A stretch of DNA of 58,023 nucleotides from assembly GCA_026417135.1 (NCBI GenBank), contig JAOADV010000006.1, positions 1 through 58,023 of the forward strand, in the 5' to 3' direction. Positions 1 through 58,023 of this stretch are shown one piece after another; positions within the stretch are counted from its first letter, which is position 1; each line of letters opens with the position of its first letter. Both the position numbers and the translations under genes were made by a program. Under the pieces are notes generated by a model that made no database searches, was not told where the DNA came from, and was given only the letters and a program-made list of their open reading frames with translations. Source of the stretch: Ignavibacteria bacterium. Lineage in GTDB: Bacteria > Bacteroidota > Ignavibacteria > Kapaibacteriales > UBA2268.

Positions 1-242
1 GTTTTGAGTCCTTCGGCACGAATATTCCGTAAAACCTCAACTCCATTCAACAAAGGCATAAAAACATCGACAACAGCGATGTCGGGTCGATAGTATACGA
101 TTTTATCGAAAGCCTCCAATCCATTGGAGGCTTCACCGACAACTTCGAACATAGGTTCAGATTGGAGATAATATCTTAGTCCAATTCGAACCAATTCGTG
201 GTCGTCGGCTAAAAAAACGGAATAATTTCGATGAAAATCCAT
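1..242 (-). CDS. Response regulator receiver domain, partial (C-terminus beyond window)
   Basis: The minus-strand frame is open from an ATG at 242-240 to the window edge, about 80 residues. It reads as a CheY-like receiver: an acidic pair in ADDHE near residues 14-18, then a phosphoacceptor Asp in VVDVFMP around residue 59. The opening ADDHELVRIGL resembles the next gene closely, so this is probably a second NarL/FixJ-type regulator; its output domain is not visible. An AAGGAAG ribosome site lies about 7 bases before the ATG. It follows the response regulator at 314-979 on the same strand with a 71-base gap, so co-transcription is likely. No histidine kinase is in view. Confidence 0.85.
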   Translation of the reverse strand, partial: MDFHRNYSVFLADDHELVRIGLRYYLQSEPMFEVVGEASNGLEAFDKIVYYRPDIAVVDVFMPLLNGVEVLRNIRAEGLK

Positions 243-313
243 AAAACAACTTCCTTGTAAAAATGCAAATTAAAAAGCAAGAACGGAATATAACTAAGTA
301 GAAATACTCAAAA

Positions 314-979
314 TTACTTCTTTTGGGAGGTATATAGTATTGAAAACCTTACAAGGCCCGAGGCTGTTTTGATACCCAATTTTTGCATAATGTTAGACCT
401 ATGGTTTTGTACCGTGCGGACGCTAATCCCAAGTATCTCCCCGATTTCTTTGCTTGTTTTACCTAAGGCAATATAATTCAAAATTTCGTGTTCCCGCTTG
501 GTAATCAAAACATTCGTATTATCGGCGGTATAGTCAAGATTTGAAGACCTATTGAGAATATTTAGAATGGATTTAGAAAATACTCTTTCTCCAATTAAAA
601 CACGATAAATTGCATCTATCAAGAATGACGGGGAAACTTCTTTCGATAAGTACCCGTCTGCTTGTGCCGAAAGAGCCCTTTCAATATAACCAATATCCTC
701 GAAAGCTGTAAGGATAAGAACTTGGGTATCGGGGAACTCCGATTTAATAATTGTAGTTGCCTTTATGCCATCCATATTAGGCATACTTATGTCCATCAAA
801 ACAATCATAGGTTTGTAATCTCGGACAAAAGAAACTGCTTCTTTCCCATCGACAGCTTCGCCGACAATCCTAATCCTTTTATCAATAGAAAGAACTTTCC
901 TTAGCCCAGCACGAACAATCTCGTGGTCATCGGCAACTAAGACCGTGATTTCCTTTGGCAATATAGTTTCATCAATCAT
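314..979 (-). CDS. NarL/FixJ family response regulator (receiver + LuxR HTH)
   Basis: About 221 residues. The N-terminal receiver shows VLVADDHE (acidic pocket), LMDISMPNMDG (phosphoacceptor Asp) and a conserved Lys in YLSKEV. The C-terminus is a LuxR-type helix-turn-helix, with TKREHEILNYIALGKTSKEI and SVRTVQNHRSNIMQKLG. It is a cytoplasmic DNA-binding regulator presumably phosphorylated by an unlinked histidine kinase. I chose the ATG at 979-977; an upstream TTG at 991 would add four residues but has no ribosome site. The ATG overlaps the end of the NAD+ synthetase gene by 8 bases, which suggests translational coupling. Target genes are unknown. Confidence 0.93.
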   Translation of the reverse strand: MIDETILPKEITVLVADDHEIVRAGLRKVLSIDKRIRIVGEAVDGKEAVSFVRDYKPMIVLMDISMPNMDGIKATTIIKSEFPDTQVLILTAFEDIGYIERALSAQADGYLSKEVSPSFLIDAIYRVLIGERVFSKSILNILNRSSNLDYTADNTNVLITKREHEILNYIALGKTSKEIGEILGISVRTVQNHRSNIMQKLGIKTASGLVRFSILYTSQKK

Positions 980-2939
980 TTTCAAATCCAATATTTTTCA
1001 ATTCTTCAATCCAAATGGAATAATCGGCATCGCTTGGCATTCGCCAGTTTCCACGTGGAGAAAAGGCAACGGTTCCTACTTTTGGTCCATCGGGCATACA
1101 ACTACGCTTAAATTGATTAGTGAAAAACCGAACATAAAAATTATTCATCCAATGTAAAATGACGTTACTTTCGTATTTATCGTTGAAAGCAATTCTTGCC
1201 ATCTCGAAAATTTTTCTCGGACCAAAACCATATCGGAAAAAGTAAAACATAAAGAAGTCGTTTAAGTCGAACGGTCCGATAATTTCTTCTGTTTTTTGCG
1301 AAATTTCATTATTTTCTGGCGGCAGAAGTTCTGGCGAGACTGGCGTTGCAATAATGTTTTGTAGGAATTTAGACATTTCCCCACTGAAAACTTCGTTTGC
1401 TACCCAATCGATTACATAACGCACAAGAGTCTTTGGCACGCCAGCATTCACATTATACATCGACATATGGTCGGCGTTGTAAGTAGACCAGCCAAGAGCA
1501 ATTTCCGAAAGATTACCAGTTCCAACAACCAATGCATTTAATTTATTTGCTAAATCCATTAAAATTTGCATACGCTCGCGGGCTTGGGCATTTTCGAAAA
1601 CCAAATCATATTTTTCAAAATCCGAACCTATTTCCTTTAAATGCAAACGCACAGACTCTTTAATATCTATTATTCTCGACTCGACCCCGAGAAGGCTTAC
1701 TAAATTCTTTGCATTTTCCAAAGTTATTTGGGAAGTGCCAAAACCGGGTAAAATTACAGCATGAATACCAGACCTCGAAAAGTTCAGCTTATCGAAAGTC
1801 CTTGTAGCAACGAGGAGTGCAAGCGTAGAATCCAACCCGCCAGAAATTCCAATGACAATATCTTTTACCCCGACGTAAAGCAAGCGCCGAGCAAGCCCTG
1901 TCGATTGTATTTCGAATATTTCTTCGCAAACTTCTCGCCGCTTTGTCTCATCTTCGGGTATAAAAGGATATGGTTTAATACCTCGATAAATACTTTCTGG
2001 TTGAATATCATCTATATTAAATGGGACCGATACAACGCGGAAATCGTTCGAGTGAACTTCGGGGAAGGAATCGTTAAAAATTCTTTCTTTAGCGATTAAT
2101 TCTATATCAACATCAGCTATAATATATTCACTTGAAAAAGAAAAACGCTTTGTTTCTCCTAAAAGCTTACCATTTTCAGCAATTATGCAATGTCCAGAAA
2201 AAACTAAATCGGTTGTGGACTCCCAGGGACTACATCCAGCATATACATAGGCGCAATTGCAACGAGCCGATTGTGAAAGAACAAGTTCCCTACGATAATG
2301 CATTTTTCCAATCCATTCGTCGCTGGCACTTAGATTAAAAATAATATTCGCACCAGCCTTTGTTAGTTCAGTGCTAACTGGATGAACAGCCCACAAATCT
2401 TGGCAAATCTCTATGCCAAGAGTTAAATTAGTATTTACTATGTCCTTGAAAACAAGATTATTACCAAATGGAACAATTTTACCAAATAATTCAACTTCTT
2501 TAAAATTAGAAATATTGGAAAACCAACGCCGTTCGTAAAACTCTTGGGTATTTGGTATATATGTTTTATGTACCAAGCCAAGCAAATTACCATCGTTGAT
2601 TAACCCAGCACAGTTAAAGAGCTTACCTTCGAGCGAAAAAGGGAACCCTACAATAATTACAATTGGTTTATTCTTGCTAAAATTGATAATTTTTTCTAAT
2701 CCTAAAATTGTCTTTCGAAGTAATGCAGATTGATAAAATAAATCACCACAAGTATATCCGGTTAAAGAAAGCTCTGGGAAAACGACAAATTGTACATCAT
2801 TTTTCCAAAGCAATTCTATTGTTTCTATAATTTTTTCTGTGTTGAAATCTACATTTCCGACGCGAATTTCTGGGGCAACAGCGGCGACACGCACCCAATT
2901 GTTATCTTTAAACTTTGTCCTAAAAATATTTTTTATCAT
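972..2939 (-). CDS. nadE: Glutamine-dependent NAD+ synthetase
   Basis: About 655 residues in two domains. The N-terminal half is a nitrilase-type glutaminase with the Glu-Lys-Cys triad: Glu in FPELSLTGYTCGDL (about residue 53), Lys in VHKTYIPN (about 123) and Cys in GIEICQDLW (about 178). The C-terminal half is an ATP pyrophosphatase synthetase with the PP-loop GISGGLDST (about residue 365) and NLSEIALGW further on. It amidates nicotinic acid adenine dinucleotide to NAD+ with ammonia channelled from glutamine, in the cytoplasm. Length and order match the glutamine-dependent form. The ATG at 2939 is preferred to a TTG three codons upstream. It lies 14 bases after the GT9 gene and overlaps the regulator downstream. 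Confidence 0.96.
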   Translation of the reverse strand: MIKNIFRTKFKDNNWVRVAAVAPEIRVGNVDFNTEKIIETIELLWKNDVQFVVFPELSLTGYTCGDLFYQSALLRKTILGLEKIINFSKNKPIVIIVGFPFSLEGKLFNCAGLINDGNLLGLVHKTYIPNTQEFYERRWFSNISNFKEVELFGKIVPFGNNLVFKDIVNTNLTLGIEICQDLWAVHPVSTELTKAGANIIFNLSASDEWIGKMHYRRELVLSQSARCNCAYVYAGCSPWESTTDLVFSGHCIIAENGKLLGETKRFSFSSEYIIADVDIELIAKERIFNDSFPEVHSNDFRVVSVPFNIDDIQPESIYRGIKPYPFIPEDETKRREVCEEIFEIQSTGLARRLLYVGVKDIVIGISGGLDSTLALLVATRTFDKLNFSRSGIHAVILPGFGTSQITLENAKNLVSLLGVESRIIDIKESVRLHLKEIGSDFEKYDLVFENAQARERMQILMDLANKLNALVVGTGNLSEIALGWSTYNADHMSMYNVNAGVPKTLVRYVIDWVANEVFSGEMSKFLQNIIATPVSPELLPPENNEISQKTEEIIGPFDLNDFFMFYFFRYGFGPRKIFEMARIAFNDKYESNVILHWMNNFYVRFFTNQFKRSCMPDGPKVGTVAFSPRGNWRMPSDADYSIWIEELKNIGFEND

Positions 2940-2953
2940 ATATTTCAAAGTGA

Positions 2954-4036
2954 TTAATAATTAAATTGATTCTTTATTTCTTGGAACACTTTTGAAGGAA
3001 AAATATAATCCATACAAAAGTATTCGGTATTTGTGCAAGTAGGACTAAAAAAACATTTACAAGGTTTTTCTGGTTCTATAATTAAACCTCGCCCAAAAAG
3101 TTCAAATTCACAACGATTGAATATATTATTGAAAAGAATAACCTTTTTCTTTAAACCAATGGCAATATGTAGAGCCATTGTTACAGCAGTAACTACCAAA
3201 TCACATTGGTTAACTAAAGAGATAAAGGTTTTTAAATCGAAAAAACCTGGATAGTATGCCCCAGTAATTTTCGAAATACGAAGATTTTTTTCATTTTCAC
3301 TTTCCCCACCCAAAAGCAAAGGGAAATAATTATTATCTTGCAATAATTTGACTAACTCTATCCAGTTATGTTCGGGCCAGAGCCTCGAAACCCATCTACC
3401 TCCGCATCCAACGTTCAATCCAATGATTGGAGCACCATTATTAGGTATATTCCAACGAATAGAGTTATCGGTTTCAAGGATATATTCTTCTCCGTTATAC
3501 TTCCAACCAACAATTTCAAAAATTTCTTCGAGATAGGACTTTTTATTTTCCTTATTAACACTGTCGAAAAGTCCAGTTAAAAACTTGTGGAAACTCAACT
3601 CATTCACGGGCGAAGGCTTTCCATTTTCCAAGGTAAAGCCGTATTTTTCCTTTGCCCTTAACGATTTTGACAAAGCACAAGCATTTAAGTCTTTATCCAA
3701 ATTAATAACTTTATAAAACTCAGTTTGTTGCAATAGTAATATCGAATCCAAATTAAAAGGGAGAACTTTATCGACAATCGAAGGAATAATTTCGGGAGTA
3801 TAAGTTAACCACCAAACAGCACTTTTGGGATGTTCTTCGAAAATTCTATGGAGTAAAGGCGTAGTTCGAATAACATCCCCAATTGCTCCAAGTTTTATAA
3901 TTAAAATTATATTTTCACGAGGTATGTAAAAATTACAGTCTGAACATACAACACCAAACTTTTTATGAGGAGTACAAGGCACATCGCCGCGGAAAAACTT
4001 ACAATCGGATTTTATCGAATATTTCTTACGGAGCAT
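2954..4036 (-). CDS. GT9-family glycosyltransferase (heptosyltransferase-like) with Cys clusters
   Basis: About 360 residues resembling glycosyltransferase family 9 (LPS heptosyltransferases). It has the N-terminal nucleotide-sugar fold signature IIKLGAIGDVIRTTPLL and the C-domain GLNVGCGGRWVSRLWPEHNW. An N-terminal segment carries four cysteines spaced C-x8-C-x9-C-x2-C, and another four lie near the C-terminus (C-x-C-x5-C-x6-C). The ATG at 4036 follows the upstream stop by one base, so it is preferred to the TTG at 4066. Acceptor and sugar are unknown. Its place beside a GT2 enzyme and an outer-membrane barrel suggests envelope glycan or lipid glycosylation. The paired Cys clusters might bind metal or pair as disulfides; that is inference. 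Confidence 0.85.
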   Translation of the reverse strand: MLRKKYSIKSDCKFFRGDVPCTPHKKFGVVCSDCNFYIPRENIILIIKLGAIGDVIRTTPLLHRIFEEHPKSAVWWLTYTPEIIPSIVDKVLPFNLDSILLLQQTEFYKVINLDKDLNACALSKSLRAKEKYGFTLENGKPSPVNELSFHKFLTGLFDSVNKENKKSYLEEIFEIVGWKYNGEEYILETDNSIRWNIPNNGAPIIGLNVGCGGRWVSRLWPEHNWIELVKLLQDNNYFPLLLGGESENEKNLRISKITGAYYPGFFDLKTFISLVNQCDLVVTAVTMALHIAIGLKKKVILFNNIFNRCEFELFGRGLIIEPEKPCKCFFSPTCTNTEYFCMDYIFPSKVFQEIKNQFNY

Positions 4037-4037
4037 A

Positions 4038-4760
4038 TCAAAACTTGTAATATACCCCAACAGCAAGTTGAAAATTATAAACTGGATTTTCAGCCTTTTC
4101 GTAATCCGACGAAGGTGTCAAAAGTTCACCCCGTTTATGATTTCTTCCAACAAGGTTCAAATAACCTACACCCAAGTGAAGATTGACATACCAAGGATGG
4201 ACTACTTCGCCCAGAAAGCCAAATTTAAAACGGCTTCCCAAACGAAAAGCTGCATTTTTATGGGAAACATTCCTTACAACCGTCGAATCGTAAGCTTCGT
4301 AATCAATGCGAACACTATAGTTACTTTTTCCTACAAAATTCGCCATTAAGTCCAACTCAGAATAGGCTCTGACATTCGCAAATGGTAATTTGAATAGGAA
4401 ATATCTGAAACCAGCAACAAAAGACGAAACATCTATAAAATGACGAAGATACAAGGTAACACGAGGTGAATATGGAACTCGATGGTAGGCACGATAAAAT
4501 ACCAAGTCCACACCAATCGGAACTTCGAAGTTTAAGTGGTCGAATTTCCAGACAGCATTCAAAGCAAATCCATTTTGAAAACCAAAAAAACCACCCCCAA
4601 TTGCATCCTTTTTTTCGGGCTTTATAAATACAGAAGTAATACTTTCATTTCCAAAAACACTTGTTGGACTTATTGAAAATTCAAGTGCCAAATCCTTAAA
4701 CTGAGCAAAATTTGTTAATGAAAAAAAGAAAAAGAAAATAAAGACATAAAATTTTATCAT
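4038..4760 (-). CDS. Predicted outer-membrane beta-barrel protein, function unknown
   Basis: 240 residues. It opens with a signal peptide (hydrophobic run of Phe, Ile and Leu ending in FAQ). The rest alternates polar and aromatic/hydrophobic residues in short strands, with many Tyr, Phe and Gly, and ends with YYKF. A terminal Phe is typical of outer-membrane barrel proteins recognised by BamA. I do not recognise a family. It sits between GT2 and GT9 glycosyltransferase genes with short gaps and is probably in their operon, so an envelope role is likely. The ATG at 4760 begins the signal peptide. Confidence 0.7.
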   Translation of the reverse strand: MIKFYVFIFFFFFSLTNFAQFKDLALEFSISPTSVFGNESITSVFIKPEKKDAIGGGFFGFQNGFALNAVWKFDHLNFEVPIGVDLVFYRAYHRVPYSPRVTLYLRHFIDVSSFVAGFRYFLFKLPFANVRAYSELDLMANFVGKSNYSVRIDYEAYDSTVVRNVSHKNAAFRLGSRFKFGFLGEVVHPWYVNLHLGVGYLNLVGRNHKRGELLTPSSDYEKAENPVYNFQLAVGVYYKF

Positions 4761-4768
4761 AAAAACTC

Positions 4769-5797
4769 CTAAAATTTTTCTCGAATGTTGTAATTAATTC
4801 TTTCGGCAAGGGATTTTATGTTCATTTCGCCTAACAACCCAATTGATATTAACTGTGCACCAAATATAATCAATGTAATTCCAAAAAGCAAAAGAGGACG
4901 ATTAGTTAGGTAAGTTTTTCCAAGCAGCCACTCTATGAACAAATAAAGATTGACAGCAAATCCAAAAAACGAGATGAGCACTCCAATAAACCCAAAGAAA
5001 TGGAGTGGCCTTTGCATAAAACGAGTTGTAATCATAACCGTTAGCAAGTCTAAAAAACCTTTGACGAAGCGGCCAGCCCCAAATTTTGTTTTGCCATACT
5101 TTCTCGGGTGGTGCCTCACTGGAACTTCTGTAACTCTAAATCCATCCCAATAAGCAAGAACGGGGATATAACGGTGCATTTCTCCGTATACTTTCAATCG
5201 CCTAACAACAACATTGCGGTAAGCTTTCAATCCACAATTGAAATCGTGTAATCTAATACCACTCACAATTGAAGTAACAAGATTAAACAATTTCGAAGGT
5301 AGAATTTTTGTTATCGGGTCGTTTCGTTTCTTTTTCCAACCAGAGACCAAATCGTATCCCTCATTCAATTTCTTTATTAAGTTAGGTATTTCTTCTGGGT
5401 CATCTTGTAAATCGGCATCCATAGTGATAACATATTTTCCTTTCGCTGCGGCGAAACCAACTTGTAAAGCCGATGATTTACCATAATTCCTTCGAAAACT
5501 TATACAATGAAAGCGTTGATTTTTGTTGTGTAATTCTTTAATCTTTTCTAATGATGCATCGGTCGAGCCATCGTCAACAAAAATTACTTCGTATCTATTT
5601 TTAGCAATTCTATTCAAGACACTTTCAATTGAGTTAGCAAGCTCCTTAATTGATTGTTCTTCGTTGTAAAGTGGGACAACAACACTAATTAAAATATCGC
5701 CCGAACCAGAACTCTTAGGTTGCAATTTTTGTTGAGACGCTCTATGTTTTGCTTCTCGATAGTTTTCACTCAATTTTGATTTGGCGTTTTCTTTCAT
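4769..5797 (-). CDS. GT2-family glycosyltransferase, DPM1/ArnC-like, with C-terminal membrane segments
   Basis: 342 residues. The GT-A domain shows VVVPLYNEEQSI (donor site), FVDDGSTD and the metal-binding DADLQDDPEEIP. A basic loop, VRHHPRKYGKTKFGAGRF, is typical of polyprenyl-phosphate glycosyltransferases. Two hydrophobic segments follow at about residues 262-285 and 297-322. Such enzymes load a sugar from a nucleotide donor onto undecaprenyl phosphate at the inner face of the cytoplasmic membrane. The first 30 residues, rich in Lys and Ser, are unusual and precede the conserved fold. It is spaced 8-12 bases from its neighbours in a run of envelope genes. Confidence 0.92.
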   Translation of the reverse strand: MKENAKSKLSENYREAKHRASQQKLQPKSSGSGDILISVVVPLYNEEQSIKELANSIESVLNRIAKNRYEVIFVDDGSTDASLEKIKELHNKNQRFHCISFRRNYGKSSALQVGFAAAKGKYVITMDADLQDDPEEIPNLIKKLNEGYDLVSGWKKKRNDPITKILPSKLFNLVTSIVSGIRLHDFNCGLKAYRNVVVRRLKVYGEMHRYIPVLAYWDGFRVTEVPVRHHPRKYGKTKFGAGRFVKGFLDLLTVMITTRFMQRPLHFFGFIGVLISFFGFAVNLYLFIEWLLGKTYLTNRPLLLFGITLIIFGAQLISIGLLGEMNIKSLAERINYNIREKF

Positions 5798-5808
5798 AAC
5801 AAAATTAA

Positions 5809-6588
5809 CTAAAAAATCAATAACTTATCGATAACTCTCGAACCATCCTTTAAATTAATTACATAAAAATACAAACCCTTCGAAAGAGCTGGAAAAGAAA
5901 TAAAAGATAAATTCTCCCTTAAAAACTCTTCGAAAACAAGATTACCCAAAGAATCAAATATCTGTAAATGTAGTTCCGAAGAATTTGGATTATAAATGTA
6001 TAAATATTTCTCTTCCGATAAATAATTGACCGAAGGGATTAATTCATCCGATTGATTATCGACATTTAAGTTTAGCCTCAAAAGAATTTTAATTTCGAAA
6101 CGGAAATGAGTTACAAATTCATTAGAAATGACAGCGAAATTCGTTTGGCGCATATCTACATCAAGAATATATGGCTCGGTGATTCTGGCATAAACAAATT
6201 CCTCTTTAAGTATGGGCCAACTAAGGCTCAGCCGAATTCCGCTTTCGCGAAACACCCACATATTAAATTTAATAGTATCTTTAACATCCGTAGGAAAAGG
6301 TCGTAAATCTAAGTAGGAAAGGACATTTCCTTCGCGTGAGCTATCGTAGAAAACTAAAAAGCCATAAATTTTGTATCCACTTGGAGGCAAAAAAGGTGGT
6401 AAATCTAATTCTCCTAAGCCAGTATCTAACCCATTTGTAGCATTCTTGTGAAAGCCTAAAACAAGTTTATCGAAAACAAGAGTATCATTACCAATTACTT
6501 TCATTCGAAATCGTAGTGTTTCTTGGAGAAACAAGCAGTTTTGGTTGGTAAAGAAAAATAATAAAAGAACAAATATCAATCTTAACAT
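5809..6588 (-). CDS. Small secreted protein with T9SS-type C-terminal domain
   Basis: 259 residues. A signal peptide (hydrophobic residues about 2-20) is followed by a beta-rich domain of no recognised family. The last 60 residues resemble a type A sorting domain: LHLQIFDSLGNLVFEEFL, then LSKGLYFYVINLKDG and a basic end. It lacks the usual PNP at the start of that domain, so it is a divergent example. A strong ribosome site, AAGGAGG at 6596-6602, fixes the ATG at 6588. A terminator separates it from the large T9SS cluster upstream, so it probably has its own promoter or depends on read-through. It may start the glycosyltransferase operon that follows. Confidence 0.75.
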   Translation of the reverse strand: MLRLIFVLLLFFFTNQNCLFLQETLRFRMKVIGNDTLVFDKLVLGFHKNATNGLDTGLGELDLPPFLPPSGYKIYGFLVFYDSSREGNVLSYLDLRPFPTDVKDTIKFNMWVFRESGIRLSLSWPILKEEFVYARITEPYILDVDMRQTNFAVISNEFVTHFRFEIKILLRLNLNVDNQSDELIPSVNYLSEEKYLYIYNPNSSELHLQIFDSLGNLVFEEFLRENLSFISFPALSKGLYFYVINLKDGSRVIDKLLIF

Positions 6589-6595
6589 AAGTTAA

Positions 6596-6602
6596 CCTCC
6601 TT
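6596..6602 (-). promoter_or_regulatory. Strong Shine-Dalgarno site AAGGAGG
   Basis: AAGGAGG on the minus strand, 7 bases before the ATG at 6588. It fixes the start of the small T9SS cargo gene. Confidence 0.75.
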
Positions 6603-6603
6603 A

Positions 6604-6644
6604 AATAAAAAAAGAATGGGCAACATAAAGAATGTTGCCCATTC
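6604..6644 (-). terminator. Rho-independent terminator after the T9SS cluster
   Basis: A perfect 12-bp stem, GAATGGGCAACA at 6614-6625 with its complement at 6633-6644, encloses a 7-base loop. On the minus strand it is followed by a run of seven T (complement of 6607-6613). It lies 24 bases after the stop of the 1,048-residue cargo gene and ends the cluster's transcript. Confidence 0.92.
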
Positions 6645-6667
6645 CGAAGGTTTAAGGTTTGAAACTT

Positions 6668-9600
6668 CTACTTTATAATGTTCAAAACAACAAACTTCGA
6701 TGTATTTCCGACTTTCATTTTGCATAGGTATTGACCACTTGCAAATTCATCTGCATTGATTGTCAATGAATAATCGCCAGCTCTTGTAAATCCGTTCACT
6801 AAGGTTTTGACTTCCTTACCAAAAACATCAACCAAAGTAATTTGAACATCGGAATCTTGCTTCAATGTATATCGCAAAACAGAAGACGAAACAACTGGAT
6901 TCGGGGTAACAAGAAGTTCCGACTCGGAAGCGAGATTAGAAACAAGAACTCGGATTGTGTTGCTGGCAGATGGAATGATGAGTGTATTACTACTGGGAGA
7001 AATAGTCCCAAGAACAGAACCAGTAACCGCATCGACAAATGTATATTCATTAGATGGGTCGCTGATACTAATAGATATTGGGAATGTTACTCCCGATAAC
7101 ACAAAAGTAGGAGCAAGGCTTGTTTCCATAAGGGAGTTGTTTGTAAAGCGTATATCGAAGATTTCAGAAATTGGTAATGGCGGCAATTCGAACATGGACG
7201 GTTCAGCTTCAGTATTAAACGCAAGGTACAATGTTTTACTATTTTGTGCGTTGTCCGAAATCTCCATTTTAACGCTTTGTTCTTTCATTAAATCCCTTAT
7301 GCTTGGTGCATCATTGGTGATTGCTTTTTCGCTGCGAGCCAAAAGCAATAAATAACCATGGGCATCAGATTTAATCCAATAGCCCAAACCCGGACGCAAC
7401 TCGGAAACTTCTTCGTAACCGCGATTAGTTTTGTAGGACCAAACCCCGTTTCGTCGAACTTCAACTGGGTTAGGCGATTCAAGACCAAAACTTGAGAACG
7501 CAATGTTTCGAATGGATAGAGGAGTCGAGACACAACCAATTGTATTCCAACCCGGATAAATCTTGACTGAATCTCCAGAAAAGACCGAAATTTCTGGGAT
7601 AAAGGAGCCAGCAAATTTTCTATCGACTCTGTCGCTATATTTTACAAAATATCCAACTCCAACCCTCAGCAATTCATCAAATTGATACTGATTTTGGGAC
7701 CAGAAAAACGGTTTATTAATAGCATTCGGATAAACCACATCCCATTCGTTATTGATTGGACGAACTGGTAACGAAAGGAAATTCCATCCTTTCTTGATTA
7801 TTGGCTGGCCGAATTCATCAACATAGTCGATAACTCTTGCTGGGGTATATTCAATTAAGAAAGAGCGTACTCTTGGGTCGTCAATCGTATAAGAGAACAT
7901 TGTACCACCGACGATTGTTGCTCGTCGCATATTAACAGCGGGGAAAAGCTGACCGTTAGCAGTATCGCGTAGGAATAGATTTGCACCATCGGGGAAATCG
8001 CGGATATCCCAGTAAATAACTATTGGGTAATAGGACGGGTCTTCTGCTTTAAATCTTACCAAGAAAATATGCGATTGCATAGTATCGTGCATATTACGAA
8101 TATCGCGAGAAATACACCATTTAGGTGTTCCATCTGCATTGTCGTCGTCTGGGCTAAAATTACCAAATCCGTTCGCCACTTCTAATTTAACATTTTGAGG
8201 TGCATTTGGAGGTGGGAAAAATCGAGCCCCAAACTCATTATCTGGCATTGGGTAATCGAATGCATATTCTCCAAATAAAGTATCAACTCCAATTGTAGCG
8301 CGATGCCCAGTTCCAAAAATTAATTTAACAGGATTGCCAAAGCCAACTCGAGGAACAATTGTCAAATTAATTCCAGCAGCTTTGCTCGATTCAAACCACT
8401 CAATTGGATTACGGAAATAAATGAACGTTACTTTCACCCTTACTGGGGAAATTAAAGCTGAATGAGATTTGAAAGTAATGTAGCCAACATAAATACCTGT
8501 AGGTTCAGGACCTGGGTTTTGAATAGCTGTCGGGTCGCACTGAATTTCGATATGAACTTCGGGGTCTGAGTCAATTCTACGACCCCAAATTGGAGTACCA
8601 ATTATTTCACCTAAGATACCATTATCAATGAATGGAATGAAACCTTTTCGTGTTCGCATTGGAAATGGAGTTTTTGCACGTGCTCCAGGAGGTACCCAAG
8701 TTCTCACAAACAACCAGGGCTCACTCGTCTCCACCTCAATGTCAAGTAATCTTGAAGTTGGAACTTGGTTCCAAAGCCGGAAACTTCGTTTTCCCCAAGG
8801 CAATGGAGTGGGAGCAGCAGAATCTATTGTAATAGGGTCTCGCAATTCATACAAAGAGCCATCGTCGGAAATAGGAGCTATTTGTGGAACCAATCCGATT
8901 GCCCTTTCAAGGATAAATCCAAATTGTGGGACTTGGTCACTTATTCTTAAGAAAACAACACCGGGATAATGTGGTTCGGTATTCCACACTGGTGGAAAAG
9001 GTTCATTATTTACGCCTGCTAACCCAGCAAACTTATCTGGGTCAGGAAAATCTCGATAAACGTCGCGCCCTTTCCAGGTAGGTCTATATTTTGCAAATGG
9101 AGCCTCTTTTCTAACATTCAAATCATTATACATTATTGTATCTGTTCCAATTATGAGTGGAGTATTACCAGCAAGCCCAATGGGTTCACCTGCTCTTGGA
9201 ACTAATACGAAACGAATATACAAGAACACCTTGAAATCATTCGAGGGAGGTAATGGTTTTGTCGAAACACCTGTAATCTTTATAGCGCGCCCTTTCGAGT
9301 AGTCGGCATATGGAGTTAAAGGATTTAAAAATTTTCTATATGTTGTATCCCTTTCATCCATCCAAGAAATACTGAAGTCTTTCGCCAAGGTATGATACTT
9401 ATACCTTTCGTCATTAAAGTAATCCAATTCTCGTGAACCAAAAGTTTGTACTCCAACAGCTCGAATTGCGGAAGAGTCGTACAGCACTTTAAAACTGAAA
9501 CTTTTTATTGGGTCGGCAATGTAAATATCCTTGGTTTCTTCTCTTGTATACCAACCATTTTCGATAAAAACAGGAACTAAAAACTCTCTTGGCTTATTTG

Positions 9601-9814
9601 GGTCAACGGAAGGTGGTATCCAAATTCTTCCATCTGGATACCAATTAGCATCCCAATCATCACTACCACCGTTAAGCGAAAGCCGTGGGATGCTTGGGAT
9701 ATTACCAGTTGCTGGCGGTTGAGCATTAATGTCATTAATTATCAGTATAAAACCGAACGTAAGAGCAACAATCAATAGCCTAAAGAAGCCATTGTAAAAT
9801 GTCTGCTTATTCAT
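6668..9814 (-). CDS. Large T9SS-secreted surface protein with N-terminal cohesin-like region
   Basis: 1,048 residues. A signal peptide ends near residue 31 (INDINAQ). Residues about 75-210 read like a cohesin-type fold: FVPVFIENGW-like opening, FSFKVLYDSSAIRAVGV, and FKVFLYIRFVLVP. The middle is beta-rich with no family I know, including a WNFLSLPV region and WNTIGCVS turns typical of FCB surface proteins. The C-terminal 80 residues are a clear type A sorting domain: LLVTPNPV, VQITLVDVFGKEVKTL, and FASGQYLCKMKVGN. The ATG at 9814 has GGAGG 5 bases ahead and overlaps the previous gene by 8 bases, so the pair is probably translationally coupled. The cohesin reading is by eye. Confidence 0.85.
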   Translation of the reverse strand: MNKQTFYNGFFRLLIVALTFGFILIINDINAQPPATGNIPSIPRLSLNGGSDDWDANWYPDGRIWIPPSVDPNKPREFLVPVFIENGWYTREETKDIYIADPIKSFSFKVLYDSSAIRAVGVQTFGSRELDYFNDERYKYHTLAKDFSISWMDERDTTYRKFLNPLTPYADYSKGRAIKITGVSTKPLPPSNDFKVFLYIRFVLVPRAGEPIGLAGNTPLIIGTDTIMYNDLNVRKEAPFAKYRPTWKGRDVYRDFPDPDKFAGLAGVNNEPFPPVWNTEPHYPGVVFLRISDQVPQFGFILERAIGLVPQIAPISDDGSLYELRDPITIDSAAPTPLPWGKRSFRLWNQVPTSRLLDIEVETSEPWLFVRTWVPPGARAKTPFPMRTRKGFIPFIDNGILGEIIGTPIWGRRIDSDPEVHIEIQCDPTAIQNPGPEPTGIYVGYITFKSHSALISPVRVKVTFIYFRNPIEWFESSKAAGINLTIVPRVGFGNPVKLIFGTGHRATIGVDTLFGEYAFDYPMPDNEFGARFFPPPNAPQNVKLEVANGFGNFSPDDDNADGTPKWCISRDIRNMHDTMQSHIFLVRFKAEDPSYYPIVIYWDIRDFPDGANLFLRDTANGQLFPAVNMRRATIVGGTMFSYTIDDPRVRSFLIEYTPARVIDYVDEFGQPIIKKGWNFLSLPVRPINNEWDVVYPNAINKPFFWSQNQYQFDELLRVGVGYFVKYSDRVDRKFAGSFIPEISVFSGDSVKIYPGWNTIGCVSTPLSIRNIAFSSFGLESPNPVEVRRNGVWSYKTNRGYEEVSELRPGLGYWIKSDAHGYLLLLARSEKAITNDAPSIRDLMKEQSVKMEISDNAQNSKTLYLAFNTEAEPSMFELPPLPISEIFDIRFTNNSLMETSLAPTFVLSGVTFPISISISDPSNEYTFVDAVTGSVLGTISPSSNTLIIPSASNTIRVLVSNLASESELLVTPNPVVSSSVLRYTLKQDSDVQITLVDVFGKEVKTLVNGFTRAGDYSLTINADEFASGQYLCKMKVGNTSKFVVLNIIK

Positions 9815-10973
9815 AAATCCTCCAATTGTTTAAACAATTACTAACTAATTTTATCATTTTCAAAATTTTGTTGTCATACTTATTTTTAAAAACAATTAAA
9901 TAAATCCCATTGGGTAAATTAACATCTTTCAATCTGCAATAACTACTTTCGACTACCAATTTTCCCATTAAATCATATATACTTATTAAAAAATCATCAT
10001 AGTAATCTATTTTATAAAACTTATTATCACCTTCGACTATTGAGATAGGTTTATCATAAAAAACAATAGTAGAGTCAAACCCTAATTTCGCAATACACTT
10101 ACAAAACAAATTAGTATTCGGCACAATTCTTATCTGAGCAAATTTATCTTCGCCAATAAAAAATGCTTTAATCTTTAAACTGTGATTTGCAATAGTATCA
10201 TTTAATAACTTTAAATGAGCTTTATACCCGTTTTGCATTTTTTCAACAAACATAACTTCGATGCCTGGTCCAACGCTTGTGACTTCTTCAAAACCTAACA
10301 AAGTGGTATCCAGAAAAAAATCTATTTCAAAAAATTCTACCCTCGATTTTTTGGGCAGAAAAACTTGCGTAACAAAATCAAAACGGTTCAGAGTGGTTTT
10401 AATGGTATCGTCAGAAACATTTACCAACAAAACTCTTTGTTCTTTTGGCAAAACTTCTCCAATCAAAAGAGTAGGAATCAAACTATCAATGATTACTTTA
10501 AACTCATCGGTAAATTCAATGTAATTAATTTTGAAATGAGCTGTATCTGGGCATAGAGTTTTCCACAGTCCATTAAATGCAACAAGTGGTCTATCCCCAG
10601 AAATCGGAATCATACCAAACGAAATAGCATAGCCATTAATTTTTCCTTCTTTTGAATTAATCGTAGCGGATTTGTTGTCGAAAAATTCACTTAAAGTTCC
10701 AATATACAATACATCAGTAATCTTGACCTTACTCGTATCGAATTGTATCTCGTAATTAAACCCGAAGAGAGAGTCGCTTTGTCTAACTCTGCCAACACCC
10801 ATTACGAGAATGAATCTCTTTTCGTTCTCATTCCCGCACACATCAATTTTCAAAGAACCATATATACTTAATTCGCAATTTACTCTTCTTTGGGGGTAAA
10901 GAGCCTGGCTTATTAGCAAAATAAGCCAGGCAAACCCCAAAAACTTACTTAACAATAACGAGCTTTTTAACAA
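9807..10973 (-). CDS. T9SS-secreted protein with cohesin-like modules
   Basis: 388 residues from a TTG at 10973; no ATG is available near the N-terminus. A signal peptide (FLGFAWLILLISQALYPQ) is followed by two beta-rich modules. The first has FNYEIQFDTSKVKITDVLYI and a later SFGMIP stretch, which look cohesin-like. The second has FEIDFFLDTTLLGFEEV. The last 60 residues resemble a sorting domain (YDDFLISIYDLMGKLVVES, then LPNGIYLIVFKNK). The start region overlaps the upstream gene's stop by 29 bases and also contains a perfect hairpin within the signal-peptide codons. An alternative TTG at 10940 would still leave a short signal peptide. Start choice is uncertain; the gene body is not. Confidence 0.8.
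   Translation of the reverse strand: MLKSSLLLSKFLGFAWLILLISQALYPQRRVNCELSIYGSLKIDVCGNENEKRFILVMGVGRVRQSDSLFGFNYEIQFDTSKVKITDVLYIGTLSEFFDNKSATINSKEGKINGYAISFGMIPISGDRPLVAFNGLWKTLCPDTAHFKINYIEFTDEFKVIIDSLIPTLLIGEVLPKEQRVLLVNVSDDTIKTTLNRFDFVTQVFLPKKSRVEFFEIDFFLDTTLLGFEEVTSVGPGIEVMFVEKMQNGYKAHLKLLNDTIANHSLKIKAFFIGEDKFAQIRIVPNTNLFCKCIAKLGFDSTIVFYDKPISIVEGDNKFYKIDYYDDFLISIYDLMGKLVVESSYCRLKDVNLPNGIYLIVFKNKYDNKILKMIKLVSNCLNNWRIYE
10903..10931 (-). terminator. Terminator-like hairpin inside the next gene's signal-peptide codons
   Basis: A perfect 12-bp stem, GCCTGGCTTATT at 10903-10914 with its complement at 10920-10931, encloses a 5-base loop. It begins 13 bases after the stop of the dockerin-like gene. 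On the minus strand the tail is TCTTTACC, only weakly T-rich, so it may cause partial termination, protect the upstream mRNA from decay, or restrain translation of the overlapping gene. Confidence 0.6.
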
Positions 10974-12798
10974 CGCTTGTTCCGTTCGATATCAAACGAA
11001 CAAAATATACGCCATTAGATAAATCGCTGTCTCCAAGTAAACTGTTCAATTCAATTGCAAATTGAGACACAGTTTCAACAGCATAATTTCTATTAGCTAA
11101 AATCTTTCCAGTATTATCAGCAATTTCTAACTGATAATTACCAATTTGATTCAAGGTTAGCAATATTTTAGGCGAAGAGCTAAAGTTATCGACGATTGAT
11201 AGAAAATCATCTGCATTTCTTGTAGTCGTCAACACAAAATGTGGAATTTGAATATTATCGTTAAATCTAATCTCTTTGAAGTTTAAATGGTTTAGGTTAT
11301 CTCTTAATTTTATATATCCTATCGGTTCCGAATCGTCAAAAGATATACTACCAGCAAAAACACCCCTATTATTGAAGTTTTCAACCAATAAACCATTTAC
11401 GTTACTTTCCAATTCAAAACTATTGTCCATTTCGATAAACAATGAAATCGGTCCATTCACAGTGCCATTTAAATAGATAGGTATCCTATAGCCATCGTTA
11501 GTTAATTCAGGTTCTTTAAATATAACCTTATCGGCTAGTTCTATTGTCCCAATTCTGCCATATTGTGGTATTGTATCGTAAAGCCAAGGTAATTCTGGCA
11601 ACCTTCCAGATATATAATGTAATATCAAAGCAGCATCATATTCATTTGCTCTAAAGAATATTTGTTTTAGAGAACCAATTTCTGCAGGCAGACTATCTCC
11701 AAAATACTTATTTCGCCAGCGTATATCTTTTCGAACACCAAATTGGTCATAATAATATCGTCCATTATGATTAACATCACCGTGATAAGCGGCTCTTCTG
11801 CGTACACTATCCAAAGGAATACCAGTAGCAATACTTCTCATAATTATACGAGCATCAGTAACAGTAACATATCGGCTTTGGGGCATATTATAATGTTTTC
11901 TCGCCCATCCTTTAGACAAATCAACGTCCCCATCGCCCCAGAATTCCTCGACATTATATCGAGTTAGTGCTCGGAAACGAATTCTTCTATCAGTTCCGCC
12001 TGAAGGTGTCCATTCATTCGTCAAACGTTTGCTTGTTCGTGCAATATAGGGGTCTTTTTCAAATTCAAGTCCATTAATAAAGTCTGCAGGAGAAAAATCC
12101 CCTTTAACGCCTACCGAAGCATTTCGGGTAACGACACGAGTATCGGTTGTAAACTCATTGCCACCAATCTGACCATAAGCAAATTCAATTTCTCCTTGGG
12201 CGCTGAATGGGTCTTGAGACTTATAAAGTCTCAATTGAAATGTAGCAATGCTCGACTTAATATTTCTATCATTTACATTTAGGAATCTCCATTCGACGAT
12301 AAAAATCCCACGGTCGGGGTCGGATTTGTAGTGAATCTTCGTCTGCTTGTATTGATTCATAACTTGTTCTTGGTAGGTTCTATAGACGTGGTCACCCCAG
12401 AAAGGAGCAAGCACATTCTTTGGATAAGATGGGTTAACGTCAAATAAAGCGGTTGGGTCCTTTGCTGGAACATACGGAGGAAGACTAAACGTAACAAAAC
12501 CATTCACACAAACCCATAGTTTAGTGAATATTTCCCCAGCAAATTCAAATGGAAACCCAATATCGATACCAGTTGGATAAGAATAACCATCGTCTAAGTC
12601 CTGTAGCCACATAGGTGGCAAACCAAACGCAGATGGAGGAATTTCAATACCATCCTCCAATGGTTCGTAGGGAACGTTGCGAATCAGACGAACGGTATCG
12701 AAATCACCGTAAACTTGCGCATTCGAAACACTCTGAATGGATAACAGTAATGTAAAAATTGCAGTTATCCCAAGAGCTACTCGGAAAATTTTCTTCAT
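10945..12798 (-). CDS. T9SS-secreted protein with NIDO-like, dockerin-like and cohesin-like regions
   Basis: About 617 residues. The ATG at 12798 has AGGAG 8 bases upstream (12806-12810); longer frames start without one. A signal peptide ends at VSNAQ. Residues about 55-150 resemble an extracellular nidogen-like domain (GFPFEFAGEIFTKLWVCVNG). Residues about 288-400 hold two dockerin-like calcium loops with helices: GDGDVDLS then VTVTDARIIMRSIATG, and GDVNHNGR then NEYDAALILHYISGRL. Each is split by an insertion between loop and helix. A cohesin-like module follows (RIPIYLNGTVNGPISLFIEM). The last 80 residues form a divergent sorting domain (YQLEIADNTGKIL, LSNGVYFVRLISNG). It lies between the giant gene and the smaller cohesin-like gene in one operon. 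Confidence 0.85.
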   Translation of the reverse strand: MKKIFRVALGITAIFTLLLSIQSVSNAQVYGDFDTVRLIRNVPYEPLEDGIEIPPSAFGLPPMWLQDLDDGYSYPTGIDIGFPFEFAGEIFTKLWVCVNGFVTFSLPPYVPAKDPTALFDVNPSYPKNVLAPFWGDHVYRTYQEQVMNQYKQTKIHYKSDPDRGIFIVEWRFLNVNDRNIKSSIATFQLRLYKSQDPFSAQGEIEFAYGQIGGNEFTTDTRVVTRNASVGVKGDFSPADFINGLEFEKDPYIARTSKRLTNEWTPSGGTDRRIRFRALTRYNVEEFWGDGDVDLSKGWARKHYNMPQSRYVTVTDARIIMRSIATGIPLDSVRRRAAYHGDVNHNGRYYYDQFGVRKDIRWRNKYFGDSLPAEIGSLKQIFFRANEYDAALILHYISGRLPELPWLYDTIPQYGRIGTIELADKVIFKEPELTNDGYRIPIYLNGTVNGPISLFIEMDNSFELESNVNGLLVENFNNRGVFAGSISFDDSEPIGYIKLRDNLNHLNFKEIRFNDNIQIPHFVLTTTRNADDFLSIVDNFSSSPKILLTLNQIGNYQLEIADNTGKILANRNYAVETVSQFAIELNSLLGDSDLSNGVYFVRLISNGTSVVKKLVIVK

Positions 12799-12849
12799 TT
12801 TTATTCTCCTAATTTTATTGTATAACATTTCTAACCTCCATCAAATTTT

Positions 12850-12873
12850 GGCTTGCCCCGGAAGGGGCAAGCC
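12850..12873 (-). terminator. Hairpin between the giant gene and the dockerin-like gene
   Basis: A perfect 10-bp GC-rich stem, GGCTTGCCCC at 12850-12859 with its complement at 12864-12873, closes a GGAA tetraloop on the plus strand. It lies 11 bases after the giant gene's stop. The minus-strand tail AAAATTTG is not a true T run, so full termination is doubtful. It may instead set unequal expression of the two genes. Confidence 0.6.
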
Positions 12874-12883
12874 AATTCACTTT

Positions 12884-15800
12884 TTATCTAATAATGTTTA
12901 CTGGATAATTATAAACATCTGTCCCGCTCGTCAATCTTAAGAAGTAAACGCCATTTGCAACTTCATTTGTAACTTCCCAATATTCGGTGTATTGTCCTTG
13001 AGTGTAATATCCACTAACTATTGTCGACACAACCTTTCCAAGAGCATCAACAAGTTCAATCTTAACAAATCCATCAGTGTTTATACCAAATGAAACACGA
13101 GCAGTATTGCTAACTGGGTTCGGACTTACCTGGCTAATGCCAAATGTTACTCCTGGCAATTGTTCGACATTGCTAATCCAGTCGTGAACAATTAGGAATC
13201 CAGCAACTACGTCGCGTCCAATTTGCACTCTCCAATATTGACCTTCATCTATGATTCTAATATCGCCATCTTTTGGATAACCTTCTCCTGTCTTCATATT
13301 GTAATTGAATATGTTCCCATTAGACCTATCATCACGAATGAACCATTGACTACCAGTTGGATTTCTTTGTGCGTCATTCTTATCGGGTATTTCATCCTTA
13401 CGCCATCTAATAGATACTGGATAGAAAGTAGAAGTATTTCCCACAACTCCACCAGCTTGGAAGCGACCTTTGTAAATTCTAAAGTCAGGTAAATTCCTTG
13501 CTCTTGGGAAGATATTTCGATGCGTTCCGTTCGTTAATGGGACTGACCATCGAGCATCGAATACGTCAATTGGTGGGATTGCTGGCAATTCATATTCGCA
13601 GAAGACAGCATCAAGAGTACCAACAGCTTCACCATCAAGACCATCACCAGTTGTTGCATCGCGAGGCGCAGTTCCAAAGTAGAGCAATTGCCAAGCACTC
13701 TTTCCATCACCCGGTATATTGCCGGGGAATGTATTCTCAACTCTTAAAGTGCAGACAAAGTCAGTTGGTGCCGATATTTGAACCCTGTAAATCAAAGTAT
13801 CTCTTGCACCACTAGCGTCTGTTACCTCAACAAATATCGAGACTTTACCATCTGGGTCGCGAGCATCTGGGAATGCTGTTGTCTTAATAAGAACCTTAAC
13901 CGTATCCTTATCTCGTATGCCTCGAATAACGCTAGGTTCAATAGTAAATCCAGCAGGTCTAATAACTCTCAATGTTAATTCTTCGGTTGGGTCGCCAGGA
14001 ACACGGCCACGACGTAAGTCATAATCCCAGACATAGAGTGTATCTTCATAACTCTTGCCAATATCGACACATCTAACTTTTGGAGCATTAGTAATTCGTG
14101 GTTTATGATTTGTAGAATCAACAAACAGGCTAAGCACTTTTATTGCAGACAATTGTCTTTCGTCGCCGACAATATCCCAAACTGCTACAACAACTTGCTC
14201 AGTTCTTGGTGCATCTTTGACTCCCGGAGTTCCATAGAGCAAGCCACTTGTTGGATTAATTTTCAACCATCGTGGGGTTGTTTTCAAATTGGAAATATTC
14301 CAATAACCAGCTTCTGGGAAACAGGGGTCTCGTGGTATTGAATCAAGTGGATATTCAGGATAAATAAGTTCGAACTCGTGTGTTTGCCCGAAGTTCGGGT
14401 CGAATACTTTAATAGCTTTACTTGAGTCTATTAATTGTGGATTATAATCAACATCCTCTTTTGCTGGCGGTAGGGACTCAGTAATAATTATTGGGGCAAC
14501 ATTAATAAAGACTGGCATTGTCATAAAGTTAATACCGCCGTGCCCATCATTGACGACGATTGTGAAAACTGTATCAGTATTTAATGCTTGATTATAACGC
14601 ACTGGTTGAGATGGTTTTAAGAGGTCCCAAGCAACACTTGAATCGATACGGATATTAATTTGACCTCGTGTTGTCAAATCAACCCCGAATGGGTCTGCAG
14701 TACCATCAGTTCCATATTTCATCAGATATTGATTGCCCATCCAAACAGGTCGAGTTTGTGTGATAACTTGCTCATTCTTTATCCCATCTTTGTTCTGGTC
14801 GTATGTTGTAGTGTCAATCACGGTGGTATCGCCGCCGCCGCCCCACCAATCACGATTACGTATAGCAATATTCATAAATCCATAGGCGGTCTTTCCAAAC
14901 CGGAAATCCCAACCGCGAGGTTCAAGAGTTTCGGCTGCTAAATCCTCTAATTCATCATCCGTATTGAAATCAACTTGGAATCTCAATTTATTGGTCAAAT
15001 TAGCTTTTAACTTATTGCCTTCTTCCTCAGTCGTCATACCACAGGTGTAAACCGAGGGTTTATAGATTACATAAGGTACAAGGTTAGTCCCAGCACGGTC
15101 AATTCTCTTATAGATTGTTTCAGCTTGTGCATCTGCTTCGGCCTCGGTTGCTACCCAATCCATAAACCTTGGGATACTATCGATAACAAATATTCTAAAC
15201 GAATACTCAACAAAATATTGACCTCCATAATGTATCGTATCCTGTTGCAAATATCTTGCATTTGTAACATCATACCTGTAAGCATTCAAGTACGGTGCGA
15301 ATATGTATATGAACTTATCGATAGTATCTTGTGGAGCGCCAATAGCACGCAATGAGTCGATAACTCTGAAAGCTGGTGGATAATTTTCAGCTCGAACGGT
15401 AACCCATTCTCCACCTGGTACTACGTATGGGTTTATTGGTCGACCACGAAATACAATATATCCAAGAGCATTATCTTTGGGGTTAAGCACGGTTTGGTCA
15501 CCAGCAGGAATTGTATCGACAAGCAACCACCTTGCTAAAGCAGTAGTTGGGTCAACATTCCAATGATAAGTAAGACGGCTATACCGATTTGGCTGTAGGA
15601 ACGAGCGCGGGTCGAAGTATTTATTTGTATCCATAGCCGTAACAGCAGCAATACTATCTCTTCCTTGACCTTCTTCGGGTGCCAAATCTGAATATGTTCC
15701 TTTATATTGAGGATATTCACGGTCTTCTGTAAGAAAGATTGTATGTAAGAATTCAACAAGTTTCAAAGTATCCAACATACCTCTGCGGGATGGAAACTCG

Positions 15801-18800
15801 GAAGGAACAATTTTTACTATCGTATCCTTTTGCAATTTTACCATATTTCCAGTGAAGACAGGAGGTTCGGTTGAACGAACAATTCTGAACGAAATTCCTT
15901 TGTCGAAGGCTGGAACTTCACCTTCTCTCCAAAGAACTGTTCGAGAAACTACTCGAACAATATCACCAGCGTTTACAGGAAGAGCTCGGTAACGTTCACC
16001 AGCATAGAATGTTTGATTACCTTGGTTGGATGGAGGCATTACAGGTCTATTCGAAAAGAGATTCGGCACACTCCCCAATCCTGTGGTGGAAGCGTGATAT
16101 CTTCGACCAAGCAATGCACCGCGGTCTTCTCTTTCTGGTTGGAATCTTAATTGCCTTAGCAAGAAGGCACCAACACCAAGATTATAAAGTCCTTCCTCTG
16201 TTCGTCGAATGGTTGTGTTCGGGTTTCTTGCAGATGAGTCTGGCACTAATTCAACCCGAGCACGGAATATTTCTCTATATGGGGCATTTTCATCGACTTG
16301 TTTCAAAGGAACTCTGATATAATCACCCGTGGTCTCATTAATAATAAAGAATACTGTTTCATTTAGTAATCTTGGGTCGTGATTTGAACGTTCAGCTAAA
16401 CCTTCGTAATTACTTTGTGCTTCAAGGAAGAGAGGATATCCAATTGGATGATAATAATTACCCTCTTCATCAGGTCTGAACTCATCCTGCATAGCAGCTA
16501 TGAATGGATAAATTAATTGGCCATTTGCATCTCTTGCTTCCGCAACAAATGGGTCGCGAATCCAGCGCTTCACATATTTGCCAAAGGATGGAAAGCCGGG
16601 AACATTGAAGGTTCTCAATCTCGGTGGAATACCAACAGCAAAATCTTCGATTGGTACCATTCTTCTATTCGAGTAGTCCGCAACCTTAATGTCTGTCCCT
16701 TTATCGTAAAGGTCATAAACAAGTCCTGACATTAAAACTTTTTCTGGAATACTGTATTGTCCAGGGGTATTCTCATCTGCACCATTTTGTAATGGTATCG
16801 GTCTATAAGTAAATTTATGTATCGATTCGAAAGGACCTTGTTCGCGTGGGTCAGCTGTTTGTGGGAACATAAATTTCATGTAAGTTTCATTCTTCGGATT
16901 AAACTCAGAGTCTACAAAGAAGGTCTCCATAAGAGCTGGTTGGGCATAGATTGTATCGGTTCCTTGTATTGCAATAATTTTTCTTTGATAAACTAACGAC
17001 AACACGACATTTGCTTCGGTTCTACCCCAATAATTTCCACGCAAAGTGTCTGTCCCACCGAATCCTTCTTTTTTACCAGAAAGAACTCCCTTAGTATTGG
17101 GAGCGTCGGGTAAACGAATAAGAAATCTTGCTTTATTGTTATAAATTGAATTAGCTGCTTCTGGGGCAAGGTGAGATGGAAGTGGTCCAACAATCTCACC
17201 ATAAAGTATCGCACCAGCCAAATCACTTGATGCAGAATTAGCGACAATGTTTCTGTTATTGTCCCTTCTCAAAGGTCCAGAAATAACATTCATATCGTAG
17301 CCAATCTTCGAATAGGCTTCGTTGCCAGTAATTAACGACCTATTGAACACAAGTCGTAGGTTATAATTATCAGAGTAAACAGCAGCCCCAGTAAATGCTT
17401 TGTTATTTTGGATTCTTACACGATTGAAGAAAATTGAATCTACACGATTAGCCCTATCATCATCGACAACATCAAGAATATAAATGGCACCTCCAAGACC
17501 AACACCATTTTCGGGTAAATCTGTGTCCCAATTCTTGCGAACAACATCAACATATCTTGCGTCGGAGGGTTTAATGTCGTTCCAAGTATTTCCTCCATCG
17601 AGTGTCCGCTTCAACAAACCATAATCTCCAGCTATCACACCCCATTGAGATGTTGGGAAAACAGCTGAATAGATACTATAATTAGTCCCAACATTTAGTG
17701 GTGTCCAATTAGTTCCAGCGTTTGTTGTTTTCCAAGCTAATCCATACTCACCAAAAACATATCCAATGTTAGCCGAGGTGAAAACTATCTTATTGAAACT
17801 ATATTGCAAATCTTCAACTATCTTGTCCCAAGAAGCACCACCATTGTTTGTTTTAAGGATTACTCCCCAATGGCCAACTGCATAACCAGTATTTAGGTCG
17901 GTGAAATAAACATCGCGGAGACTTGCATAAGTATTTGCGAAACGAACATCCCAAGTAGAACCACCATCGGTGGTCATAATAATTGTTCCAAGGTCCCCGA
18001 CAGCAAAACCACGAGTCGCCGAAACAAAGTAAACAGCTCGTAAATTATTGTTTGTAACTCCAGTGCCAACTTGGACCCAAGTTTCGCCCGCATCAGTGGT
18101 TTTTAAAATAGTACCAAAAGAACCAACAGCAAAGCCAACATTAGTCGTCGGGAAATAGATATCATTCAATGCGTAAGAATAAATAGCTGGATTCACCTCA
18201 CGCCAAGTGCCACCATTATTATCGGTTTTCAATATAACCCCGCGGTCCCCAGCTATGAAACCAAGATTCCCTCTGAAAGTAACAGACATTAATCTATATG
18301 GCTGGGAGTAATTATTGTATTGCCATCGGTCGCCACCTTGGGTTATCTTTATTATTGTACCAGATTGACCAACAGCAAATCCGGAGGTCATATCAAAAAA
18401 GGCAACATCGTATAGTTTGTTTACGGTAGTTTCGGTACCCTTTTCGACTTGTGTTGTACCACTACCACTTTGAGTTTGCAATATCTTTTCTTCAACAATG
18501 ACTTCGTTATCCAAAAATTGAGTTAACATTCTTGTATCTGGTGGATAAGCAGTAGATTGCCAAGTGAATACATCATTTGTAGATTGAAAATCTACCGCTA
18601 AAAGGGTGGCTGGGTCAACCACAACATTATCAACATCACTTACAAAATACCTTCTCGTATTTGTTTCTGGGTTGACCATAGCAATTGCACCGCCATTACC
18701 ATTGTAAACCTTATTGGCGATGAATTGAACCCCTTTAACTACATTCAAATCAGCATTTATAGAATAAATAGCACCGCCTCCACGAATAAATGGTTTATTA

Positions 18801-20950
18801 ATATCGGCAACCCCTTCGCCAACAGTGTTATTTACAAATTGAACTCTACGAAGTTCAACAGCTTTTTGTCGCGAAGGAATAAGTAGAGAACCTTGTGGAA
18901 CGTGAATAGTGATGGCACCACCACCGAACCCAGATTTATTGTTTTCGAAAATAACTGGATAATTTCCGCCATAACCAATAAGACTATTTGCTTCGACGCC
19001 ACCAGCCCCAACAATGCTCATATTTCTTGCTGTATAAATTGCTCCACCAAACGCAGTTGCTGTATTACCAACGAATTTAATGTCGAAGCCATAATTCCGA
19101 GTCAAAGGAGTTACATCTGAACCACCAATAACTGGGGACATTTCGGGGTCGGTATTTCCATCGACAAAAATAGCTCCACCAGAACCAGAACGGTTGTTAG
19201 TAAAGTGTGTTTCATTTCCGGGAGCAGTACGCTCTGGACCACCTCTTACTTGTAATCTGCCAAATGTATTTTCGCAAAAGATTGCACCACCACGTGAAAA
19301 GTACCCACTATTCGTTCCAGTAATAGAATCTTGTAAATACTTAACGTAAGTTTCGTTTGAAATAAATTTACCAGCAACAATCAATGAAGTATTTGCCCCA
19401 ACATAAATAGCTCCACCACGAGCACCAAACGTATTTCCATGATTTTGGTAGTTACTTGCAACGTTTCCAATTGCTTCGTAGGTATCAGCTGTCGGGAAAG
19501 TAATCAAACCTCTTGTTGTCGTATTAACAGAGTTGTTTATACCTATACCAACTTCAATTCTCGTGTCTTGGCCGTACTGGTCGTTCCTTCCAGAAATATA
19601 GATAGCACCACCAAAAGCAACGTTACCATACTGCTGGGGATATGCAGCGGGTTCATCCGTAGCGTCAGTAACAACTGGAACGGGTGGATTTCCAATCAAA
19701 CGAGTTTTAACATTTGCAAGCTGAACATAATTACGTTCGAATTTAACATTTCTAATACGCCCCAATAACAATGCCAATCGTCCATCGTCAATTGCTTGCC
19801 TTTGGAAACTATTTAAAGGTTCCGAAGTTGACTCGTCAATTAAATCATATGCCTTAATAGGATAGTTACTCAAAATTCTCGAAATAGAACCATCTTTTTC
19901 TCGATAGTTTGGATTTTTGTTTGAAGGGTAATTTGGCAAAGTATTAATAATCGGGTCGAAAGGATAACCTTCTGGAGCTTGCAATAGGGCTAATGCCCCA
20001 CCACGATGCCGAGCCATATTATTACGGAACTCAACATTAATCAGCCAAAGCCTCGAAGACAACGAAGTTATAGCACCACCAGTACCGTTCGTTAACTTTG
20101 CAAGTTCTCTATTCAAATTAGTCCAAGTCTCGCCCAAATTGGTACCATAAAATGGTTTATCACCAACGGTTACATCTTTTCTAAACCCTTCGAAGGTACA
20201 ATTTCTAAAGAATGCGGCTCTTGCTCCAGGAAGAACAACAATATGCCCCCATTCTCTTGAAAAATTGTTATCGGGTTGTCCAATAAATCTAATTCTTGCA
20301 GGTGTGATATTTACACTACGTCCTCCAAATCGACGCCAGGGATATAACCACAAGTTTAAATCGTTTGCTGGGTCGAACTGAAGTCGAGCTGCATAGAACA
20401 TTATTGCATATTCGAAAGGTAATATAACTTGTTGCGGACTAAGCGGACCAGGAACTTCTGGTAAGTTACTAAATCCTCGAAGATTTCTATTAAAAATTAC
20501 ACCGAACATATAATTATTCTTAGCAGAATGAATTGTTAAATCCCTTACCGTCCCAACATTCACAACCCCTGGATGCAAGAAGTAATTTACATCCGAATAG
20601 CCATCATAAGATTGAGGGTTCGAAGGAGAACCTGGTGGGTCGGTTGGCCTTAAACCTCCCGGATTAGCATTATAAGTTGCAGAAGCAAGACCATCGGCAA
20701 TGATGCGACCGCCGACAGAATCAATTAATCTACCATTTGGGTAGAACAAGATTGTCGTCCCAGGTTCGATAATAAGAGTTCCACCAATTACATAATCACG
20801 ATTAATTACATAGATAGTGTCCTTGACAAAAATTCGAATCTCATCGGGTGCAACGCGGCCTGATACAAATGCTTGCGGCTGTGCATAAGCATCAAATGTT
20901 AGAAAACCTAACAGAATCAAAAATAAACCCAAACGAAACAATCGTTGCAT
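12884..20950 (-). CDS. Giant T9SS-secreted protein: beta-helix interrupted by a beta-propeller
   Basis: 2,688 residues. A signal peptide ends at FDAYAQ. Residues about 280-800 form a right-handed beta-helix with repeated F-x-x-N and GGAI motifs like chlamydial Pmp repeats (FTNNRSGSGGAIF, FVGNTATAFGGAIY, FENNKSGFGGGAI). Residues about 835-1130 are seven Ycf48-like propeller blades (GFAVGSFGTILKTTDAGETW and relatives). Beta-helix sequence then resumes (GVGLGGAIYI, VRIQNNKAFTGAAVY, GNYWGR). A long beta-rich region follows, then He_PIG-like Ig modules (WLKINPTSGLLYGTPG near 2235), then a type A sorting domain (VSPNPVSNTARVSF, VKIELVDALGKVVSTI, VANGVYFLRL). The ATG at 20950 has AAAGGAGGAG 2 bases ahead. 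Function is unknown; a surface stalk or adhesin is inferred. Confidence 0.92.
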   Translation of the reverse strand: MQRLFRLGLFLILLGFLTFDAYAQPQAFVSGRVAPDEIRIFVKDTIYVINRDYVIGGTLIIEPGTTILFYPNGRLIDSVGGRIIADGLASATYNANPGGLRPTDPPGSPSNPQSYDGYSDVNYFLHPGVVNVGTVRDLTIHSAKNNYMFGVIFNRNLRGFSNLPEVPGPLSPQQVILPFEYAIMFYAARLQFDPANDLNLWLYPWRRFGGRSVNITPARIRFIGQPDNNFSREWGHIVVLPGARAAFFRNCTFEGFRKDVTVGDKPFYGTNLGETWTNLNRELAKLTNGTGGAITSLSSRLWLINVEFRNNMARHRGGALALLQAPEGYPFDPIINTLPNYPSNKNPNYREKDGSISRILSNYPIKAYDLIDESTSEPLNSFQRQAIDDGRLALLLGRIRNVKFERNYVQLANVKTRLIGNPPVPVVTDATDEPAAYPQQYGNVAFGGAIYISGRNDQYGQDTRIEVGIGINNSVNTTTRGLITFPTADTYEAIGNVASNYQNHGNTFGARGGAIYVGANTSLIVAGKFISNETYVKYLQDSITGTNSGYFSRGGAIFCENTFGRLQVRGGPERTAPGNETHFTNNRSGSGGAIFVDGNTDPEMSPVIGGSDVTPLTRNYGFDIKFVGNTATAFGGAIYTARNMSIVGAGGVEANSLIGYGGNYPVIFENNKSGFGGGAITIHVPQGSLLIPSRQKAVELRRVQFVNNTVGEGVADINKPFIRGGGAIYSINADLNVVKGVQFIANKVYNGNGGAIAMVNPETNTRRYFVSDVDNVVVDPATLLAVDFQSTNDVFTWQSTAYPPDTRMLTQFLDNEVIVEEKILQTQSGSGTTQVEKGTETTVNKLYDVAFFDMTSGFAVGQSGTIIKITQGGDRWQYNNYSQPYRLMSVTFRGNLGFIAGDRGVILKTDNNGGTWREVNPAIYSYALNDIYFPTTNVGFAVGSFGTILKTTDAGETWVQVGTGVTNNNLRAVYFVSATRGFAVGDLGTIIMTTDGGSTWDVRFANTYASLRDVYFTDLNTGYAVGHWGVILKTNNGGASWDKIVEDLQYSFNKIVFTSANIGYVFGEYGLAWKTTNAGTNWTPLNVGTNYSIYSAVFPTSQWGVIAGDYGLLKRTLDGGNTWNDIKPSDARYVDVVRKNWDTDLPENGVGLGGAIYILDVVDDDRANRVDSIFFNRVRIQNNKAFTGAAVYSDNYNLRLVFNRSLITGNEAYSKIGYDMNVISGPLRRDNNRNIVANSASSDLAGAILYGEIVGPLPSHLAPEAANSIYNNKARFLIRLPDAPNTKGVLSGKKEGFGGTDTLRGNYWGRTEANVVLSLVYQRKIIAIQGTDTIYAQPALMETFFVDSEFNPKNETYMKFMFPQTADPREQGPFESIHKFTYRPIPLQNGADENTPGQYSIPEKVLMSGLVYDLYDKGTDIKVADYSNRRMVPIEDFAVGIPPRLRTFNVPGFPSFGKYVKRWIRDPFVAEARDANGQLIYPFIAAMQDEFRPDEEGNYYHPIGYPLFLEAQSNYEGLAERSNHDPRLLNETVFFIINETTGDYIRVPLKQVDENAPYREIFRARVELVPDSSARNPNTTIRRTEEGLYNLGVGAFLLRQLRFQPEREDRGALLGRRYHASTTGLGSVPNLFSNRPVMPPSNQGNQTFYAGERYRALPVNAGDIVRVVSRTVLWREGEVPAFDKGISFRIVRSTEPPVFTGNMVKLQKDTIVKIVPSEFPSRRGMLDTLKLVEFLHTIFLTEDREYPQYKGTYSDLAPEEGQGRDSIAAVTAMDTNKYFDPRSFLQPNRYSRLTYHWNVDPTTALARWLLVDTIPAGDQTVLNPKDNALGYIVFRGRPINPYVVPGGEWVTVRAENYPPAFRVIDSLRAIGAPQDTIDKFIYIFAPYLNAYRYDVTNARYLQQDTIHYGGQYFVEYSFRIFVIDSIPRFMDWVATEAEADAQAETIYKRIDRAGTNLVPYVIYKPSVYTCGMTTEEEGNKLKANLTNKLRFQVDFNTDDELEDLAAETLEPRGWDFRFGKTAYGFMNIAIRNRDWWGGGGDTTVIDTTTYDQNKDGIKNEQVITQTRPVWMGNQYLMKYGTDGTADPFGVDLTTRGQINIRIDSSVAWDLLKPSQPVRYNQALNTDTVFTIVVNDGHGGINFMTMPVFINVAPIIITESLPPAKEDVDYNPQLIDSSKAIKVFDPNFGQTHEFELIYPEYPLDSIPRDPCFPEAGYWNISNLKTTPRWLKINPTSGLLYGTPGVKDAPRTEQVVVAVWDIVGDERQLSAIKVLSLFVDSTNHKPRITNAPKVRCVDIGKSYEDTLYVWDYDLRRGRVPGDPTEELTLRVIRPAGFTIEPSVIRGIRDKDTVKVLIKTTAFPDARDPDGKVSIFVEVTDASGARDTLIYRVQISAPTDFVCTLRVENTFPGNIPGDGKSAWQLLYFGTAPRDATTGDGLDGEAVGTLDAVFCEYELPAIPPIDVFDARWSVPLTNGTHRNIFPRARNLPDFRIYKGRFQAGGVVGNTSTFYPVSIRWRKDEIPDKNDAQRNPTGSQWFIRDDRSNGNIFNYNMKTGEGYPKDGDIRIIDEGQYWRVQIGRDVVAGFLIVHDWISNVEQLPGVTFGISQVSPNPVSNTARVSFGINTDGFVKIELVDALGKVVSTIVSGYYTQGQYTEYWEVTNEVANGVYFLRLTSGTDVYNYPVNIIR

Positions 20951-20952
20951 AA

Positions 20953-20962
20953 CTCCTCCTTT
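20953..20962 (-). promoter_or_regulatory. Strong Shine-Dalgarno site deciding the giant gene's start
   Basis: AAAGGAGGAG on the minus strand, ending 2 bases before the ATG at 20950. The longer frame beginning at 20974 would include this site in its coding sequence, so the ATG at 20950 is preferred. Confidence 0.7.
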
Positions 20963-21012
20963 AATTCCTAACAATTGTTAATAAAATATATTTCATTGTT
21001 TAAAAAATTGCA

Positions 21013-21043
21013 CAACAATATCATTTTTTTAAATAAAATCAAA
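21013..21043 (-). promoter_or_regulatory. Bacteroidota-type promoter for the T9SS cluster
   Basis: On the minus strand TTTG (complement of 21040-21043) is followed after 19 bases by TATTGTTG (complement of 21013-21020). This matches the known Bacteroidota pattern TTTG-N19-TAnnTTTG with one mismatch. Transcription would begin near 21006, leaving a leader of about 56 bases before the giant gene. It starts immediately after the TPR gene's stop at 21046. Confidence 0.65.
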
Positions 21044-21045
21044 AT

Positions 21046-21753
21046 TTACTCAATTATTATGCCAAGTCTTACAAGACCGGCTTTGGCTAAACCAACAAAT
21101 TCCGATTGATTATTTCCTATAATCGTTCTGTAAAGCTTCTCTGCTTTTTCTTTCTTCCCTAATTTTTCCAGACACAATCCTTGGAAAAACATATACCGGT
21201 CCTTAACAACTACGGGCAAAGCATACGAAGATGCCATTTCATAATACTTCTCGGCTTCACTGTAATTCCCTAAAGTTTCATAAGCTACTCCCAAACCCGC
21301 GCAAGCACCTTCGAGTACTATATTTGATTTTGATTCCAAAGCAATCTTAAAATACTCAATAGCCTTTTGCGGTTGGTCAATTTGCAAGTAACAATTCCCA
21401 GCATACAAAGCGGCAACATTTGCTGGTGGAACACCCTTATATAAATTAACTATCTGAACCAAACCAATTACTTCTTCCCCTCGGATTTGTTTCGTCTTAT
21501 CACCATTTAATGCTCGCTCGTAATCGGCATTTTCCAGATATGGTAAAATACGCGATATTGCTACCGATGCTTTATTTTCAGCCTCCAATTCCGATTTGGA
21601 AGCAAAATATCTATATACAAGGATAACCAAAACAATAGCAATTAGCGAACCAGCAGCTATCAAAACAATTTTTTGGTTCTCCTCGAGAAACCTTTGTATC
21701 CCCGAAGAACTTTTAGCCAAACCTTCAACTTCTTTTGATTCCAAAATCTTCAT
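21046..21753 (-). CDS. Membrane-anchored TPR protein (YfgM-like)
   Basis: 235 residues. A short cytoplasmic tail precedes one membrane segment at about residues 28-48 (IVLIAAGSLIAIVLVILVY). The rest is a helical tetratricopeptide region: AALYAGNCYLQIDQPQKAIE, GACAGLGVAYETLGNYSEAE, and FFQGLCLEKLGKKEKAEKLY. The layout matches YfgM-type inner-membrane proteins that associate with SecYEG chaperone networks, but no partner is proved here. Its position just upstream of the T9SS cargo cluster, and downstream of tatC, would suit a role in envelope protein export. A candidate promoter lies at 21992-22021. Confidence 0.8.
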   Translation of the reverse strand: MKILESKEVEGLAKSSSGIQRFLEENQKIVLIAAGSLIAIVLVILVYRYFASKSELEAENKASVAISRILPYLENADYERALNGDKTKQIRGEEVIGLVQIVNLYKGVPPANVAALYAGNCYLQIDQPQKAIEYFKIALESKSNIVLEGACAGLGVAYETLGNYSEAEKYYEMASSYALPVVVKDRYMFFQGLCLEKLGKKEKAEKLYRTIIGNNQSEFVGLAKAGLVRLGIIIE

Positions 21754-21991
21754 TAGTTACTTCCTAAAAGAAACCAAACCAACATTTCCTCGAATTTACC
21801 CACTCTGTCAAAACGCAAATTGCTCAAAAAATTCCAAAAAAAATAACGAATACGACAATTGAACAACTAAAAAAGATAAAATTAAACAATTTTTACAAAC
21901 AAAATGTATACCAATACTAACACTGTTAATCAATTTTCACACTAAAAAATTAAAAATTACAATCAAGAGACAATTGATAAAAATAAAATGC

Positions 21992-22021
21992 AAATTTAAG
22001 CATAAAATTTTTTTCCCCAAA
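21992..22021 (-). promoter_or_regulatory. Bacteroidota-type promoter upstream of the TPR gene
   Basis: On the minus strand TTTG (complement of 22018-22021) precedes TAAATTTG (complement of 21992-21999) by 18 bases. The -7 element matches TAnnTTTG exactly. The start would be near 21985, giving a long leader of about 230 bases to the TPR gene at 21753. Nothing else was recognised in that leader. Confidence 0.55.
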
Positions 22022-22037
22022 TTTTTTTCTTGCATTT

Positions 22038-22823
22038 CTATTTGGCTAAACTGCTTTTTTCATTTTGCTGGGACTCGACATTCCTAACTTCGAAAATTTT
22101 CGCAATTACTATGCTAATCTCATAAAGGATAAATAAAGGTCCAGCAAAAATTAATTGATTTACCGGGTCGGGTGTTGGGGTTAAAACTGCTGCCAGTATT
22201 AAAATCGCTACAATCGAATGTCTGCGATACTTTCTCATAAATTTCGAAGTTAGAATTCCAAACTTGGAAAGAACAAAGCTAACCATTGGCATTTCGAAAA
22301 TCAAACCAGAAGAAAGAATCATCATCGTAACAAAGCCAAAATAGTAATTGATATCAAATCGATTCTCTATCGCACTTGTCCCAAAATATGCTGAAAAATT
22401 AAGCATTAGAGGAACAAGGACGAAATAAGCAAATAAAACCCCAAGTAAAAAGCAAAAAGTTGTAAAGAAGGTAACCAACCGAACCCACTTTTTCTCATTG
22501 GGGTATAGTCCGGGAGCTACGAATTTCCAAATCTGGTAGAGTATGAATGGCAAAGAAATAATTACCCCACCAACGAGTAAAACTTTAAAATACAAAAATG
22601 GTTGCCCAAAAGGCTGTAAATTTTGCAGTTTTAATCCTATTCGGGTCGCTGGGCCTAATAATAATTCATTTATAATGAAGTCAATTTTCAAACCTACTAT
22701 TATACAACCAACAATCACACCAATTAATGAATATATGATTCTTTTTCGTAGCTCATCTACGTGTTCTAAAAAAGTCATATCAGAATCTGAACTACTTTGT
22801 TTTGCCTTTTTCTTAAAAATCAT
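22038..22823 (-). CDS. tatC: Twin-arginine translocase subunit TatC
   Basis: 261 residues with six hydrophobic segments. The N-terminus carries the conserved TFLEHVDELRKRI, which forms part of the twin-arginine signal binding site. The first periplasmic and later loops fit the family (FKVLLVGGVIISLPFILYQIW, then VAPGLYPNEKKW). TatC recognises folded Tat substrates in the inner membrane with TatA/TatB, which are not in this window. The C-terminal tail is charged. It has its own candidate promoter at 22858-22889 and a GGCGGAG ribosome site. Confidence 0.97.
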   Translation of the reverse strand: MIFKKKAKQSSSDSDMTFLEHVDELRKRIIYSLIGVIVGCIIVGLKIDFIINELLLGPATRIGLKLQNLQPFGQPFLYFKVLLVGGVIISLPFILYQIWKFVAPGLYPNEKKWVRLVTFFTTFCFLLGVLFAYFVLVPLMLNFSAYFGTSAIENRFDINYYFGFVTMMILSSGLIFEMPMVSFVLSKFGILTSKFMRKYRRHSIVAILILAAVLTPTPDPVNQLIFAGPLFILYEISIVIAKIFEVRNVESQQNEKSSLAK

Positions 22824-23214
22824 AACCGAAGCTCCGCCGTGTTAAATATCAAACACACAAATGTTAAATATTTTATACACAAAGTCAAAAGTATGTTGTT
22901 GCTAAATTATAAACTACAAAATTCCTAAAATTCGACACAACAAGATTTAGTTAACCTATGTCAAGTTAACTAAGGCAAATAAAAAATAAGTTAATGGACT
23001 ATTGGTACATTCACCATTTGTTCGAACTTATGTTGGTACCTTGTTTAAGAGAATAAAGTACGAAATTGATATCTTATTAACTATAGTAGTGCTCAAATAA
23101 CGATTAATTTTAAACCTCGAAGAATTTCCCAGCAAACAACTAAAAGATTTTTAATTCGAAATCTTTGAGCCTTAATAAAAATTTTTCGATTATTTATATC
23201 GAAACCTTATGGAT
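22824..23214. other. 391-base intergenic region
   Basis: This is an AT-rich gap between tatC and a small TPR gene. It holds the tatC promoter candidate near its left end. An 8-bp AT-only stem (AAAGATTT at 23143-23150, AAATCTTT at 23159-23166) lies near the right end and could weakly terminate the small gene. I see no convincing coding sequence or structured RNA in the rest. Confidence 0.5.
22858..22889 (-). promoter_or_regulatory. Bacteroidota-type promoter for tatC
   Basis: On the minus strand TTTG (complement of 22886-22889), 20 bases, then AACATTTG (complement of 22858-22865). There is one mismatch to TAnnTTTG. The implied start near 22851 leaves a leader of about 28 bases containing GGCGGAG before the ATG at 22823. 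Confidence 0.5.
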
Positions 23215-23535
23215 TTAAGATTTTCGAGCGTATATTTCAATGTCTTTCTTTAAATCGTAAGCTTTAGTGTTATGAGGGAACTTTTGTATTTCTGTATTTA
23301 TCGAAGTCAAGGCATCCGAGTACTTTCCGACGCGTAACTCTGAATAGGCTTTCATAAGATAGAGATTTGGAATTGAAATTTCATTTGCTTCGCAAATAGA
23401 AATTGCTTGTTCGATATAAATTATAGAAGATTCGAAATCTTGATTTTGAAAGAAGCGAATAGCATTGTTTACAGCAAACTCTAACTTGTTTGCTTCTTCG
23501 GAATAAGGCTCGTTATCGTAGAAAAAACCATCCAT
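23215..23535 (-). CDS. Small TPR-like protein of unknown function
   Basis: 106 residues, soluble, without signal peptide. The sequence is helical with two or three tetratricopeptide-like repeats: AIRFFQNQDFESSIIYIEQA, MKAYSELRVGKYSDALTSIN, and the start of another. Such repeats bind partner proteins. The ATG at 23535 has GGAGG 4 bases ahead, which supports translation. It lies 67 bases after an unknown membrane-protein gene on the same strand. No function can be named. Confidence 0.7.
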   Translation of the reverse strand: MDGFFYDNEPYSEEANKLEFAVNNAIRFFQNQDFESSIIYIEQAISICEANEISIPNLYLMKAYSELRVGKYSDALTSINTEIQKFPHNTKAYDLKKDIEIYARKS

Positions 23536-23602
23536 TTTACCTCCACCCTAAATTTAAGAAAGGAAGGCCAACAGAAAGTCCTTCGCTTTCAATTCAGTTT
23601 TA

Positions 23603-24331
23603 TTACTGCCTTTTTGAAAGTTCCTTGTAAATATGAGCTAAAGCTCCAGAAATAATTACAGCAAATACAAAAAGGGAAACTATAAAAAGAAAAACTCCAA
23701 TCGGATTCAGACCATAGGAGAAAGAGGGTTGGAAAGGAAAAGGACTTGTAAAGTCTTCGTTAAACTCATCGAAAGTTGAATAATCCAACTCTGGACTAGT
23801 TCTGAAAATAAGCCAAATAATTAAAACTACAACAAACCAAATTAGCATTAAAATAAAAAGCCCGCCAAAAATATCCCATTTATATCCGTAAGTTGATTTA
23901 CTCGAAGCTTTAATAGATTCGAATACACCCATATTTTTATCGAGAAGGTAATAATAGGATAACATCCAAGAAATTGAAAGAATTAGACCGGGAATTAATA
24001 CAAAACCATACGCAATACCAACACCAGCCGAAACTAAAGCCAACAGCAAAAGAAAATCGGGCATAAAATCCCTATACTTCTTGCTGAAAATCTCACCTAT
24101 CGAAAAGTCTTCTCCTTTGCTCATTTTAACGATTAGCCCATAAATACCGATAGTAGTCCCAACATTAACGTATGGTATCCAAATGCTTATTAGATAAAGA
24201 AAGAAGCTACCGATTAATTGGAAAAAATACTTAAACCCAATTGCGAAGCCGTTGGAGATAATACTTCCAACACTTAATTCAATTTGTGGTTCTTGGGGTA
24301 CTTCCCCAAAAGTTTGAATTTGTTCTTCCAT
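23603..24331 (-). CDS. Polytopic membrane protein, DUF4013/glycerophosphoryl-type fold, function unknown
   Basis: 242 residues. A 30-residue acidic N-terminus precedes about five hydrophobic segments (near 33-50, 60-72, 93-125, 152-172 and 212-235). The pattern resembles DUF4013-like or UPF0259-like membrane proteins, but I would not insist on either. A segment rich in Phe, Ser and Pro (residues about 180-205) forms a predicted outside loop. The ATG at 24331 has GGAGG a few bases ahead. It is followed by the small TPR gene, so the two may work together. Confidence 0.7.
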   Translation of the reverse strand: MEEQIQTFGEVPQEPQIELSVGSIISNGFAIGFKYFFQLIGSFFLYLISIWIPYVNVGTTIGIYGLIVKMSKGEDFSIGEIFSKKYRDFMPDFLLLLALVSAGVGIAYGFVLIPGLILSISWMLSYYYLLDKNMGVFESIKASSKSTYGYKWDIFGGLFILMLIWFVVVLIIWLIFRTSPELDYSTFDEFNEDFTSPFPFQPSFSYGLNPIGVFLFIVSLFVFAVIISGALAHIYKELSKRQ

Positions 24332-24451
24332 AAATCCTCCAAAAAATTATACAAATAAATAAAAAACGAGGCTTGGCCCCGAAATATTAAAAATTCTTAA
24401 CAAGTCGAAAATTTGCAATCGGACAACATTTAGAATAACTTAAAAGGAGGG

Positions 24452-24535
24452 TGCGGAAGGCGGGAGTCGAACCCGCACGCCCTACCGGGCGCCACCCCCT
24501 CAAGATGGTGCGTCTGCCATTTCCGCCACTTCCGC
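24452..24535 (-). tRNA. tRNA-Leu, anticodon GAG
   Basis: 84 bases fold into a class II cloverleaf. The acceptor GCGGAAG pairs with CTTCCGC. The D arm holds GGCAGACGC. The anticodon stem CCATC/GGTGG closes the loop TTGAGGG (anticodon GAG). A variable arm GCGCCC/GGGCGT and the T loop GTTCGACTC follow. The discriminator base is A and CCA is not encoded. Confidence 0.96.
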
Positions 24536-24738
24536 AAATCGAATTCATTGATTTTCAAAATTAATACTTTTTGCTAAAAAAAACAAGTTGTAATTCTTTA
24601 TGACACCAAATCATCAATCAGTTTACATTCATAAAAACATACGCGAAGATGAAGTTAAAAACAATAATTTAATAGATGAACTTAATCTAACTCCTTCTGG
24701 CAGAAGACATTTAATTTGTTATAAACGAAGGAAAAGCC

Positions 24739-26571
24739 TTATTCTACGGTTACGCTTTTTGCCAGATTACGCGGTTGGTCGACGTTGCATCCAAGTTCTA
24801 CGGCAATATAATACGCGAGTAATTGCAACGGGATAACGGAAAGAATTGGGGTCAGCATAGGTAAAGTTTCTGGAATGTATATTACTTTCTCTGCATATTT
24901 TTTCATATTTTCATCGCCTTCTGTTGCTATCGAAATCACTCGCCCTCTGCGTGAACGAACTTCTTCAATGTTAGATAAAACTTTATTATAAATTGGGTCT
25001 TTCGGAGCAATAAAAACGACAGGCATATTTTCGTCTATAAGGGCAATTGGTCCGTGTTTCATTTCGGCAGAAGGATATCCTTCGGCATGAATGTAAGAGA
25101 TTTCTTTCAACTTTAAGGCACCTTCCAAAGCAACGGGAAAATTGTAGCCTCGGCCTAAGTACAGAAAATTCCGCGAATAAGAAAATTCTTTGGCTATTTG
25201 ACGCAATTGCTCCGCATTTTGCAAAATTTTATTAACTTTTTCGGGCAACGCCTTAATTTCATTAGCTATAAGTATCCCTTCTTCTTGCGAAAGACTACGC
25301 ATCCTACCTAAAAGAAGTGAAATTAGTGTCAGAATAACAAGTTGGGAAGTAAAAGCTTTTGTAGATGCTACACCTATTTCGGGCCCAGCGTGAATATAAA
25401 CCCCAGCATCGGTTTCTCGTGCAATGGAACTTCCAACAACATTTACAATTCCCAAAACCGTAGCTTTCTTCCTTTTTGCTTCTTGCACTGCAGCAAGTGT
25501 GTCGGCTGTTTCGCCACTTTGGGAAATTGCTATAACGATATCATTTTGTCGAATTATAGGATTACGATATCTAAATTCAGATGCATATTCAACTTCTACT
25601 GGTATTCCACATAGATTCTCTATCAAATATTCGCCAATAAGAGCAGCGTGCCACGAAGTTCCACATGCAGTAATCAAAATTCTGTCGACATTTTGCAACT
25701 TGTCGATTACGGGAAGAAGCCCTCCAAGTCTGGCATTACCTTCATCGACAAGCAAACGGCCCCGACAAGCATCTTGGATAGTTTGAGGTTGTTCGAAAAT
25801 TTCTTTAAGCATAAAATGTTCGAACCCACCTTTTTCGATTTTGCTCAAATCGAATTCCAGAACTTGAATATCGCTACTTGTTGGCAAATTATCAATTGTT
25901 TTCGTTTGATAACCGTCTTTGGTAATAATTACCAACTCGTTGTCTGAAAGGTAAGTAACTTGTCGTGTATATTGAATTATCGCAGAAGCATCCGAAGCTA
26001 CGATATACTCGTCTTCTCCAATTCCGACAATTATCGGGCTACCGCGTCTGGCAGCAATAATCTTGTTTGGTTCATAGGATGATATCACTGCCACCCCGAA
26101 AGTCCCTTTTACTTTCGAAAGTGCAATTCTGACAGCTTTCTCCAAGTCTTTAAATTTCTCGTAAAAATAACCAATAAGAACAGAAAGAACCTCTGTGTCG
26201 GTTTCCGATTTAAAAAAATATCCTTTTTCTTTAAGCCAAAGTTTTAATGTTGCATAATTTTCTATTATTCCATTATGAACGATAGAAATATTGCCAGAAT
26301 TATCAAGATGAGGATGTGCATTAATATCATTAGGTTCGCCGTGTGTTGCCCAACGAGTGTGGGCAATTCCAATATTGGACTTAAATTCTAAACCATTAAG
26401 AAGGACTACTAAATCCGAAACTTTTCCTTGCTTTTTATACGATACAATCTTACCATTTTCAATCAAAGAAAAACCAGCAGAATCATAGCCCCTATATTCT
26501 AATCTTTGCAATCCATTGATTAAGACATTCAAAGCCCTTCGGTGTCCAACATATCCTACGATACCACACAT
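24739..26571 (-). CDS. glmS: Glutamine-fructose-6-phosphate aminotransferase (isomerizing)
   Basis: 610 residues. The chain begins MCGIVGYVG, so Cys2 becomes the N-terminal nucleophile of the glutaminase domain (RWATHGEPNDINAHPH follows near residue 75). Two SIS isomerase domains follow (ITACGTSWHAALIGEYL, AISQSGETADTLAAVQEAK, KAFTSQLVILTLI), and the end is NLAKSVTVE, as usual. The enzyme makes glucosamine 6-phosphate for peptidoglycan and LPS. It is divergent from comEC with only 51 bases between them. I see no glmS ribozyme in the leader, which would be too short. Confidence 0.98.
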   Translation of the reverse strand: MCGIVGYVGHRRALNVLINGLQRLEYRGYDSAGFSLIENGKIVSYKKQGKVSDLVVLLNGLEFKSNIGIAHTRWATHGEPNDINAHPHLDNSGNISIVHNGIIENYATLKLWLKEKGYFFKSETDTEVLSVLIGYFYEKFKDLEKAVRIALSKVKGTFGVAVISSYEPNKIIAARRGSPIIVGIGEDEYIVASDASAIIQYTRQVTYLSDNELVIITKDGYQTKTIDNLPTSSDIQVLEFDLSKIEKGGFEHFMLKEIFEQPQTIQDACRGRLLVDEGNARLGGLLPVIDKLQNVDRILITACGTSWHAALIGEYLIENLCGIPVEVEYASEFRYRNPIIRQNDIVIAISQSGETADTLAAVQEAKRKKATVLGIVNVVGSSIARETDAGVYIHAGPEIGVASTKAFTSQLVILTLISLLLGRMRSLSQEEGILIANEIKALPEKVNKILQNAEQLRQIAKEFSYSRNFLYLGRGYNFPVALEGALKLKEISYIHAEGYPSAEMKHGPIALIDENMPVVFIAPKDPIYNKVLSNIEEVRSRRGRVISIATEGDENMKKYAEKVIYIPETLPMLTPILSVIPLQLLAYYIAVELGCNVDQPRNLAKSVTVE

Positions 26572-26622
26572 TTTGACTTTTGCTAAAAATTCATTAATTT
26601 ATTTTGCAAATTATTCAAATTA

Positions 26623-28491
26623 ATGGAAAAATCTGGAATTAAACAAAACCCATCTTTAAAGATATTGCTTTTCATTATCCCATCAATCTTAATTGCTTGC
26701 TTTATTCATTCGAAATTAATAATCGTAACCTCAATTTTATCGGGTATTTGTGGAATAATTGCTTTCATCGTCCACCGAAACAACATTGCTTCCATTTTAC
26801 TCTGTTTTGCTTGTGGACTTCTAATTTCCACAAATTTAATTGGGCCAACAAGGCTTCCAATTACAAATAAGTTTACAGCAATAGAAGGAAAATTGTTCGG
26901 TAAGGTCGAAAATGTTTATTCCAAAGACTCAAACTTCGTTCGTTTAAAACTTTTAGGAAAAATTTCATTCCAAAACCAAACTTTCGAAAATGTTCCAGTT
27001 ATGTTATCAATTTTTATAGGCGAAGAAAAATCATATAACATCGAAAAAGGGTCAATAATTTTAGCTTCAGCTTTCTTTCGAGCTCCCCGTAGAAAAAATA
27101 TACCTACCGACCCCGACGAAATCCGAATTGCAAATTTCGAAGAGATTGTTTTGTTCGCAAGGACAAGTTGCAAACGGATAATTCGTATCTGGCAACCAAA
27201 GAACACCCCGCAAGAAATTTTTAAAGGAATAAAAATCAAGTTGCAAGAAAACCTTCGAGATTGCTTATCCTCCCGAAATAAAGCTATATTTTCGGCTTTA
27301 TTACTTGGAGACAAATCGGAGTTGGACGAAGACGAAAAGGAAAAATTTTCCATTACTGGTATGTCCCACATTTTAGCTTTAAGTGGTTTCCACTTTGGTT
27401 TGGTATCTGCAATTTTTCTTGCAATCTTTTCTTTTGTAAGATTAAATCAATTAAAATTTATTCTCGTCGGAACTGCTATCCTTTTTTATCTCTTCATTGT
27501 GGAGTTCCCGCCTTCTGGCGTTCGAGCAACAATTATGATTTTGATTTTTTTATACGCAACTTTATTAGAAAGAAAAACATCAATTCTTAACACTTTGGGT
27601 CTAATTTTGCTTTTCATTTTGTTACTTTATCCAAAAATGATATTTTCAGTAGGTTTTCAACTTTCTTTTCTTGCCGTTACGAGTATCGCTCTGTTTAATA
27701 ACCCCACCTCTTCATTTTTAAATAAAATTATCAAATCCAAGAGTAAAATAATAAAATATTTTGTCAGCCTTTTAGCAATAACAATTGCAGTCCAAATTCT
27801 TGTTGCTCCAACAATAGCATACTATTTCAACTATTATACTTTTATCTCCTTTTTTTCAAACATCCTACTTGTGCCAATTTTTTCCTTAGCAATTATCTAT
27901 GGTTTCATTTTTTTAATTGTTTCCTTATTTTCTCTGCAATTCGCATCGATTTTTGGAACTACCGCCGAATTTTTCCTTGAAATTGCCAAAAGAATTAATG
28001 ATTTCCTTTGGATTTCTTTTCAATCTTTGGTAATCAAAGAAGATTCCGTTTTTCTCCTCTCTATTTTACTTTCCCTAACTACAATTTTTATTATACTTTC
28101 GAAAAACAAAAAAGATTTAGCACTACGGGCCTTTTTTGCTTCAATAGTCATCATTATCGCAATTAATAATACTAAAATTGAACCCAGCCCAGCTCCGAAA
28201 ATCATCCCAAGGAAAAATTTTGTTGCTGTTTTAGTCGATAGTCCAAACAAACTATATTGCTTAATTCTCGACCGAAAGCCAAGGCAAAGCCCCTCGGCCG
28301 ATATCGCTTTCGAACGATATATATCCAGTTTTGGGAAATCAATTATTGTAGGTTACAACGGGAACGTGGGAATCGCAATCGCTGATAATTTAAAATTGAA
28401 TACAAATCTTAAAACATTTGTAATTTCAGAAGAAACACAAAAACTAATTTCCAAAATACTTTTAGGTCATTCAAGTATTTATAAAATTTAG
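26623..28491 (+). CDS. comEC: ComEC/Rec2-family DNA uptake channel, without metallo-beta-lactamase domain
   Basis: 622 residues, highly hydrophobic. It has the N-terminal DUF4131-type region with an OB-like part (about residues 80-190) and the ComEC core: FSITGMSHILALSGFHFGLV, then FPPSGVRATIMILIFLYATL. About ten membrane segments follow. The C-terminal 110 residues are soluble but show no HxHxDH metal motif, so the nuclease-like domain found in Firmicutes ComEC is missing. That short form is common in Bacteroidota. The protein moves single-stranded DNA across the inner membrane in natural transformation. The next gene begins 10 bases later. Confidence 0.93.
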   Translation: MEKSGIKQNPSLKILLFIIPSILIACFIHSKLIIVTSILSGICGIIAFIVHRNNIASILLCFACGLLISTNLIGPTRLPITNKFTAIEGKLFGKVENVYSKDSNFVRLKLLGKISFQNQTFENVPVMLSIFIGEEKSYNIEKGSIILASAFFRAPRRKNIPTDPDEIRIANFEEIVLFARTSCKRIIRIWQPKNTPQEIFKGIKIKLQENLRDCLSSRNKAIFSALLLGDKSELDEDEKEKFSITGMSHILALSGFHFGLVSAIFLAIFSFVRLNQLKFILVGTAILFYLFIVEFPPSGVRATIMILIFLYATLLERKTSILNTLGLILLFILLLYPKMIFSVGFQLSFLAVTSIALFNNPTSSFLNKIIKSKSKIIKYFVSLLAITIAVQILVAPTIAYYFNYYTFISFFSNILLVPIFSLAIIYGFIFLIVSLFSLQFASIFGTTAEFFLEIAKRINDFLWISFQSLVIKEDSVFLLSILLSLTTIFIILSKNKKDLALRAFFASIVIIIAINNTKIEPSPAPKIIPRKNFVAVLVDSPNKLYCLILDRKPRQSPSADIAFERYISSFGKSIIVGYNGNVGIAIADNLKLNTNLKTFVISEETQKLISKILLGHSSIYKI

Positions 28492-28500
28492 AGGTCGAGT

Positions 28501-29223
28501 ATGGAACTAAAAATTTTACAACCTCAAATTTTTCCAAAAGATAAAATTATCGCCGGAGTAACAATGCGTAATAACCATATTCACCCAATAGGTTTATCTT
28601 TGGGAATTAGTAAACATATAGACCAGCATACCTTTTATCGACACAAAAAAATTCTTGCCAATTACTTAAATGTATCGACATCTGATTTCTATTTTGTCCA
28701 TCAAACACATAGCGATATAATCCATTTTGTCGATGGGGATTACAAAACAATGTACGGGGATGCCCTCGTAACAAATAGAAAAAACAAAATTTTAATAGTT
28801 AAAATAGCCGATTGCGCTGGCGTTTTGATTTACGACCCAAAAAAAGAAGTTATCTCTGCCGTTCATTCTGGTTGGCGGGGTAGTGCTAAAAACATTGTTC
28901 CTAAAACTATTCAATATCTTATAGACAACTTTGGTACTAAACCAGAAGATTTACTTATTTACATTTCACCATTAGCTTCTGCTGAAAAATACACAGTAGG
29001 CATCGAAGTTGCTAAAATTTTTCCTAATTCAACAATAAAGGCAAATGGAAATTACTTTTTCGACAACCGAAAAGAACTTCTTTTGCAGTTAAAATCAGTT
29101 GGAGTACAACAAAGTAATATCGAGATTTCTCCTTTATGCACAATTTCATCCACGGAACTTCACTCTTTTCGTCGCGACGGAGATTTTTCTGGTAGAATGG
29201 CTGCTTTTATCGGCTTGAAATGA
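28501..29223 (+). CDS. pgeF: Multicopper polyphenol oxidase / purine nucleoside phosphorylase family (YfiH)
   Basis: 240 residues, cytoplasmic. The family's metal and active-site residues are visible: VHQTHSDIIHF (His), KIADCAGVLIYD (Cys) and SAVHSGWRGSAKNIV (His). Members of this family (YfiH, LACC1/FAMIN) phosphorolyse purine nucleosides and deaminate adenosine; some are linked to peptidoglycan editing. A GAGGT site lies ahead of the ATG, and the gene is 9 bases after comEC, so they share a transcript. Which activity dominates here cannot be told from sequence. Confidence 0.93.
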   Translation: MELKILQPQIFPKDKIIAGVTMRNNHIHPIGLSLGISKHIDQHTFYRHKKILANYLNVSTSDFYFVHQTHSDIIHFVDGDYKTMYGDALVTNRKNKILIVKIADCAGVLIYDPKKEVISAVHSGWRGSAKNIVPKTIQYLIDNFGTKPEDLLIYISPLASAEKYTVGIEVAKIFPNSTIKANGNYFFDNRKELLLQLKSVGVQQSNIEISPLCTISSTELHSFRRDGDFSGRMAAFIGLK

Positions 29224-29416
29224 GACCAACTTTTCATTCATTTAGCATAAGTTAATCAATGAGAAAATGCACATATATCATAAAATAATCTTATTCGAAA
29301 TTACAAGAGTTATTTCGAGCTACAAGTTTTTCTCAAATCCTTACCGATAGTTTCCAATTTTTTCTAAAAACTTTACCTTAATTCATTAAATTCATTTTTT
29401 TAAAATTACAGATGCT

Positions 29417-29857
29417 ATGAAAAAATTCGTTTTCCTTTTTCTATTTTTCTCGTTAATAGGATGTAGCTTTTTTAAAAAAGAAATAATTTACACCGAGAAA
29501 GCACCAAAACCTATCGGACCATATTCGCAAGCCATAAAAGTAGGAGCATTTATTTTCCTCTCTGGGCAAATTGGTGTCGACCCTTCAACCAACAACTTAG
29601 AAGAAGGCGTTGAAAACCAATTTGTTCAAATAATGAAAAACATAGAAAATATACTCGTTGCTACCAATTCAAAATTGAGCGATATTGTTAAAGTTACCAT
29701 TTATCTTGTCGATATAAACGATTTCGAAAAACTGAATCAACTATACAGCAGATATTTTACCGAACCTTATCCCGCACGGGAAACAGTCGAAGTTTCGCGT
29801 CTTCCAAAAAATGCCAAGATTGAGATTTCTATTATTGCAGTAAAAACAAGAAGGTAA
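29417..29857 (+). CDS. RidA-family protein with a lipoprotein signal
   Basis: 146 residues. A lipoprotein leader (hydrophobic run then LIGC, Cys16) precedes a complete RidA/YjgF domain: EKAPKPIGPYSQAIKVG, FLSGQIGVDP, TIYLVDINDFEKLNQLYSRYF, and YPARETVEVSRLPKNAKIEI. The Arg of PARET, which binds the substrate carboxylate in RidA, is present. RidA hydrolyses reactive enamine/imine intermediates in the cytoplasm. Here the leader would place it in the periplasm, on a membrane. No internal ATG could give a cytoplasmic form. It ends 5 bases from the convergent argS gene. Confidence 0.92.
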   Translation: MKKFVFLFLFFSLIGCSFFKKEIIYTEKAPKPIGPYSQAIKVGAFIFLSGQIGVDPSTNNLEEGVENQFVQIMKNIENILVATNSKLSDIVKVTIYLVDINDFEKLNQLYSRYFTEPYPARETVEVSRLPKNAKIEISIIAVKTRR

Positions 29858-29862
29858 ATAAA

Positions 29863-31509
29863 TCACATTTGTTCTGGAGCATTTATACCCAAAATATTTA
29901 ATCCATTACCTAATACTCTTTGTGTAACCTTCGCAAGTTTAAATCTTTCCGAAAGCAAAGGCTCGTTGCTTCCAATTATTCTGCATTCGTGGTAAAAAGT
30001 ATGAAATGCTGTTGCAACATCATTAAGATATTCTGCAAGTATCTGTGGCTCAAATTTAAAGGCACTAAGTTTAATATTTTCGGGGAACATACGCAAAATT
30101 TTAATAAGATTAATTTCGTGGGGGGTATTTAGATGTTCTGTCTTGTTATTTGGATTGAAAGCAATTCCCCTTTCTTTTGCTGTTCTAAAAATCGAAGCAA
30201 TCCGAGCATATGCATACTGAAGGTAAAAAACTGGGTTTTTTTCGCTTTGCTCACGCGCAAGATTAAGTTCAAATTCAAGATGTGTCGAAACGCTACGCAT
30301 CAAGAAGAAAAAGCGAACCACATCGGCACCAACCTCAGATATGAGTTCATCGAGAGTGTAAACCCGTCCACTCCTTTTAGACATTTTAACTTGCGCCCCA
30401 TTTTCTGTAAGTGTAACAAATTGATGAATGACAACCTTCACTTTGCTTGGGTCGAAACCAAGAGCTCGGACCCCAGCCAGCACGTCTGGAACAGTGGCTA
30501 TATGGTCCGCACCTAAAACATCTATAATTATATCATAACCACGAAGAAATTTTTCGCGATGGTAAGCAATATCGGGAAGTCTATAAGTCGGTTCCCCGCT
30601 CGACTTGACAATTACGCGGTCCTCTGCTAATCCTAATTTTGATAATGCAAACCATAAAGCACCGTCTTTTTCGTAGACGAGCTGTTTATCGGATAATATA
30701 CTTATTACCTCTTGTATTTTCCCATCTTTATAAAGACTATCTTCATTAAAATAAACATCTTGATGAATATTTAACGAGTGCAAAGTAGCTTTAATTTTAT
30801 CGAACGACCATTGCTCTCCAAATTTTTGGCAAATCTCGAGATTTTCCTTCGATTCTGGAATTAAACTACTTCCGTAGCTTTGTTCCAACAATTTCGCAAT
30901 TTCCCAAATATATTCACCAGCGTATCCATCTTCGGGGAATGGGTAGTTTTCCTCGCCCAAAAGCTGACGATAGCGAGCATAAATAGATTTGGCAAGGTTT
31001 TGCATTTGCTTACCAGCATTGTTAAAATAGTATTCTCTGGTAACATCGTAACCTAACCATTGATACAAATTTGCTATACTATCGCCAATACAAGCATTGC
31101 GACCGTGTCCTAGATGCAAAAGCCCAGTAGGATTTGCACTAACATACTCTACATTTACCTTTTTTCCCGCTCCTTCGCGACTTTCACCGTATCTTTCCCC
31201 AATTTCAAACAACCTATCAAGTTCTTTACAATAAAAAAGATTCGATAACTTCACATTAATAAAACCAGGTCCATCGACGGAAATTTTATCAACAAGAGAT
31301 TCATCGAGGTCGATTAATTTTACAATTTCTTCGGCAATTTCTCTTGGTTTTTTCTTCATTTCTTTTGCGATTAGCAAAGGAGTCGTACAAGCGAAGTCAC
31401 CAAACTCTGGATTCTTTGGCAATTCGAACACAAGTTTTCCTCCTATTTCGCTCAGTCCGTAGGAAATAAATGCATTTTCGAAAGCTTTTTCGATAAATTC
31501 TGGGACCAT
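29863..31509 (-). CDS. argS: Arginyl-tRNA synthetase
   Basis: 548 residues. The class I signature is present as HLGHGR near residue 132 (after ANPTGLL) and the second as VKMSKRSGR near 375. The N-terminal Arg-S additional domain (residues 1-95) and the C-terminal anticodon-binding DALR helices (YAYARIASIFRTAK onward) complete it. The length fits the family. It charges tRNA-Arg and needs the tRNA for activation. The gene follows rsfS by 6 bases. Confidence 0.98.
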   Translation of the reverse strand: MVPEFIEKAFENAFISYGLSEIGGKLVFELPKNPEFGDFACTTPLLIAKEMKKKPREIAEEIVKLIDLDESLVDKISVDGPGFINVKLSNLFYCKELDRLFEIGERYGESREGAGKKVNVEYVSANPTGLLHLGHGRNACIGDSIANLYQWLGYDVTREYYFNNAGKQMQNLAKSIYARYRQLLGEENYPFPEDGYAGEYIWEIAKLLEQSYGSSLIPESKENLEICQKFGEQWSFDKIKATLHSLNIHQDVYFNEDSLYKDGKIQEVISILSDKQLVYEKDGALWFALSKLGLAEDRVIVKSSGEPTYRLPDIAYHREKFLRGYDIIIDVLGADHIATVPDVLAGVRALGFDPSKVKVVIHQFVTLTENGAQVKMSKRSGRVYTLDELISEVGADVVRFFFLMRSVSTHLEFELNLAREQSEKNPVFYLQYAYARIASIFRTAKERGIAFNPNNKTEHLNTPHEINLIKILRMFPENIKLSAFKFEPQILAEYLNDVATAFHTFYHECRIIGSNEPLLSERFKLAKVTQRVLGNGLNILGINAPEQM

Positions 31510-31515
31510 AATTTT

Positions 31516-31947
31516 CTAATTCACCTCTGTTAAATGAAATTCCAAAAGAAACTTAGTTTTATTACGAACCAAAGTAAGTTTACCACTTTCCCCAATTTTA
31601 TAAAAAGCACCATCGCCCCAAAGTTTTTCCAAATTGTAAAATCGCCGGGCTTCGTAATGCATTATGTGCACGACTACATCGAAAAAATCCACAAGTATCC
31701 AACTTGTAGAGTTTATACCTTCGATTCTTGGTTTGGGATATCCATACTCTTTCGACTTCTTTTCCATTTCGTCGACTATTGCTCGCATCTGCACATCAGA
31801 ATCGCAAGAGCAGATGACAAAATAGAAAGATGGGGCAGTTTCTATCTTGGTCAAATCAATTATTAAAACAGCTTGTGCAATCTTTTCGACAGCTGTTATA
31901 GCACATAACTTAGCCAAATTCCTTGCAGAAAGAATATCTTTGTTCAA
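31516..31947 (-). CDS. rsfS: Ribosome silencing factor RsfS
   Basis: 143 residues of the RsfS/DUF143 family: IIDLTKIETAPSFYFVICS, then DVQMRAIVDEMEKKSKEYG, INSTSWILVDFFDVVVHIMH and FYNLEKLWGDG. RsfS binds ribosomal protein uL14 and blocks 50S-30S joining when nutrients are short. The only start upstream of the conserved region is a TTG at 31947, with GGTGA a few bases ahead. The usual ATG is lacking. It is followed at 6 bases by argS. Confidence 0.93.
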   Translation of the reverse strand: MNKDILSARNLAKLCAITAVEKIAQAVLIIDLTKIETAPSFYFVICSCDSDVQMRAIVDEMEKKSKEYGYPKPRIEGINSTSWILVDFFDVVVHIMHYEARRFYNLEKLWGDGAFYKIGESGKLTLVRNKTKFLLEFHLTEVN

Positions 31948-31984
31948 CTCCTCACCAAATTAATAAACATAATGAGACGAAAAA

Positions 31985-32431
31985 CTAACGATAAGGTTTT
32001 AAAAGCTTATAATCGTAGCCAAGTATAAGAACTGCGTCGAAGCTCGAATCAAAAGTTGTATCCATTGGCAACAGTTTATCCTTTGGAAAATCTATTATTG
32101 CAGAAAGGAAATTAACAACTCTATATGAATTAGGTCTGAAAAATACGACAGTTCTTTCGAACTCTTTTTGATGATTCGCTATTTTACTTTCAATTTCAAA
32201 ATTTTTCAGATAAAGCATCATTTCTCTTGCAAGTCCAGCAATTTTAGTCCCATTCAATATTTCAACTTTTCCAATGGGATAAGATTCAAACACAATCGAC
32301 GAACTTTTTAAATCTTGCTTTTTATTAATCGGCTGGTATTTAAAATACAAAGACAATCCTACGAGAAAAAAAAGAACAAAAAAAATAAGAGTTGACAAGT
32401 AAAAGAAAATGTCTTTAATTTTGCTTAACAT
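31985..32431 (-). CDS. Membrane-anchored LytR_C domain protein
   Basis: 148 residues. One membrane segment (about residues 9-30) anchors an outside domain of the LytR_C type, with the signature VEILNGTKIAGLAREMMLYL and LILGYDYK at the end. In this family the domain usually follows an LCP phosphotransferase; here it stands alone. Envelope function is likely but not specified. It is divergent from guaD (46-base gap) and followed by rsfS, so it may begin that operon. A TATTTTTG -7-like element lies at 32439-32446. Confidence 0.8.
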   Translation of the reverse strand: MLSKIKDIFFYLSTLIFFVLFFLVGLSLYFKYQPINKKQDLKSSSIVFESYPIGKVEILNGTKIAGLAREMMLYLKNFEIESKIANHQKEFERTVVFFRPNSYRVVNFLSAIIDFPKDKLLPMDTTFDSSFDAVLILGYDYKLLKPYR

Positions 32432-32477
32432 AGAAAATCAAAAATAACACATATTTTTAACAAAATGAGGTAAATAG

Positions 32478-33788
32478 ATGGCTCTTGTCAAGCTAAAAGG
32501 AGTAATATTAAACCCAACTGAAAATGGGGACGTCGAGATAATTCGAAATAGTAATCTTGAATTTTCCAATTCAAATGGAAAAATATCTAAAATATCACCC
32601 CTCGATAATAAGGAAGAAAAAAACCTTTCGGATAAAATTGAAACCATTATAATTCCCGGACTTATTGATTTGCATTCACACATACCACAACTTCCCGGTG
32701 TTGGAAAAAATGCAGATGAATTACTCCCTTGGTTAAAGAACCATATTTTCCCTCTCGAAACCAAATTCAATTCGCTCGAATACGCAGAAGTCGTAATTCG
32801 AAGATTTTTCGAAGATGCACTAAGTTGTGGAACGACAACATTTGTGCTTTACTCATCCATCCACAAAGAAGCAACTAATCTAAGTTTCGAAATTGCAAAA
32901 GAATTCGGGATAAGAGCTTTTATAGGAAAAGTAATGATGGACCGCGATATGAAACGATATCCGGAACCGCTTCCAACAATGGCTCGAAATATCAAGGATT
33001 CGATGGAACTTGCAAAACAATGGCACGGAGAGAATGGTGGATTATTACATTATATTTTTACACCACGTTTCGCAGGCTCTTGCTCGATGAAGTTGCTCCA
33101 AAAAACAGCGGAAATAGCAAAAGATGGCAACTTTTTTATCCAATCGCACCTTGCGGAGAACCAAAGCGAAGTAAACTTTATAAAATCATTATTCGAAAGA
33201 GAGAAATTAAAAGTACCAACAAACACTCACATCTTCAAAAAAAGCAATCTATTAGGAGAAAGAACTCTTCTTGCCCACTGTCTCTATCTTTCCCAAATTG
33301 AACTGCAAATACTTGAATCAACTGGGACGAACATCATCCATTGCCCAACTTCAAACATATTTTTGCAAAGTGGATTTATGCCTTTTCGTCGTTATCAAGA
33401 CCATAAAATAAATATTGGATTGGGGACCGATGTGGCTGGGGGCTATTCCCTTTCTTTGTTCAACGAAATGCGAAATGCAATAGAAACCTCGAAAATCGTT
33501 AATGTTGTTTCTTATGCACGACCTAAGCCAATCCTAACAGCCAAAGAAGTCTTCTGGATATCGACCCTTGGAGCTGCAAAAATCCTAAAAATTGATAATG
33601 AAATAGGCAGTTTAGAACCCGGCAAGGATGCTGACCTTGTTGTAATTAAGCCTAACAAGCTTTTCAATTTCTATTGTAATCTCAATTCAACCGAAGATAT
33701 CTTACAAAGCCTTATTTACCTTCCACATACTTATTTAATACAAGAAGTTTATATAAGAGGAAGAAAAATAAAAATAAATCAAAAATAG
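32478..33788 (+). CDS. guaD: Guanine deaminase
   Basis: 436 residues of the amidohydrolase superfamily. The metal ligands and family motifs are visible: PGLIDLHSHIPQ, then KVMMDR, TPRFAGSCSMKLL, FIQSHLAENQSEV, LLAHCLYLS, HCPTSNIFLQSG and GLGTDVAGGYSLSL. The last motif carries the catalytic Asp, and DLVVIKPNK closes the small beta domain. It deaminates guanine to xanthine in purine salvage or breakdown. A GAGGT site lies before the ATG. The order of motifs matches guanine deaminase better than other subfamilies. Confidence 0.93.
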   Translation: MALVKLKGVILNPTENGDVEIIRNSNLEFSNSNGKISKISPLDNKEEKNLSDKIETIIIPGLIDLHSHIPQLPGVGKNADELLPWLKNHIFPLETKFNSLEYAEVVIRRFFEDALSCGTTTFVLYSSIHKEATNLSFEIAKEFGIRAFIGKVMMDRDMKRYPEPLPTMARNIKDSMELAKQWHGENGGLLHYIFTPRFAGSCSMKLLQKTAEIAKDGNFFIQSHLAENQSEVNFIKSLFEREKLKVPTNTHIFKKSNLLGERTLLAHCLYLSQIELQILESTGTNIIHCPTSNIFLQSGFMPFRRYQDHKINIGLGTDVAGGYSLSLFNEMRNAIETSKIVNVVSYARPKPILTAKEVFWISTLGAAKILKIDNEIGSLEPGKDADLVVIKPNKLFNFYCNLNSTEDILQSLIYLPHTYLIQEVYIRGRKIKINQK

Positions 33789-33822
33789 AAAGGTAAAAGG
33801 TTGTCGAGTCTCGTAAATGGGG

Positions 33823-34116
33823 TTAGTACCTAACTTCGACTGTCATAGGCTGGATTGAAACGATGCTTGTGAAGAAACCAATAAGGTAATCGACAAAAGT
33901 AAATTGTGTAATAATCTCGTAATCCTTCGCACCTTTTGCCATTTCCTTTGTATCAACTTTATTAATTGGAACAAGCCCAAATAAGACATACCAAGTTCTT
34001 GCAGTTTCGACGCGATTCCCTTTTGCACCTTCGCCAACAACGTGATGTTGGGTAAAGCAAGAAACAATTAACATTGTGAAGGATATCATCAAAATTAGAG
34101 AAAGTAGCTTCTTCAT
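33823..34116 (-). CDS. Small lipoprotein, Bor-like
   Basis: 97 residues. A signal peptide ends in a lipobox, LIVSC, near Cys20. The mature part, CFTQHHVVGEGAKGNRVETA, then WYVLFGLVPINKVDTKEMAK and a hydrophobic turn with FTFVDYLIGFFTSI, resembles Bor/Iss-type lipoproteins widespread in Bacteroidota and Leptospira. The ATG at 34116 has AGGAG 6 bases ahead, so I prefer it to the longer frame. Function is unknown; Bor itself is linked to serum survival in E. coli. Confidence 0.75.
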   Translation of the reverse strand: MKKLLSLILMISFTMLIVSCFTQHHVVGEGAKGNRVETARTWYVLFGLVPINKVDTKEMAKGAKDYEIITQFTFVDYLIGFFTSIVSIQPMTVEVRY

Positions 34117-34160
34117 AACAACTCCTAAATTGTTGGACAAAACATAGACTAACTAATTAA

Positions 34161-34763
34161 TTAATATATAAATTCGAGAGTCCCAAGCGACGACTCGACA
34201 ACCTTTGCAAGTTCAGTAGAATACGCAGCCTTCGGAATAACAAAATCAATTTGAAACACTGAATTCGATAAATTCAAACCTAAAAATCTAAAATTAACAA
34301 TTTGTTCGTTTTGTGTTAAATACTGGGTAATTGAAATTTTACCTTTTCTAAAATTTGCTTTTTGAAAAGTGAAAGAATCGAACATAGCAGAAAATAGACT
34401 GTCCAAAGAATCAATATATGCTTCGAAACTTTTACCGACAGAAATTTGAGAAATAATCAAAAAAGACTTGCTCGAACTATCGAAGAAAACAGATTTTATC
34501 AGCATCGAATCTGTTTGTCTTCGTCCAGTTTCTTCATCAATTCTTATTTTTGTGGTCAATTCCGATGAAGGCAAAACGACCCAACCTTTTGGCGGTGCAA
34601 TCTTAATACCTATTTCCGAAAATTCTATAACTTTTTGGATTAGATTTGAATCCACATTGAAAAAAATTTCATTTCGAGCTTCGGAAATTTCGCTTTTCGA
34701 GCAAGAGATTGAAAAAATAGAAACAAAAATAAATAACTTTAAAAATTGATTGGAAAAAGACAT
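34161..34763 (-). CDS. Lipoprotein of unknown function
   Basis: 200 residues. The signal peptide ends at a lipobox, SISC followed by SKS, near Cys21. The rest is a soluble domain with EIGIKIAPPKGWVVLP, which resembles the opening of PsbP-like or photosystem-related domains, but I cannot assign it. The ATG at 34763 is preferred because the longer frame would overlap bshB1 and lacks a signal peptide. It lies 32 bases from bshB1, so co-transcription is likely. Confidence 0.7.
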   Translation of the reverse strand: MSFSNQFLKLFIFVSIFSISCSKSEISEARNEIFFNVDSNLIQKVIEFSEIGIKIAPPKGWVVLPSSELTTKIRIDEETGRRQTDSMLIKSVFFDSSSKSFLIISQISVGKSFEAYIDSLDSLFSAMFDSFTFQKANFRKGKISITQYLTQNEQIVNFRFLGLNLSNSVFQIDFVIPKAAYSTELAKVVESSLGTLEFIY

Positions 34764-34795
34764 ATTTTTTGACTTATTTTGTTTTAAATCTAATT

Positions 34796-35542
34796 TTAAA
34801 ATAAACAAGACAAGCTAAATAGCCCAAGAGGTTCAACCGAAAGAAAAGCTTCAGCATATTTTGTTCCAATTAAAGAACCAAAATACCGAGCACGACTTTC
34901 CAATTCCTCGAGAAACTCTGGACGAGATAACAATGTCGTGGGTTCAGCACTGCTCGATTTTCCCTCGACATAAACTTGAGAAGAATAACATTTGATTGAA
35001 TTCATTTTAATTTCAAAGAAATCAGAAATATCTACAAAAAAATCTGGGGGCCTTGGAAATGGATAATATTGCATATAACAATACATCTTTCTAATCCGCC
35101 AAGGAATCTGTTTAACCCCGTTAAATTCAGTTTCAACTTTTTGCAGACCACTTAAGAACATAGCCTTACGAACAATTTTGTGCAACGCTTCGTGGTCGGG
35201 GTGTCGCTCGAAATCTGGACTCATCAAAACTATCTTCGGACGATACTTTCGCAAAACGATTATTGTTTTTAATATAGTTTCTTTATCGGGGGCTAAGTTC
35301 CCATCCTCAAGCTCAAGGTTCTCTCTAAAAGCCAAACCCAACACTTTACTTGCTGCTTCTGCTTCGGCAATTCTAAGTTCTGGATTACCACGCGTTCCAA
35401 ATTGCCCGGGTGTCATATCGACAACAGCAATTTTATATCCTTCGTAGGCCAACTTCGCTATCGAACCACCACACGATATTTCGATATCGTCTGGATGAGA
35501 ACCAAAGGCAAGCACATCAACTACAAAATCACTTCCGATCAT
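34796..35542 (-). CDS. bshB1: Bacillithiol biosynthesis deacetylase BshB1
   Basis: 248 residues of the PIG-L/GlcNAc deacetylase family. The zinc-site motif HPDD appears in FGSHPDDIEISCGG, and HPDHEA follows near residue 120. The segment MTPGQFGTRGNPELRIAEAE is typical of the bacillithiol branch. The enzyme removes acetyl from GlcNAc-malate, the second step of bacillithiol (low-molecular-weight thiol) synthesis. BshA and BshC are not in the window. Its ATG overlaps the rpiB stop by 4 bases (ATGA). Confidence 0.95.
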   Translation of the reverse strand: MIGSDFVVDVLAFGSHPDDIEISCGGSIAKLAYEGYKIAVVDMTPGQFGTRGNPELRIAEAEAASKVLGLAFRENLELEDGNLAPDKETILKTIIVLRKYRPKIVLMSPDFERHPDHEALHKIVRKAMFLSGLQKVETEFNGVKQIPWRIRKMYCYMQYYPFPRPPDFFVDISDFFEIKMNSIKCYSSQVYVEGKSSSAEPTTLLSRPEFLEELESRARYFGSLIGTKYAEAFLSVEPLGLFSLSCLF

Positions 35543-35979
35543 TTTCCTGTTAGGTTATGAAGTTTCTGAACACGAACACTATGGCGACCGCCATCAAATT
35601 TTTCCGAAAGAAAAGCCAAGGCAATTTCCTTTACATTTTCAAAAGAAAGGATCCGAGCACCAAGCGTTAAAATGTTGGCATCGTTGTGGCGACGGGCTAG
35701 CCGAGCCATACCAACCGTACAACAATTAGCTGCTCTTATTCCTTCAATTTTGTTCGCAACAATGGACATTCCGATACCGCTCCCACAAATGAGAATGCCA
35801 AAATCGTAAGCACCTTTTGCAACTTCGCGAGCTAATGGAACGGCAAAATCGGGATAATCGCAACTTTCTTTGGTATTACAGCCAAAGTCTGTTACTTCGT
35901 AGGATAGCTCCTTGAGAAAAGAAGATAAAGCAGTTTTAAATTCATAACCGGCGTGGTCGGACCCAAGAGCTATCTTCAT
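35539..35979 (-). CDS. rpiB: Ribose-5-phosphate isomerase B
   Basis: 146 residues of the RpiB/LacAB family: GSDHAGYEFK at the N-terminus, GILICGSGIGMSI with the catalytic Cys, and HNDANILTLGAR. It interconverts ribose 5-phosphate and ribulose 5-phosphate in the pentose phosphate pathway. It is coupled to bshB1 by a 4-base overlap and follows nuoB by 20 bases, an unusual neighbour for a respiratory gene. Confidence 0.97.
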   Translation of the reverse strand: MKIALGSDHAGYEFKTALSSFLKELSYEVTDFGCNTKESCDYPDFAVPLAREVAKGAYDFGILICGSGIGMSIVANKIEGIRAANCCTVGMARLARRHNDANILTLGARILSFENVKEIALAFLSEKFDGGRHSVRVQKLHNLTGK

Positions 35980-35999
35980 TTACAAAAAATTATTTAAAA

Positions 36000-36554
36000 C
36001 TAAATAACAATTTCTGTCATTGGCGAGTGATAGGGCTCTTGACGAGGAGTGGGAGAAACATTCTTCCCGAAATTGAACAAATCGGGCTTATGTTTTTTCT
36101 CAATTTTTTCCTGAATCAACATTAATGCTTTAATTAAGGCTTCGGGACGAGGAGGACACCCAGAAACATAGACATCAACGGGTAAAAACAAATCTATCCC
36201 TTGAACAACTGAATAGCTTCTAAACATCCCACCAGTCGATGCACATACACCCATCGAAACCACCCATTTGGGGTCGGGCATTTGGTCGTAAATCTTTCTT
36301 ACGACCCAAGCCATTTTGTAAGTAACAGTCCCAGCAACAATAAGTAAATCCGATTGTCGAGGTGTCATTCTAAAAACCTCGGAACCAAAGCGCGAAACAT
36401 CGAATCGAGGGGAAGCAAACGCCATCATCTCGATAGCACAGCAAGAAATTCCCAATGGCATTGGCCAGACGGAATTCTTTTGTGCCCATTTCAAAACAGC
36501 GTCCAGCCGAGTGGTGAGAAAACCATCTCGACCAAGTAATTTATCTAATCCCAT
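36000..36554 (-). CDS. nuoB: NADH-quinone oxidoreductase subunit B
   Basis: 184 residues. The cysteines of the N2 iron-sulfur cluster are visible: the pair in ISCCAIEMM, one in [10 protein letters not shown] and one in [12 protein letters not shown]. NuoB hands electrons to quinone at the foot of complex I's peripheral arm. The gene overlaps nuoA by 10 bases. The usual next gene, nuoC, is absent: rpiB and bshB1 follow. The C-terminal tail beyond residue 160 is rich in Lys and Pro. Confidence 0.98.
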
Positions 36555-36901
36555 TGTAAACCTCCCTTTTTCAATTCATAATAGAACCCAGCAAATAAGA
36601 CGATAATAAAAATAATCATTGCAAGAAAAGAGGCAAGTCCAAGTTCGGTAAATGTCAAAGCCCAAGGGTAAATGAACACAATTTCAATATCGAAAACAAT
36701 AAAGCTCATAGCAATTAAATAAAATTTGACAGAAAAACGTTCCCTCGCTGTTCGAAACGGGATCATACCGCTTTCGTAAGTTGTGATTTTTTCGCGAGTT
36801 ACACGCCGCGAGCCCATCCATTCAGACAGAAGCAAGAAAATAAATGCAACCCCAAAGCCAAACAAAATCATTAACACAAGGGGTAAATAAGTCGTTAACA
36901 T
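36545..36901 (-). CDS. nuoA: NADH-quinone oxidoreductase subunit A
   Basis: 118 residues with three membrane segments. The conserved loop is seen as [20 protein letters not shown] and the acidic [15 protein letters not shown]. NuoA is a small membrane subunit of complex I at its junction with the peripheral arm. A candidate promoter of the Bacteroidota type lies at 36918-36947. No clear ribosome site is visible before the ATG. Confidence 0.97.
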
Positions 36902-36917
36902 AGCCAGATAAAAAAAG

Positions 36918-36947
36918 CAAACTTAAATAAAAAATTTAAATTTCGAA
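36918..36947 (-). promoter_or_regulatory. Bacteroidota-type promoter for nuoAB
   Basis: On the minus strand TTCG (complement of 36944-36947), 18 bases, then TAAGTTTG (complement of 36918-36925), an exact match to TAnnTTTG. The implied start is near 36911, only 10 bases before the nuoA ATG at 36901. Confidence 0.5.
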
Positions 36948-37025
36948 AAATAAATTTTTTAAAATTCACTCTCATCTAATGAATTGAAAGATGATAAATT
37001 TCGTGAGTTCAATCACATTCTAACG

Positions 37026-37057
37026 TTTGGATGTAAAGGGAATATATTTTAAATTGT
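37026..37057 (+). promoter_or_regulatory. Possible promoter of the Asp-box T9SS gene
   Basis: TTTG at 37026-37029, 20 bases, then TAAATTGT at 37050-37057. The -7 element is imperfect. The implied start near 37064 gives a leader of about 18 bases to the ATG at 37082. Confidence 0.35.
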
Positions 37058-37081
37058 AAGGTAATTTTTGTTGAAAGTAAA

Positions 37082-39961
37082 ATGAAAAAGTCAATAACTC
37101 TATTGACAATCATTACGATTCTTGTTTGTTCTAAGCTCGTTGGCGAAGATGCAAAAGATTTCTTTCGTAGGATGATGGAATATGCACACCCAACGCCAGT
37201 CGAAACATTTAAAGAACTTCCCGCAATTCCGCTATCGAAACCATTATTAAATACATTCTTCTATAACTTTGCAACCACAGTAGATGAAACTGGAACTTAC
37301 CAAATGCAAAATGAGTCGTCGATTGCCGTAAACCCTTTGAACCCTAAAATTTTGATTGCCTCTGCTGTCGATTATCGCGATACATCTGCAACTTGGGTTT
37401 ACATTTCCACAAATGAAGGCAAAACTTGGATAAATAAAAAACTTGGAAGACCATATCCGGGGTGGCGCTCTACAAACGACCCATCTGTTACTTTTTCCTA
37501 CGACGGAATAGCTTATCTTGTTTATGGAGGGTTTGGCAATATTTCTGATACTGGAATAATGTATGGCGAAAACGGAGTTTTTCTTGCCCGTTCGTTCGAC
37601 AACGGAAAAACTTGGGAAGCACATATTCCTATAATCGTACATTTAGGACCCCAAACTTTGGATTCCACCTTCGAAGATAAATATTACATTACTTGCGACA
37701 ATTCTCCTCTCTCCCCTTATCGAGGGAACCTATATGTTCCTTGGAAGCGTGTTTTCCCAAGAGATTCCGCAACCCAAATTGTTATTTCAATCTCAACCGA
37801 TAAAGGTTCAACTTGGTCAGTTCCCAAACCGATTAGCCCCAGAAAACCAAGAACTTCCGAAGATACTACATTTGGCCAAAGCTTCCCTCTTGCCACTATC
37901 GGACCAAATGGTGAAGTGTATGTAGTTTGGAACGACGGAGTCGAAAGTGGAATAGGATTTGCAAAATCAACTGACGGTGGTAAAACTTTCTCTGAACCAA
38001 GGATAATTTTGAAATACAAGCCTTTTGGTACGACTAAGTATATTACAAACCAAGGATATCGGCACACGGTAAAAGGCAAAGTTCGAGCAGAAGCATATCC
38101 TTCGATTACTTGCGATATCACAAGTGGTCCACGTAAAGGCTACCTTTATCTCACTTGGTCTGCAGACCCAATACCAAACGTTTACTTTTCCTATTCCTCT
38201 GATGGTGGCGAAACCTGGTCCACACCCAAAATAGTTCATTCGGACGAAAAAAACGACCAATTCTGGCAATGGATTGCATTGGACCCAACTAACGGAGATA
38301 TAGCTGTAATGTACCTCGATAGCCGAAGAGACCCCGACAATCTTTTGGTTGAATGCTGGGTTAGCTATTCAAGTGATGGGGGCGAAAACTGGATTGACCG
38401 ACCAGTTTCCGATGTAACCACTGACTTACGCCTAAATCCCTTTTCGGAAAATTCCTTTGCTGGCGATTACAGCGGTTGTGCCTTTTACAATGGAAAAATC
38501 TTTCCTTCTTGGGTGGATATGCGTGCTTCAGTTAAAAATATTTTCGATAGCGATGTTTATACTGCATTTATCTCGATAAATATGCCAACTCCTCCCGAAA
38601 ACTTCTCTGCAAGAACTATTCCCACAGAAAAAAGTGCCATTCAATTAACTTGGGATATACCGAAAAGTAAAGTTTTCGGTCATCCCTTGAACACCAACGG
38701 TTTGAAATATTTGCTGAAAAGGAATGGAATAGAAATTGCAACCTTGCACTCGAACATTGTAAGTTTCAAAGATACGGGGCTTGCTCCCTACAATCTATAC
38801 ACTTATTCAATCTCTTCCATTTTTGAAAACGATACAAGTATAGAAGTGCACTCAAAAGCATATTCCGGAGGCGCAAAGCAACCACTTCCCCCATTTATTG
38901 TTCAAGTTCAAATTCAAACATCAAAAAGCTTAGCACTCGAAGTCAAGATACCTTCGCTTCGTGCAGATAGCAACACAATTCTTGTTAACTTAGATTCAAT
39001 AATATTTTACGACGAGGAAAAGTTTTTAACCTCAGTTTCGTTAAGTTCTACCGACACTGGTTTATACAAACTTATCGAATTCCCAGTCCAAGAGGAAGGA
39101 TTTTACAGAATTAAAGCAAAAATCAAAGACTTAGACGGGAACCTAAGCGAATTTTCGAACGAAAAAATTTGCTTTGCAGGTAAAATAACAAATCTTGAAA
39201 CCGAGGATTTTATTGACGATTTTAACTCGACTAAAGCCAAAAAATATATTAAAATTAACGGATGGGAATTTGCAAACAACTTCTTCGTTTCAAGTCCCAG
39301 CTCGATAACAGATTCACCTTTTGGGAACTATCCCCAAAGAACAGAAATGATTTTAGGAACTTTTCCATTCATTTTGCCGAACGATGGAGAAGTATATCTA
39401 AGTTTCTACAATACTGCAATCATCCATAGAACAGATACTGGATACGTCGAATTAGTGAACTTTAATCAAAATTCAATTCTACTTGCGAAATACAATATGG
39501 AAGATTTTGCCCCTTGGAAAGATAAAGTCCTAAACAAAGAAGACTGGCGAAAAGAACTAATTAAGATAAACGTTGATACAGCGAAAAGAAATCTTGGAAG
39601 TGAACCAGTTTATATACGATTTCGTCTCCATAGTGGTACACTTGGCACCGATGATGGATGGTACATCGACGATTTAACAATTTCGCGCAGCTCATTGTTT
39701 GCCGAAGATTTAAGCTCGACAAAAGTTAGTGTATTTCCAACCCCTGTTGTAAGTTACTTGCAAATTAATTCTCCTACTCCTATCAAAAGTTTAAGTATTT
39801 TTAACCATCTTGGAAATAAAATTTCGGTCGAAGAAATGGAATTTAAAGATTCACAAACGGCTCTTCTAAACGTAAAGAACCTTGCAAATGGGACTTACTT
39901 CATATTTTTATCCAACGGAGAAAACGACAGACTAATTGTTCCATTCGTGATTTATAGATAA
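37082..39961 (+). CDS. T9SS-secreted protein with sialidase-type Asp-box repeats
   Basis: 959 residues. A signal peptide is followed by a six-bladed, sialidase-like propeller with at least six Asp boxes: STNEGKTW, SFDNGKTW, STDKGSTW, STDGGKTF, SSDGGETW and SSDGGENW (about residues 110-435). The catalytic Arg triad and Tyr of true sialidases were not identified, so enzyme activity is open. A fibronectin III-like domain (about 500-590), a jelly-roll-like region near 790-880 with IDDLTISRS, and a sorting domain (VFPTPVVSYLQINSP, LANGTYFIFL) complete it. It is divergent from nuoA. Confidence 0.88.
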   Translation: MKKSITLLTIITILVCSKLVGEDAKDFFRRMMEYAHPTPVETFKELPAIPLSKPLLNTFFYNFATTVDETGTYQMQNESSIAVNPLNPKILIASAVDYRDTSATWVYISTNEGKTWINKKLGRPYPGWRSTNDPSVTFSYDGIAYLVYGGFGNISDTGIMYGENGVFLARSFDNGKTWEAHIPIIVHLGPQTLDSTFEDKYYITCDNSPLSPYRGNLYVPWKRVFPRDSATQIVISISTDKGSTWSVPKPISPRKPRTSEDTTFGQSFPLATIGPNGEVYVVWNDGVESGIGFAKSTDGGKTFSEPRIILKYKPFGTTKYITNQGYRHTVKGKVRAEAYPSITCDITSGPRKGYLYLTWSADPIPNVYFSYSSDGGETWSTPKIVHSDEKNDQFWQWIALDPTNGDIAVMYLDSRRDPDNLLVECWVSYSSDGGENWIDRPVSDVTTDLRLNPFSENSFAGDYSGCAFYNGKIFPSWVDMRASVKNIFDSDVYTAFISINMPTPPENFSARTIPTEKSAIQLTWDIPKSKVFGHPLNTNGLKYLLKRNGIEIATLHSNIVSFKDTGLAPYNLYTYSISSIFENDTSIEVHSKAYSGGAKQPLPPFIVQVQIQTSKSLALEVKIPSLRADSNTILVNLDSIIFYDEEKFLTSVSLSSTDTGLYKLIEFPVQEEGFYRIKAKIKDLDGNLSEFSNEKICFAGKITNLETEDFIDDFNSTKAKKYIKINGWEFANNFFVSSPSSITDSPFGNYPQRTEMILGTFPFILPNDGEVYLSFYNTAIIHRTDTGYVELVNFNQNSILLAKYNMEDFAPWKDKVLNKEDWRKELIKINVDTAKRNLGSEPVYIRFRLHSGTLGTDDGWYIDDLTISRSSLFAEDLSSTKVSVFPTPVVSYLQINSPTPIKSLSIFNHLGNKISVEEMEFKDSQTALLNVKNLANGTYFIFLSNGENDRLIVPFVIYR

Positions 39962-39984
39962 TTAATTCATTAAAATCATAAAAT

Positions 39985-40004
39985 AACGAATTAAATATTT
40001 CGTT
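39985..40004. promoter_or_regulatory. 20-bp dyad upstream of the metal transporter operon (possible operator)
   Basis: AACGAA at 39985-39990 mirrors TTCGTT at 39999-40004; 8 of 10 base pairs in the 20-bp palindrome match. It overlaps the -33 element of the candidate promoter at 39999-40030, where a repressor of the Fur/Zur class would bind. It could instead be a weak terminator of the upstream gene. Confidence 0.35.
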
Positions 40005-40030
40005 AAAAGTTGATATTTCCAAGAATTTTG
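39999..40030 (+). promoter_or_regulatory. Candidate promoter of the thioredoxin-like/znuABC operon
   Basis: TTCG at 39999-40002, 20 bases, then GAATTTTG at 40023-40030. Each element has one mismatch to TTTG/TAnnTTTG. The implied start near 40037 lies 11 bases before the first ATG at 40048. Confidence 0.4.
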
Positions 40031-40047
40031 GGTTAAATTATTTACAA

Positions 40048-40341
40048 ATGGTTAGTGTTGAAATACAATTTTTTCGCGGGTGTCCCACTTCAAGCGAAAT
40101 GATACAACGGGTTCGAAAATCAATCGAAGGCTTGGATAAGGTCGAATACATTGAAACACTTGTCGAAGATAATGATAAAGCAAAAGCTATAGGTTTCCGC
40201 GGTTCCCCGACATTGTTAATCGATGGAGAAGATTTCGAAGGGATACCTTCGCCAGCCGAACCTTCGCTTTCCTGTCGCTTTTATCCAAAAGGATTACCCA
40301 CAATTCAACAAATTCGAGAAAGGATAATTAGACAATTTTAA
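40048..40341 (+). CDS. Thioredoxin-like small protein (single-Cys GCP motif)
   Basis: 97 residues without a signal peptide. The fold is thioredoxin-like: EIQFFRGCPTSSEM with Cys12, then IGFRGSPTLLIDGEDF with the cis-Pro region. A second Cys sits in SLSCRFYP. The CxxC of thioredoxin is reduced to CPTS. Family members occur beside mercury, metal or selenium genes. It is followed after 6 bases by the metal-binding lipoprotein of a zinc/manganese transporter, so it may act in thiol or metal handling with that system; the link is inference. Confidence 0.8.
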   Translation: MVSVEIQFFRGCPTSSEMIQRVRKSIEGLDKVEYIETLVEDNDKAKAIGFRGSPTLLIDGEDFEGIPSPAEPSLSCRFYPKGLPTIQQIRERIIRQF

Positions 40342-40347
40342 GCAAAA

Positions 40348-41190
40348 ATGAAAAAGGCTTTTCTTCTTGTTTTATTTCTATTTGGCTGTGCTACAAAAGA
40401 AGATAATCAAAACAAAAATTATATTTTCACTTCCAACTACCCTTTGAAGCTTATTATTCAAGAAATAATTGGCGATTCAAGCAGAGTAATTTCGCTTGTT
40501 CCCCCAAGTGCTTCGGAACATACCTTTCAACCAAAGTTTTCCGACATTCAAAAACTTGAAAAAGCAAAAATCTTTTTCTATGTCTCGGATTTACTGGACC
40601 ATTGGGTAACCAATACTATTCCTAACAAAGTCGAAGTTATAAAATTTATAAGCAAAGATAGACTAATTCATTACTTGGAAGGTTCTGATGTTGACCCTCA
40701 TTTTTGGACCGACCCAAGCATAATCGAAAGTATCGTCGATTCAATTGCTCGGAAACTGATTGCGATATTTCCCGAGAAAGCAGCGGAAATTCAAAAAAAT
40801 TCAAATAATTTCAGAAGTAAACTTATTCGCCTCGATAAACAAGTTCGTGAAATAACAAGACCAATCGAAGGGAAATACGTATTCTTGTTCCACCCTTCGT
40901 TTCTTTACTTTCTAAAAAGATATAATCTAAATTACGGTGGTAGTATCGAAGAAACTGCCGGAATGGACCCTACTCCAAAACACATCCAAGAAATAGCAAA
41001 AAAAATAAAAGAATTTGAATTACAAGCCATTTTTACCGAACCCCAACTAAACCCAGAACCAGCAAAAGTAATAGCAAAAGAAACTGGGGTCAAATTGTTT
41101 GAACTCGACCCATTGGGCTTTCAGAACGTAAATAGTTACGAGGAGCTAATTTTAAAAAATGCAAACACTTTGCTAAATGCGCTTAAATAA
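40348..41190 (+). CDS. Zinc/manganese ABC transporter substrate-binding lipoprotein (ZnuA family)
   Basis: 280 residues. The lipobox LFGC ends at Cys14. Metal-ligand His residues typical of the cluster A-I family appear in PSASEHTFQP, DPHFWTDPS and FHPSF. The second lobe has EETAGMDPTPKHIQEIAKKI and IFTEPQLNPEPAKVIAKETG. A His-rich loop, common in zinc-specific ZnuA, is absent, so zinc or manganese cannot be decided. The stop overlaps the start of the ATPase gene by 14 bases. Confidence 0.93.
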   Translation: MKKAFLLVLFLFGCATKEDNQNKNYIFTSNYPLKLIIQEIIGDSSRVISLVPPSASEHTFQPKFSDIQKLEKAKIFFYVSDLLDHWVTNTIPNKVEVIKFISKDRLIHYLEGSDVDPHFWTDPSIIESIVDSIARKLIAIFPEKAAEIQKNSNNFRSKLIRLDKQVREITRPIEGKYVFLFHPSFLYFLKRYNLNYGGSIEETAGMDPTPKHIQEIAKKIKEFELQAIFTEPQLNPEPAKVIAKETGVKLFELDPLGFQNVNSYEELILKNANTLLNALK

Positions 41191-41941
41191 CAAAAAAGCA
41201 ATAAGCGTCGAAAATTTGTCTGTGTATTTCGGGGACTTCTGCGTTCTCGAAAATTTGAACTTCTCGGTCGAACAAGGCGATTTTGTCACAGTTGTTGGTC
41301 CAAACGGTGGTGGCAAAACAACACTTATCAAAACAATTCTTGGTGCAATTCGCCCTAAAATGGGAAATATATTAATTTTTGGAGAAAACCCCAATAAAAT
41401 TGATTTTCGTTATTTGGGGTATGTTCCTCAATTAAAAAACTTCGATAGGACATTTCCAGCAAAAGCGATAGAAATCGTTGCCACCGGTCTAACTGGGCAC
41501 TGGAACTTCATCTTAAACAAAGCCACAAAAAAACTTTCTTTAGAGGCTCTCGAACAAGTTGGAGTTCCTCATCTTGCAAATCAGCAAATCAACAGACTTT
41601 CTGGGGGCGAGCTTCAACGAGTTTATCTTGCCCGTGCTTTAGTTCGAAACCCCAAAATATTAGTACTTGATGAACCAATTACGGGAGTAGATATAGTCGG
41701 TGAAAACGACTTTGGTAAAGTCCTTGAAATGCAACAAAAAATGCATAGTTTAACGGTTTTTATGGTAACACACGATTGGGAATACGCATATCACCATTCC
41801 TCTTATGTAATCCTTTTGAACAAAAGAATTTTTGCTTTCGATATCCCAAAAAGGGCATTTACCGAGTCCGCTTTAAGAAATACATTTGGACATATTGGAC
41901 ACGAACATTCAATACAATTTATAGCTTCGAAAAATGATTGA
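41177..41941 (+). CDS. Metal ABC transporter ATP-binding protein (ZnuC family)
   Basis: 254 residues. Walker A is GPNGGGKT (residues 41-48), the signature is RLSGGELQR, and Walker B is ILVLDEPITGVD. The His switch follows in VTHDWEYA. It powers the ZnuB-type permease encoded next. It overlaps znuA-like and znuB-like genes by 14 and 8 bases, so the three are translationally coupled. Confidence 0.96.
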   Translation: MRLNNKKAISVENLSVYFGDFCVLENLNFSVEQGDFVTVVGPNGGGKTTLIKTILGAIRPKMGNILIFGENPNKIDFRYLGYVPQLKNFDRTFPAKAIEIVATGLTGHWNFILNKATKKLSLEALEQVGVPHLANQQINRLSGGELQRVYLARALVRNPKILVLDEPITGVDIVGENDFGKVLEMQQKMHSLTVFMVTHDWEYAYHHSSYVILLNKRIFAFDIPKRAFTESALRNTFGHIGHEHSIQFIASKND

Positions 41942-42770
41942 AACACTCACAAATATTTTCGTTCTCAGAGGAATTCTTTCTGGAATAATTCTTGGTTTTT
42001 TGGGTGGTTACTACGGTAGTTTTATCGTCCAACGAAGAATGAGTTTCCTTGGCGATGGGCTTGCACACGTCGCATTCGGCGGAATTGCTTTGGGTCTTCT
42101 TCTCGAAAAAGAACCACTTTGGATTGCACTTCCTTTTACGATACTTGTCGCTATTGCATTAACATTTTTAAAAGAGAAATCGGAACTTGAAATCGATACA
42201 GCAATTGGTATATTTTTCGCAATAAGTGTAGCACTTGGTATTTTGTTCATATCATTAAATAAGCATTATATATCCGACGCTTTCTCTTACCTCTTTGGCT
42301 CTATTCTTTTAGTTTCCGAAATGAATTTACTTTTTTCCAGCTTTGTAACAATATTAACTATTATTCTTACTCCAATCCTTTGGAAAAGATGGACTTATAC
42401 AAGTTTCGACAGGGAACTTGCAATAACAGACAAAATCAATGTTTCTGTGGATAATTACATACTTTCGATTTTAATCGCATTGACAATTGTAACTTCAATT
42501 AAATTGGTGGGCATATTTTTAGTTGCATCATTTCTTGTTATTCCTTCTGCTTCGGCAAAACTTATTTCTAAAACCTTTACTCAACTAACATTATTTGGAA
42601 TTATTTTCGGGGTTTTGAGTTCAATTTTCGGGATATTTTTTTCAATTTCTTTGGATGTACCAACTGGTTCGACAATTATCCTTACACAAGCGCTTATCTT
42701 CCTTTTTTGCTTAATAATCAAAAATTTCAACTTCAAGAGAAAAAATTCGCATAACGTTCAGACAAGATAA
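41934..42770 (+). CDS. Metal ABC transporter permease (ZnuB family, ABC-3)
   Basis: 278 residues with about eight hydrophobic segments. The ABC-3 pattern is clear: FVVQRRMSFLGDGLAHVAFG-like opening, LFGSILLVSEMNLL, and KLVGIFLVASFLVIPSASAK near the C-terminus. It forms the inner-membrane channel for zinc or manganese. The start overlaps the ATPase gene. It is followed by a convergent beta-helix gene with 36 bases between them and no clear terminator. Confidence 0.95.
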   Translation: MIETLTNIFVLRGILSGIILGFLGGYYGSFIVQRRMSFLGDGLAHVAFGGIALGLLLEKEPLWIALPFTILVAIALTFLKEKSELEIDTAIGIFFAISVALGILFISLNKHYISDAFSYLFGSILLVSEMNLLFSSFVTILTIILTPILWKRWTYTSFDRELAITDKINVSVDNYILSILIALTIVTSIKLVGIFLVASFLVIPSASAKLISKTFTQLTLFGIIFGVLSSIFGIFFSISLDVPTGSTIILTQALIFLFCLIIKNFNFKRKNSHNVQTR

Positions 42771-42806
42771 AATTTACCACATAAATCTCACAAAAAAAGA
42801 TGTTAA

Positions 42807-44333
42807 TTAATCGACAAATACTATTGGACATAGACACTTTCCATCAAACTTGATTTGCAAAAGATAAAAACCTATTGGTAGATCATAATTTAAGTTCAAA
42901 GCGATTTTCGCTAACTTATTTTCGATTATGCAAGATTCAACTTCTGCAATTCTTTCGCCACCTATTGTAAACAAACGAAGGGTGATAGGTCCTTGAACAT
43001 TTGTAGCAAAGGTAACAAACAAAGTCATCGAGGACTTGTCGTAATATATTTTATAACAGCTTAAATCTTCGTTATTTTGGCTAACTTGTGAGTAATCTGA
43101 ATAGAATTCGAGGGCGCCTATCGCTCTTGGTTTTTTGAAAGGTCTTCCAACAAAATCAATTGTAGGCTCATCAAAGTCTAAGCCTTTTCCCACCGCAGGC
43201 GAATCGAAAAGAAGATTGAAATCCCTTTCTCCTATATCCTTAAATCTTGGGTCGAAATTTACAATTGTATTCAAATGTGTTAAATTTTTGTTTGGTCCGT
43301 TCCAGTTCGGATTGTCGGTATTATACCAAAGGTTATTACTGAAAAGAAAAGTATGGGGAGAAGTATTACTTCCAATGTTTATTCCCAACTCATTACTAGC
43401 GTTATTACTAAAGTAACAAATATTATTTGCAAAAACATTATTGCCACAAGTTAAAAACCCCGGATTTGTATTCTCCTGGAGAATTCGAACAAGCCATCTG
43501 CTTGGATTTACAAGTGTGTTGTTTATTACTTTGCAATGAACCGCTCCCACGAAAGCAATCGGAGCAACCGACCCAACAAATATATTAGAATAAACAAATA
43601 TTTCAGAAGCTTCGAAAATCGCACCTTTTGGTCTGAAATAATCTAAACCAGTCGACCCACCAATATTAATTGCTCGCTGACCACCATTTATAAACACATT
43701 TTGTTCGATTTTAATATTGCTACTACCTCCTTTTGCTTGTATGCAATTAGAACCAGCATTGTAGAAAATGCTATTCTTTATTACTCCATAATGGCAACCA
43801 ACCATATCAATAAGACTTCCACCCGGAGAGCCATTCTGGAAAGTGCAACCAACTACCCAAAATGTATCGACACCCGAAAGTTTCAATTCATCATTATTTC
43901 CAGTTGCATCCATATTAAGCCAGCTACAACCCTCTATTATAATGTGATGACTGGGCGTCTCGTATGTTCCACCATCATCTATATTCACACCATTTAATTT
44001 TTGAGATGCAAAACTTAAACCTTTAATGTGCAAATACGACACATCTGAAAACTGAATTGCTGTGTTTCCACCGACGAAACTTGCTGGATTTCTTTCTGAA
44101 GAAAGAATGTAAATCCAATTTTCTTTAGTCCCATTAAGATTTCTTATATATTCACCTCCAGCCAAAGTTCCCTCGACGAGCAATGTATCTCCCGGTTTAG
44201 CAATTTCAGCGGCAAGTCTTAATGTAGGAAAATCCCCTTGCGCACCAACTCGAATTACTTTTGAAAACAATGCACCATTAAGAATAAAATACAATACAAG
44301 AACAAAAACAAAACGAAGGCAAAATTTTTTCAT
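42807..44333 (-). CDS. T9SS-secreted right-handed beta-helix protein
   Basis: 508 residues. A signal peptide is followed by a right-handed beta-helix at about residues 30-390, with PbH1-type turns (HIIIEGCSWLNM, FWVVGCTFQNG, YGVIKNSIFYNA, IKIEQNVFINGG, CKVINNTLVNPS). The opening AKPGDTLLVEGTLAGGEYI resembles polysaccharide lyase family 6 and related glycan-binding helices, but catalytic Lys/Arg were not fixed. The end, DFVGRPFKKPRAIGALEF, is typical of such helices. A divergent sorting domain closes it (LRLFTIGGERIAEVES, LPIGFYLLQIKF). A TATATTTG -7 element lies at 44363-44370. The ATG at 44333 is preferred to a GTG at 44342. Confidence 0.85.
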   Translation of the reverse strand: MKKFCLRFVFVLVLYFILNGALFSKVIRVGAQGDFPTLRLAAEIAKPGDTLLVEGTLAGGEYIRNLNGTKENWIYILSSERNPASFVGGNTAIQFSDVSYLHIKGLSFASQKLNGVNIDDGGTYETPSHHIIIEGCSWLNMDATGNNDELKLSGVDTFWVVGCTFQNGSPGGSLIDMVGCHYGVIKNSIFYNAGSNCIQAKGGSSNIKIEQNVFINGGQRAINIGGSTGLDYFRPKGAIFEASEIFVYSNIFVGSVAPIAFVGAVHCKVINNTLVNPSRWLVRILQENTNPGFLTCGNNVFANNICYFSNNASNELGINIGSNTSPHTFLFSNNLWYNTDNPNWNGPNKNLTHLNTIVNFDPRFKDIGERDFNLLFDSPAVGKGLDFDEPTIDFVGRPFKKPRAIGALEFYSDYSQVSQNNEDLSCYKIYYDKSSMTLFVTFATNVQGPITLRLFTIGGERIAEVESCIIENKLAKIALNLNYDLPIGFYLLQIKFDGKCLCPIVFVD

Positions 44334-44362
44334 AATAATCACTTAATCTTATTTGACATTAT

Positions 44363-44370
44363 CAAATATA
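44363..44370 (-). promoter_or_regulatory. -7 element of the beta-helix gene
   Basis: TATATTTG on the minus strand, an exact match to TAnnTTTG. No clear TTTG at -33 was found, so the promoter is incomplete by this consensus. The start would be near 44356, 23 bases before the ATG. Confidence 0.4.
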
Positions 44371-44415
44371 CTTAAAACTTATACACTAAACTAAAATATT
44401 GGATAAAAATTTGTT

Positions 44416-44445
44416 TTTGTAGAATTGAATAAAAAAATTATTTTG
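44416..44445 (+). promoter_or_regulatory. Bacteroidota-type promoter of the amino-acid permease
   Basis: TTTG at 44416-44419, 18 bases, then TTATTTTG at 44438-44445 (one mismatch to TAnnTTTG). The implied start near 44452 leaves a 13-base leader with AAAGGA just before the ATG at 44465. Confidence 0.55.
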
Positions 44446-44464
44446 CCTAATTTACTATAAAGGA

Positions 44465-45937
44465 ATGAAAATATCCGAAAGTAACGGAGAACTTCTGCGA
44501 GGACTTGGGCTTGTTACAACAACAGCAATTGTTGTTGGAGCAGTCATTGGCTCGGGTATATTTAAAAAGCCAAATGTTATGGCAGAAACGTTAGGTTCGC
44601 CCGAGTTAATGCTTATCGTCTGGGTAGTTGCTGGAATAGTTACATTATGTGGAGCATTAAGTAATGCCGAAGTTGCAAGTATTATCTCTGTAACTGGTGG
44701 ACAGTACAAATTTTTCGAAGTAATGTATGGAAGGTTTTTCGCCTGGCTTTATGGGTGGGCAATGTTTATCGTAGTCCAAACTGGGTCGATAGCCTCGATT
44801 TCATATATCTTCTCTGAATATTCTCAACATTTTATTCAGCTCCCACACTTTCCTGAAGCAATCGAAAAATCGTATCGAATCGACATTCCATACATTGGTA
44901 GTATATTCCCGCTTGCTGATTTTGGAACAAAACTTCTGACAGTTTGTTTAATATTTTTCCTCACCTTTATTAACATCCGTGGAGTAGTTATAGGCGGGCA
45001 AGTTTCTGCTTTTTTCACCATTATGAAAGTTTCAGCTATTTTATTTATTGTTGTCATTGCTTTTTCATTTGGCAACGGAAATTTTGAAAATTTTGTAAAG
45101 GAAAGCGAAAATTTCGAAAGAAACTACTCAGCAAACATTTTAAGCGGGCTATTGGTTGGCCTTTCTGCTGCTTTTTGGGCATTCGATGGGTGGAACAACA
45201 TTACTTATGTAGCTGGGGAAGTGAAAAATCCAAAACGCAATATTCCTTTGGCTTTGACTTTCGGTACCTTGATAGTTTTAACTGTTTACATCCTGATTAA
45301 TCTTGCTTACTTATATATTCTACCAATAGACAAAATTGCCCAGTCCAAACTGGTCGCTGCCGACACAGCAGATGCTATAATTTATGGTTTTGGGGGCGCC
45401 TTTATTTCTCTTGCAGTTATGGTCTCGACATTCGGAACAGCAAACGGCACAATAATGGTTAGCGCACGTGTATATTATTCTATGGCAAAAGATAAATATT
45501 TTTTCCCCTTCGTATCCAATATCAATCAAAAATACCGTACCCCAGCAAATTCACTATTTTTGCAAGCAATATGGTCTAGTATTCTGGTTTTTAGTGGGAC
45601 TTTCGACATTTTAACCGATATGCTTATTTTTGTAAGTTGGATATTTTATGCAATGGGTGCTTTTGGCTTATTTATCTTGAGGCGGAAATTACCAGATATA
45701 CCGCGTAAATATAAAGTTATTGGATATCCTTTCGTTCCAGCCTTTTTCGTTATATTTGCACTCACATTTGTAATTTTTACATTGCTTAACGACATATACT
45801 TATTTCGCGAAGGCAAAGTTCAAATAATAAATTCTGTTTTCGGTATCATTCTTGTTTTGTCGGGTTTGCCTATTTATCTTTACTATCACATTAAAGATAA
45901 ATCCTTTAAAAATTCCAAATCAATTTATAAGAGGTAG
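44465..45937 (+). CDS. APC-family amino-acid permease
   Basis: 490 residues with about twelve membrane segments. The APC signature is at the first segment, [20 protein letters not shown], and [19 protein letters not shown] follows in segment six. The pattern is close to the LAT/SteT branch of amino-acid exchangers and uniporters. The substrate cannot be read from sequence. The next gene starts 2 bases after the stop, and its ribosome site overlaps this gene's last codons, so translation is coupled. Confidence 0.92.
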
Positions 45938-45939
45938 CT

Positions 45940-46578
45940 ATGCCTGCATTGGTTTTCCTGATTCATTCAAAAACTCCCGAGCGTAGAAAACTGCAAAAGG
46001 TTTGCGAAGCTTTGTACGAAGGAAGTGTAATAATTTACCCGACCGATACCGGCTTCACTCTCGGTTGTGCTCTCGAAAACAAGGACGCTATACAAAAGAT
46101 TCGGCAAATTCGTAACATACCCGAAGATAAGGCACTTACTTTTCTTTGCAGTTCGCTCGAAAACATTTCGCAATTTGCAAAGGTAAGCAATCAAGCCTTT
46201 AAAGCTCTTAAAAAGTTGATTCCCGGACCCTACACTTTCATCCTTCCAGCCTCGAAAGAAGTACCTCGTTTCGCACAAGACCCTAAGCGAAAAACTGCTG
46301 GAATAAGGGTCCCAAATCATACTCTTTCGCAAGCATTACTCGAAGAGCTTGGCTCCCCAATTATTTCAATTAGTGCAAAAATCGAAGGTTTTGAATATTC
46401 CCACCCCGAGGAACTGCTGGAAAAATTTCTTCCTCTTGTTGATGTAGCTGTAAAAACAGACGAATACAACTTCACTGGCGAGTCGACCGTTATTGATATG
46501 ACAACAGATGAATTCAAAATCATCCGACCGGGTGCTGGTTACGAAAAAGCATTAGAACTACTTGGGTTAAGTGAGTAA
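45940..46578 (+). CDS. Sua5/YciO/YrdC-family protein
   Basis: 212 residues. The YrdC fold is shown by VIIYPTDTGFTLGCAL, IRNIPEDKALTFLCSSL, PGPYTFILPASKEVPR and TAGIRVPNH. The family either makes threonylcarbamoyl-AMP for the t6A tRNA modification (TsaC/Sua5) or has unknown function (YciO). Here the KRPEDKP-like stretch reads RNIPEDKAL, closer to YciO, and the C-terminal Sua5 domain is absent. The ribosome site GAGGT overlaps the permease stop. Confidence 0.9.
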   Translation: MPALVFLIHSKTPERRKLQKVCEALYEGSVIIYPTDTGFTLGCALENKDAIQKIRQIRNIPEDKALTFLCSSLENISQFAKVSNQAFKALKKLIPGPYTFILPASKEVPRFAQDPKRKTAGIRVPNHTLSQALLEELGSPIISISAKIEGFEYSHPEELLEKFLPLVDVAVKTDEYNFTGESTVIDMTTDEFKIIRPGAGYEKALELLGLSE

Positions 46579-46602
46579 TTTTTTTGCAAGGTGTTAAAAA
46601 AG

Positions 46603-46648
46603 TCTGACAAAAAGACAAAGGCAGTCGAAAGACTGCCTTTTTGTCAGA
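46603..46648. terminator. Bidirectional terminator
   Basis: A 10-bp stem with a GAAA tetraloop (AAAGGCAGTC at 46617-46626, complement 46631-46640) is extended by an outer TCTGAC/GTCAGA pair at 46603-46608 and 46643-46648. T-rich tracts lie on both strands, so it serves the convergent Sua5-like gene and sigma factor gene. Confidence 0.9.
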
Positions 46649-46665
46649 ATTTTATATTTTCTAAA

Positions 46666-47223
46666 TCAATTTTCGTTCATCGAATCGTAAAGTTCTCTTA
46701 ATTTCTTTCGCAAGTGAAGAACAGCGTAACGTTTTCTTGCCAGAAGTGTATTTATATTGACGCCAGTTTCTTCGGACATTTCTCTAAAAGAGATTCCCTG
46801 AAATTCATTTTTAACAAAAACCTCCCTTTGTTCGGGGGGCAACTCGTTCAAACCCTCTTGAACTTGTTCCCAAATAGTTTTACGAAGAAGTTCTGTATCG
46901 GGGTCGGAAGTCCTATCGGTGATAAAACTTTCAAAAGTGTCCGATGGGTCGTCGCTTGAACTTGGAAGTTGCATATCCGAAAAAGTTTCTGCACGCTTTT
47001 TTCTATAAGAATCGATTATTCTATTCCTAATCGCAGTAAAAACCCACGAAGGTATATTTTCGATAGGCTTTTGCATCTGTTGCGCAGCAGCAAGAACATT
47101 TGCAAAAACATCTTGAAGGATATCTTCGGCTTCTTCTTGGCTACGAACTCGTTGGCGAATAAATCCAAGAAACTTTTTTCGCTCGGTTCGGAACAATTGC
47201 TCGATTTTCTCTGAAAAATTCAT
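46666..47223 (-). CDS. ECF-type RNA polymerase sigma factor
   Basis: About 185 residues. Region 2 shows SQEEAEDILQDVFANVL and IPSWVFTAIRNRIIDSYRKK; region 4 shows LNELPPEQREVFVKNEFQGI, ISFREMSEETG and NTLLARKRYAVLHLRKKL. There is no region 1 or 3, as for ECF factors. The ATG at 47223 has AAGGAGGA 4 bases ahead; a longer frame reaching 47373 runs through an inverted repeat and is rejected. No anti-sigma gene adjoins it, so control is unclear. The leader contains an inverted promoter-like repeat. Confidence 0.95.
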   Translation of the reverse strand: MNFSEKIEQLFRTERKKFLGFIRQRVRSQEEAEDILQDVFANVLAAAQQMQKPIENIPSWVFTAIRNRIIDSYRKKRAETFSDMQLPSSSDDPSDTFESFITDRTSDPDTELLRKTIWEQVQEGLNELPPEQREVFVKNEFQGISFREMSEETGVNINTLLARKRYAVLHLRKKLRELYDSMNEN

Positions 47224-47227
47224 AAAA

Positions 47228-47235
47228 TCCTCCTT
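47228..47235 (-). promoter_or_regulatory. Shine-Dalgarno site deciding the sigma factor start
   Basis: AAGGAGGA on the minus strand ends 4 bases before the ATG at 47223, which rules out the longer upstream frame. Confidence 0.75.
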
Positions 47236-47389
47236 ATTTAAAATTATACTATTTTCTAAGAGTTCAAAGTCCGAAAGTCTGTCAAAATGTCGTATTCTAA
47301 ATTTCTCCCCTTTAAACATTTTATTTCGCCGAACATTACAAGAAAAACGACATATCCTTGAAACTCTTATCAATAGTATAATTTTAAAT
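47236..47389. repeat. Inverted repeat with 18-base perfect ends upstream of the sigma factor
   Basis: ATTTAAAATTATACTATT at 47236-47253 is exactly complementary to 47372-47389. Inside it TAAGAGTT (47257-47264) mirrors AACTCTTA (47362-47369). The arms differ by small gaps in between and the middle 90 bases are unique. It could be a small MITE-like element or two outward-facing copies of a promoter. Confidence 0.7.
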
Positions 47390-47471
47390 ATCGATAATTA
47401 ACTCCTTCTTTGTGAAACTTTTCAATCATATAGACAATTTTTCTTAATAAAAGTTACAAATTAACATAAAG

Positions 47472-49118
47472 TTAAATCATAGGAATTTTTATGCCAAATT
47501 TTTTTGCATTTTCGATTGCTCTTTCGTAGCCAGCATCCGAATGCCGAATAATACCAAGCATCGGGTCGTATGTAAGCACTCTCTTCAATCTAACTTCTGC
47601 TTCATCAGTTCCATCGGCAACGACAACCATACCAGCATGAAGGGAAAGTCCCATACCAACCCCACCCCCGTGATGAAACGAAACCCAACTTGCTCCCCCA
47701 ATTGCATTCAAAGCAAAATTAAAATAGACCCAATCTGCAATAGCATCGGAACCGTCTTTCATACTCTCGGTTTCTCTGTAAGGCGAGGCAACAGAACCGC
47801 AATCGAGATGGTCGCGTCCGATTACTATTGGTGCAGAAAGCTCACCAGTCTTCACAAGTTCGTTGAACAATAATCCAGCTTTAAGTCGGTCCCCATAGCC
47901 GAGCCAACAAATTCTTGCGGGTAAAGCTTGAAAACGCACATAATTTTGAGCATTTTGTATCCAACGATGCAAAGCAGCATCCCCAGGAAAAGCGTCCATA
48001 ATTGCTTGGTCTGTTTTGTAAATATCATTAGGGTCGCCCGATAACGCTACCCAACGGAAAGGTCCTTTCCCATCGCAAAACAAAGGTCGAATATATTCTG
48101 GAACGAACCCTGGAAAAGAGAAGGCATTCGGAACATTTCCGTAATCTCGGGCAATACCCCGAATATTGTTACCGTAGTCGAAGACAATAGAGCCACGATT
48201 TTTAAACTCAATCATAGTCCGAACGTGAATTGCAATAGATTTATACGCCTCTTCGAGATACTTTTCTGGGTTTTCTACTCTAAGCTTATCGGCTTCCTCT
48301 TTGGTGTAGCCAGCTGGGTAATAACCATTTAACGGGTCGTGAGCAGCTGTTTGGTCGGTAACTACATCGGGAATAATATTCCTACGAAGAATTTCTGGAT
48401 GTATCTCGGCAGCATTACCAACCAAACCAACCGAAACCGCTTGTTTTTCTTCTTTTGCCTTTAAAACTATCGAAAGAGCTTCGTCGAGACTTTTTGTCTT
48501 AATTTGGCAATACCCATCTTTCATTCGTTTATCAATCCGCTTTTCATCGACTTCCACGGTTAACGACGCGGCCCCTGCAAAATAAGCAGCAAGGGGTTGA
48601 GCACCACCCATACCACCCATCCCAGCAGTCAATAGAAACCTACCAAAAAGATTACCACCAAAATGTTGTTTAGCAACCGCCGAAAAGGTTTCGTAAGTTC
48701 CTTGCAATATCCCTTGTGTCCCGATATAAATCCAACTACCAGCTGTCATCTGCCCATACATAATCAAACCAAGCTGTTCAAGTCGGCGAAATTCTTCCCA
48801 AGTAGCCCACTTCGGAACTAAGTTCGAATTAGCAATAATCACTCTCGGTGCGAGCGAATAAGTTTGCACAACCCCAACTGGCTTCCCCGATTGGACCAGC
48901 AAAGTTTCGTCAACTTCAAGGTTACGCAATGATTCAAGTATTGCATCAAAGCACTGCCAATTCCGCGCTGCTTTCCCAGCACCTCCGTAAACTATTAGTT
49001 GTTCGGGCCTCTCCGCATTTTCGGGGTCAACATTATGCTGAATCATCCGATAAGCAGCTTCGATTTGCCAATTTTTGCAAGTCAAATTAGTACCACGTGG
49101 AACTTTTATAGTTCTCAT
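47472..49118 (-). CDS. hutU: Urocanate hydratase
   Basis: 548 residues. NAD+-binding and catalytic segments are intact: [35 protein letters not shown] and [17 protein letters not shown], the last holding the active-site Cys. The end, [15 protein letters not shown], is typical. It converts urocanate to imidazolone propionate in histidine breakdown. hutH, hutI and hutG are not nearby, so the pathway must be scattered. The N-terminus begins [17 protein letters not shown], as for the family. Confidence 0.98.
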
Positions 49119-49289
49119 CTCTAAACCAAAACTTTTTAAAATTAACTTTTAGAATAATTTAACAGAGGTGAAATTTTTTTCTATACTTTTTCCGAATATA
49201 ATCAAAATACTAAAATACAAAAATAAAATAAAAACTAAAAAATAAAAAATTAGAGAATAATAACTCAAAACTTCCTAAATGTAGCATAT

Positions 49290-49325
49290 TTTTTTAAAAA
49301 AATAAGGCTGGCATAAAGCCAGCCT
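49290..49325 (-). terminator. Rho-independent terminator of the two-gene membrane operon
   Basis: An 8-bp stem, AGGCTGGC at 49305-49312 with its complement at 49318-49325, closes a 5-base loop. The minus-strand tail is TATTTTTTT. It lies 24 bases after the stop at 49350. Confidence 0.9.
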
Positions 49326-49349
49326 CGCAATTCACAAGTCAATAAGGTT

Positions 49350-50225
49350 TTACTTTTTTTCTTCGTTCGAAAATGTTTCTTTCAAAGCGATTAATATTTT
49401 CTGGCTAATCTCTTCGGCTATGATGCGTTTGACGTGGTCGTCGCTTGTAAGATACTCAGAAATTGCGCGTTCGACTCTATTTTTTATTATTTCGGCAGAT
49501 TGTCCAACAAGAACAGTTGTCAGTTGATGAATGTCATATTGTTGAATTCGAAGTGCTTCGAGCTGGCTCTTATTTGCATCTTCCATTTTCTTTAGCATTC
49601 TATCCATTCGTTCTTCTTCCTCGGTGTAAATCAACGTTATTGCCAAAAGCAAAAGCATCGAGAATTCGAGGAAAATAGCCATTAATATGAAAGATGGTTT
49701 AGTCGCTGGAATAAACTTCAAACCACGAATACCGATTGCAACAATAAGGAAAGCTGCGCCACCATATGCCAAGCCAGTTACGTTATTTGAATATTTCTCG
49801 GTGAAGTGGTGGGCCATATACAATCGAAGTCCTTTAAAGATTAAGAAATGATTTCGTCGCCAAAGAATACCATCTTTTGTATCTTCTATTTCCTTCAAAA
49901 CAAAATCCGAGAAATAGTCTTTAATTCTATTATATAAAGTCCCATTTCTGAATTTGACGATGTCGGTAGTTTCGTCGAACAAATCCTCGAAACGGAATGA
50001 ATGGTGGACGGAGGCAACTTCTTCGCCGGATGTTCGTTCCCAAACAATTCGGAAAGCTCGTTCGACCTCTTCGCGGTCCAACTCTGCTAACCTATCATCG
50101 GGCATAACCAAAATTTCAACTACATCCTCGGAAAAACCAGTTTGCAGTCGAATCTTTGTTTTTGTGTTATCGATTTGCCGGTCAAAAAGTAAAGACATAA
50201 AGCCCAACCGAGTTGGTAGAAACAT
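49350..50225 (-). CDS. Membrane protein of unknown function, two membrane segments and coiled C-terminus
   Basis: 291 residues. An N-terminal soluble domain of about 150 residues (MSLLFDRQIDNTKTKIRLQT, then REEVERAFRIVWERTSGEEV) precedes two membrane segments (GLAYGGAAFLIVAIGI and ILMAIFLEFSMLLLLAITLI). The last 90 residues are charged helices likely to form a coiled coil (EEEERMDRMLKKMEDANKSQ). I do not recognise a family. The ATG at 50225 is two bases after the upstream stop; longer frames overlap that gene. A terminator follows, so it closes a two-gene operon. Confidence 0.75.
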   Translation of the reverse strand: MFLPTRLGFMSLLFDRQIDNTKTKIRLQTGFSEDVVEILVMPDDRLAELDREEVERAFRIVWERTSGEEVASVHHSFRFEDLFDETTDIVKFRNGTLYNRIKDYFSDFVLKEIEDTKDGILWRRNHFLIFKGLRLYMAHHFTEKYSNNVTGLAYGGAAFLIVAIGIRGLKFIPATKPSFILMAIFLEFSMLLLLAITLIYTEEEERMDRMLKKMEDANKSQLEALRIQQYDIHQLTTVLVGQSAEIIKNRVERAISEYLTSDDHVKRIIAEEISQKILIALKETFSNEEKK

Positions 50226-50227
50226 AG

Positions 50228-50704
50228 TCAAGAGACAGCAAAAAAAGCAAGGTCGAGAGCCAATATCCAAAAGCCAATCCAAGGTTGTAGGATAATTGCG
50301 TGTTCACCTATTACTTCGGATTTAACATAAAATTCGTCTGGGTCCTTGGCATAACCGTGCACCTCCTCTGTTCGCTTTTCGAAGGTAAAGTCGAAAATAA
50401 ATTCCCTATTTATCAGGTCTTTTGCAATTTCAATACGCCCTTGTTTTATTATTTCACCAGCTTTTTCCTTCGTAGTCGATGCCCAGACTAAACCTTTGAA
50501 TTGTATAAATCCAATTTTTGCAAGTTTATCGCTGCTTGGACGGAACAAAGGGACAACAAATTCGGCAGTAGCCCAGGGTATCACAGTATAGAAAAATATA
50601 AAGAAGAACACAACAATCAAGACTACGAACAAACCAACTTGCGTAACACCAAGCCTTTTCGCTGGGACTTGTTCGGGTCTTCTGAATTTGCCTTTTGCTG
50701 TCAT
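50228..50704 (-). CDS. Membrane protein of unknown function
   Basis: 158 residues. A basic N-terminus (GKFRRPEQVPAKR) precedes a membrane segment at about residues 24-46. A periplasmic-sized domain follows, and a second hydrophobic segment ends the chain (LQPWIGFWILALDLAFFAVS). The domain has FKGLVWASTTKEKAGEII and EFIFDFTFEKRTEEVHGYAK, of no family I know. GGGAG lies before the ATG at 50704. It is followed immediately by the two-segment coiled-coil protein, so the two likely form one membrane complex. Confidence 0.75.
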   Translation of the reverse strand: MTAKGKFRRPEQVPAKRLGVTQVGLFVVLIVVFFFIFFYTVIPWATAEFVVPLFRPSSDKLAKIGFIQFKGLVWASTTKEKAGEIIKQGRIEIAKDLINREFIFDFTFEKRTEEVHGYAKDPDEFYVKSEVIGEHAIILQPWIGFWILALDLAFFAVS

Positions 50705-50934
50705 TAATTTCTCCCTTTTAACCTAACAAATTTTAAAAAATCTATTTAATTAAACTTTTAATTTCTATATCCATACAAAAACACAAATAAAATAATTTTA
50801 AATTAAAAAATTACTGACAAAAAGCAAAATTAATAATAATTGTTTGTTAAAAAATAAAAATTTAAATGAATTATTTGTCAAATTTTCAAAATACAAAATT
50901 GTAGTTACTTTTATTACAAAATTCCAACTTTTTT

Positions 50935-50942
50935 TAAATTTG
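50935..50942 (+). promoter_or_regulatory. -7 element of the lysine aminotransferase gene
   Basis: TAAATTTG, an exact match to TAnnTTTG. The region 18-21 bases upstream is only T-rich, without TTTG. The implied start near 50949 would give lat a leader of about 194 bases. Confidence 0.4.
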
Positions 50943-50947
50943 CATTT

Positions 50948-51079
50948 ATGAGAAGACAAACATTAACTGCAAATAGGTCGTTATTTAAAGGAACTATTCG
51001 TGGTGGTTCCTTTCTTTCATACTTCCTTCTGATTACTTTACTTATACCTCATTTCCATCGAGCCTTTTCTTTGCCTTAA
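50948..51079 (+). CDS. Possible 43-residue leader peptide
   Basis: An ATG at 50948, nearly at the predicted transcription start, opens 43 codons ending in TAA. The peptide is basic at the start (MRRQTLTANR) and hydrophobic in the middle (FLSYFLLITLLIP). A hairpin lies within its early codons. Translation is unproved and no ribosome site precedes it; a leaderless start is possible. It may simply be chance. Confidence 0.2.
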   Translation: MRRQTLTANRSLFKGTIRGGSFLSYFLLITLLIPHFHRAFSLP

Positions 51080-51142
51080 TCTTGCTTTTTCTTTTTAAAC
51101 CCATTTCCAATTAAACTTTTTTTACTAATATCGGAGGTTAAT

Positions 51143-52504
51143 ATGTTTTATCTTAATAGCAAATATGTCCCAAAATACTTTGTCGAAAAAGAAAACGTTA
51201 TCGAAACAATTCGAAATCACATCCTTATTGATGGTTATAATCTTGTTGCCGATTTGCAAGAGAGCACACCCAGTTACTTTGTCGATAAGATAACTGGGAA
51301 AAAATATCGGGATTTCTTTACTTGCTTTGCATCCTTACCGCTCGGATTAAACCATCCAAAGATGCTGGAACCAGAATTTGTCGAGTTCTTAAAAATGGTC
51401 TCCATAAACAAACCATCTAACTCGGATATTTACTCCGAAGTTTTTGCAACTTTTGTCAATACGTTTTTTAGTTTAGCAGTTCCTAATACTTTTAAGTATG
51501 CATTTTTAATAGAAGGTGGAGCTCCAGCAGTCGAAAATGCTTTGAAGGTAGCTTTCGATTGGAAAGTCCAAAAAAATTTCTCCAAAGGATACAAAGAAGA
51601 AAAAGGAACTAAGATTATCCACTTCCGAGAAGCATTTCACGGCCGCACTGGCTATACCCTAAGCCTTACTAATACCGACCCGATTAAAATTAACTACTTC
51701 CCGAAATTTGATTGGCCGAGGATAACAAATCCCAAAATGTTTTTTCCTTTTGAAGGTGAAAATAAAAGTATGACTTTAGATTTGGAAATCAAAGCAATCG
51801 AAGAAATTAAAAGAGCTTTCCACGAAAATCGAGATGAGATTGCTGGTATTATAATCGAACCAATACAAGGGGAAGGGGGCGATAATCACTTTCGTTCGGA
51901 ATTCTTAGTTAAATTGAGAGAACTTGCCGACGAAAACGATTGTTTACTAATTTTCGATGAAATACAAACAGGAGTTGGAATTACTGGCACTATGTGGGCG
52001 TTCGAACAACTCGGTGTATTACCAGATATATTAGTGTTCGGCAAAAAGATGCAAGTATGTGGGCTGGTAGCCAACTCCAAAGTTGACGAGGTCGAAACAA
52101 ACGTGTTCAAAGTTCACGGAAGAATCAATTCAACTTGGGGCGGGAACTTGACCGATATGGCTCGTGCTACCCGTTATCTTGAAATTATCGAAGAAGACAA
52201 TCTCTTGGATAATGCAAAAAAACAAGGCAAGTACTTACAAAGCAAACTCAAAGAGTTGGGAAACGAATTTCCAAGCTTGGTGAATAATATTCGAGGTAGA
52301 GGTTTATTCTGTGCGTTCGACCTTCCAAATAAAGGATTACGAGAAAAATTTAGAGAAATAGCATTTAATCATCAACTACTAATTTTAGGCTCTGGGGAAA
52401 AATCAATACGCTTCCGTCCGGCACTTTGTATAACACAAGAAGATATTGACGACGGAATATCAACCATACGACAAATATTGCACGAGCTAATTTCTCAAAA
52501 ATAG
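51143..52504 (+). CDS. lat: L-lysine 6-aminotransferase (lysine epsilon-aminotransferase)
   Basis: 453 residues of the class III aminotransferases. The PLP site is LIFDEIQTGVGITG (Asp) and ILVFGKKMQVCG with the Schiff-base Lys near residue 300. YFVDKITGKKYRDFFTCFAS and NSTWGGNLTDMARATRYLEI match the lysine 6-aminotransferase branch found in Flavobacterium and Mycobacterium. The enzyme moves the epsilon amino group to 2-oxoglutarate, giving piperideine-6-carboxylate. A strong GGAGG precedes the ATG. It stands alone on its strand before the tRNA genes. Confidence 0.93.
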   Translation: MFYLNSKYVPKYFVEKENVIETIRNHILIDGYNLVADLQESTPSYFVDKITGKKYRDFFTCFASLPLGLNHPKMLEPEFVEFLKMVSINKPSNSDIYSEVFATFVNTFFSLAVPNTFKYAFLIEGGAPAVENALKVAFDWKVQKNFSKGYKEEKGTKIIHFREAFHGRTGYTLSLTNTDPIKINYFPKFDWPRITNPKMFFPFEGENKSMTLDLEIKAIEEIKRAFHENRDEIAGIIIEPIQGEGGDNHFRSEFLVKLRELADENDCLLIFDEIQTGVGITGTMWAFEQLGVLPDILVFGKKMQVCGLVANSKVDEVETNVFKVHGRINSTWGGNLTDMARATRYLEIIEEDNLLDNAKKQGKYLQSKLKELGNEFPSLVNNIRGRGLFCAFDLPNKGLREKFREIAFNHQLLILGSGEKSIRFRPALCITQEDIDDGISTIRQILHELISQK

Positions 52505-52780
52505 ATTTTGATAAAATAATTCTGGGGAAATTTATTAGTGCGAGAAATTTGTGATTTTTTTCAATACCGATATTCTTTTCCAATTGAAGAAATTTCCTTT
52601 TGAATAAGCAATGCTTAAATTTGCTTGAAATTCAAAAGAAGTTCCTAACTCAATTGATTGACAATCGATAGATTACTAACTCTTGCAAAAAATTTAGTAC
52701 GAACCATATTTTGTGGTGATTTAATCTTTTGAATGACTCAATGAAATTTCAAAAAATTTTTTTAAATTGCATTTTGAATT

Positions 52781-52855
52781 GGGCGGATAGCTCAGGTGGT
52801 ATAGAGCGCCTGCCTTACAAGCAGGAGGTCGGGAGTTCGAATCTCTCTTCGCCCA
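52781..52855 (+). tRNA. tRNA-Val, anticodon TAC
   Basis: 75 bases fold as a cloverleaf: acceptor GGGCGGA pairs with TTCGCCC, with one G-T pair; anticodon stem CCTGC/GCAGG with loop CTTACAA; T loop GTTCGAATC. The discriminator is A and CCA is not encoded. Confidence 0.97.
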
Positions 52856-52864
52856 CAATAATTT

Positions 52865-52950
52865 GCAGAAGTGGCGGAACTGGCAGACGCGCTGGACTCA
52901 AAATCCAGTGGGCTTAAAAACCCGTGTGGGTTCGACTCCCACCTTCTGCA
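52865..52950 (+). tRNA. tRNA-Leu, anticodon CAA
   Basis: 86 bases, class II. Acceptor GCAGAAG pairs with CTTCTGC; the anticodon stem CTGGA/TCCAG closes loop CTCAAAA (anticodon CAA); a long variable arm and T loop GTTCGACTC follow. It is 9 bases after tRNA-Val, so both come from one transcript. CCA is not encoded. Confidence 0.97.
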
Positions 52951-53006
52951 CTACACCCACGAAAATTTCCTTAGCTTTATCCTCAAATTTCAAATATTTT
53001 TTGGCC

Positions 53007-53591
53007 TTATTTTTCGTAAATCTTAATATTATTTTGTATTAGGGAACCATCTGGAAGGACCATAGGATAATCTGGAACAATCAGACCTTTTCTAATCTTT
53101 CTCAATTTATTTTTTATCAATGCTTTGCGAAAAGGAGCAATTCTATCGACAAAAAGTATTCCATTTAAATGGTCGATTTCGTGTTGTAAAACTCTCGAAA
53201 GCAACCCATCCACCTCTTTTTTGTGTTCTTTGCCGTCCAAATCAACGTAACGGAATTGGATAATCGAAGGGCGAACCACATCTTCCCTAATTTCTGGAAT
53301 GGACAAGCACCCTTCGTTGAAGGACTCTGTTTCCTCGGAAAAAAACTCTATTTCGGGATTAAGATATGCTTGTTTGCGATGTATCAGCGTCCCATCGAGA
53401 GATATATCGCCAACTACGACCAAAGAAACGGTCTTACCAACTTGATTCGCTGCAAGTCCAATTCCTTCGGCTTTCTCCATCGTTTCGAACATATCTTCAA
53501 TAAGTTGGATTAAGTTGTCATCGATTTCATCGATTGGGGACGTCTTTTGGTTTAATATTGGATGAAAAGCATTTAAAATTGGTAAAACCAT
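53007..53591 (-). CDS. def: Peptide deformylase
   Basis: 194 residues. All three motifs are present: GIGLAANQVG, EGCLSIP (metal Cys) and LQHEIDHLNG (metal His residues and catalytic Glu). It removes the formyl group from new proteins, with iron or zinc at the site. The C-terminal 30 residues beyond the last motif are basic. It is convergent with the tRNA pair. Confidence 0.98.
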   Translation of the reverse strand: MVLPILNAFHPILNQKTSPIDEIDDNLIQLIEDMFETMEKAEGIGLAANQVGKTVSLVVVGDISLDGTLIHRKQAYLNPEIEFFSEETESFNEGCLSIPEIREDVVRPSIIQFRYVDLDGKEHKKEVDGLLSRVLQHEIDHLNGILFVDRIAPFRKALIKNKLRKIRKGLIVPDYPMVLPDGSLIQNNIKIYEK

Positions 53592-53646
53592 TTTTAAAAA
53601 TTCCTAAAAAATATATTAACGAAACTTGAAATTTTCTATTTTGAAT

Positions 53647-54075
53647 TCAATAAACATCCTCGTTTTCGCTTTTTGGTTCCCAATCAACACCTTCACAAGG
53701 GATATAACCTTCGGCTACGTGTTCATCGTAAAGCTTACACAACTGGCTTGTAGAATCAAAATGAACACACTTCCCACAAAGGGTAGATTCTTCGACATCC
53801 TGAATTTTTTTCTTAAAGAATTGGTATTGTTTCCAGCCCGGATAAGCGGCAAAAAGCCAAAGAAAAAGAAGAGAAATCCACCAATATTTTCTATTTTCAA
53901 TGAGTTCCATAACAATAAAACTAAAAAAGAGGATTATAGCACTCCGTAGAAGGATACCCCAAACTATTGAACCAGTTGTTACAATAGGTGTAACTTTTCC
54001 ATCATAATTTTCTTCGACCCCTAAACGAAACATTAACAAATCGAGTAACCTATTAATAATATCCATTTCAAGCAT
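53647..54075 (-). CDS. Membrane protein with a four-Cys cluster, function unknown
   Basis: 142 residues. Two hydrophobic segments (about 38-58 and 64-78) precede a soluble tail with cysteines spaced C-x2-C-x9-C-x13-C (starting CGKCVHFDSTSQLC). Such spacing can bind zinc or an iron-sulfur cluster, or form disulfides if the tail faces the periplasm. I do not recognise the family. No ribosome site is seen before the ATG at 54075. It is divergent from the chaperone gene at 54152. Confidence 0.7.
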   Translation of the reverse strand: MLEMDIINRLLDLLMFRLGVEENYDGKVTPIVTTGSIVWGILLRSAIILFFSFIVMELIENRKYWWISLLFLWLFAAYPGWKQYQFFKKKIQDVEESTLCGKCVHFDSTSQLCKLYDEHVAEGYIPCEGVDWEPKSENEDVY

Positions 54076-54151
54076 TTATAAACATTTCAAAACTACATCA
54101 AAATAGCCAATTTTTTATTAATTTGCATATTTTAAAAATTTTGGAACTATA

Positions 54152-56239
54152 ATGATTAATCCGAAAACATTTGGTCTGCTTGTATTATGTTTTTTGATGC
54201 TACAATTTTCAAATATTTCCGCACAAGAAAATAAAAAAAATACCTCAACTCGCCCAAAACAAAACTCTACAAATATTAAGTCCACTGTTGTAGCCACTGT
54301 TGGCAAAGAAAAAATAACATACGAAGAAATCGAAAAAGCTTACTCAAAAAACCTTGCCAAAAAAAATACTCCATTCCATTTACTTCCAAAAGATTCATTG
54401 CTCGACTTTGTAAATCTTTATTTAAGATACCGCTTAAAAGTTAACGATGCTTTCCTTCGTGGACTCGACAAAGACCCCAACGTTGTTGAAGAAATAAAAC
54501 AAAACCGACGGCTTCTTGCCGAAACATTTTACTTCGAAAAAAAACTGGTTGAACCTAATGTTGAACGAATGCTAAAATATAGAGAATTTGATGCACAAGT
54601 TTCGTACATTTTTTTACAATTTCCTTCGGATAATCCAGACACATTACCAACTTACAATAGAGCTCTGAAACTCATCGAATTACTAAAAAAGGGTGAAGAC
54701 TTCGGAAAATTAGCAAAGGACTCGTCGCAAGACCGTGAAACTGCCGAACGAGGTGGTTTAATTTTGAACTTCATTACGGGAGGCAAGGTTCAGCGACCTA
54801 TCGAGGATGCAATTTTTTCCTTAAAAGTTGGTGAATACACAGAACAACCTATTCGAACTAAATTTGGCTACTTTATTTTAAAACTGAACAAGTTAGTTCC
54901 GAGGACAAAGGTTAAAGGAAAGCATATTCTTATTTCTGTCGGACCCAATAGAGATACTACATCAGCATTTCGAAAAGCCGACAGCCTACTCAATCTCATA
55001 CGCATCGGAGCAGATTTTTCGCGTCTCGCCGAAGAAAATTCAGACGACCCAGCCTCTGCAATGCGGGGTGGCGACTTAGGTGGCTGGTACTCTCGTTCCA
55101 GCGGTCTCGAAACATCTGGAAGATTCTTCACTACTGCTTTCGAAGAGGCTCTTTACTCGCTGAAAGACAACGAAATTTCAAAACCAATTTTAACTGAATA
55201 TGGCGTTCATATCATCAAAAGAGATTCCACCGGATTTTTCAATAGAGACGAAGACCGCGAAGAATTAAAAAGACTTTATAAACGCCTTTATTACGAAAGC
55301 GATAAAAAAGAATTTATTGAAAAACTCCAACGCTCTTATGGATTTTCTATCGAAACAACCACTTTAAAAAAATTCCTTTCATTAGTCGATACTACTAAAA
55401 CAGCAATGGACACAAATTTCTTGAAAACTGAATTCCCTTCGGAACTCCAAAAATCGGTTTTGTATAAATTACAAGATAGAAACTTTTCCTTAGAAAGCTT
55501 TATTAACACTTTAAAGACAAAACAAGAGTATAAATCGACGAGTTTGAATACTGCTGGAATCACAAATGCAATAAGCAAATTAGTCTATCCAATCGTTATC
55601 GACGAAGCAACAAAAAATCTCGAGGAAGAAAATCAAGAATTTGCTTCGATGATACGAGAATTTCGCGATGGTATTCTCCTTTTTAGGGTCGAAGCATTAG
55701 AAGTTTGGGATAAGTTAAAATTCGACTCGACATTAGCATACCAATACTGGGAGAAAAATAAAAGCAAATATAAAACACATCCTTCTTACGAGCTATACGA
55801 AATTTATGTTTTAAGCGATTCTTTAGCCCAAGCAATTTACAACCGAATAAAAAATAACGAAGATTTCGAAGAACTTGCTGGCCAATTCACTCAAAGAGCA
55901 AATCTACGCGAAAAGAAAGGTTTCTGGGGCAAAGTTACTACTCGCGAAAGTAAATTAGCACAAAAACTATTCGAGATGAATGCTCAAGCTGGGCAAATTT
56001 ATGGACCTTTTCAATTCGACGATGGTTATTCTATCGTGAAAGTTTCAAATTACGAAGCACCCCGCGAGAAAACTTTCAACGAAGCTATACCAGACTTTGC
56101 CACAGACGTTCAAGAAATTATACAAAAGAATCTTCTTGAAAGATGGTTAGCAAAAGCTCAAAAACAAATCCCAATTAAGATTAATCATAAACAGTTAGAT
56201 TTAGTTGTCGACACTCTAAAGAAAACATCAACAAAATGA
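54152..56239 (+). CDS. PpiC/parvulin-type periplasmic foldase with three rotamase-like domains
   Basis: 695 residues. A signal peptide ends at NISAQ. A SurA-like N-domain (about 45-140) precedes two clear parvulin domains: one near 150-255 (RGGLILNFITGGKVQRPIED, TKFGYFILKLN) and one near 260-370 (GKHILISVGP, RGGDLGGWY, YGVHIIKRD). A third, weaker one lies near 545-655 (KKGFWGKVTTRESKLA, DDGYSIVKVSN). Such proteins guide outer-membrane proteins across the periplasm. The stop overlaps the next, SurA-like gene by 4 bases (ATGA). Confidence 0.92.
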   Translation: MINPKTFGLLVLCFLMLQFSNISAQENKKNTSTRPKQNSTNIKSTVVATVGKEKITYEEIEKAYSKNLAKKNTPFHLLPKDSLLDFVNLYLRYRLKVNDAFLRGLDKDPNVVEEIKQNRRLLAETFYFEKKLVEPNVERMLKYREFDAQVSYIFLQFPSDNPDTLPTYNRALKLIELLKKGEDFGKLAKDSSQDRETAERGGLILNFITGGKVQRPIEDAIFSLKVGEYTEQPIRTKFGYFILKLNKLVPRTKVKGKHILISVGPNRDTTSAFRKADSLLNLIRIGADFSRLAEENSDDPASAMRGGDLGGWYSRSSGLETSGRFFTTAFEEALYSLKDNEISKPILTEYGVHIIKRDSTGFFNRDEDREELKRLYKRLYYESDKKEFIEKLQRSYGFSIETTTLKKFLSLVDTTKTAMDTNFLKTEFPSELQKSVLYKLQDRNFSLESFINTLKTKQEYKSTSLNTAGITNAISKLVYPIVIDEATKNLEEENQEFASMIREFRDGILLFRVEALEVWDKLKFDSTLAYQYWEKNKSKYKTHPSYELYEIYVLSDSLAQAIYNRIKNNEDFEELAGQFTQRANLREKKGFWGKVTTRESKLAQKLFEMNAQAGQIYGPFQFDDGYSIVKVSNYEAPREKTFNEAIPDFATDVQEIIQKNLLERWLAKAQKQIPIKINHKQLDLVVDTLKKTSTK

Positions 56240-57531
56240 AAATATTTAAGTATGTCCTCCTTTTAATCTTTATTGTAACTTTTGTTGGATATGCTCAAAG
56301 AGAGATTGGTCCTATCGACCGAATTGTCGCTATCGTTGGCGACGAAATAATAATGCTTTCACAAATACGAGAACAAGCGGAACTGCTTTCGAATCAAAAT
56401 CCAAAACTTAATCCAGCAGATATTGAACTCCAAAAAAAGATTCTTTTTCAACTAATCACCGAAAAGCTTTTGCTTATCAAAGCCAAATTAGATTCAATCG
56501 TTGTTACCGACGAAGAAATCAACCAAAGATTCGAGATTCAATTAAAGGCATTAGTCAACTTATACGGCAGCGAAAAACGCTTAGAGGAAGTTTACAATAT
56601 GCCTTTAGAAAAGTTAAAATCCACCTTTCGCGAGCAAATTCGTAATCTCATTCTAATCGAAAAAATCAAAGAAAAGAATTTGGGGGAAATTAAAGCGACC
56701 GAACGAGAAGTACTTGAATTCTACAATCAACATAAAGATACTTTACCAACGATACCAGAGCAAGTTGAACTTTACCACATAGTAAAATCCTTTAAACCTA
56801 CAGAAGAACAAATCCAAAAGAAATTTGAGCTTGCAAAAGCAATTAGAGATTCCATAGTGAAAACTGGTAATTTCGAGTACTATGCAAAAAAATATAGCGA
56901 GGATTACTTTACAGCTGGAAGGGGCGGCGAGCTCGACTGGGCTACAAACGAGACATTTATGCAAGAAGTAATCGAAGCCCTTTCCCGTTTACAAATCCGA
57001 GAGATATCGCAACCCGTTGCAACACCTCTTGGTTTCCAAATTTTTCAAATACTTGAACGAAAAAAAGATTCCCTTTTAGTTCGACATATACTGTTTAAAA
57101 TTCTTCCAACCGTGGAGGATATCCAACAAATTAAATCTTTTCTTGATTCGTTGCGGTCCTTGTGTGCCAAAGGTTATAAATTTGAAGACTTAGCAAGACA
57201 ACATTCGGACGACCAAGAAACCAGAGGTGCTGGCGGATTTTTAGGTATATACCCAGTTCAAAACTTGCCCGAACAGTTCCGAACAGTTATCGATGAAATT
57301 AGCGAAGGGGGAATTTCCAAACCCTTTCTCTATAAAACACAACCGAGCGAGTCATATCATATAATATACAAAAAAAAGGTCATTCCAGAGCATCGACCAA
57401 CACCCGAAACAGACTATAAGGAACTGGAACAGTTAGTTATTAGTTACAAGCAAAAAATACTTTTGGAAGAGCTATTAAACAAACTCAAAACAACGATATA
57501 CTGGGAAATTATCGACCCCTCTTTCAAATAA
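56236..57531 (+). CDS. surA: SurA-like peptidylprolyl isomerase
   Basis: 431 residues. A signal peptide ends near GYAQ. The SurA N-terminal chaperone domain follows (IDRIVAIVGDEIIMLSQIRE, then LITEKLLLIKAKLDSIVVTD). Two parvulin domains come next: about residues 175-275 (GRGGELDWATN, TPLGFQIFQILE) and 280-385 (VRHILFKILP, GAGGFLGIYPVQNLPE). The architecture is that of SurA, the main periplasmic chaperone for outer-membrane barrels. It is coupled to the foldase gene by a 4-base overlap, so the pair works in the same envelope pathway. Confidence 0.95.
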   Translation: MKIFKYVLLLIFIVTFVGYAQREIGPIDRIVAIVGDEIIMLSQIREQAELLSNQNPKLNPADIELQKKILFQLITEKLLLIKAKLDSIVVTDEEINQRFEIQLKALVNLYGSEKRLEEVYNMPLEKLKSTFREQIRNLILIEKIKEKNLGEIKATEREVLEFYNQHKDTLPTIPEQVELYHIVKSFKPTEEQIQKKFELAKAIRDSIVKTGNFEYYAKKYSEDYFTAGRGGELDWATNETFMQEVIEALSRLQIREISQPVATPLGFQIFQILERKKDSLLVRHILFKILPTVEDIQQIKSFLDSLRSLCAKGYKFEDLARQHSDDQETRGAGGFLGIYPVQNLPEQFRTVIDEISEGGISKPFLYKTQPSESYHIIYKKKVIPEHRPTPETDYKELEQLVISYKQKILLEELLNKLKTTIYWEIIDPSFK

Positions 57532-57566
57532 TCTAAAAAACCACAATAAGTTCAAAAGATTATAAA

Positions 57567-58023
57567 TTACTTTGAATTGGACTTGTCGAATAAAGGCAAC
57601 TGGCCTTCAATTTGTTTGAAGTGAAATCTTTTTAATTTAAGTCGGTATTTCTCGTCGATTGTACCATTATTAAGTCTATCGATAATCATTTTATGATAAT
57701 TTTCATCAATCTCTGCGGAAATAAAGTTTCTATTTAGCCTTCGACACACTTCGATTTCAGAGCCACTTCCACCAAAAAGTACTAAAACAATATCTCCTTC
57801 TAAAGTTGAAGCATTTATCAACATCTCGGATAGCTTTTGTGGGATTTGGCAAGCGTGAAAGGTTTTTTCTTTACTAACATTCTTTACCAAATCGAAGTAG
57901 AACCAACTGTAAGGCATTCTACCTTTCGAACCATTTTGCAAGTTCCTTTGTATTCTTTTATCTTCGGGATTTTGATATGGAACTGCTACATTATCTTTAT
58001 AAAATTTGCTGGCTTTGGTTTTT
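57567..58023 (-). CDS. Site-specific DNA methyltransferase, partial (N-terminus beyond window)
   Basis: The minus-strand frame stays open from the stop at 57567 to the window edge, about 151 residues of the C-terminal part; a TTG at 57941 is not a real start, since the frame continues upstream. It carries the end of a Rossmann methyltransferase: FHACQIPQKLSEMLINAST, then VLFGGSGSEIEVCRRLNR and NFISAEIDENYHKMIIDRL. This matches the N6-adenine or N4-cytosine class that puts motif I at the C-terminus. Motif I has Val where Asp is usual (VLVLFGGSG in place of VLDLFGGSG). The DPPY-type catalytic motif must lie beyond the edge. It may belong to a restriction-modification system. Confidence 0.85.
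   Translation of the reverse strand, partial: KTKASKFYKDNVAVPYQNPEDKRIQRNLQNGSKGRMPYSWFYFDLVKNVSKEKTFHACQIPQKLSEMLINASTLEGDIVLVLFGGSGSEIEVCRRLNRNFISAEIDENYHKMIIDRLNNGTIDEKYRLKLKRFHFKQIEGQLPLFDKSNSK

Follow-up and report, generated by a model that had tools for sequence, protein, structure and literature searches.

A conserved block of five type IX secretion cargo genes encoding cohesin-type domains and a dockerin-like calcium module in an Ignavibacteria lineage

RESULTS

Layout of the gene block

The window, i.e., the whole 58,023-nucleotide stretch of DNA analyzed here, contains a run of minus-strand genes that most likely constitute one operon, in the order TPR-A-B-C-D-E. The initial annotation had described four consecutive minus-strand genes, and the corresponding ORFs (A to D) were indeed found at positions 6668-20974. 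In addition, a fifth gene for type IX secretion system (T9SS) cargo, E, lies downstream of D, and a TPR gene lies just upstream of A. According to the coordinates, 71 bp separate the TPR gene from A, 55 bp separate A from B, and 79 bp separate D from E, with overlaps of 29 nt between B and C and 8 nt between C and D. The genes and their features are as follows:

21046..21753, minus strand: TPR gene (Pfam TPR families), just upstream of A
12884..20974, minus strand: gene A, 2696 aa, giant beta-helix (PMP-type repeats) protein with a T9SS tail
17555..18424, minus strand: Ycf48/BNR beta-propeller in A, residues 851-1140 (PF14870, E 6e-32)
12911..13129, minus strand: T9SS sorting domain of A (33.4 bits, six-frame search)
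10945..12828, minus strand: gene B, 627 aa (or 617 aa when counted from the second Met at 12798), with a nidogen-like domain, a dockerin-like module, a beta-sandwich, and a T9SS tail
12004..12621, minus strand: nidogen-like (NIDO) N-terminal domain of B, residues ~60-265 of 617 (PF06119 in relatives)
11593..11946, minus strand: dockerin-like module of B with two calcium loops, spanning residues 285-402 in the 617-aa numbering (conserved loops and helices)
11224..11565, minus strand: beta-sandwich of B, residues 412-525, possibly cohesin-like (AlphaFold strands)
10954..11166, minus strand: T9SS sorting domain of B (34.3 bits, six-frame search)
9807..10973, minus strand: gene C, 388 aa, with a cohesin-like module in its N-terminal half, a possibly cohesin-like second half, and a T9SS tail
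10446..10886, minus strand: cohesin-like module of C (C1), residues 30-176 (hhalign 96.3%, E 1.8e-9)
10074..10448, minus strand: second half of C (C2), residues 176-300, possibly cohesin-like (hhalign 43-47%)
9849..10019, minus strand: T9SS sorting domain of C, weak (23.9 bits, six-frame search; 19.5 bits, protein search)
6668..9814, minus strand: gene D, 1048 aa, N-terminal cohesin-fold domain, more beta domains, T9SS tail
8921..9703, minus strand: cohesin-fold domain of D (D1), residues 38-298 (structure comparison; hhalign 94.1%, E 1.2e-7)
6689..6910, minus strand: T9SS sorting domain of D (30.8 bits, six-frame search)
5809..6588, minus strand: gene E, 259 aa, the fifth gene for T9SS cargo, downstream of D

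For gene A, the ATG at 20950 is a likelier start than the ORF start at 20974. By eye, the TPR protein has a single N-terminal hydrophobic stretch.

T9SS tails and the giant protein A

The T9SS sorting domain model TIGR04183 has a cut-off of 23 bits, which was exceeded in the protein search by A (27.5 bits), B (30.2), D (26.0), and E (27.1). The claim that A to D all end in such a domain therefore holds for A, B, and D, whereas the tail of C is weak, scoring below the cut-off in the protein search and above it only in the six-frame genome search. By TIGR04183, the products are predicted T9SS type A cargo, C only by the six-frame search. The Pfam T9SS tail PF18962 matches A-E at 19.1-26.3 bits, all of which fall below its cut-off of 27. 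In NCBIfam, the tails of A and D also match peptidase families below cut-off, and none of A-E reached a T9SS component model (the PorU model scored 10.3 bits on the D tail, where 420 are needed). Since the genome from which the window derives (the home genome) contains 75 TIGR04183 matches at E ≤ 0.001 in the six-frame search, T9SS tails are common in it. The A-E block is, nevertheless, its only same-strand run of more than two TIGR04183 matches with spacings of ≤9 kb.

The only Pfam matches of A-E that clear curated cut-offs are those to the PMP repeats and the Ycf48 propeller; in NCBIfam, the T9SS tail and the PMP repeats do so, and all other matches fall short. The description of A as a giant beta-helix/propeller protein was borne out, as the beta-helix repeats exceed their cut-offs for both PF02415 (23.4 bits; cut-off, 20.6) and TIGR01376 (four stretches, 23.9 bits against a cut-off of 15) and the propeller matches PF14870. 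This propeller was found in 16 of the 37 A ORFs of ≥1900 aa, namely, in 16/17 from the home family and 0/20 from other families. It looks like an insertion because in several other genomes the beta-helix parts abut with hardly any gap. A glycosylhydrolase family of NCBIfam scored 33.8 bits on the propeller, which is below its cut-off of 175. The Pfam search at E ≤ 10 reported no hydrolase, peptidase, glycoside hydrolase, or carbohydrate-binding domain in A-E.

Conservation of gene order

We searched 123 genomes of the order, which is presumably that of the Kapabacteria. At E ≤ 0.001, matches were obtained in 123 genomes for A, 123 for D, 107 for B, and 97 for C, counts that overstate presence because some matches are confined to a tail, to the propeller, or to the N-terminal domain. 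To count B-D pairs, we therefore used the best B match per genome plus a second copy in one genome (G035), down to E 7.7e-33, and D matches down to 2.4e-81, which gave 100 B places in 99 genomes and 105 D places. Weaker B matches (G053, G108, and six genomes of family f7) were left out; as far as they are listed, these cover the N-terminal part only. Strong B and D matches shared a contig in 88 cases (87 genomes, one of them with two copies), and in 88/88, both are on one strand, with D downstream of B and no more than 6 kb away. Beyond these, 10 B-D pairs are split over contigs, 2 B genes occur without D, and 7 D genes occur without B.

The fetched loci revealed the same picture. Among the cases that could be judged in 80 fetched loci, same-strand adjacency was found for A-B in 36/36, B-C in 77/77, C-D in 75/75, and D-E in 39/39, counts that are conditional on B because the loci were chosen where our tables showed it. 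Gene E is present in 39 of the 40 fetched operon loci and adjoins D in all 39. The TPR gene and A share a strand in all 34 loci that hold both, with a gap of -200 to 500 bp in 32 of them. Median gaps across loci are 2 nt for B-C and 19 nt for C-D, and the block order TPR-A-B-C-D-E was found in all but one of the order's ten families. Hence, conservation of the gene order, which the initial annotation had named as a check, was strongly upheld, but the conserved unit consists of five T9SS genes and the TPR gene.

The flanks of the block vary. A tatC homolog lies beside it in 2/40 loci, both from the home genus, and a glycosyltransferase gene flanks it in 22/40; a few loci stop short of the flanks. 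Because the flanks change, it is the block and not the whole region that is conserved, and we set aside an artefact of general synteny.

In a 395-genome sample of the phylum, the strong B matches outside the order came from three genomes of sister lineages in the same class (G241, G274, and G314), and the other B matches listed from outside the order all stop short of the second calcium loop. TPR, A, B, D, and E have the same arrangement in all three genomes. As for C, G241 has a match, G314 has a weak one, and G274 has a two-cohesin protein in its place. A scan of named genomes uncovered 112 B relatives. Of the 80 that were listed, 49 are named Kapabacteria, Kapaibacterium, or Ignavibacteria/-ae/-ota, and the remainder are Bacteroidota, Chlorobi groups, and unplaced bacteria, a few of which look mislabelled. 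Since gene order is kept across the whole group, the A-E products probably work together at the cell surface.

Gene B and its calcium module

The AlphaFold model of B has a mean pLDDT of 88.2. The nidogen-like domain is identified by PF06119 in 20/72 B relatives (best E, 1.9e-6), with no report for the window's own B. More specifically for the calcium module, two loops had been read from the sequence, and they proved to be a real conserved pattern. In the 617-aa numbering, loop 1 reads D291-x-[DN]293-x-[ST]295...D315 (S295 in the window's B) and loop 2 reads D341-x-[ND]343-x-[NSDT]345-G346...D388 (N343 and N345 in the window's B). D291, D315, D341, D388, and G346 are invariant in 72/72 relatives, and calcium-coordinating residue types occupy all eight positions (1, 3, 5, and 12 of each loop) in 70/72. 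Among 520 registers of the same spacing, the next best reached 0.40 versus 0.986 for the B loops. The helices predicted by AlphaFold start at residue 313, two positions ahead of D315, and at residue 386, two ahead of D388, which is a dockerin-type loop-helix topology. The module thus displays a duplicated loop-helix (F-hand) arrangement with calcium-type residues. Its loops are not canonical 12-residue ones, with 17-25 and 39-158 residues lying between positions 5 and 12 versus the usual 6.

The initial annotation had called this module dockerin-like, and topology and calcium residues agree with that description, but the dockerin models do not. Pfam dockerin PF00404 (cut-off, 22.9 bits) was found at E ≤ 1 in only 2/72 relatives (best E, 0.094), and it failed for the three sister-lineage B proteins as well. 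In a profile-profile comparison with dockerin profiles of the order (27 loci, three near-duplicates having been left out), the module scored only 2-23%, and we therefore rejected a direct sequence link to dockerins. The two halves of the module match each other at only 11.5%. The beta-sandwich that follows, in which a cohesin-like module had been proposed, scored 63% against the cohesin profile (hhalign, E 7e-5; reversed control, 0.4%), which lends weak support to that proposal. The structure search listed no dockerin or cohesin for B, though its rows mostly covered the C-terminal residues 504-617, and phmmer against the PDB gave two chance matches (E 0.17 and 0.29). When B, C, and D were searched as profiles against the PDB, the matches were T9SS tails, FlgD domains, and weak others, including an S-layer chain for B (E 0.025).

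The calcium module is present in 98/123 genomes of the order. It is missing from the ten f7 genomes, nine of which are listed with no match while the tenth does not occur among the matches. We rejected the idea that it is a common cargo module, given that the listed places are B genes except for one stray copy outside the operon (in genome G119, 1 of the 123). That copy lies in a 1785-aa ORF, where a choice-of-anchor I domain (NF038117, 501.5 bits; PF22494, 526 bits) precedes the B-type calcium module. The sequence after the module resembles, by eye, the B sandwich. A T9SS tail was undetected in this ORF, which runs off the contig. Such a single transfer to a choice-of-anchor I protein hints that the module serves attachment, as a cassette.

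Of the alignments used, A1 omitted 8 B relatives of ~900 aa with a doubled N-terminal domain, A5 held 30 of 76 D rows, and A6 held 35 of 72 B modules.

Cohesin-type domains of C and D

No Pfam dockerin or cohesin was reported for A-E at E ≤ 10 (most matches above ~0.1 having been filtered out), and the cohesin-type domains were recognized by profile and structure comparison. The profile derives from 29 further cohesin loci in genomes of the order, none of which lies in this operon. Against it, C1 reached the score given above, whereas its reversed sequence scored 0.2%, and reversed and unrelated blocks all scored ≤2.1%. Pfam cohesin PF00963 (cut-off, 24.1 bits) was found at E ≤ 1 in 14/79 C relatives (best E, 1.3e-4), and none was reported for C of the window; one C protein of the order (in G111) exceeds the cut-off with 26.1 bits. 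Of the sister-lineage C proteins, one (L290) gave 47.8 bits in two stretches and the other two gave no match. The PDB profile search of C returned CD4 at E 0.012, and a match to the cohesin 2xdh (E 0.067) was not counted because it aligns to the tail region. C evolves fast, with a mean column identity of 22%.

For D, the AlphaFold model has a mean pLDDT of 85.5. In the structure comparison, 18 of the 50 listed rows start at residues 34-42, and all of these belong to cohesins or to cohesin-dockerin/scaffoldin structures, aligned over 129-144 residues with Z 9.6-10.4 and rmsd 2.5-3.9 Å. A Z of ~10 is by itself weak, as it exceeds the tool's warning level by little and unrelated complement domains reach the same Z on the T9SS tail of D. 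It is the uniform identity of the rows on residues 34-360 that makes the N-terminal domain, as modeled, a cohesin fold. Foldseek returned generic beta proteins with low TM-scores, two S-layer proteins among them. By sequence, Pfam cohesin appeared in 1/30 D relatives (E 0.061). Collectively, profile homology in C and the modeled fold in D bear out the statement that two further genes encode cohesin-like regions. The commonest residue accounts for a mean fraction of 0.46 in the cohesin domain of D and 0.39 in that of C. When the cohesin-like blocks were compared directly, C1 matched D1 at 21.5% and C2 at 1.4%, and the B sandwich matched C1 or D1 at <1%.

Other cohesins and dockerins in these genomes

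Dockerins over the Pfam cut-off occur in 74/123 genomes of the order and cohesins in 66/123, by the listed places mostly in other genes. The initial annotation had regarded the assembly as self-contained, which these counts leave unproven; given how widespread further dockerin and cohesin proteins are here, partners may be encoded elsewhere. The home genome has over-cut-off cohesins in genes outside the block and no dockerin over the Pfam cut-off. In the home genus, one 451-aa protein combines a dockerin with a T9SS tail, both over their cut-offs. A 467-aa gene of the home genome (L353), which gave no Pfam or NCBIfam match, resembles by eye a T9SS protein of the same genus (L354) whose dockerin scores 28.9 bits.

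DISCUSSION

Our data confirm the observation behind the initial annotation and support its interpretation in part, with gene order, cohesin domains, and calcium loops in its favor and the dockerin model against it. We tentatively put forward, as quite possible, that one operon specifies one multi-subunit surface assembly in which the calcium module of B plugs, dockerin-like, into the cohesin-type domains of D and/or C through at least one calcium-dependent contact. After joint synthesis, the A-E proteins would leave the cell through the type IX secretion system, stay anchored at its outer surface by their tails, and join each other there. The double calcium-loop module of B would serve as the plug, with the cohesin-type domains of D and/or C as its sockets, and the long beta-helix of A could offer the main structural or contact surface. 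We infer that the A-E products contact each other directly, in a cohesin-dockerin manner, and that the assembly would be structural or adhesive rather than enzymatic. D is slightly likelier than C to be the partner of B because it is better conserved.

Several findings argue against such a plug. The fast evolution of C (22%) is odd for a conserved socket, the B module fails the dockerin models and has long insertions in its loops, and the cohesin-like blocks of B, C, and D barely match each other. In addition, the module may have a structural role inside B. This last point leads to the main alternative among three rivals, in which A-E do assemble into a single surface complex but the calcium module is a folded spacer packed on B's own domains, with assembly via beta-sandwiches or the beta-helix of A. 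The failed dockerin models and the long inserts in both loops would suit a spacer, the gene order would be fixed whatever contact is used, and in the stray copy a sequence resembling the B sandwich (by eye) also comes after the module. Against a spacer, both neighboring genes, C and D, encode cohesin-type domains, and the module once moved to an unrelated protein; we regard this explanation as doubtful.

It is also conceivable, though improbable, that A-E are co-regulated cargo with related tasks, e.g., adhesins or sensors, encoded side by side and forming no complex. T9SS cargo is abundant here (75 matches), and co-expression alone can account for the conservation of an operon. Yet what is kept over nine families and the sister lineages, while the flanks change, is order and not only proximity, and the tight packing or overlap at B-C and C-D (median gaps of 2 and 19 nt) is usual for genes encoding subunits of one complex. 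That the block encodes accessory parts of a secretion or attachment machinery, such as a surface platform receiving the cell's other dockerin-bearing proteins, strikes us as very unlikely. The TPR gene beside A in all 34 loci holding both, the 451-aa protein with dockerin and T9SS tail in the home genus, and the over-cut-off dockerins in 74/123 genomes would be in keeping with a platform, but the home genome itself has no over-cut-off dockerin, each of C and D contains one or two cohesin-like modules, unlike long scaffoldin arrays, and no T9SS component model was reached by A-E. A cellulosome was rejected, as no enzyme domain or carbohydrate-binding module (CBM) over cut-off was found in A-E.

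If the contact of the B module with the cohesin-type domains of D and/or C is real, a whole order of uncultured bacteria would share a dedicated outer-surface assembly, and cohesin-dockerin logic would serve to build a conserved surface structure instead of gathering enzymes. It would also explain why five cargo genes with low sequence identity are kept in a single order. A bolder version, which we consider rather unlikely, is a core non-enzymatic surface machine or coat of Kapabacteria, in which five T9SS-exported subunits, encoded in one operon across the order and the sister lineages, would be calcium-locked through an uncatalogued dockerin with split loops, forming a T9SS-based equivalent of an S-layer or adhesion complex. 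A-E also provide defined candidate domain pairs for a possible calcium-dependent contact with an unusual dockerin.

In titles and abstract openings from the open-licence literature, we found no account of such a surface-protein block and no work linking Kapabacteria with cohesin, Kapaibacter with type IX secretion, or OPB56 with secretion systems; the papers found there on T9SS or surface proteins of Kapabacteria concern other subjects, judging by their titles. The B module can be compared to the type I dockerin (PF00404), which is described in the available part of its source as a duplicated F-hand motif (PMC4728124). In each, a loop-helix unit with a D-x-[DN]-x-[DNS]...D calcium loop occurs twice, whereas in B both loops have long insertions and the Pfam dockerin model does not recognize the module.

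A T9SS cellulosome-like complex has been proposed, from genomes only, for Candidatus Stygibacter of the Cloacimonadota (PMC8542988). There too, according to the sections of that report at hand, a cohesin-bearing protein with a T9SS-type C-terminal domain is placed at the surface together with dockerin-bearing partners. The Stygibacter complex comprises a scaffoldin of 3,755 aa, in which cohesins occur in tandem alongside CBMs, together with dockerin-bearing hydrolases and peptidases; in contrast, A-E are five proteins from a fixed operon, with no enzyme domain over cut-off and an aberrant dockerin-like module. Non-cellulosomal cohesin and dockerin proteins are known from Archaeoglobus fulgidus and ANME archaea (PMC9012536, PMC11452385), and, as far as the available text of these papers goes, they resemble A-E in having cohesin/dockerin-type modules outside cellulose breakdown. 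The ANME proteins are described in the accessible portion of PMC11452385 as varying considerably between close relatives, whereas the A-E set is fixed across the order. The A. fulgidus cohesin 2xdh is among the structural matches of D.

Dockerin and dockerin-like modules outside the operon

A T9SS protein with a dockerin is encoded outside the operon in a locus from the home genus (L354), and one that resembles it by eye is encoded in the home genome (locus L353):

L353:4633-6036, 467-aa protein
L354:4664-6019, 451-aa protein, with a dockerin (28.9 bits) and a T9SS tail (25.7 bits)

In the 451-aa protein, an insert separates the two halves of the dockerin. Dockerin matches within frames of ~450-545 aa recur across the order in many genomes, and the N-terminal part of the L353/L354-type proteins looks cohesin-like when their sequences are judged by eye. 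The dockerin-like module of B was also found near the end of a further protein in genome G119, the ORF of which is incomplete, as it extends past the contig edge:

L358:2-5356, minus strand, choice-of-anchor I protein

Variation in A, B, and operon copy number

B proteins of family f9 reach ~900-950 aa because their N-terminal domain is doubled (loci L144, L145, L146, L148, L153, and L186-L188). The sister-lineage genome G314 encodes a B paralog that lacks both the calcium module and the sandwich:

L292:8647-9852, 401-aa B paralog, nidogen-like domain plus tail

The beta-helix of A in the window carries what looks like an insertion:

17555-18424, Ycf48-type propeller, A residues 851-1140

This propeller lies within the beta-helix in 16 of the 17 home-family A proteins examined; it was absent from all 20 A proteins examined from other families. 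In genome G035, the operon occurs twice on C1 (near 2079509 and 2132256), the copies being ~50 kb apart and in opposite orientations.

The window holds a further T9SS cargo gene:

37082-39961, plus strand, 959 aa, BNR repeats
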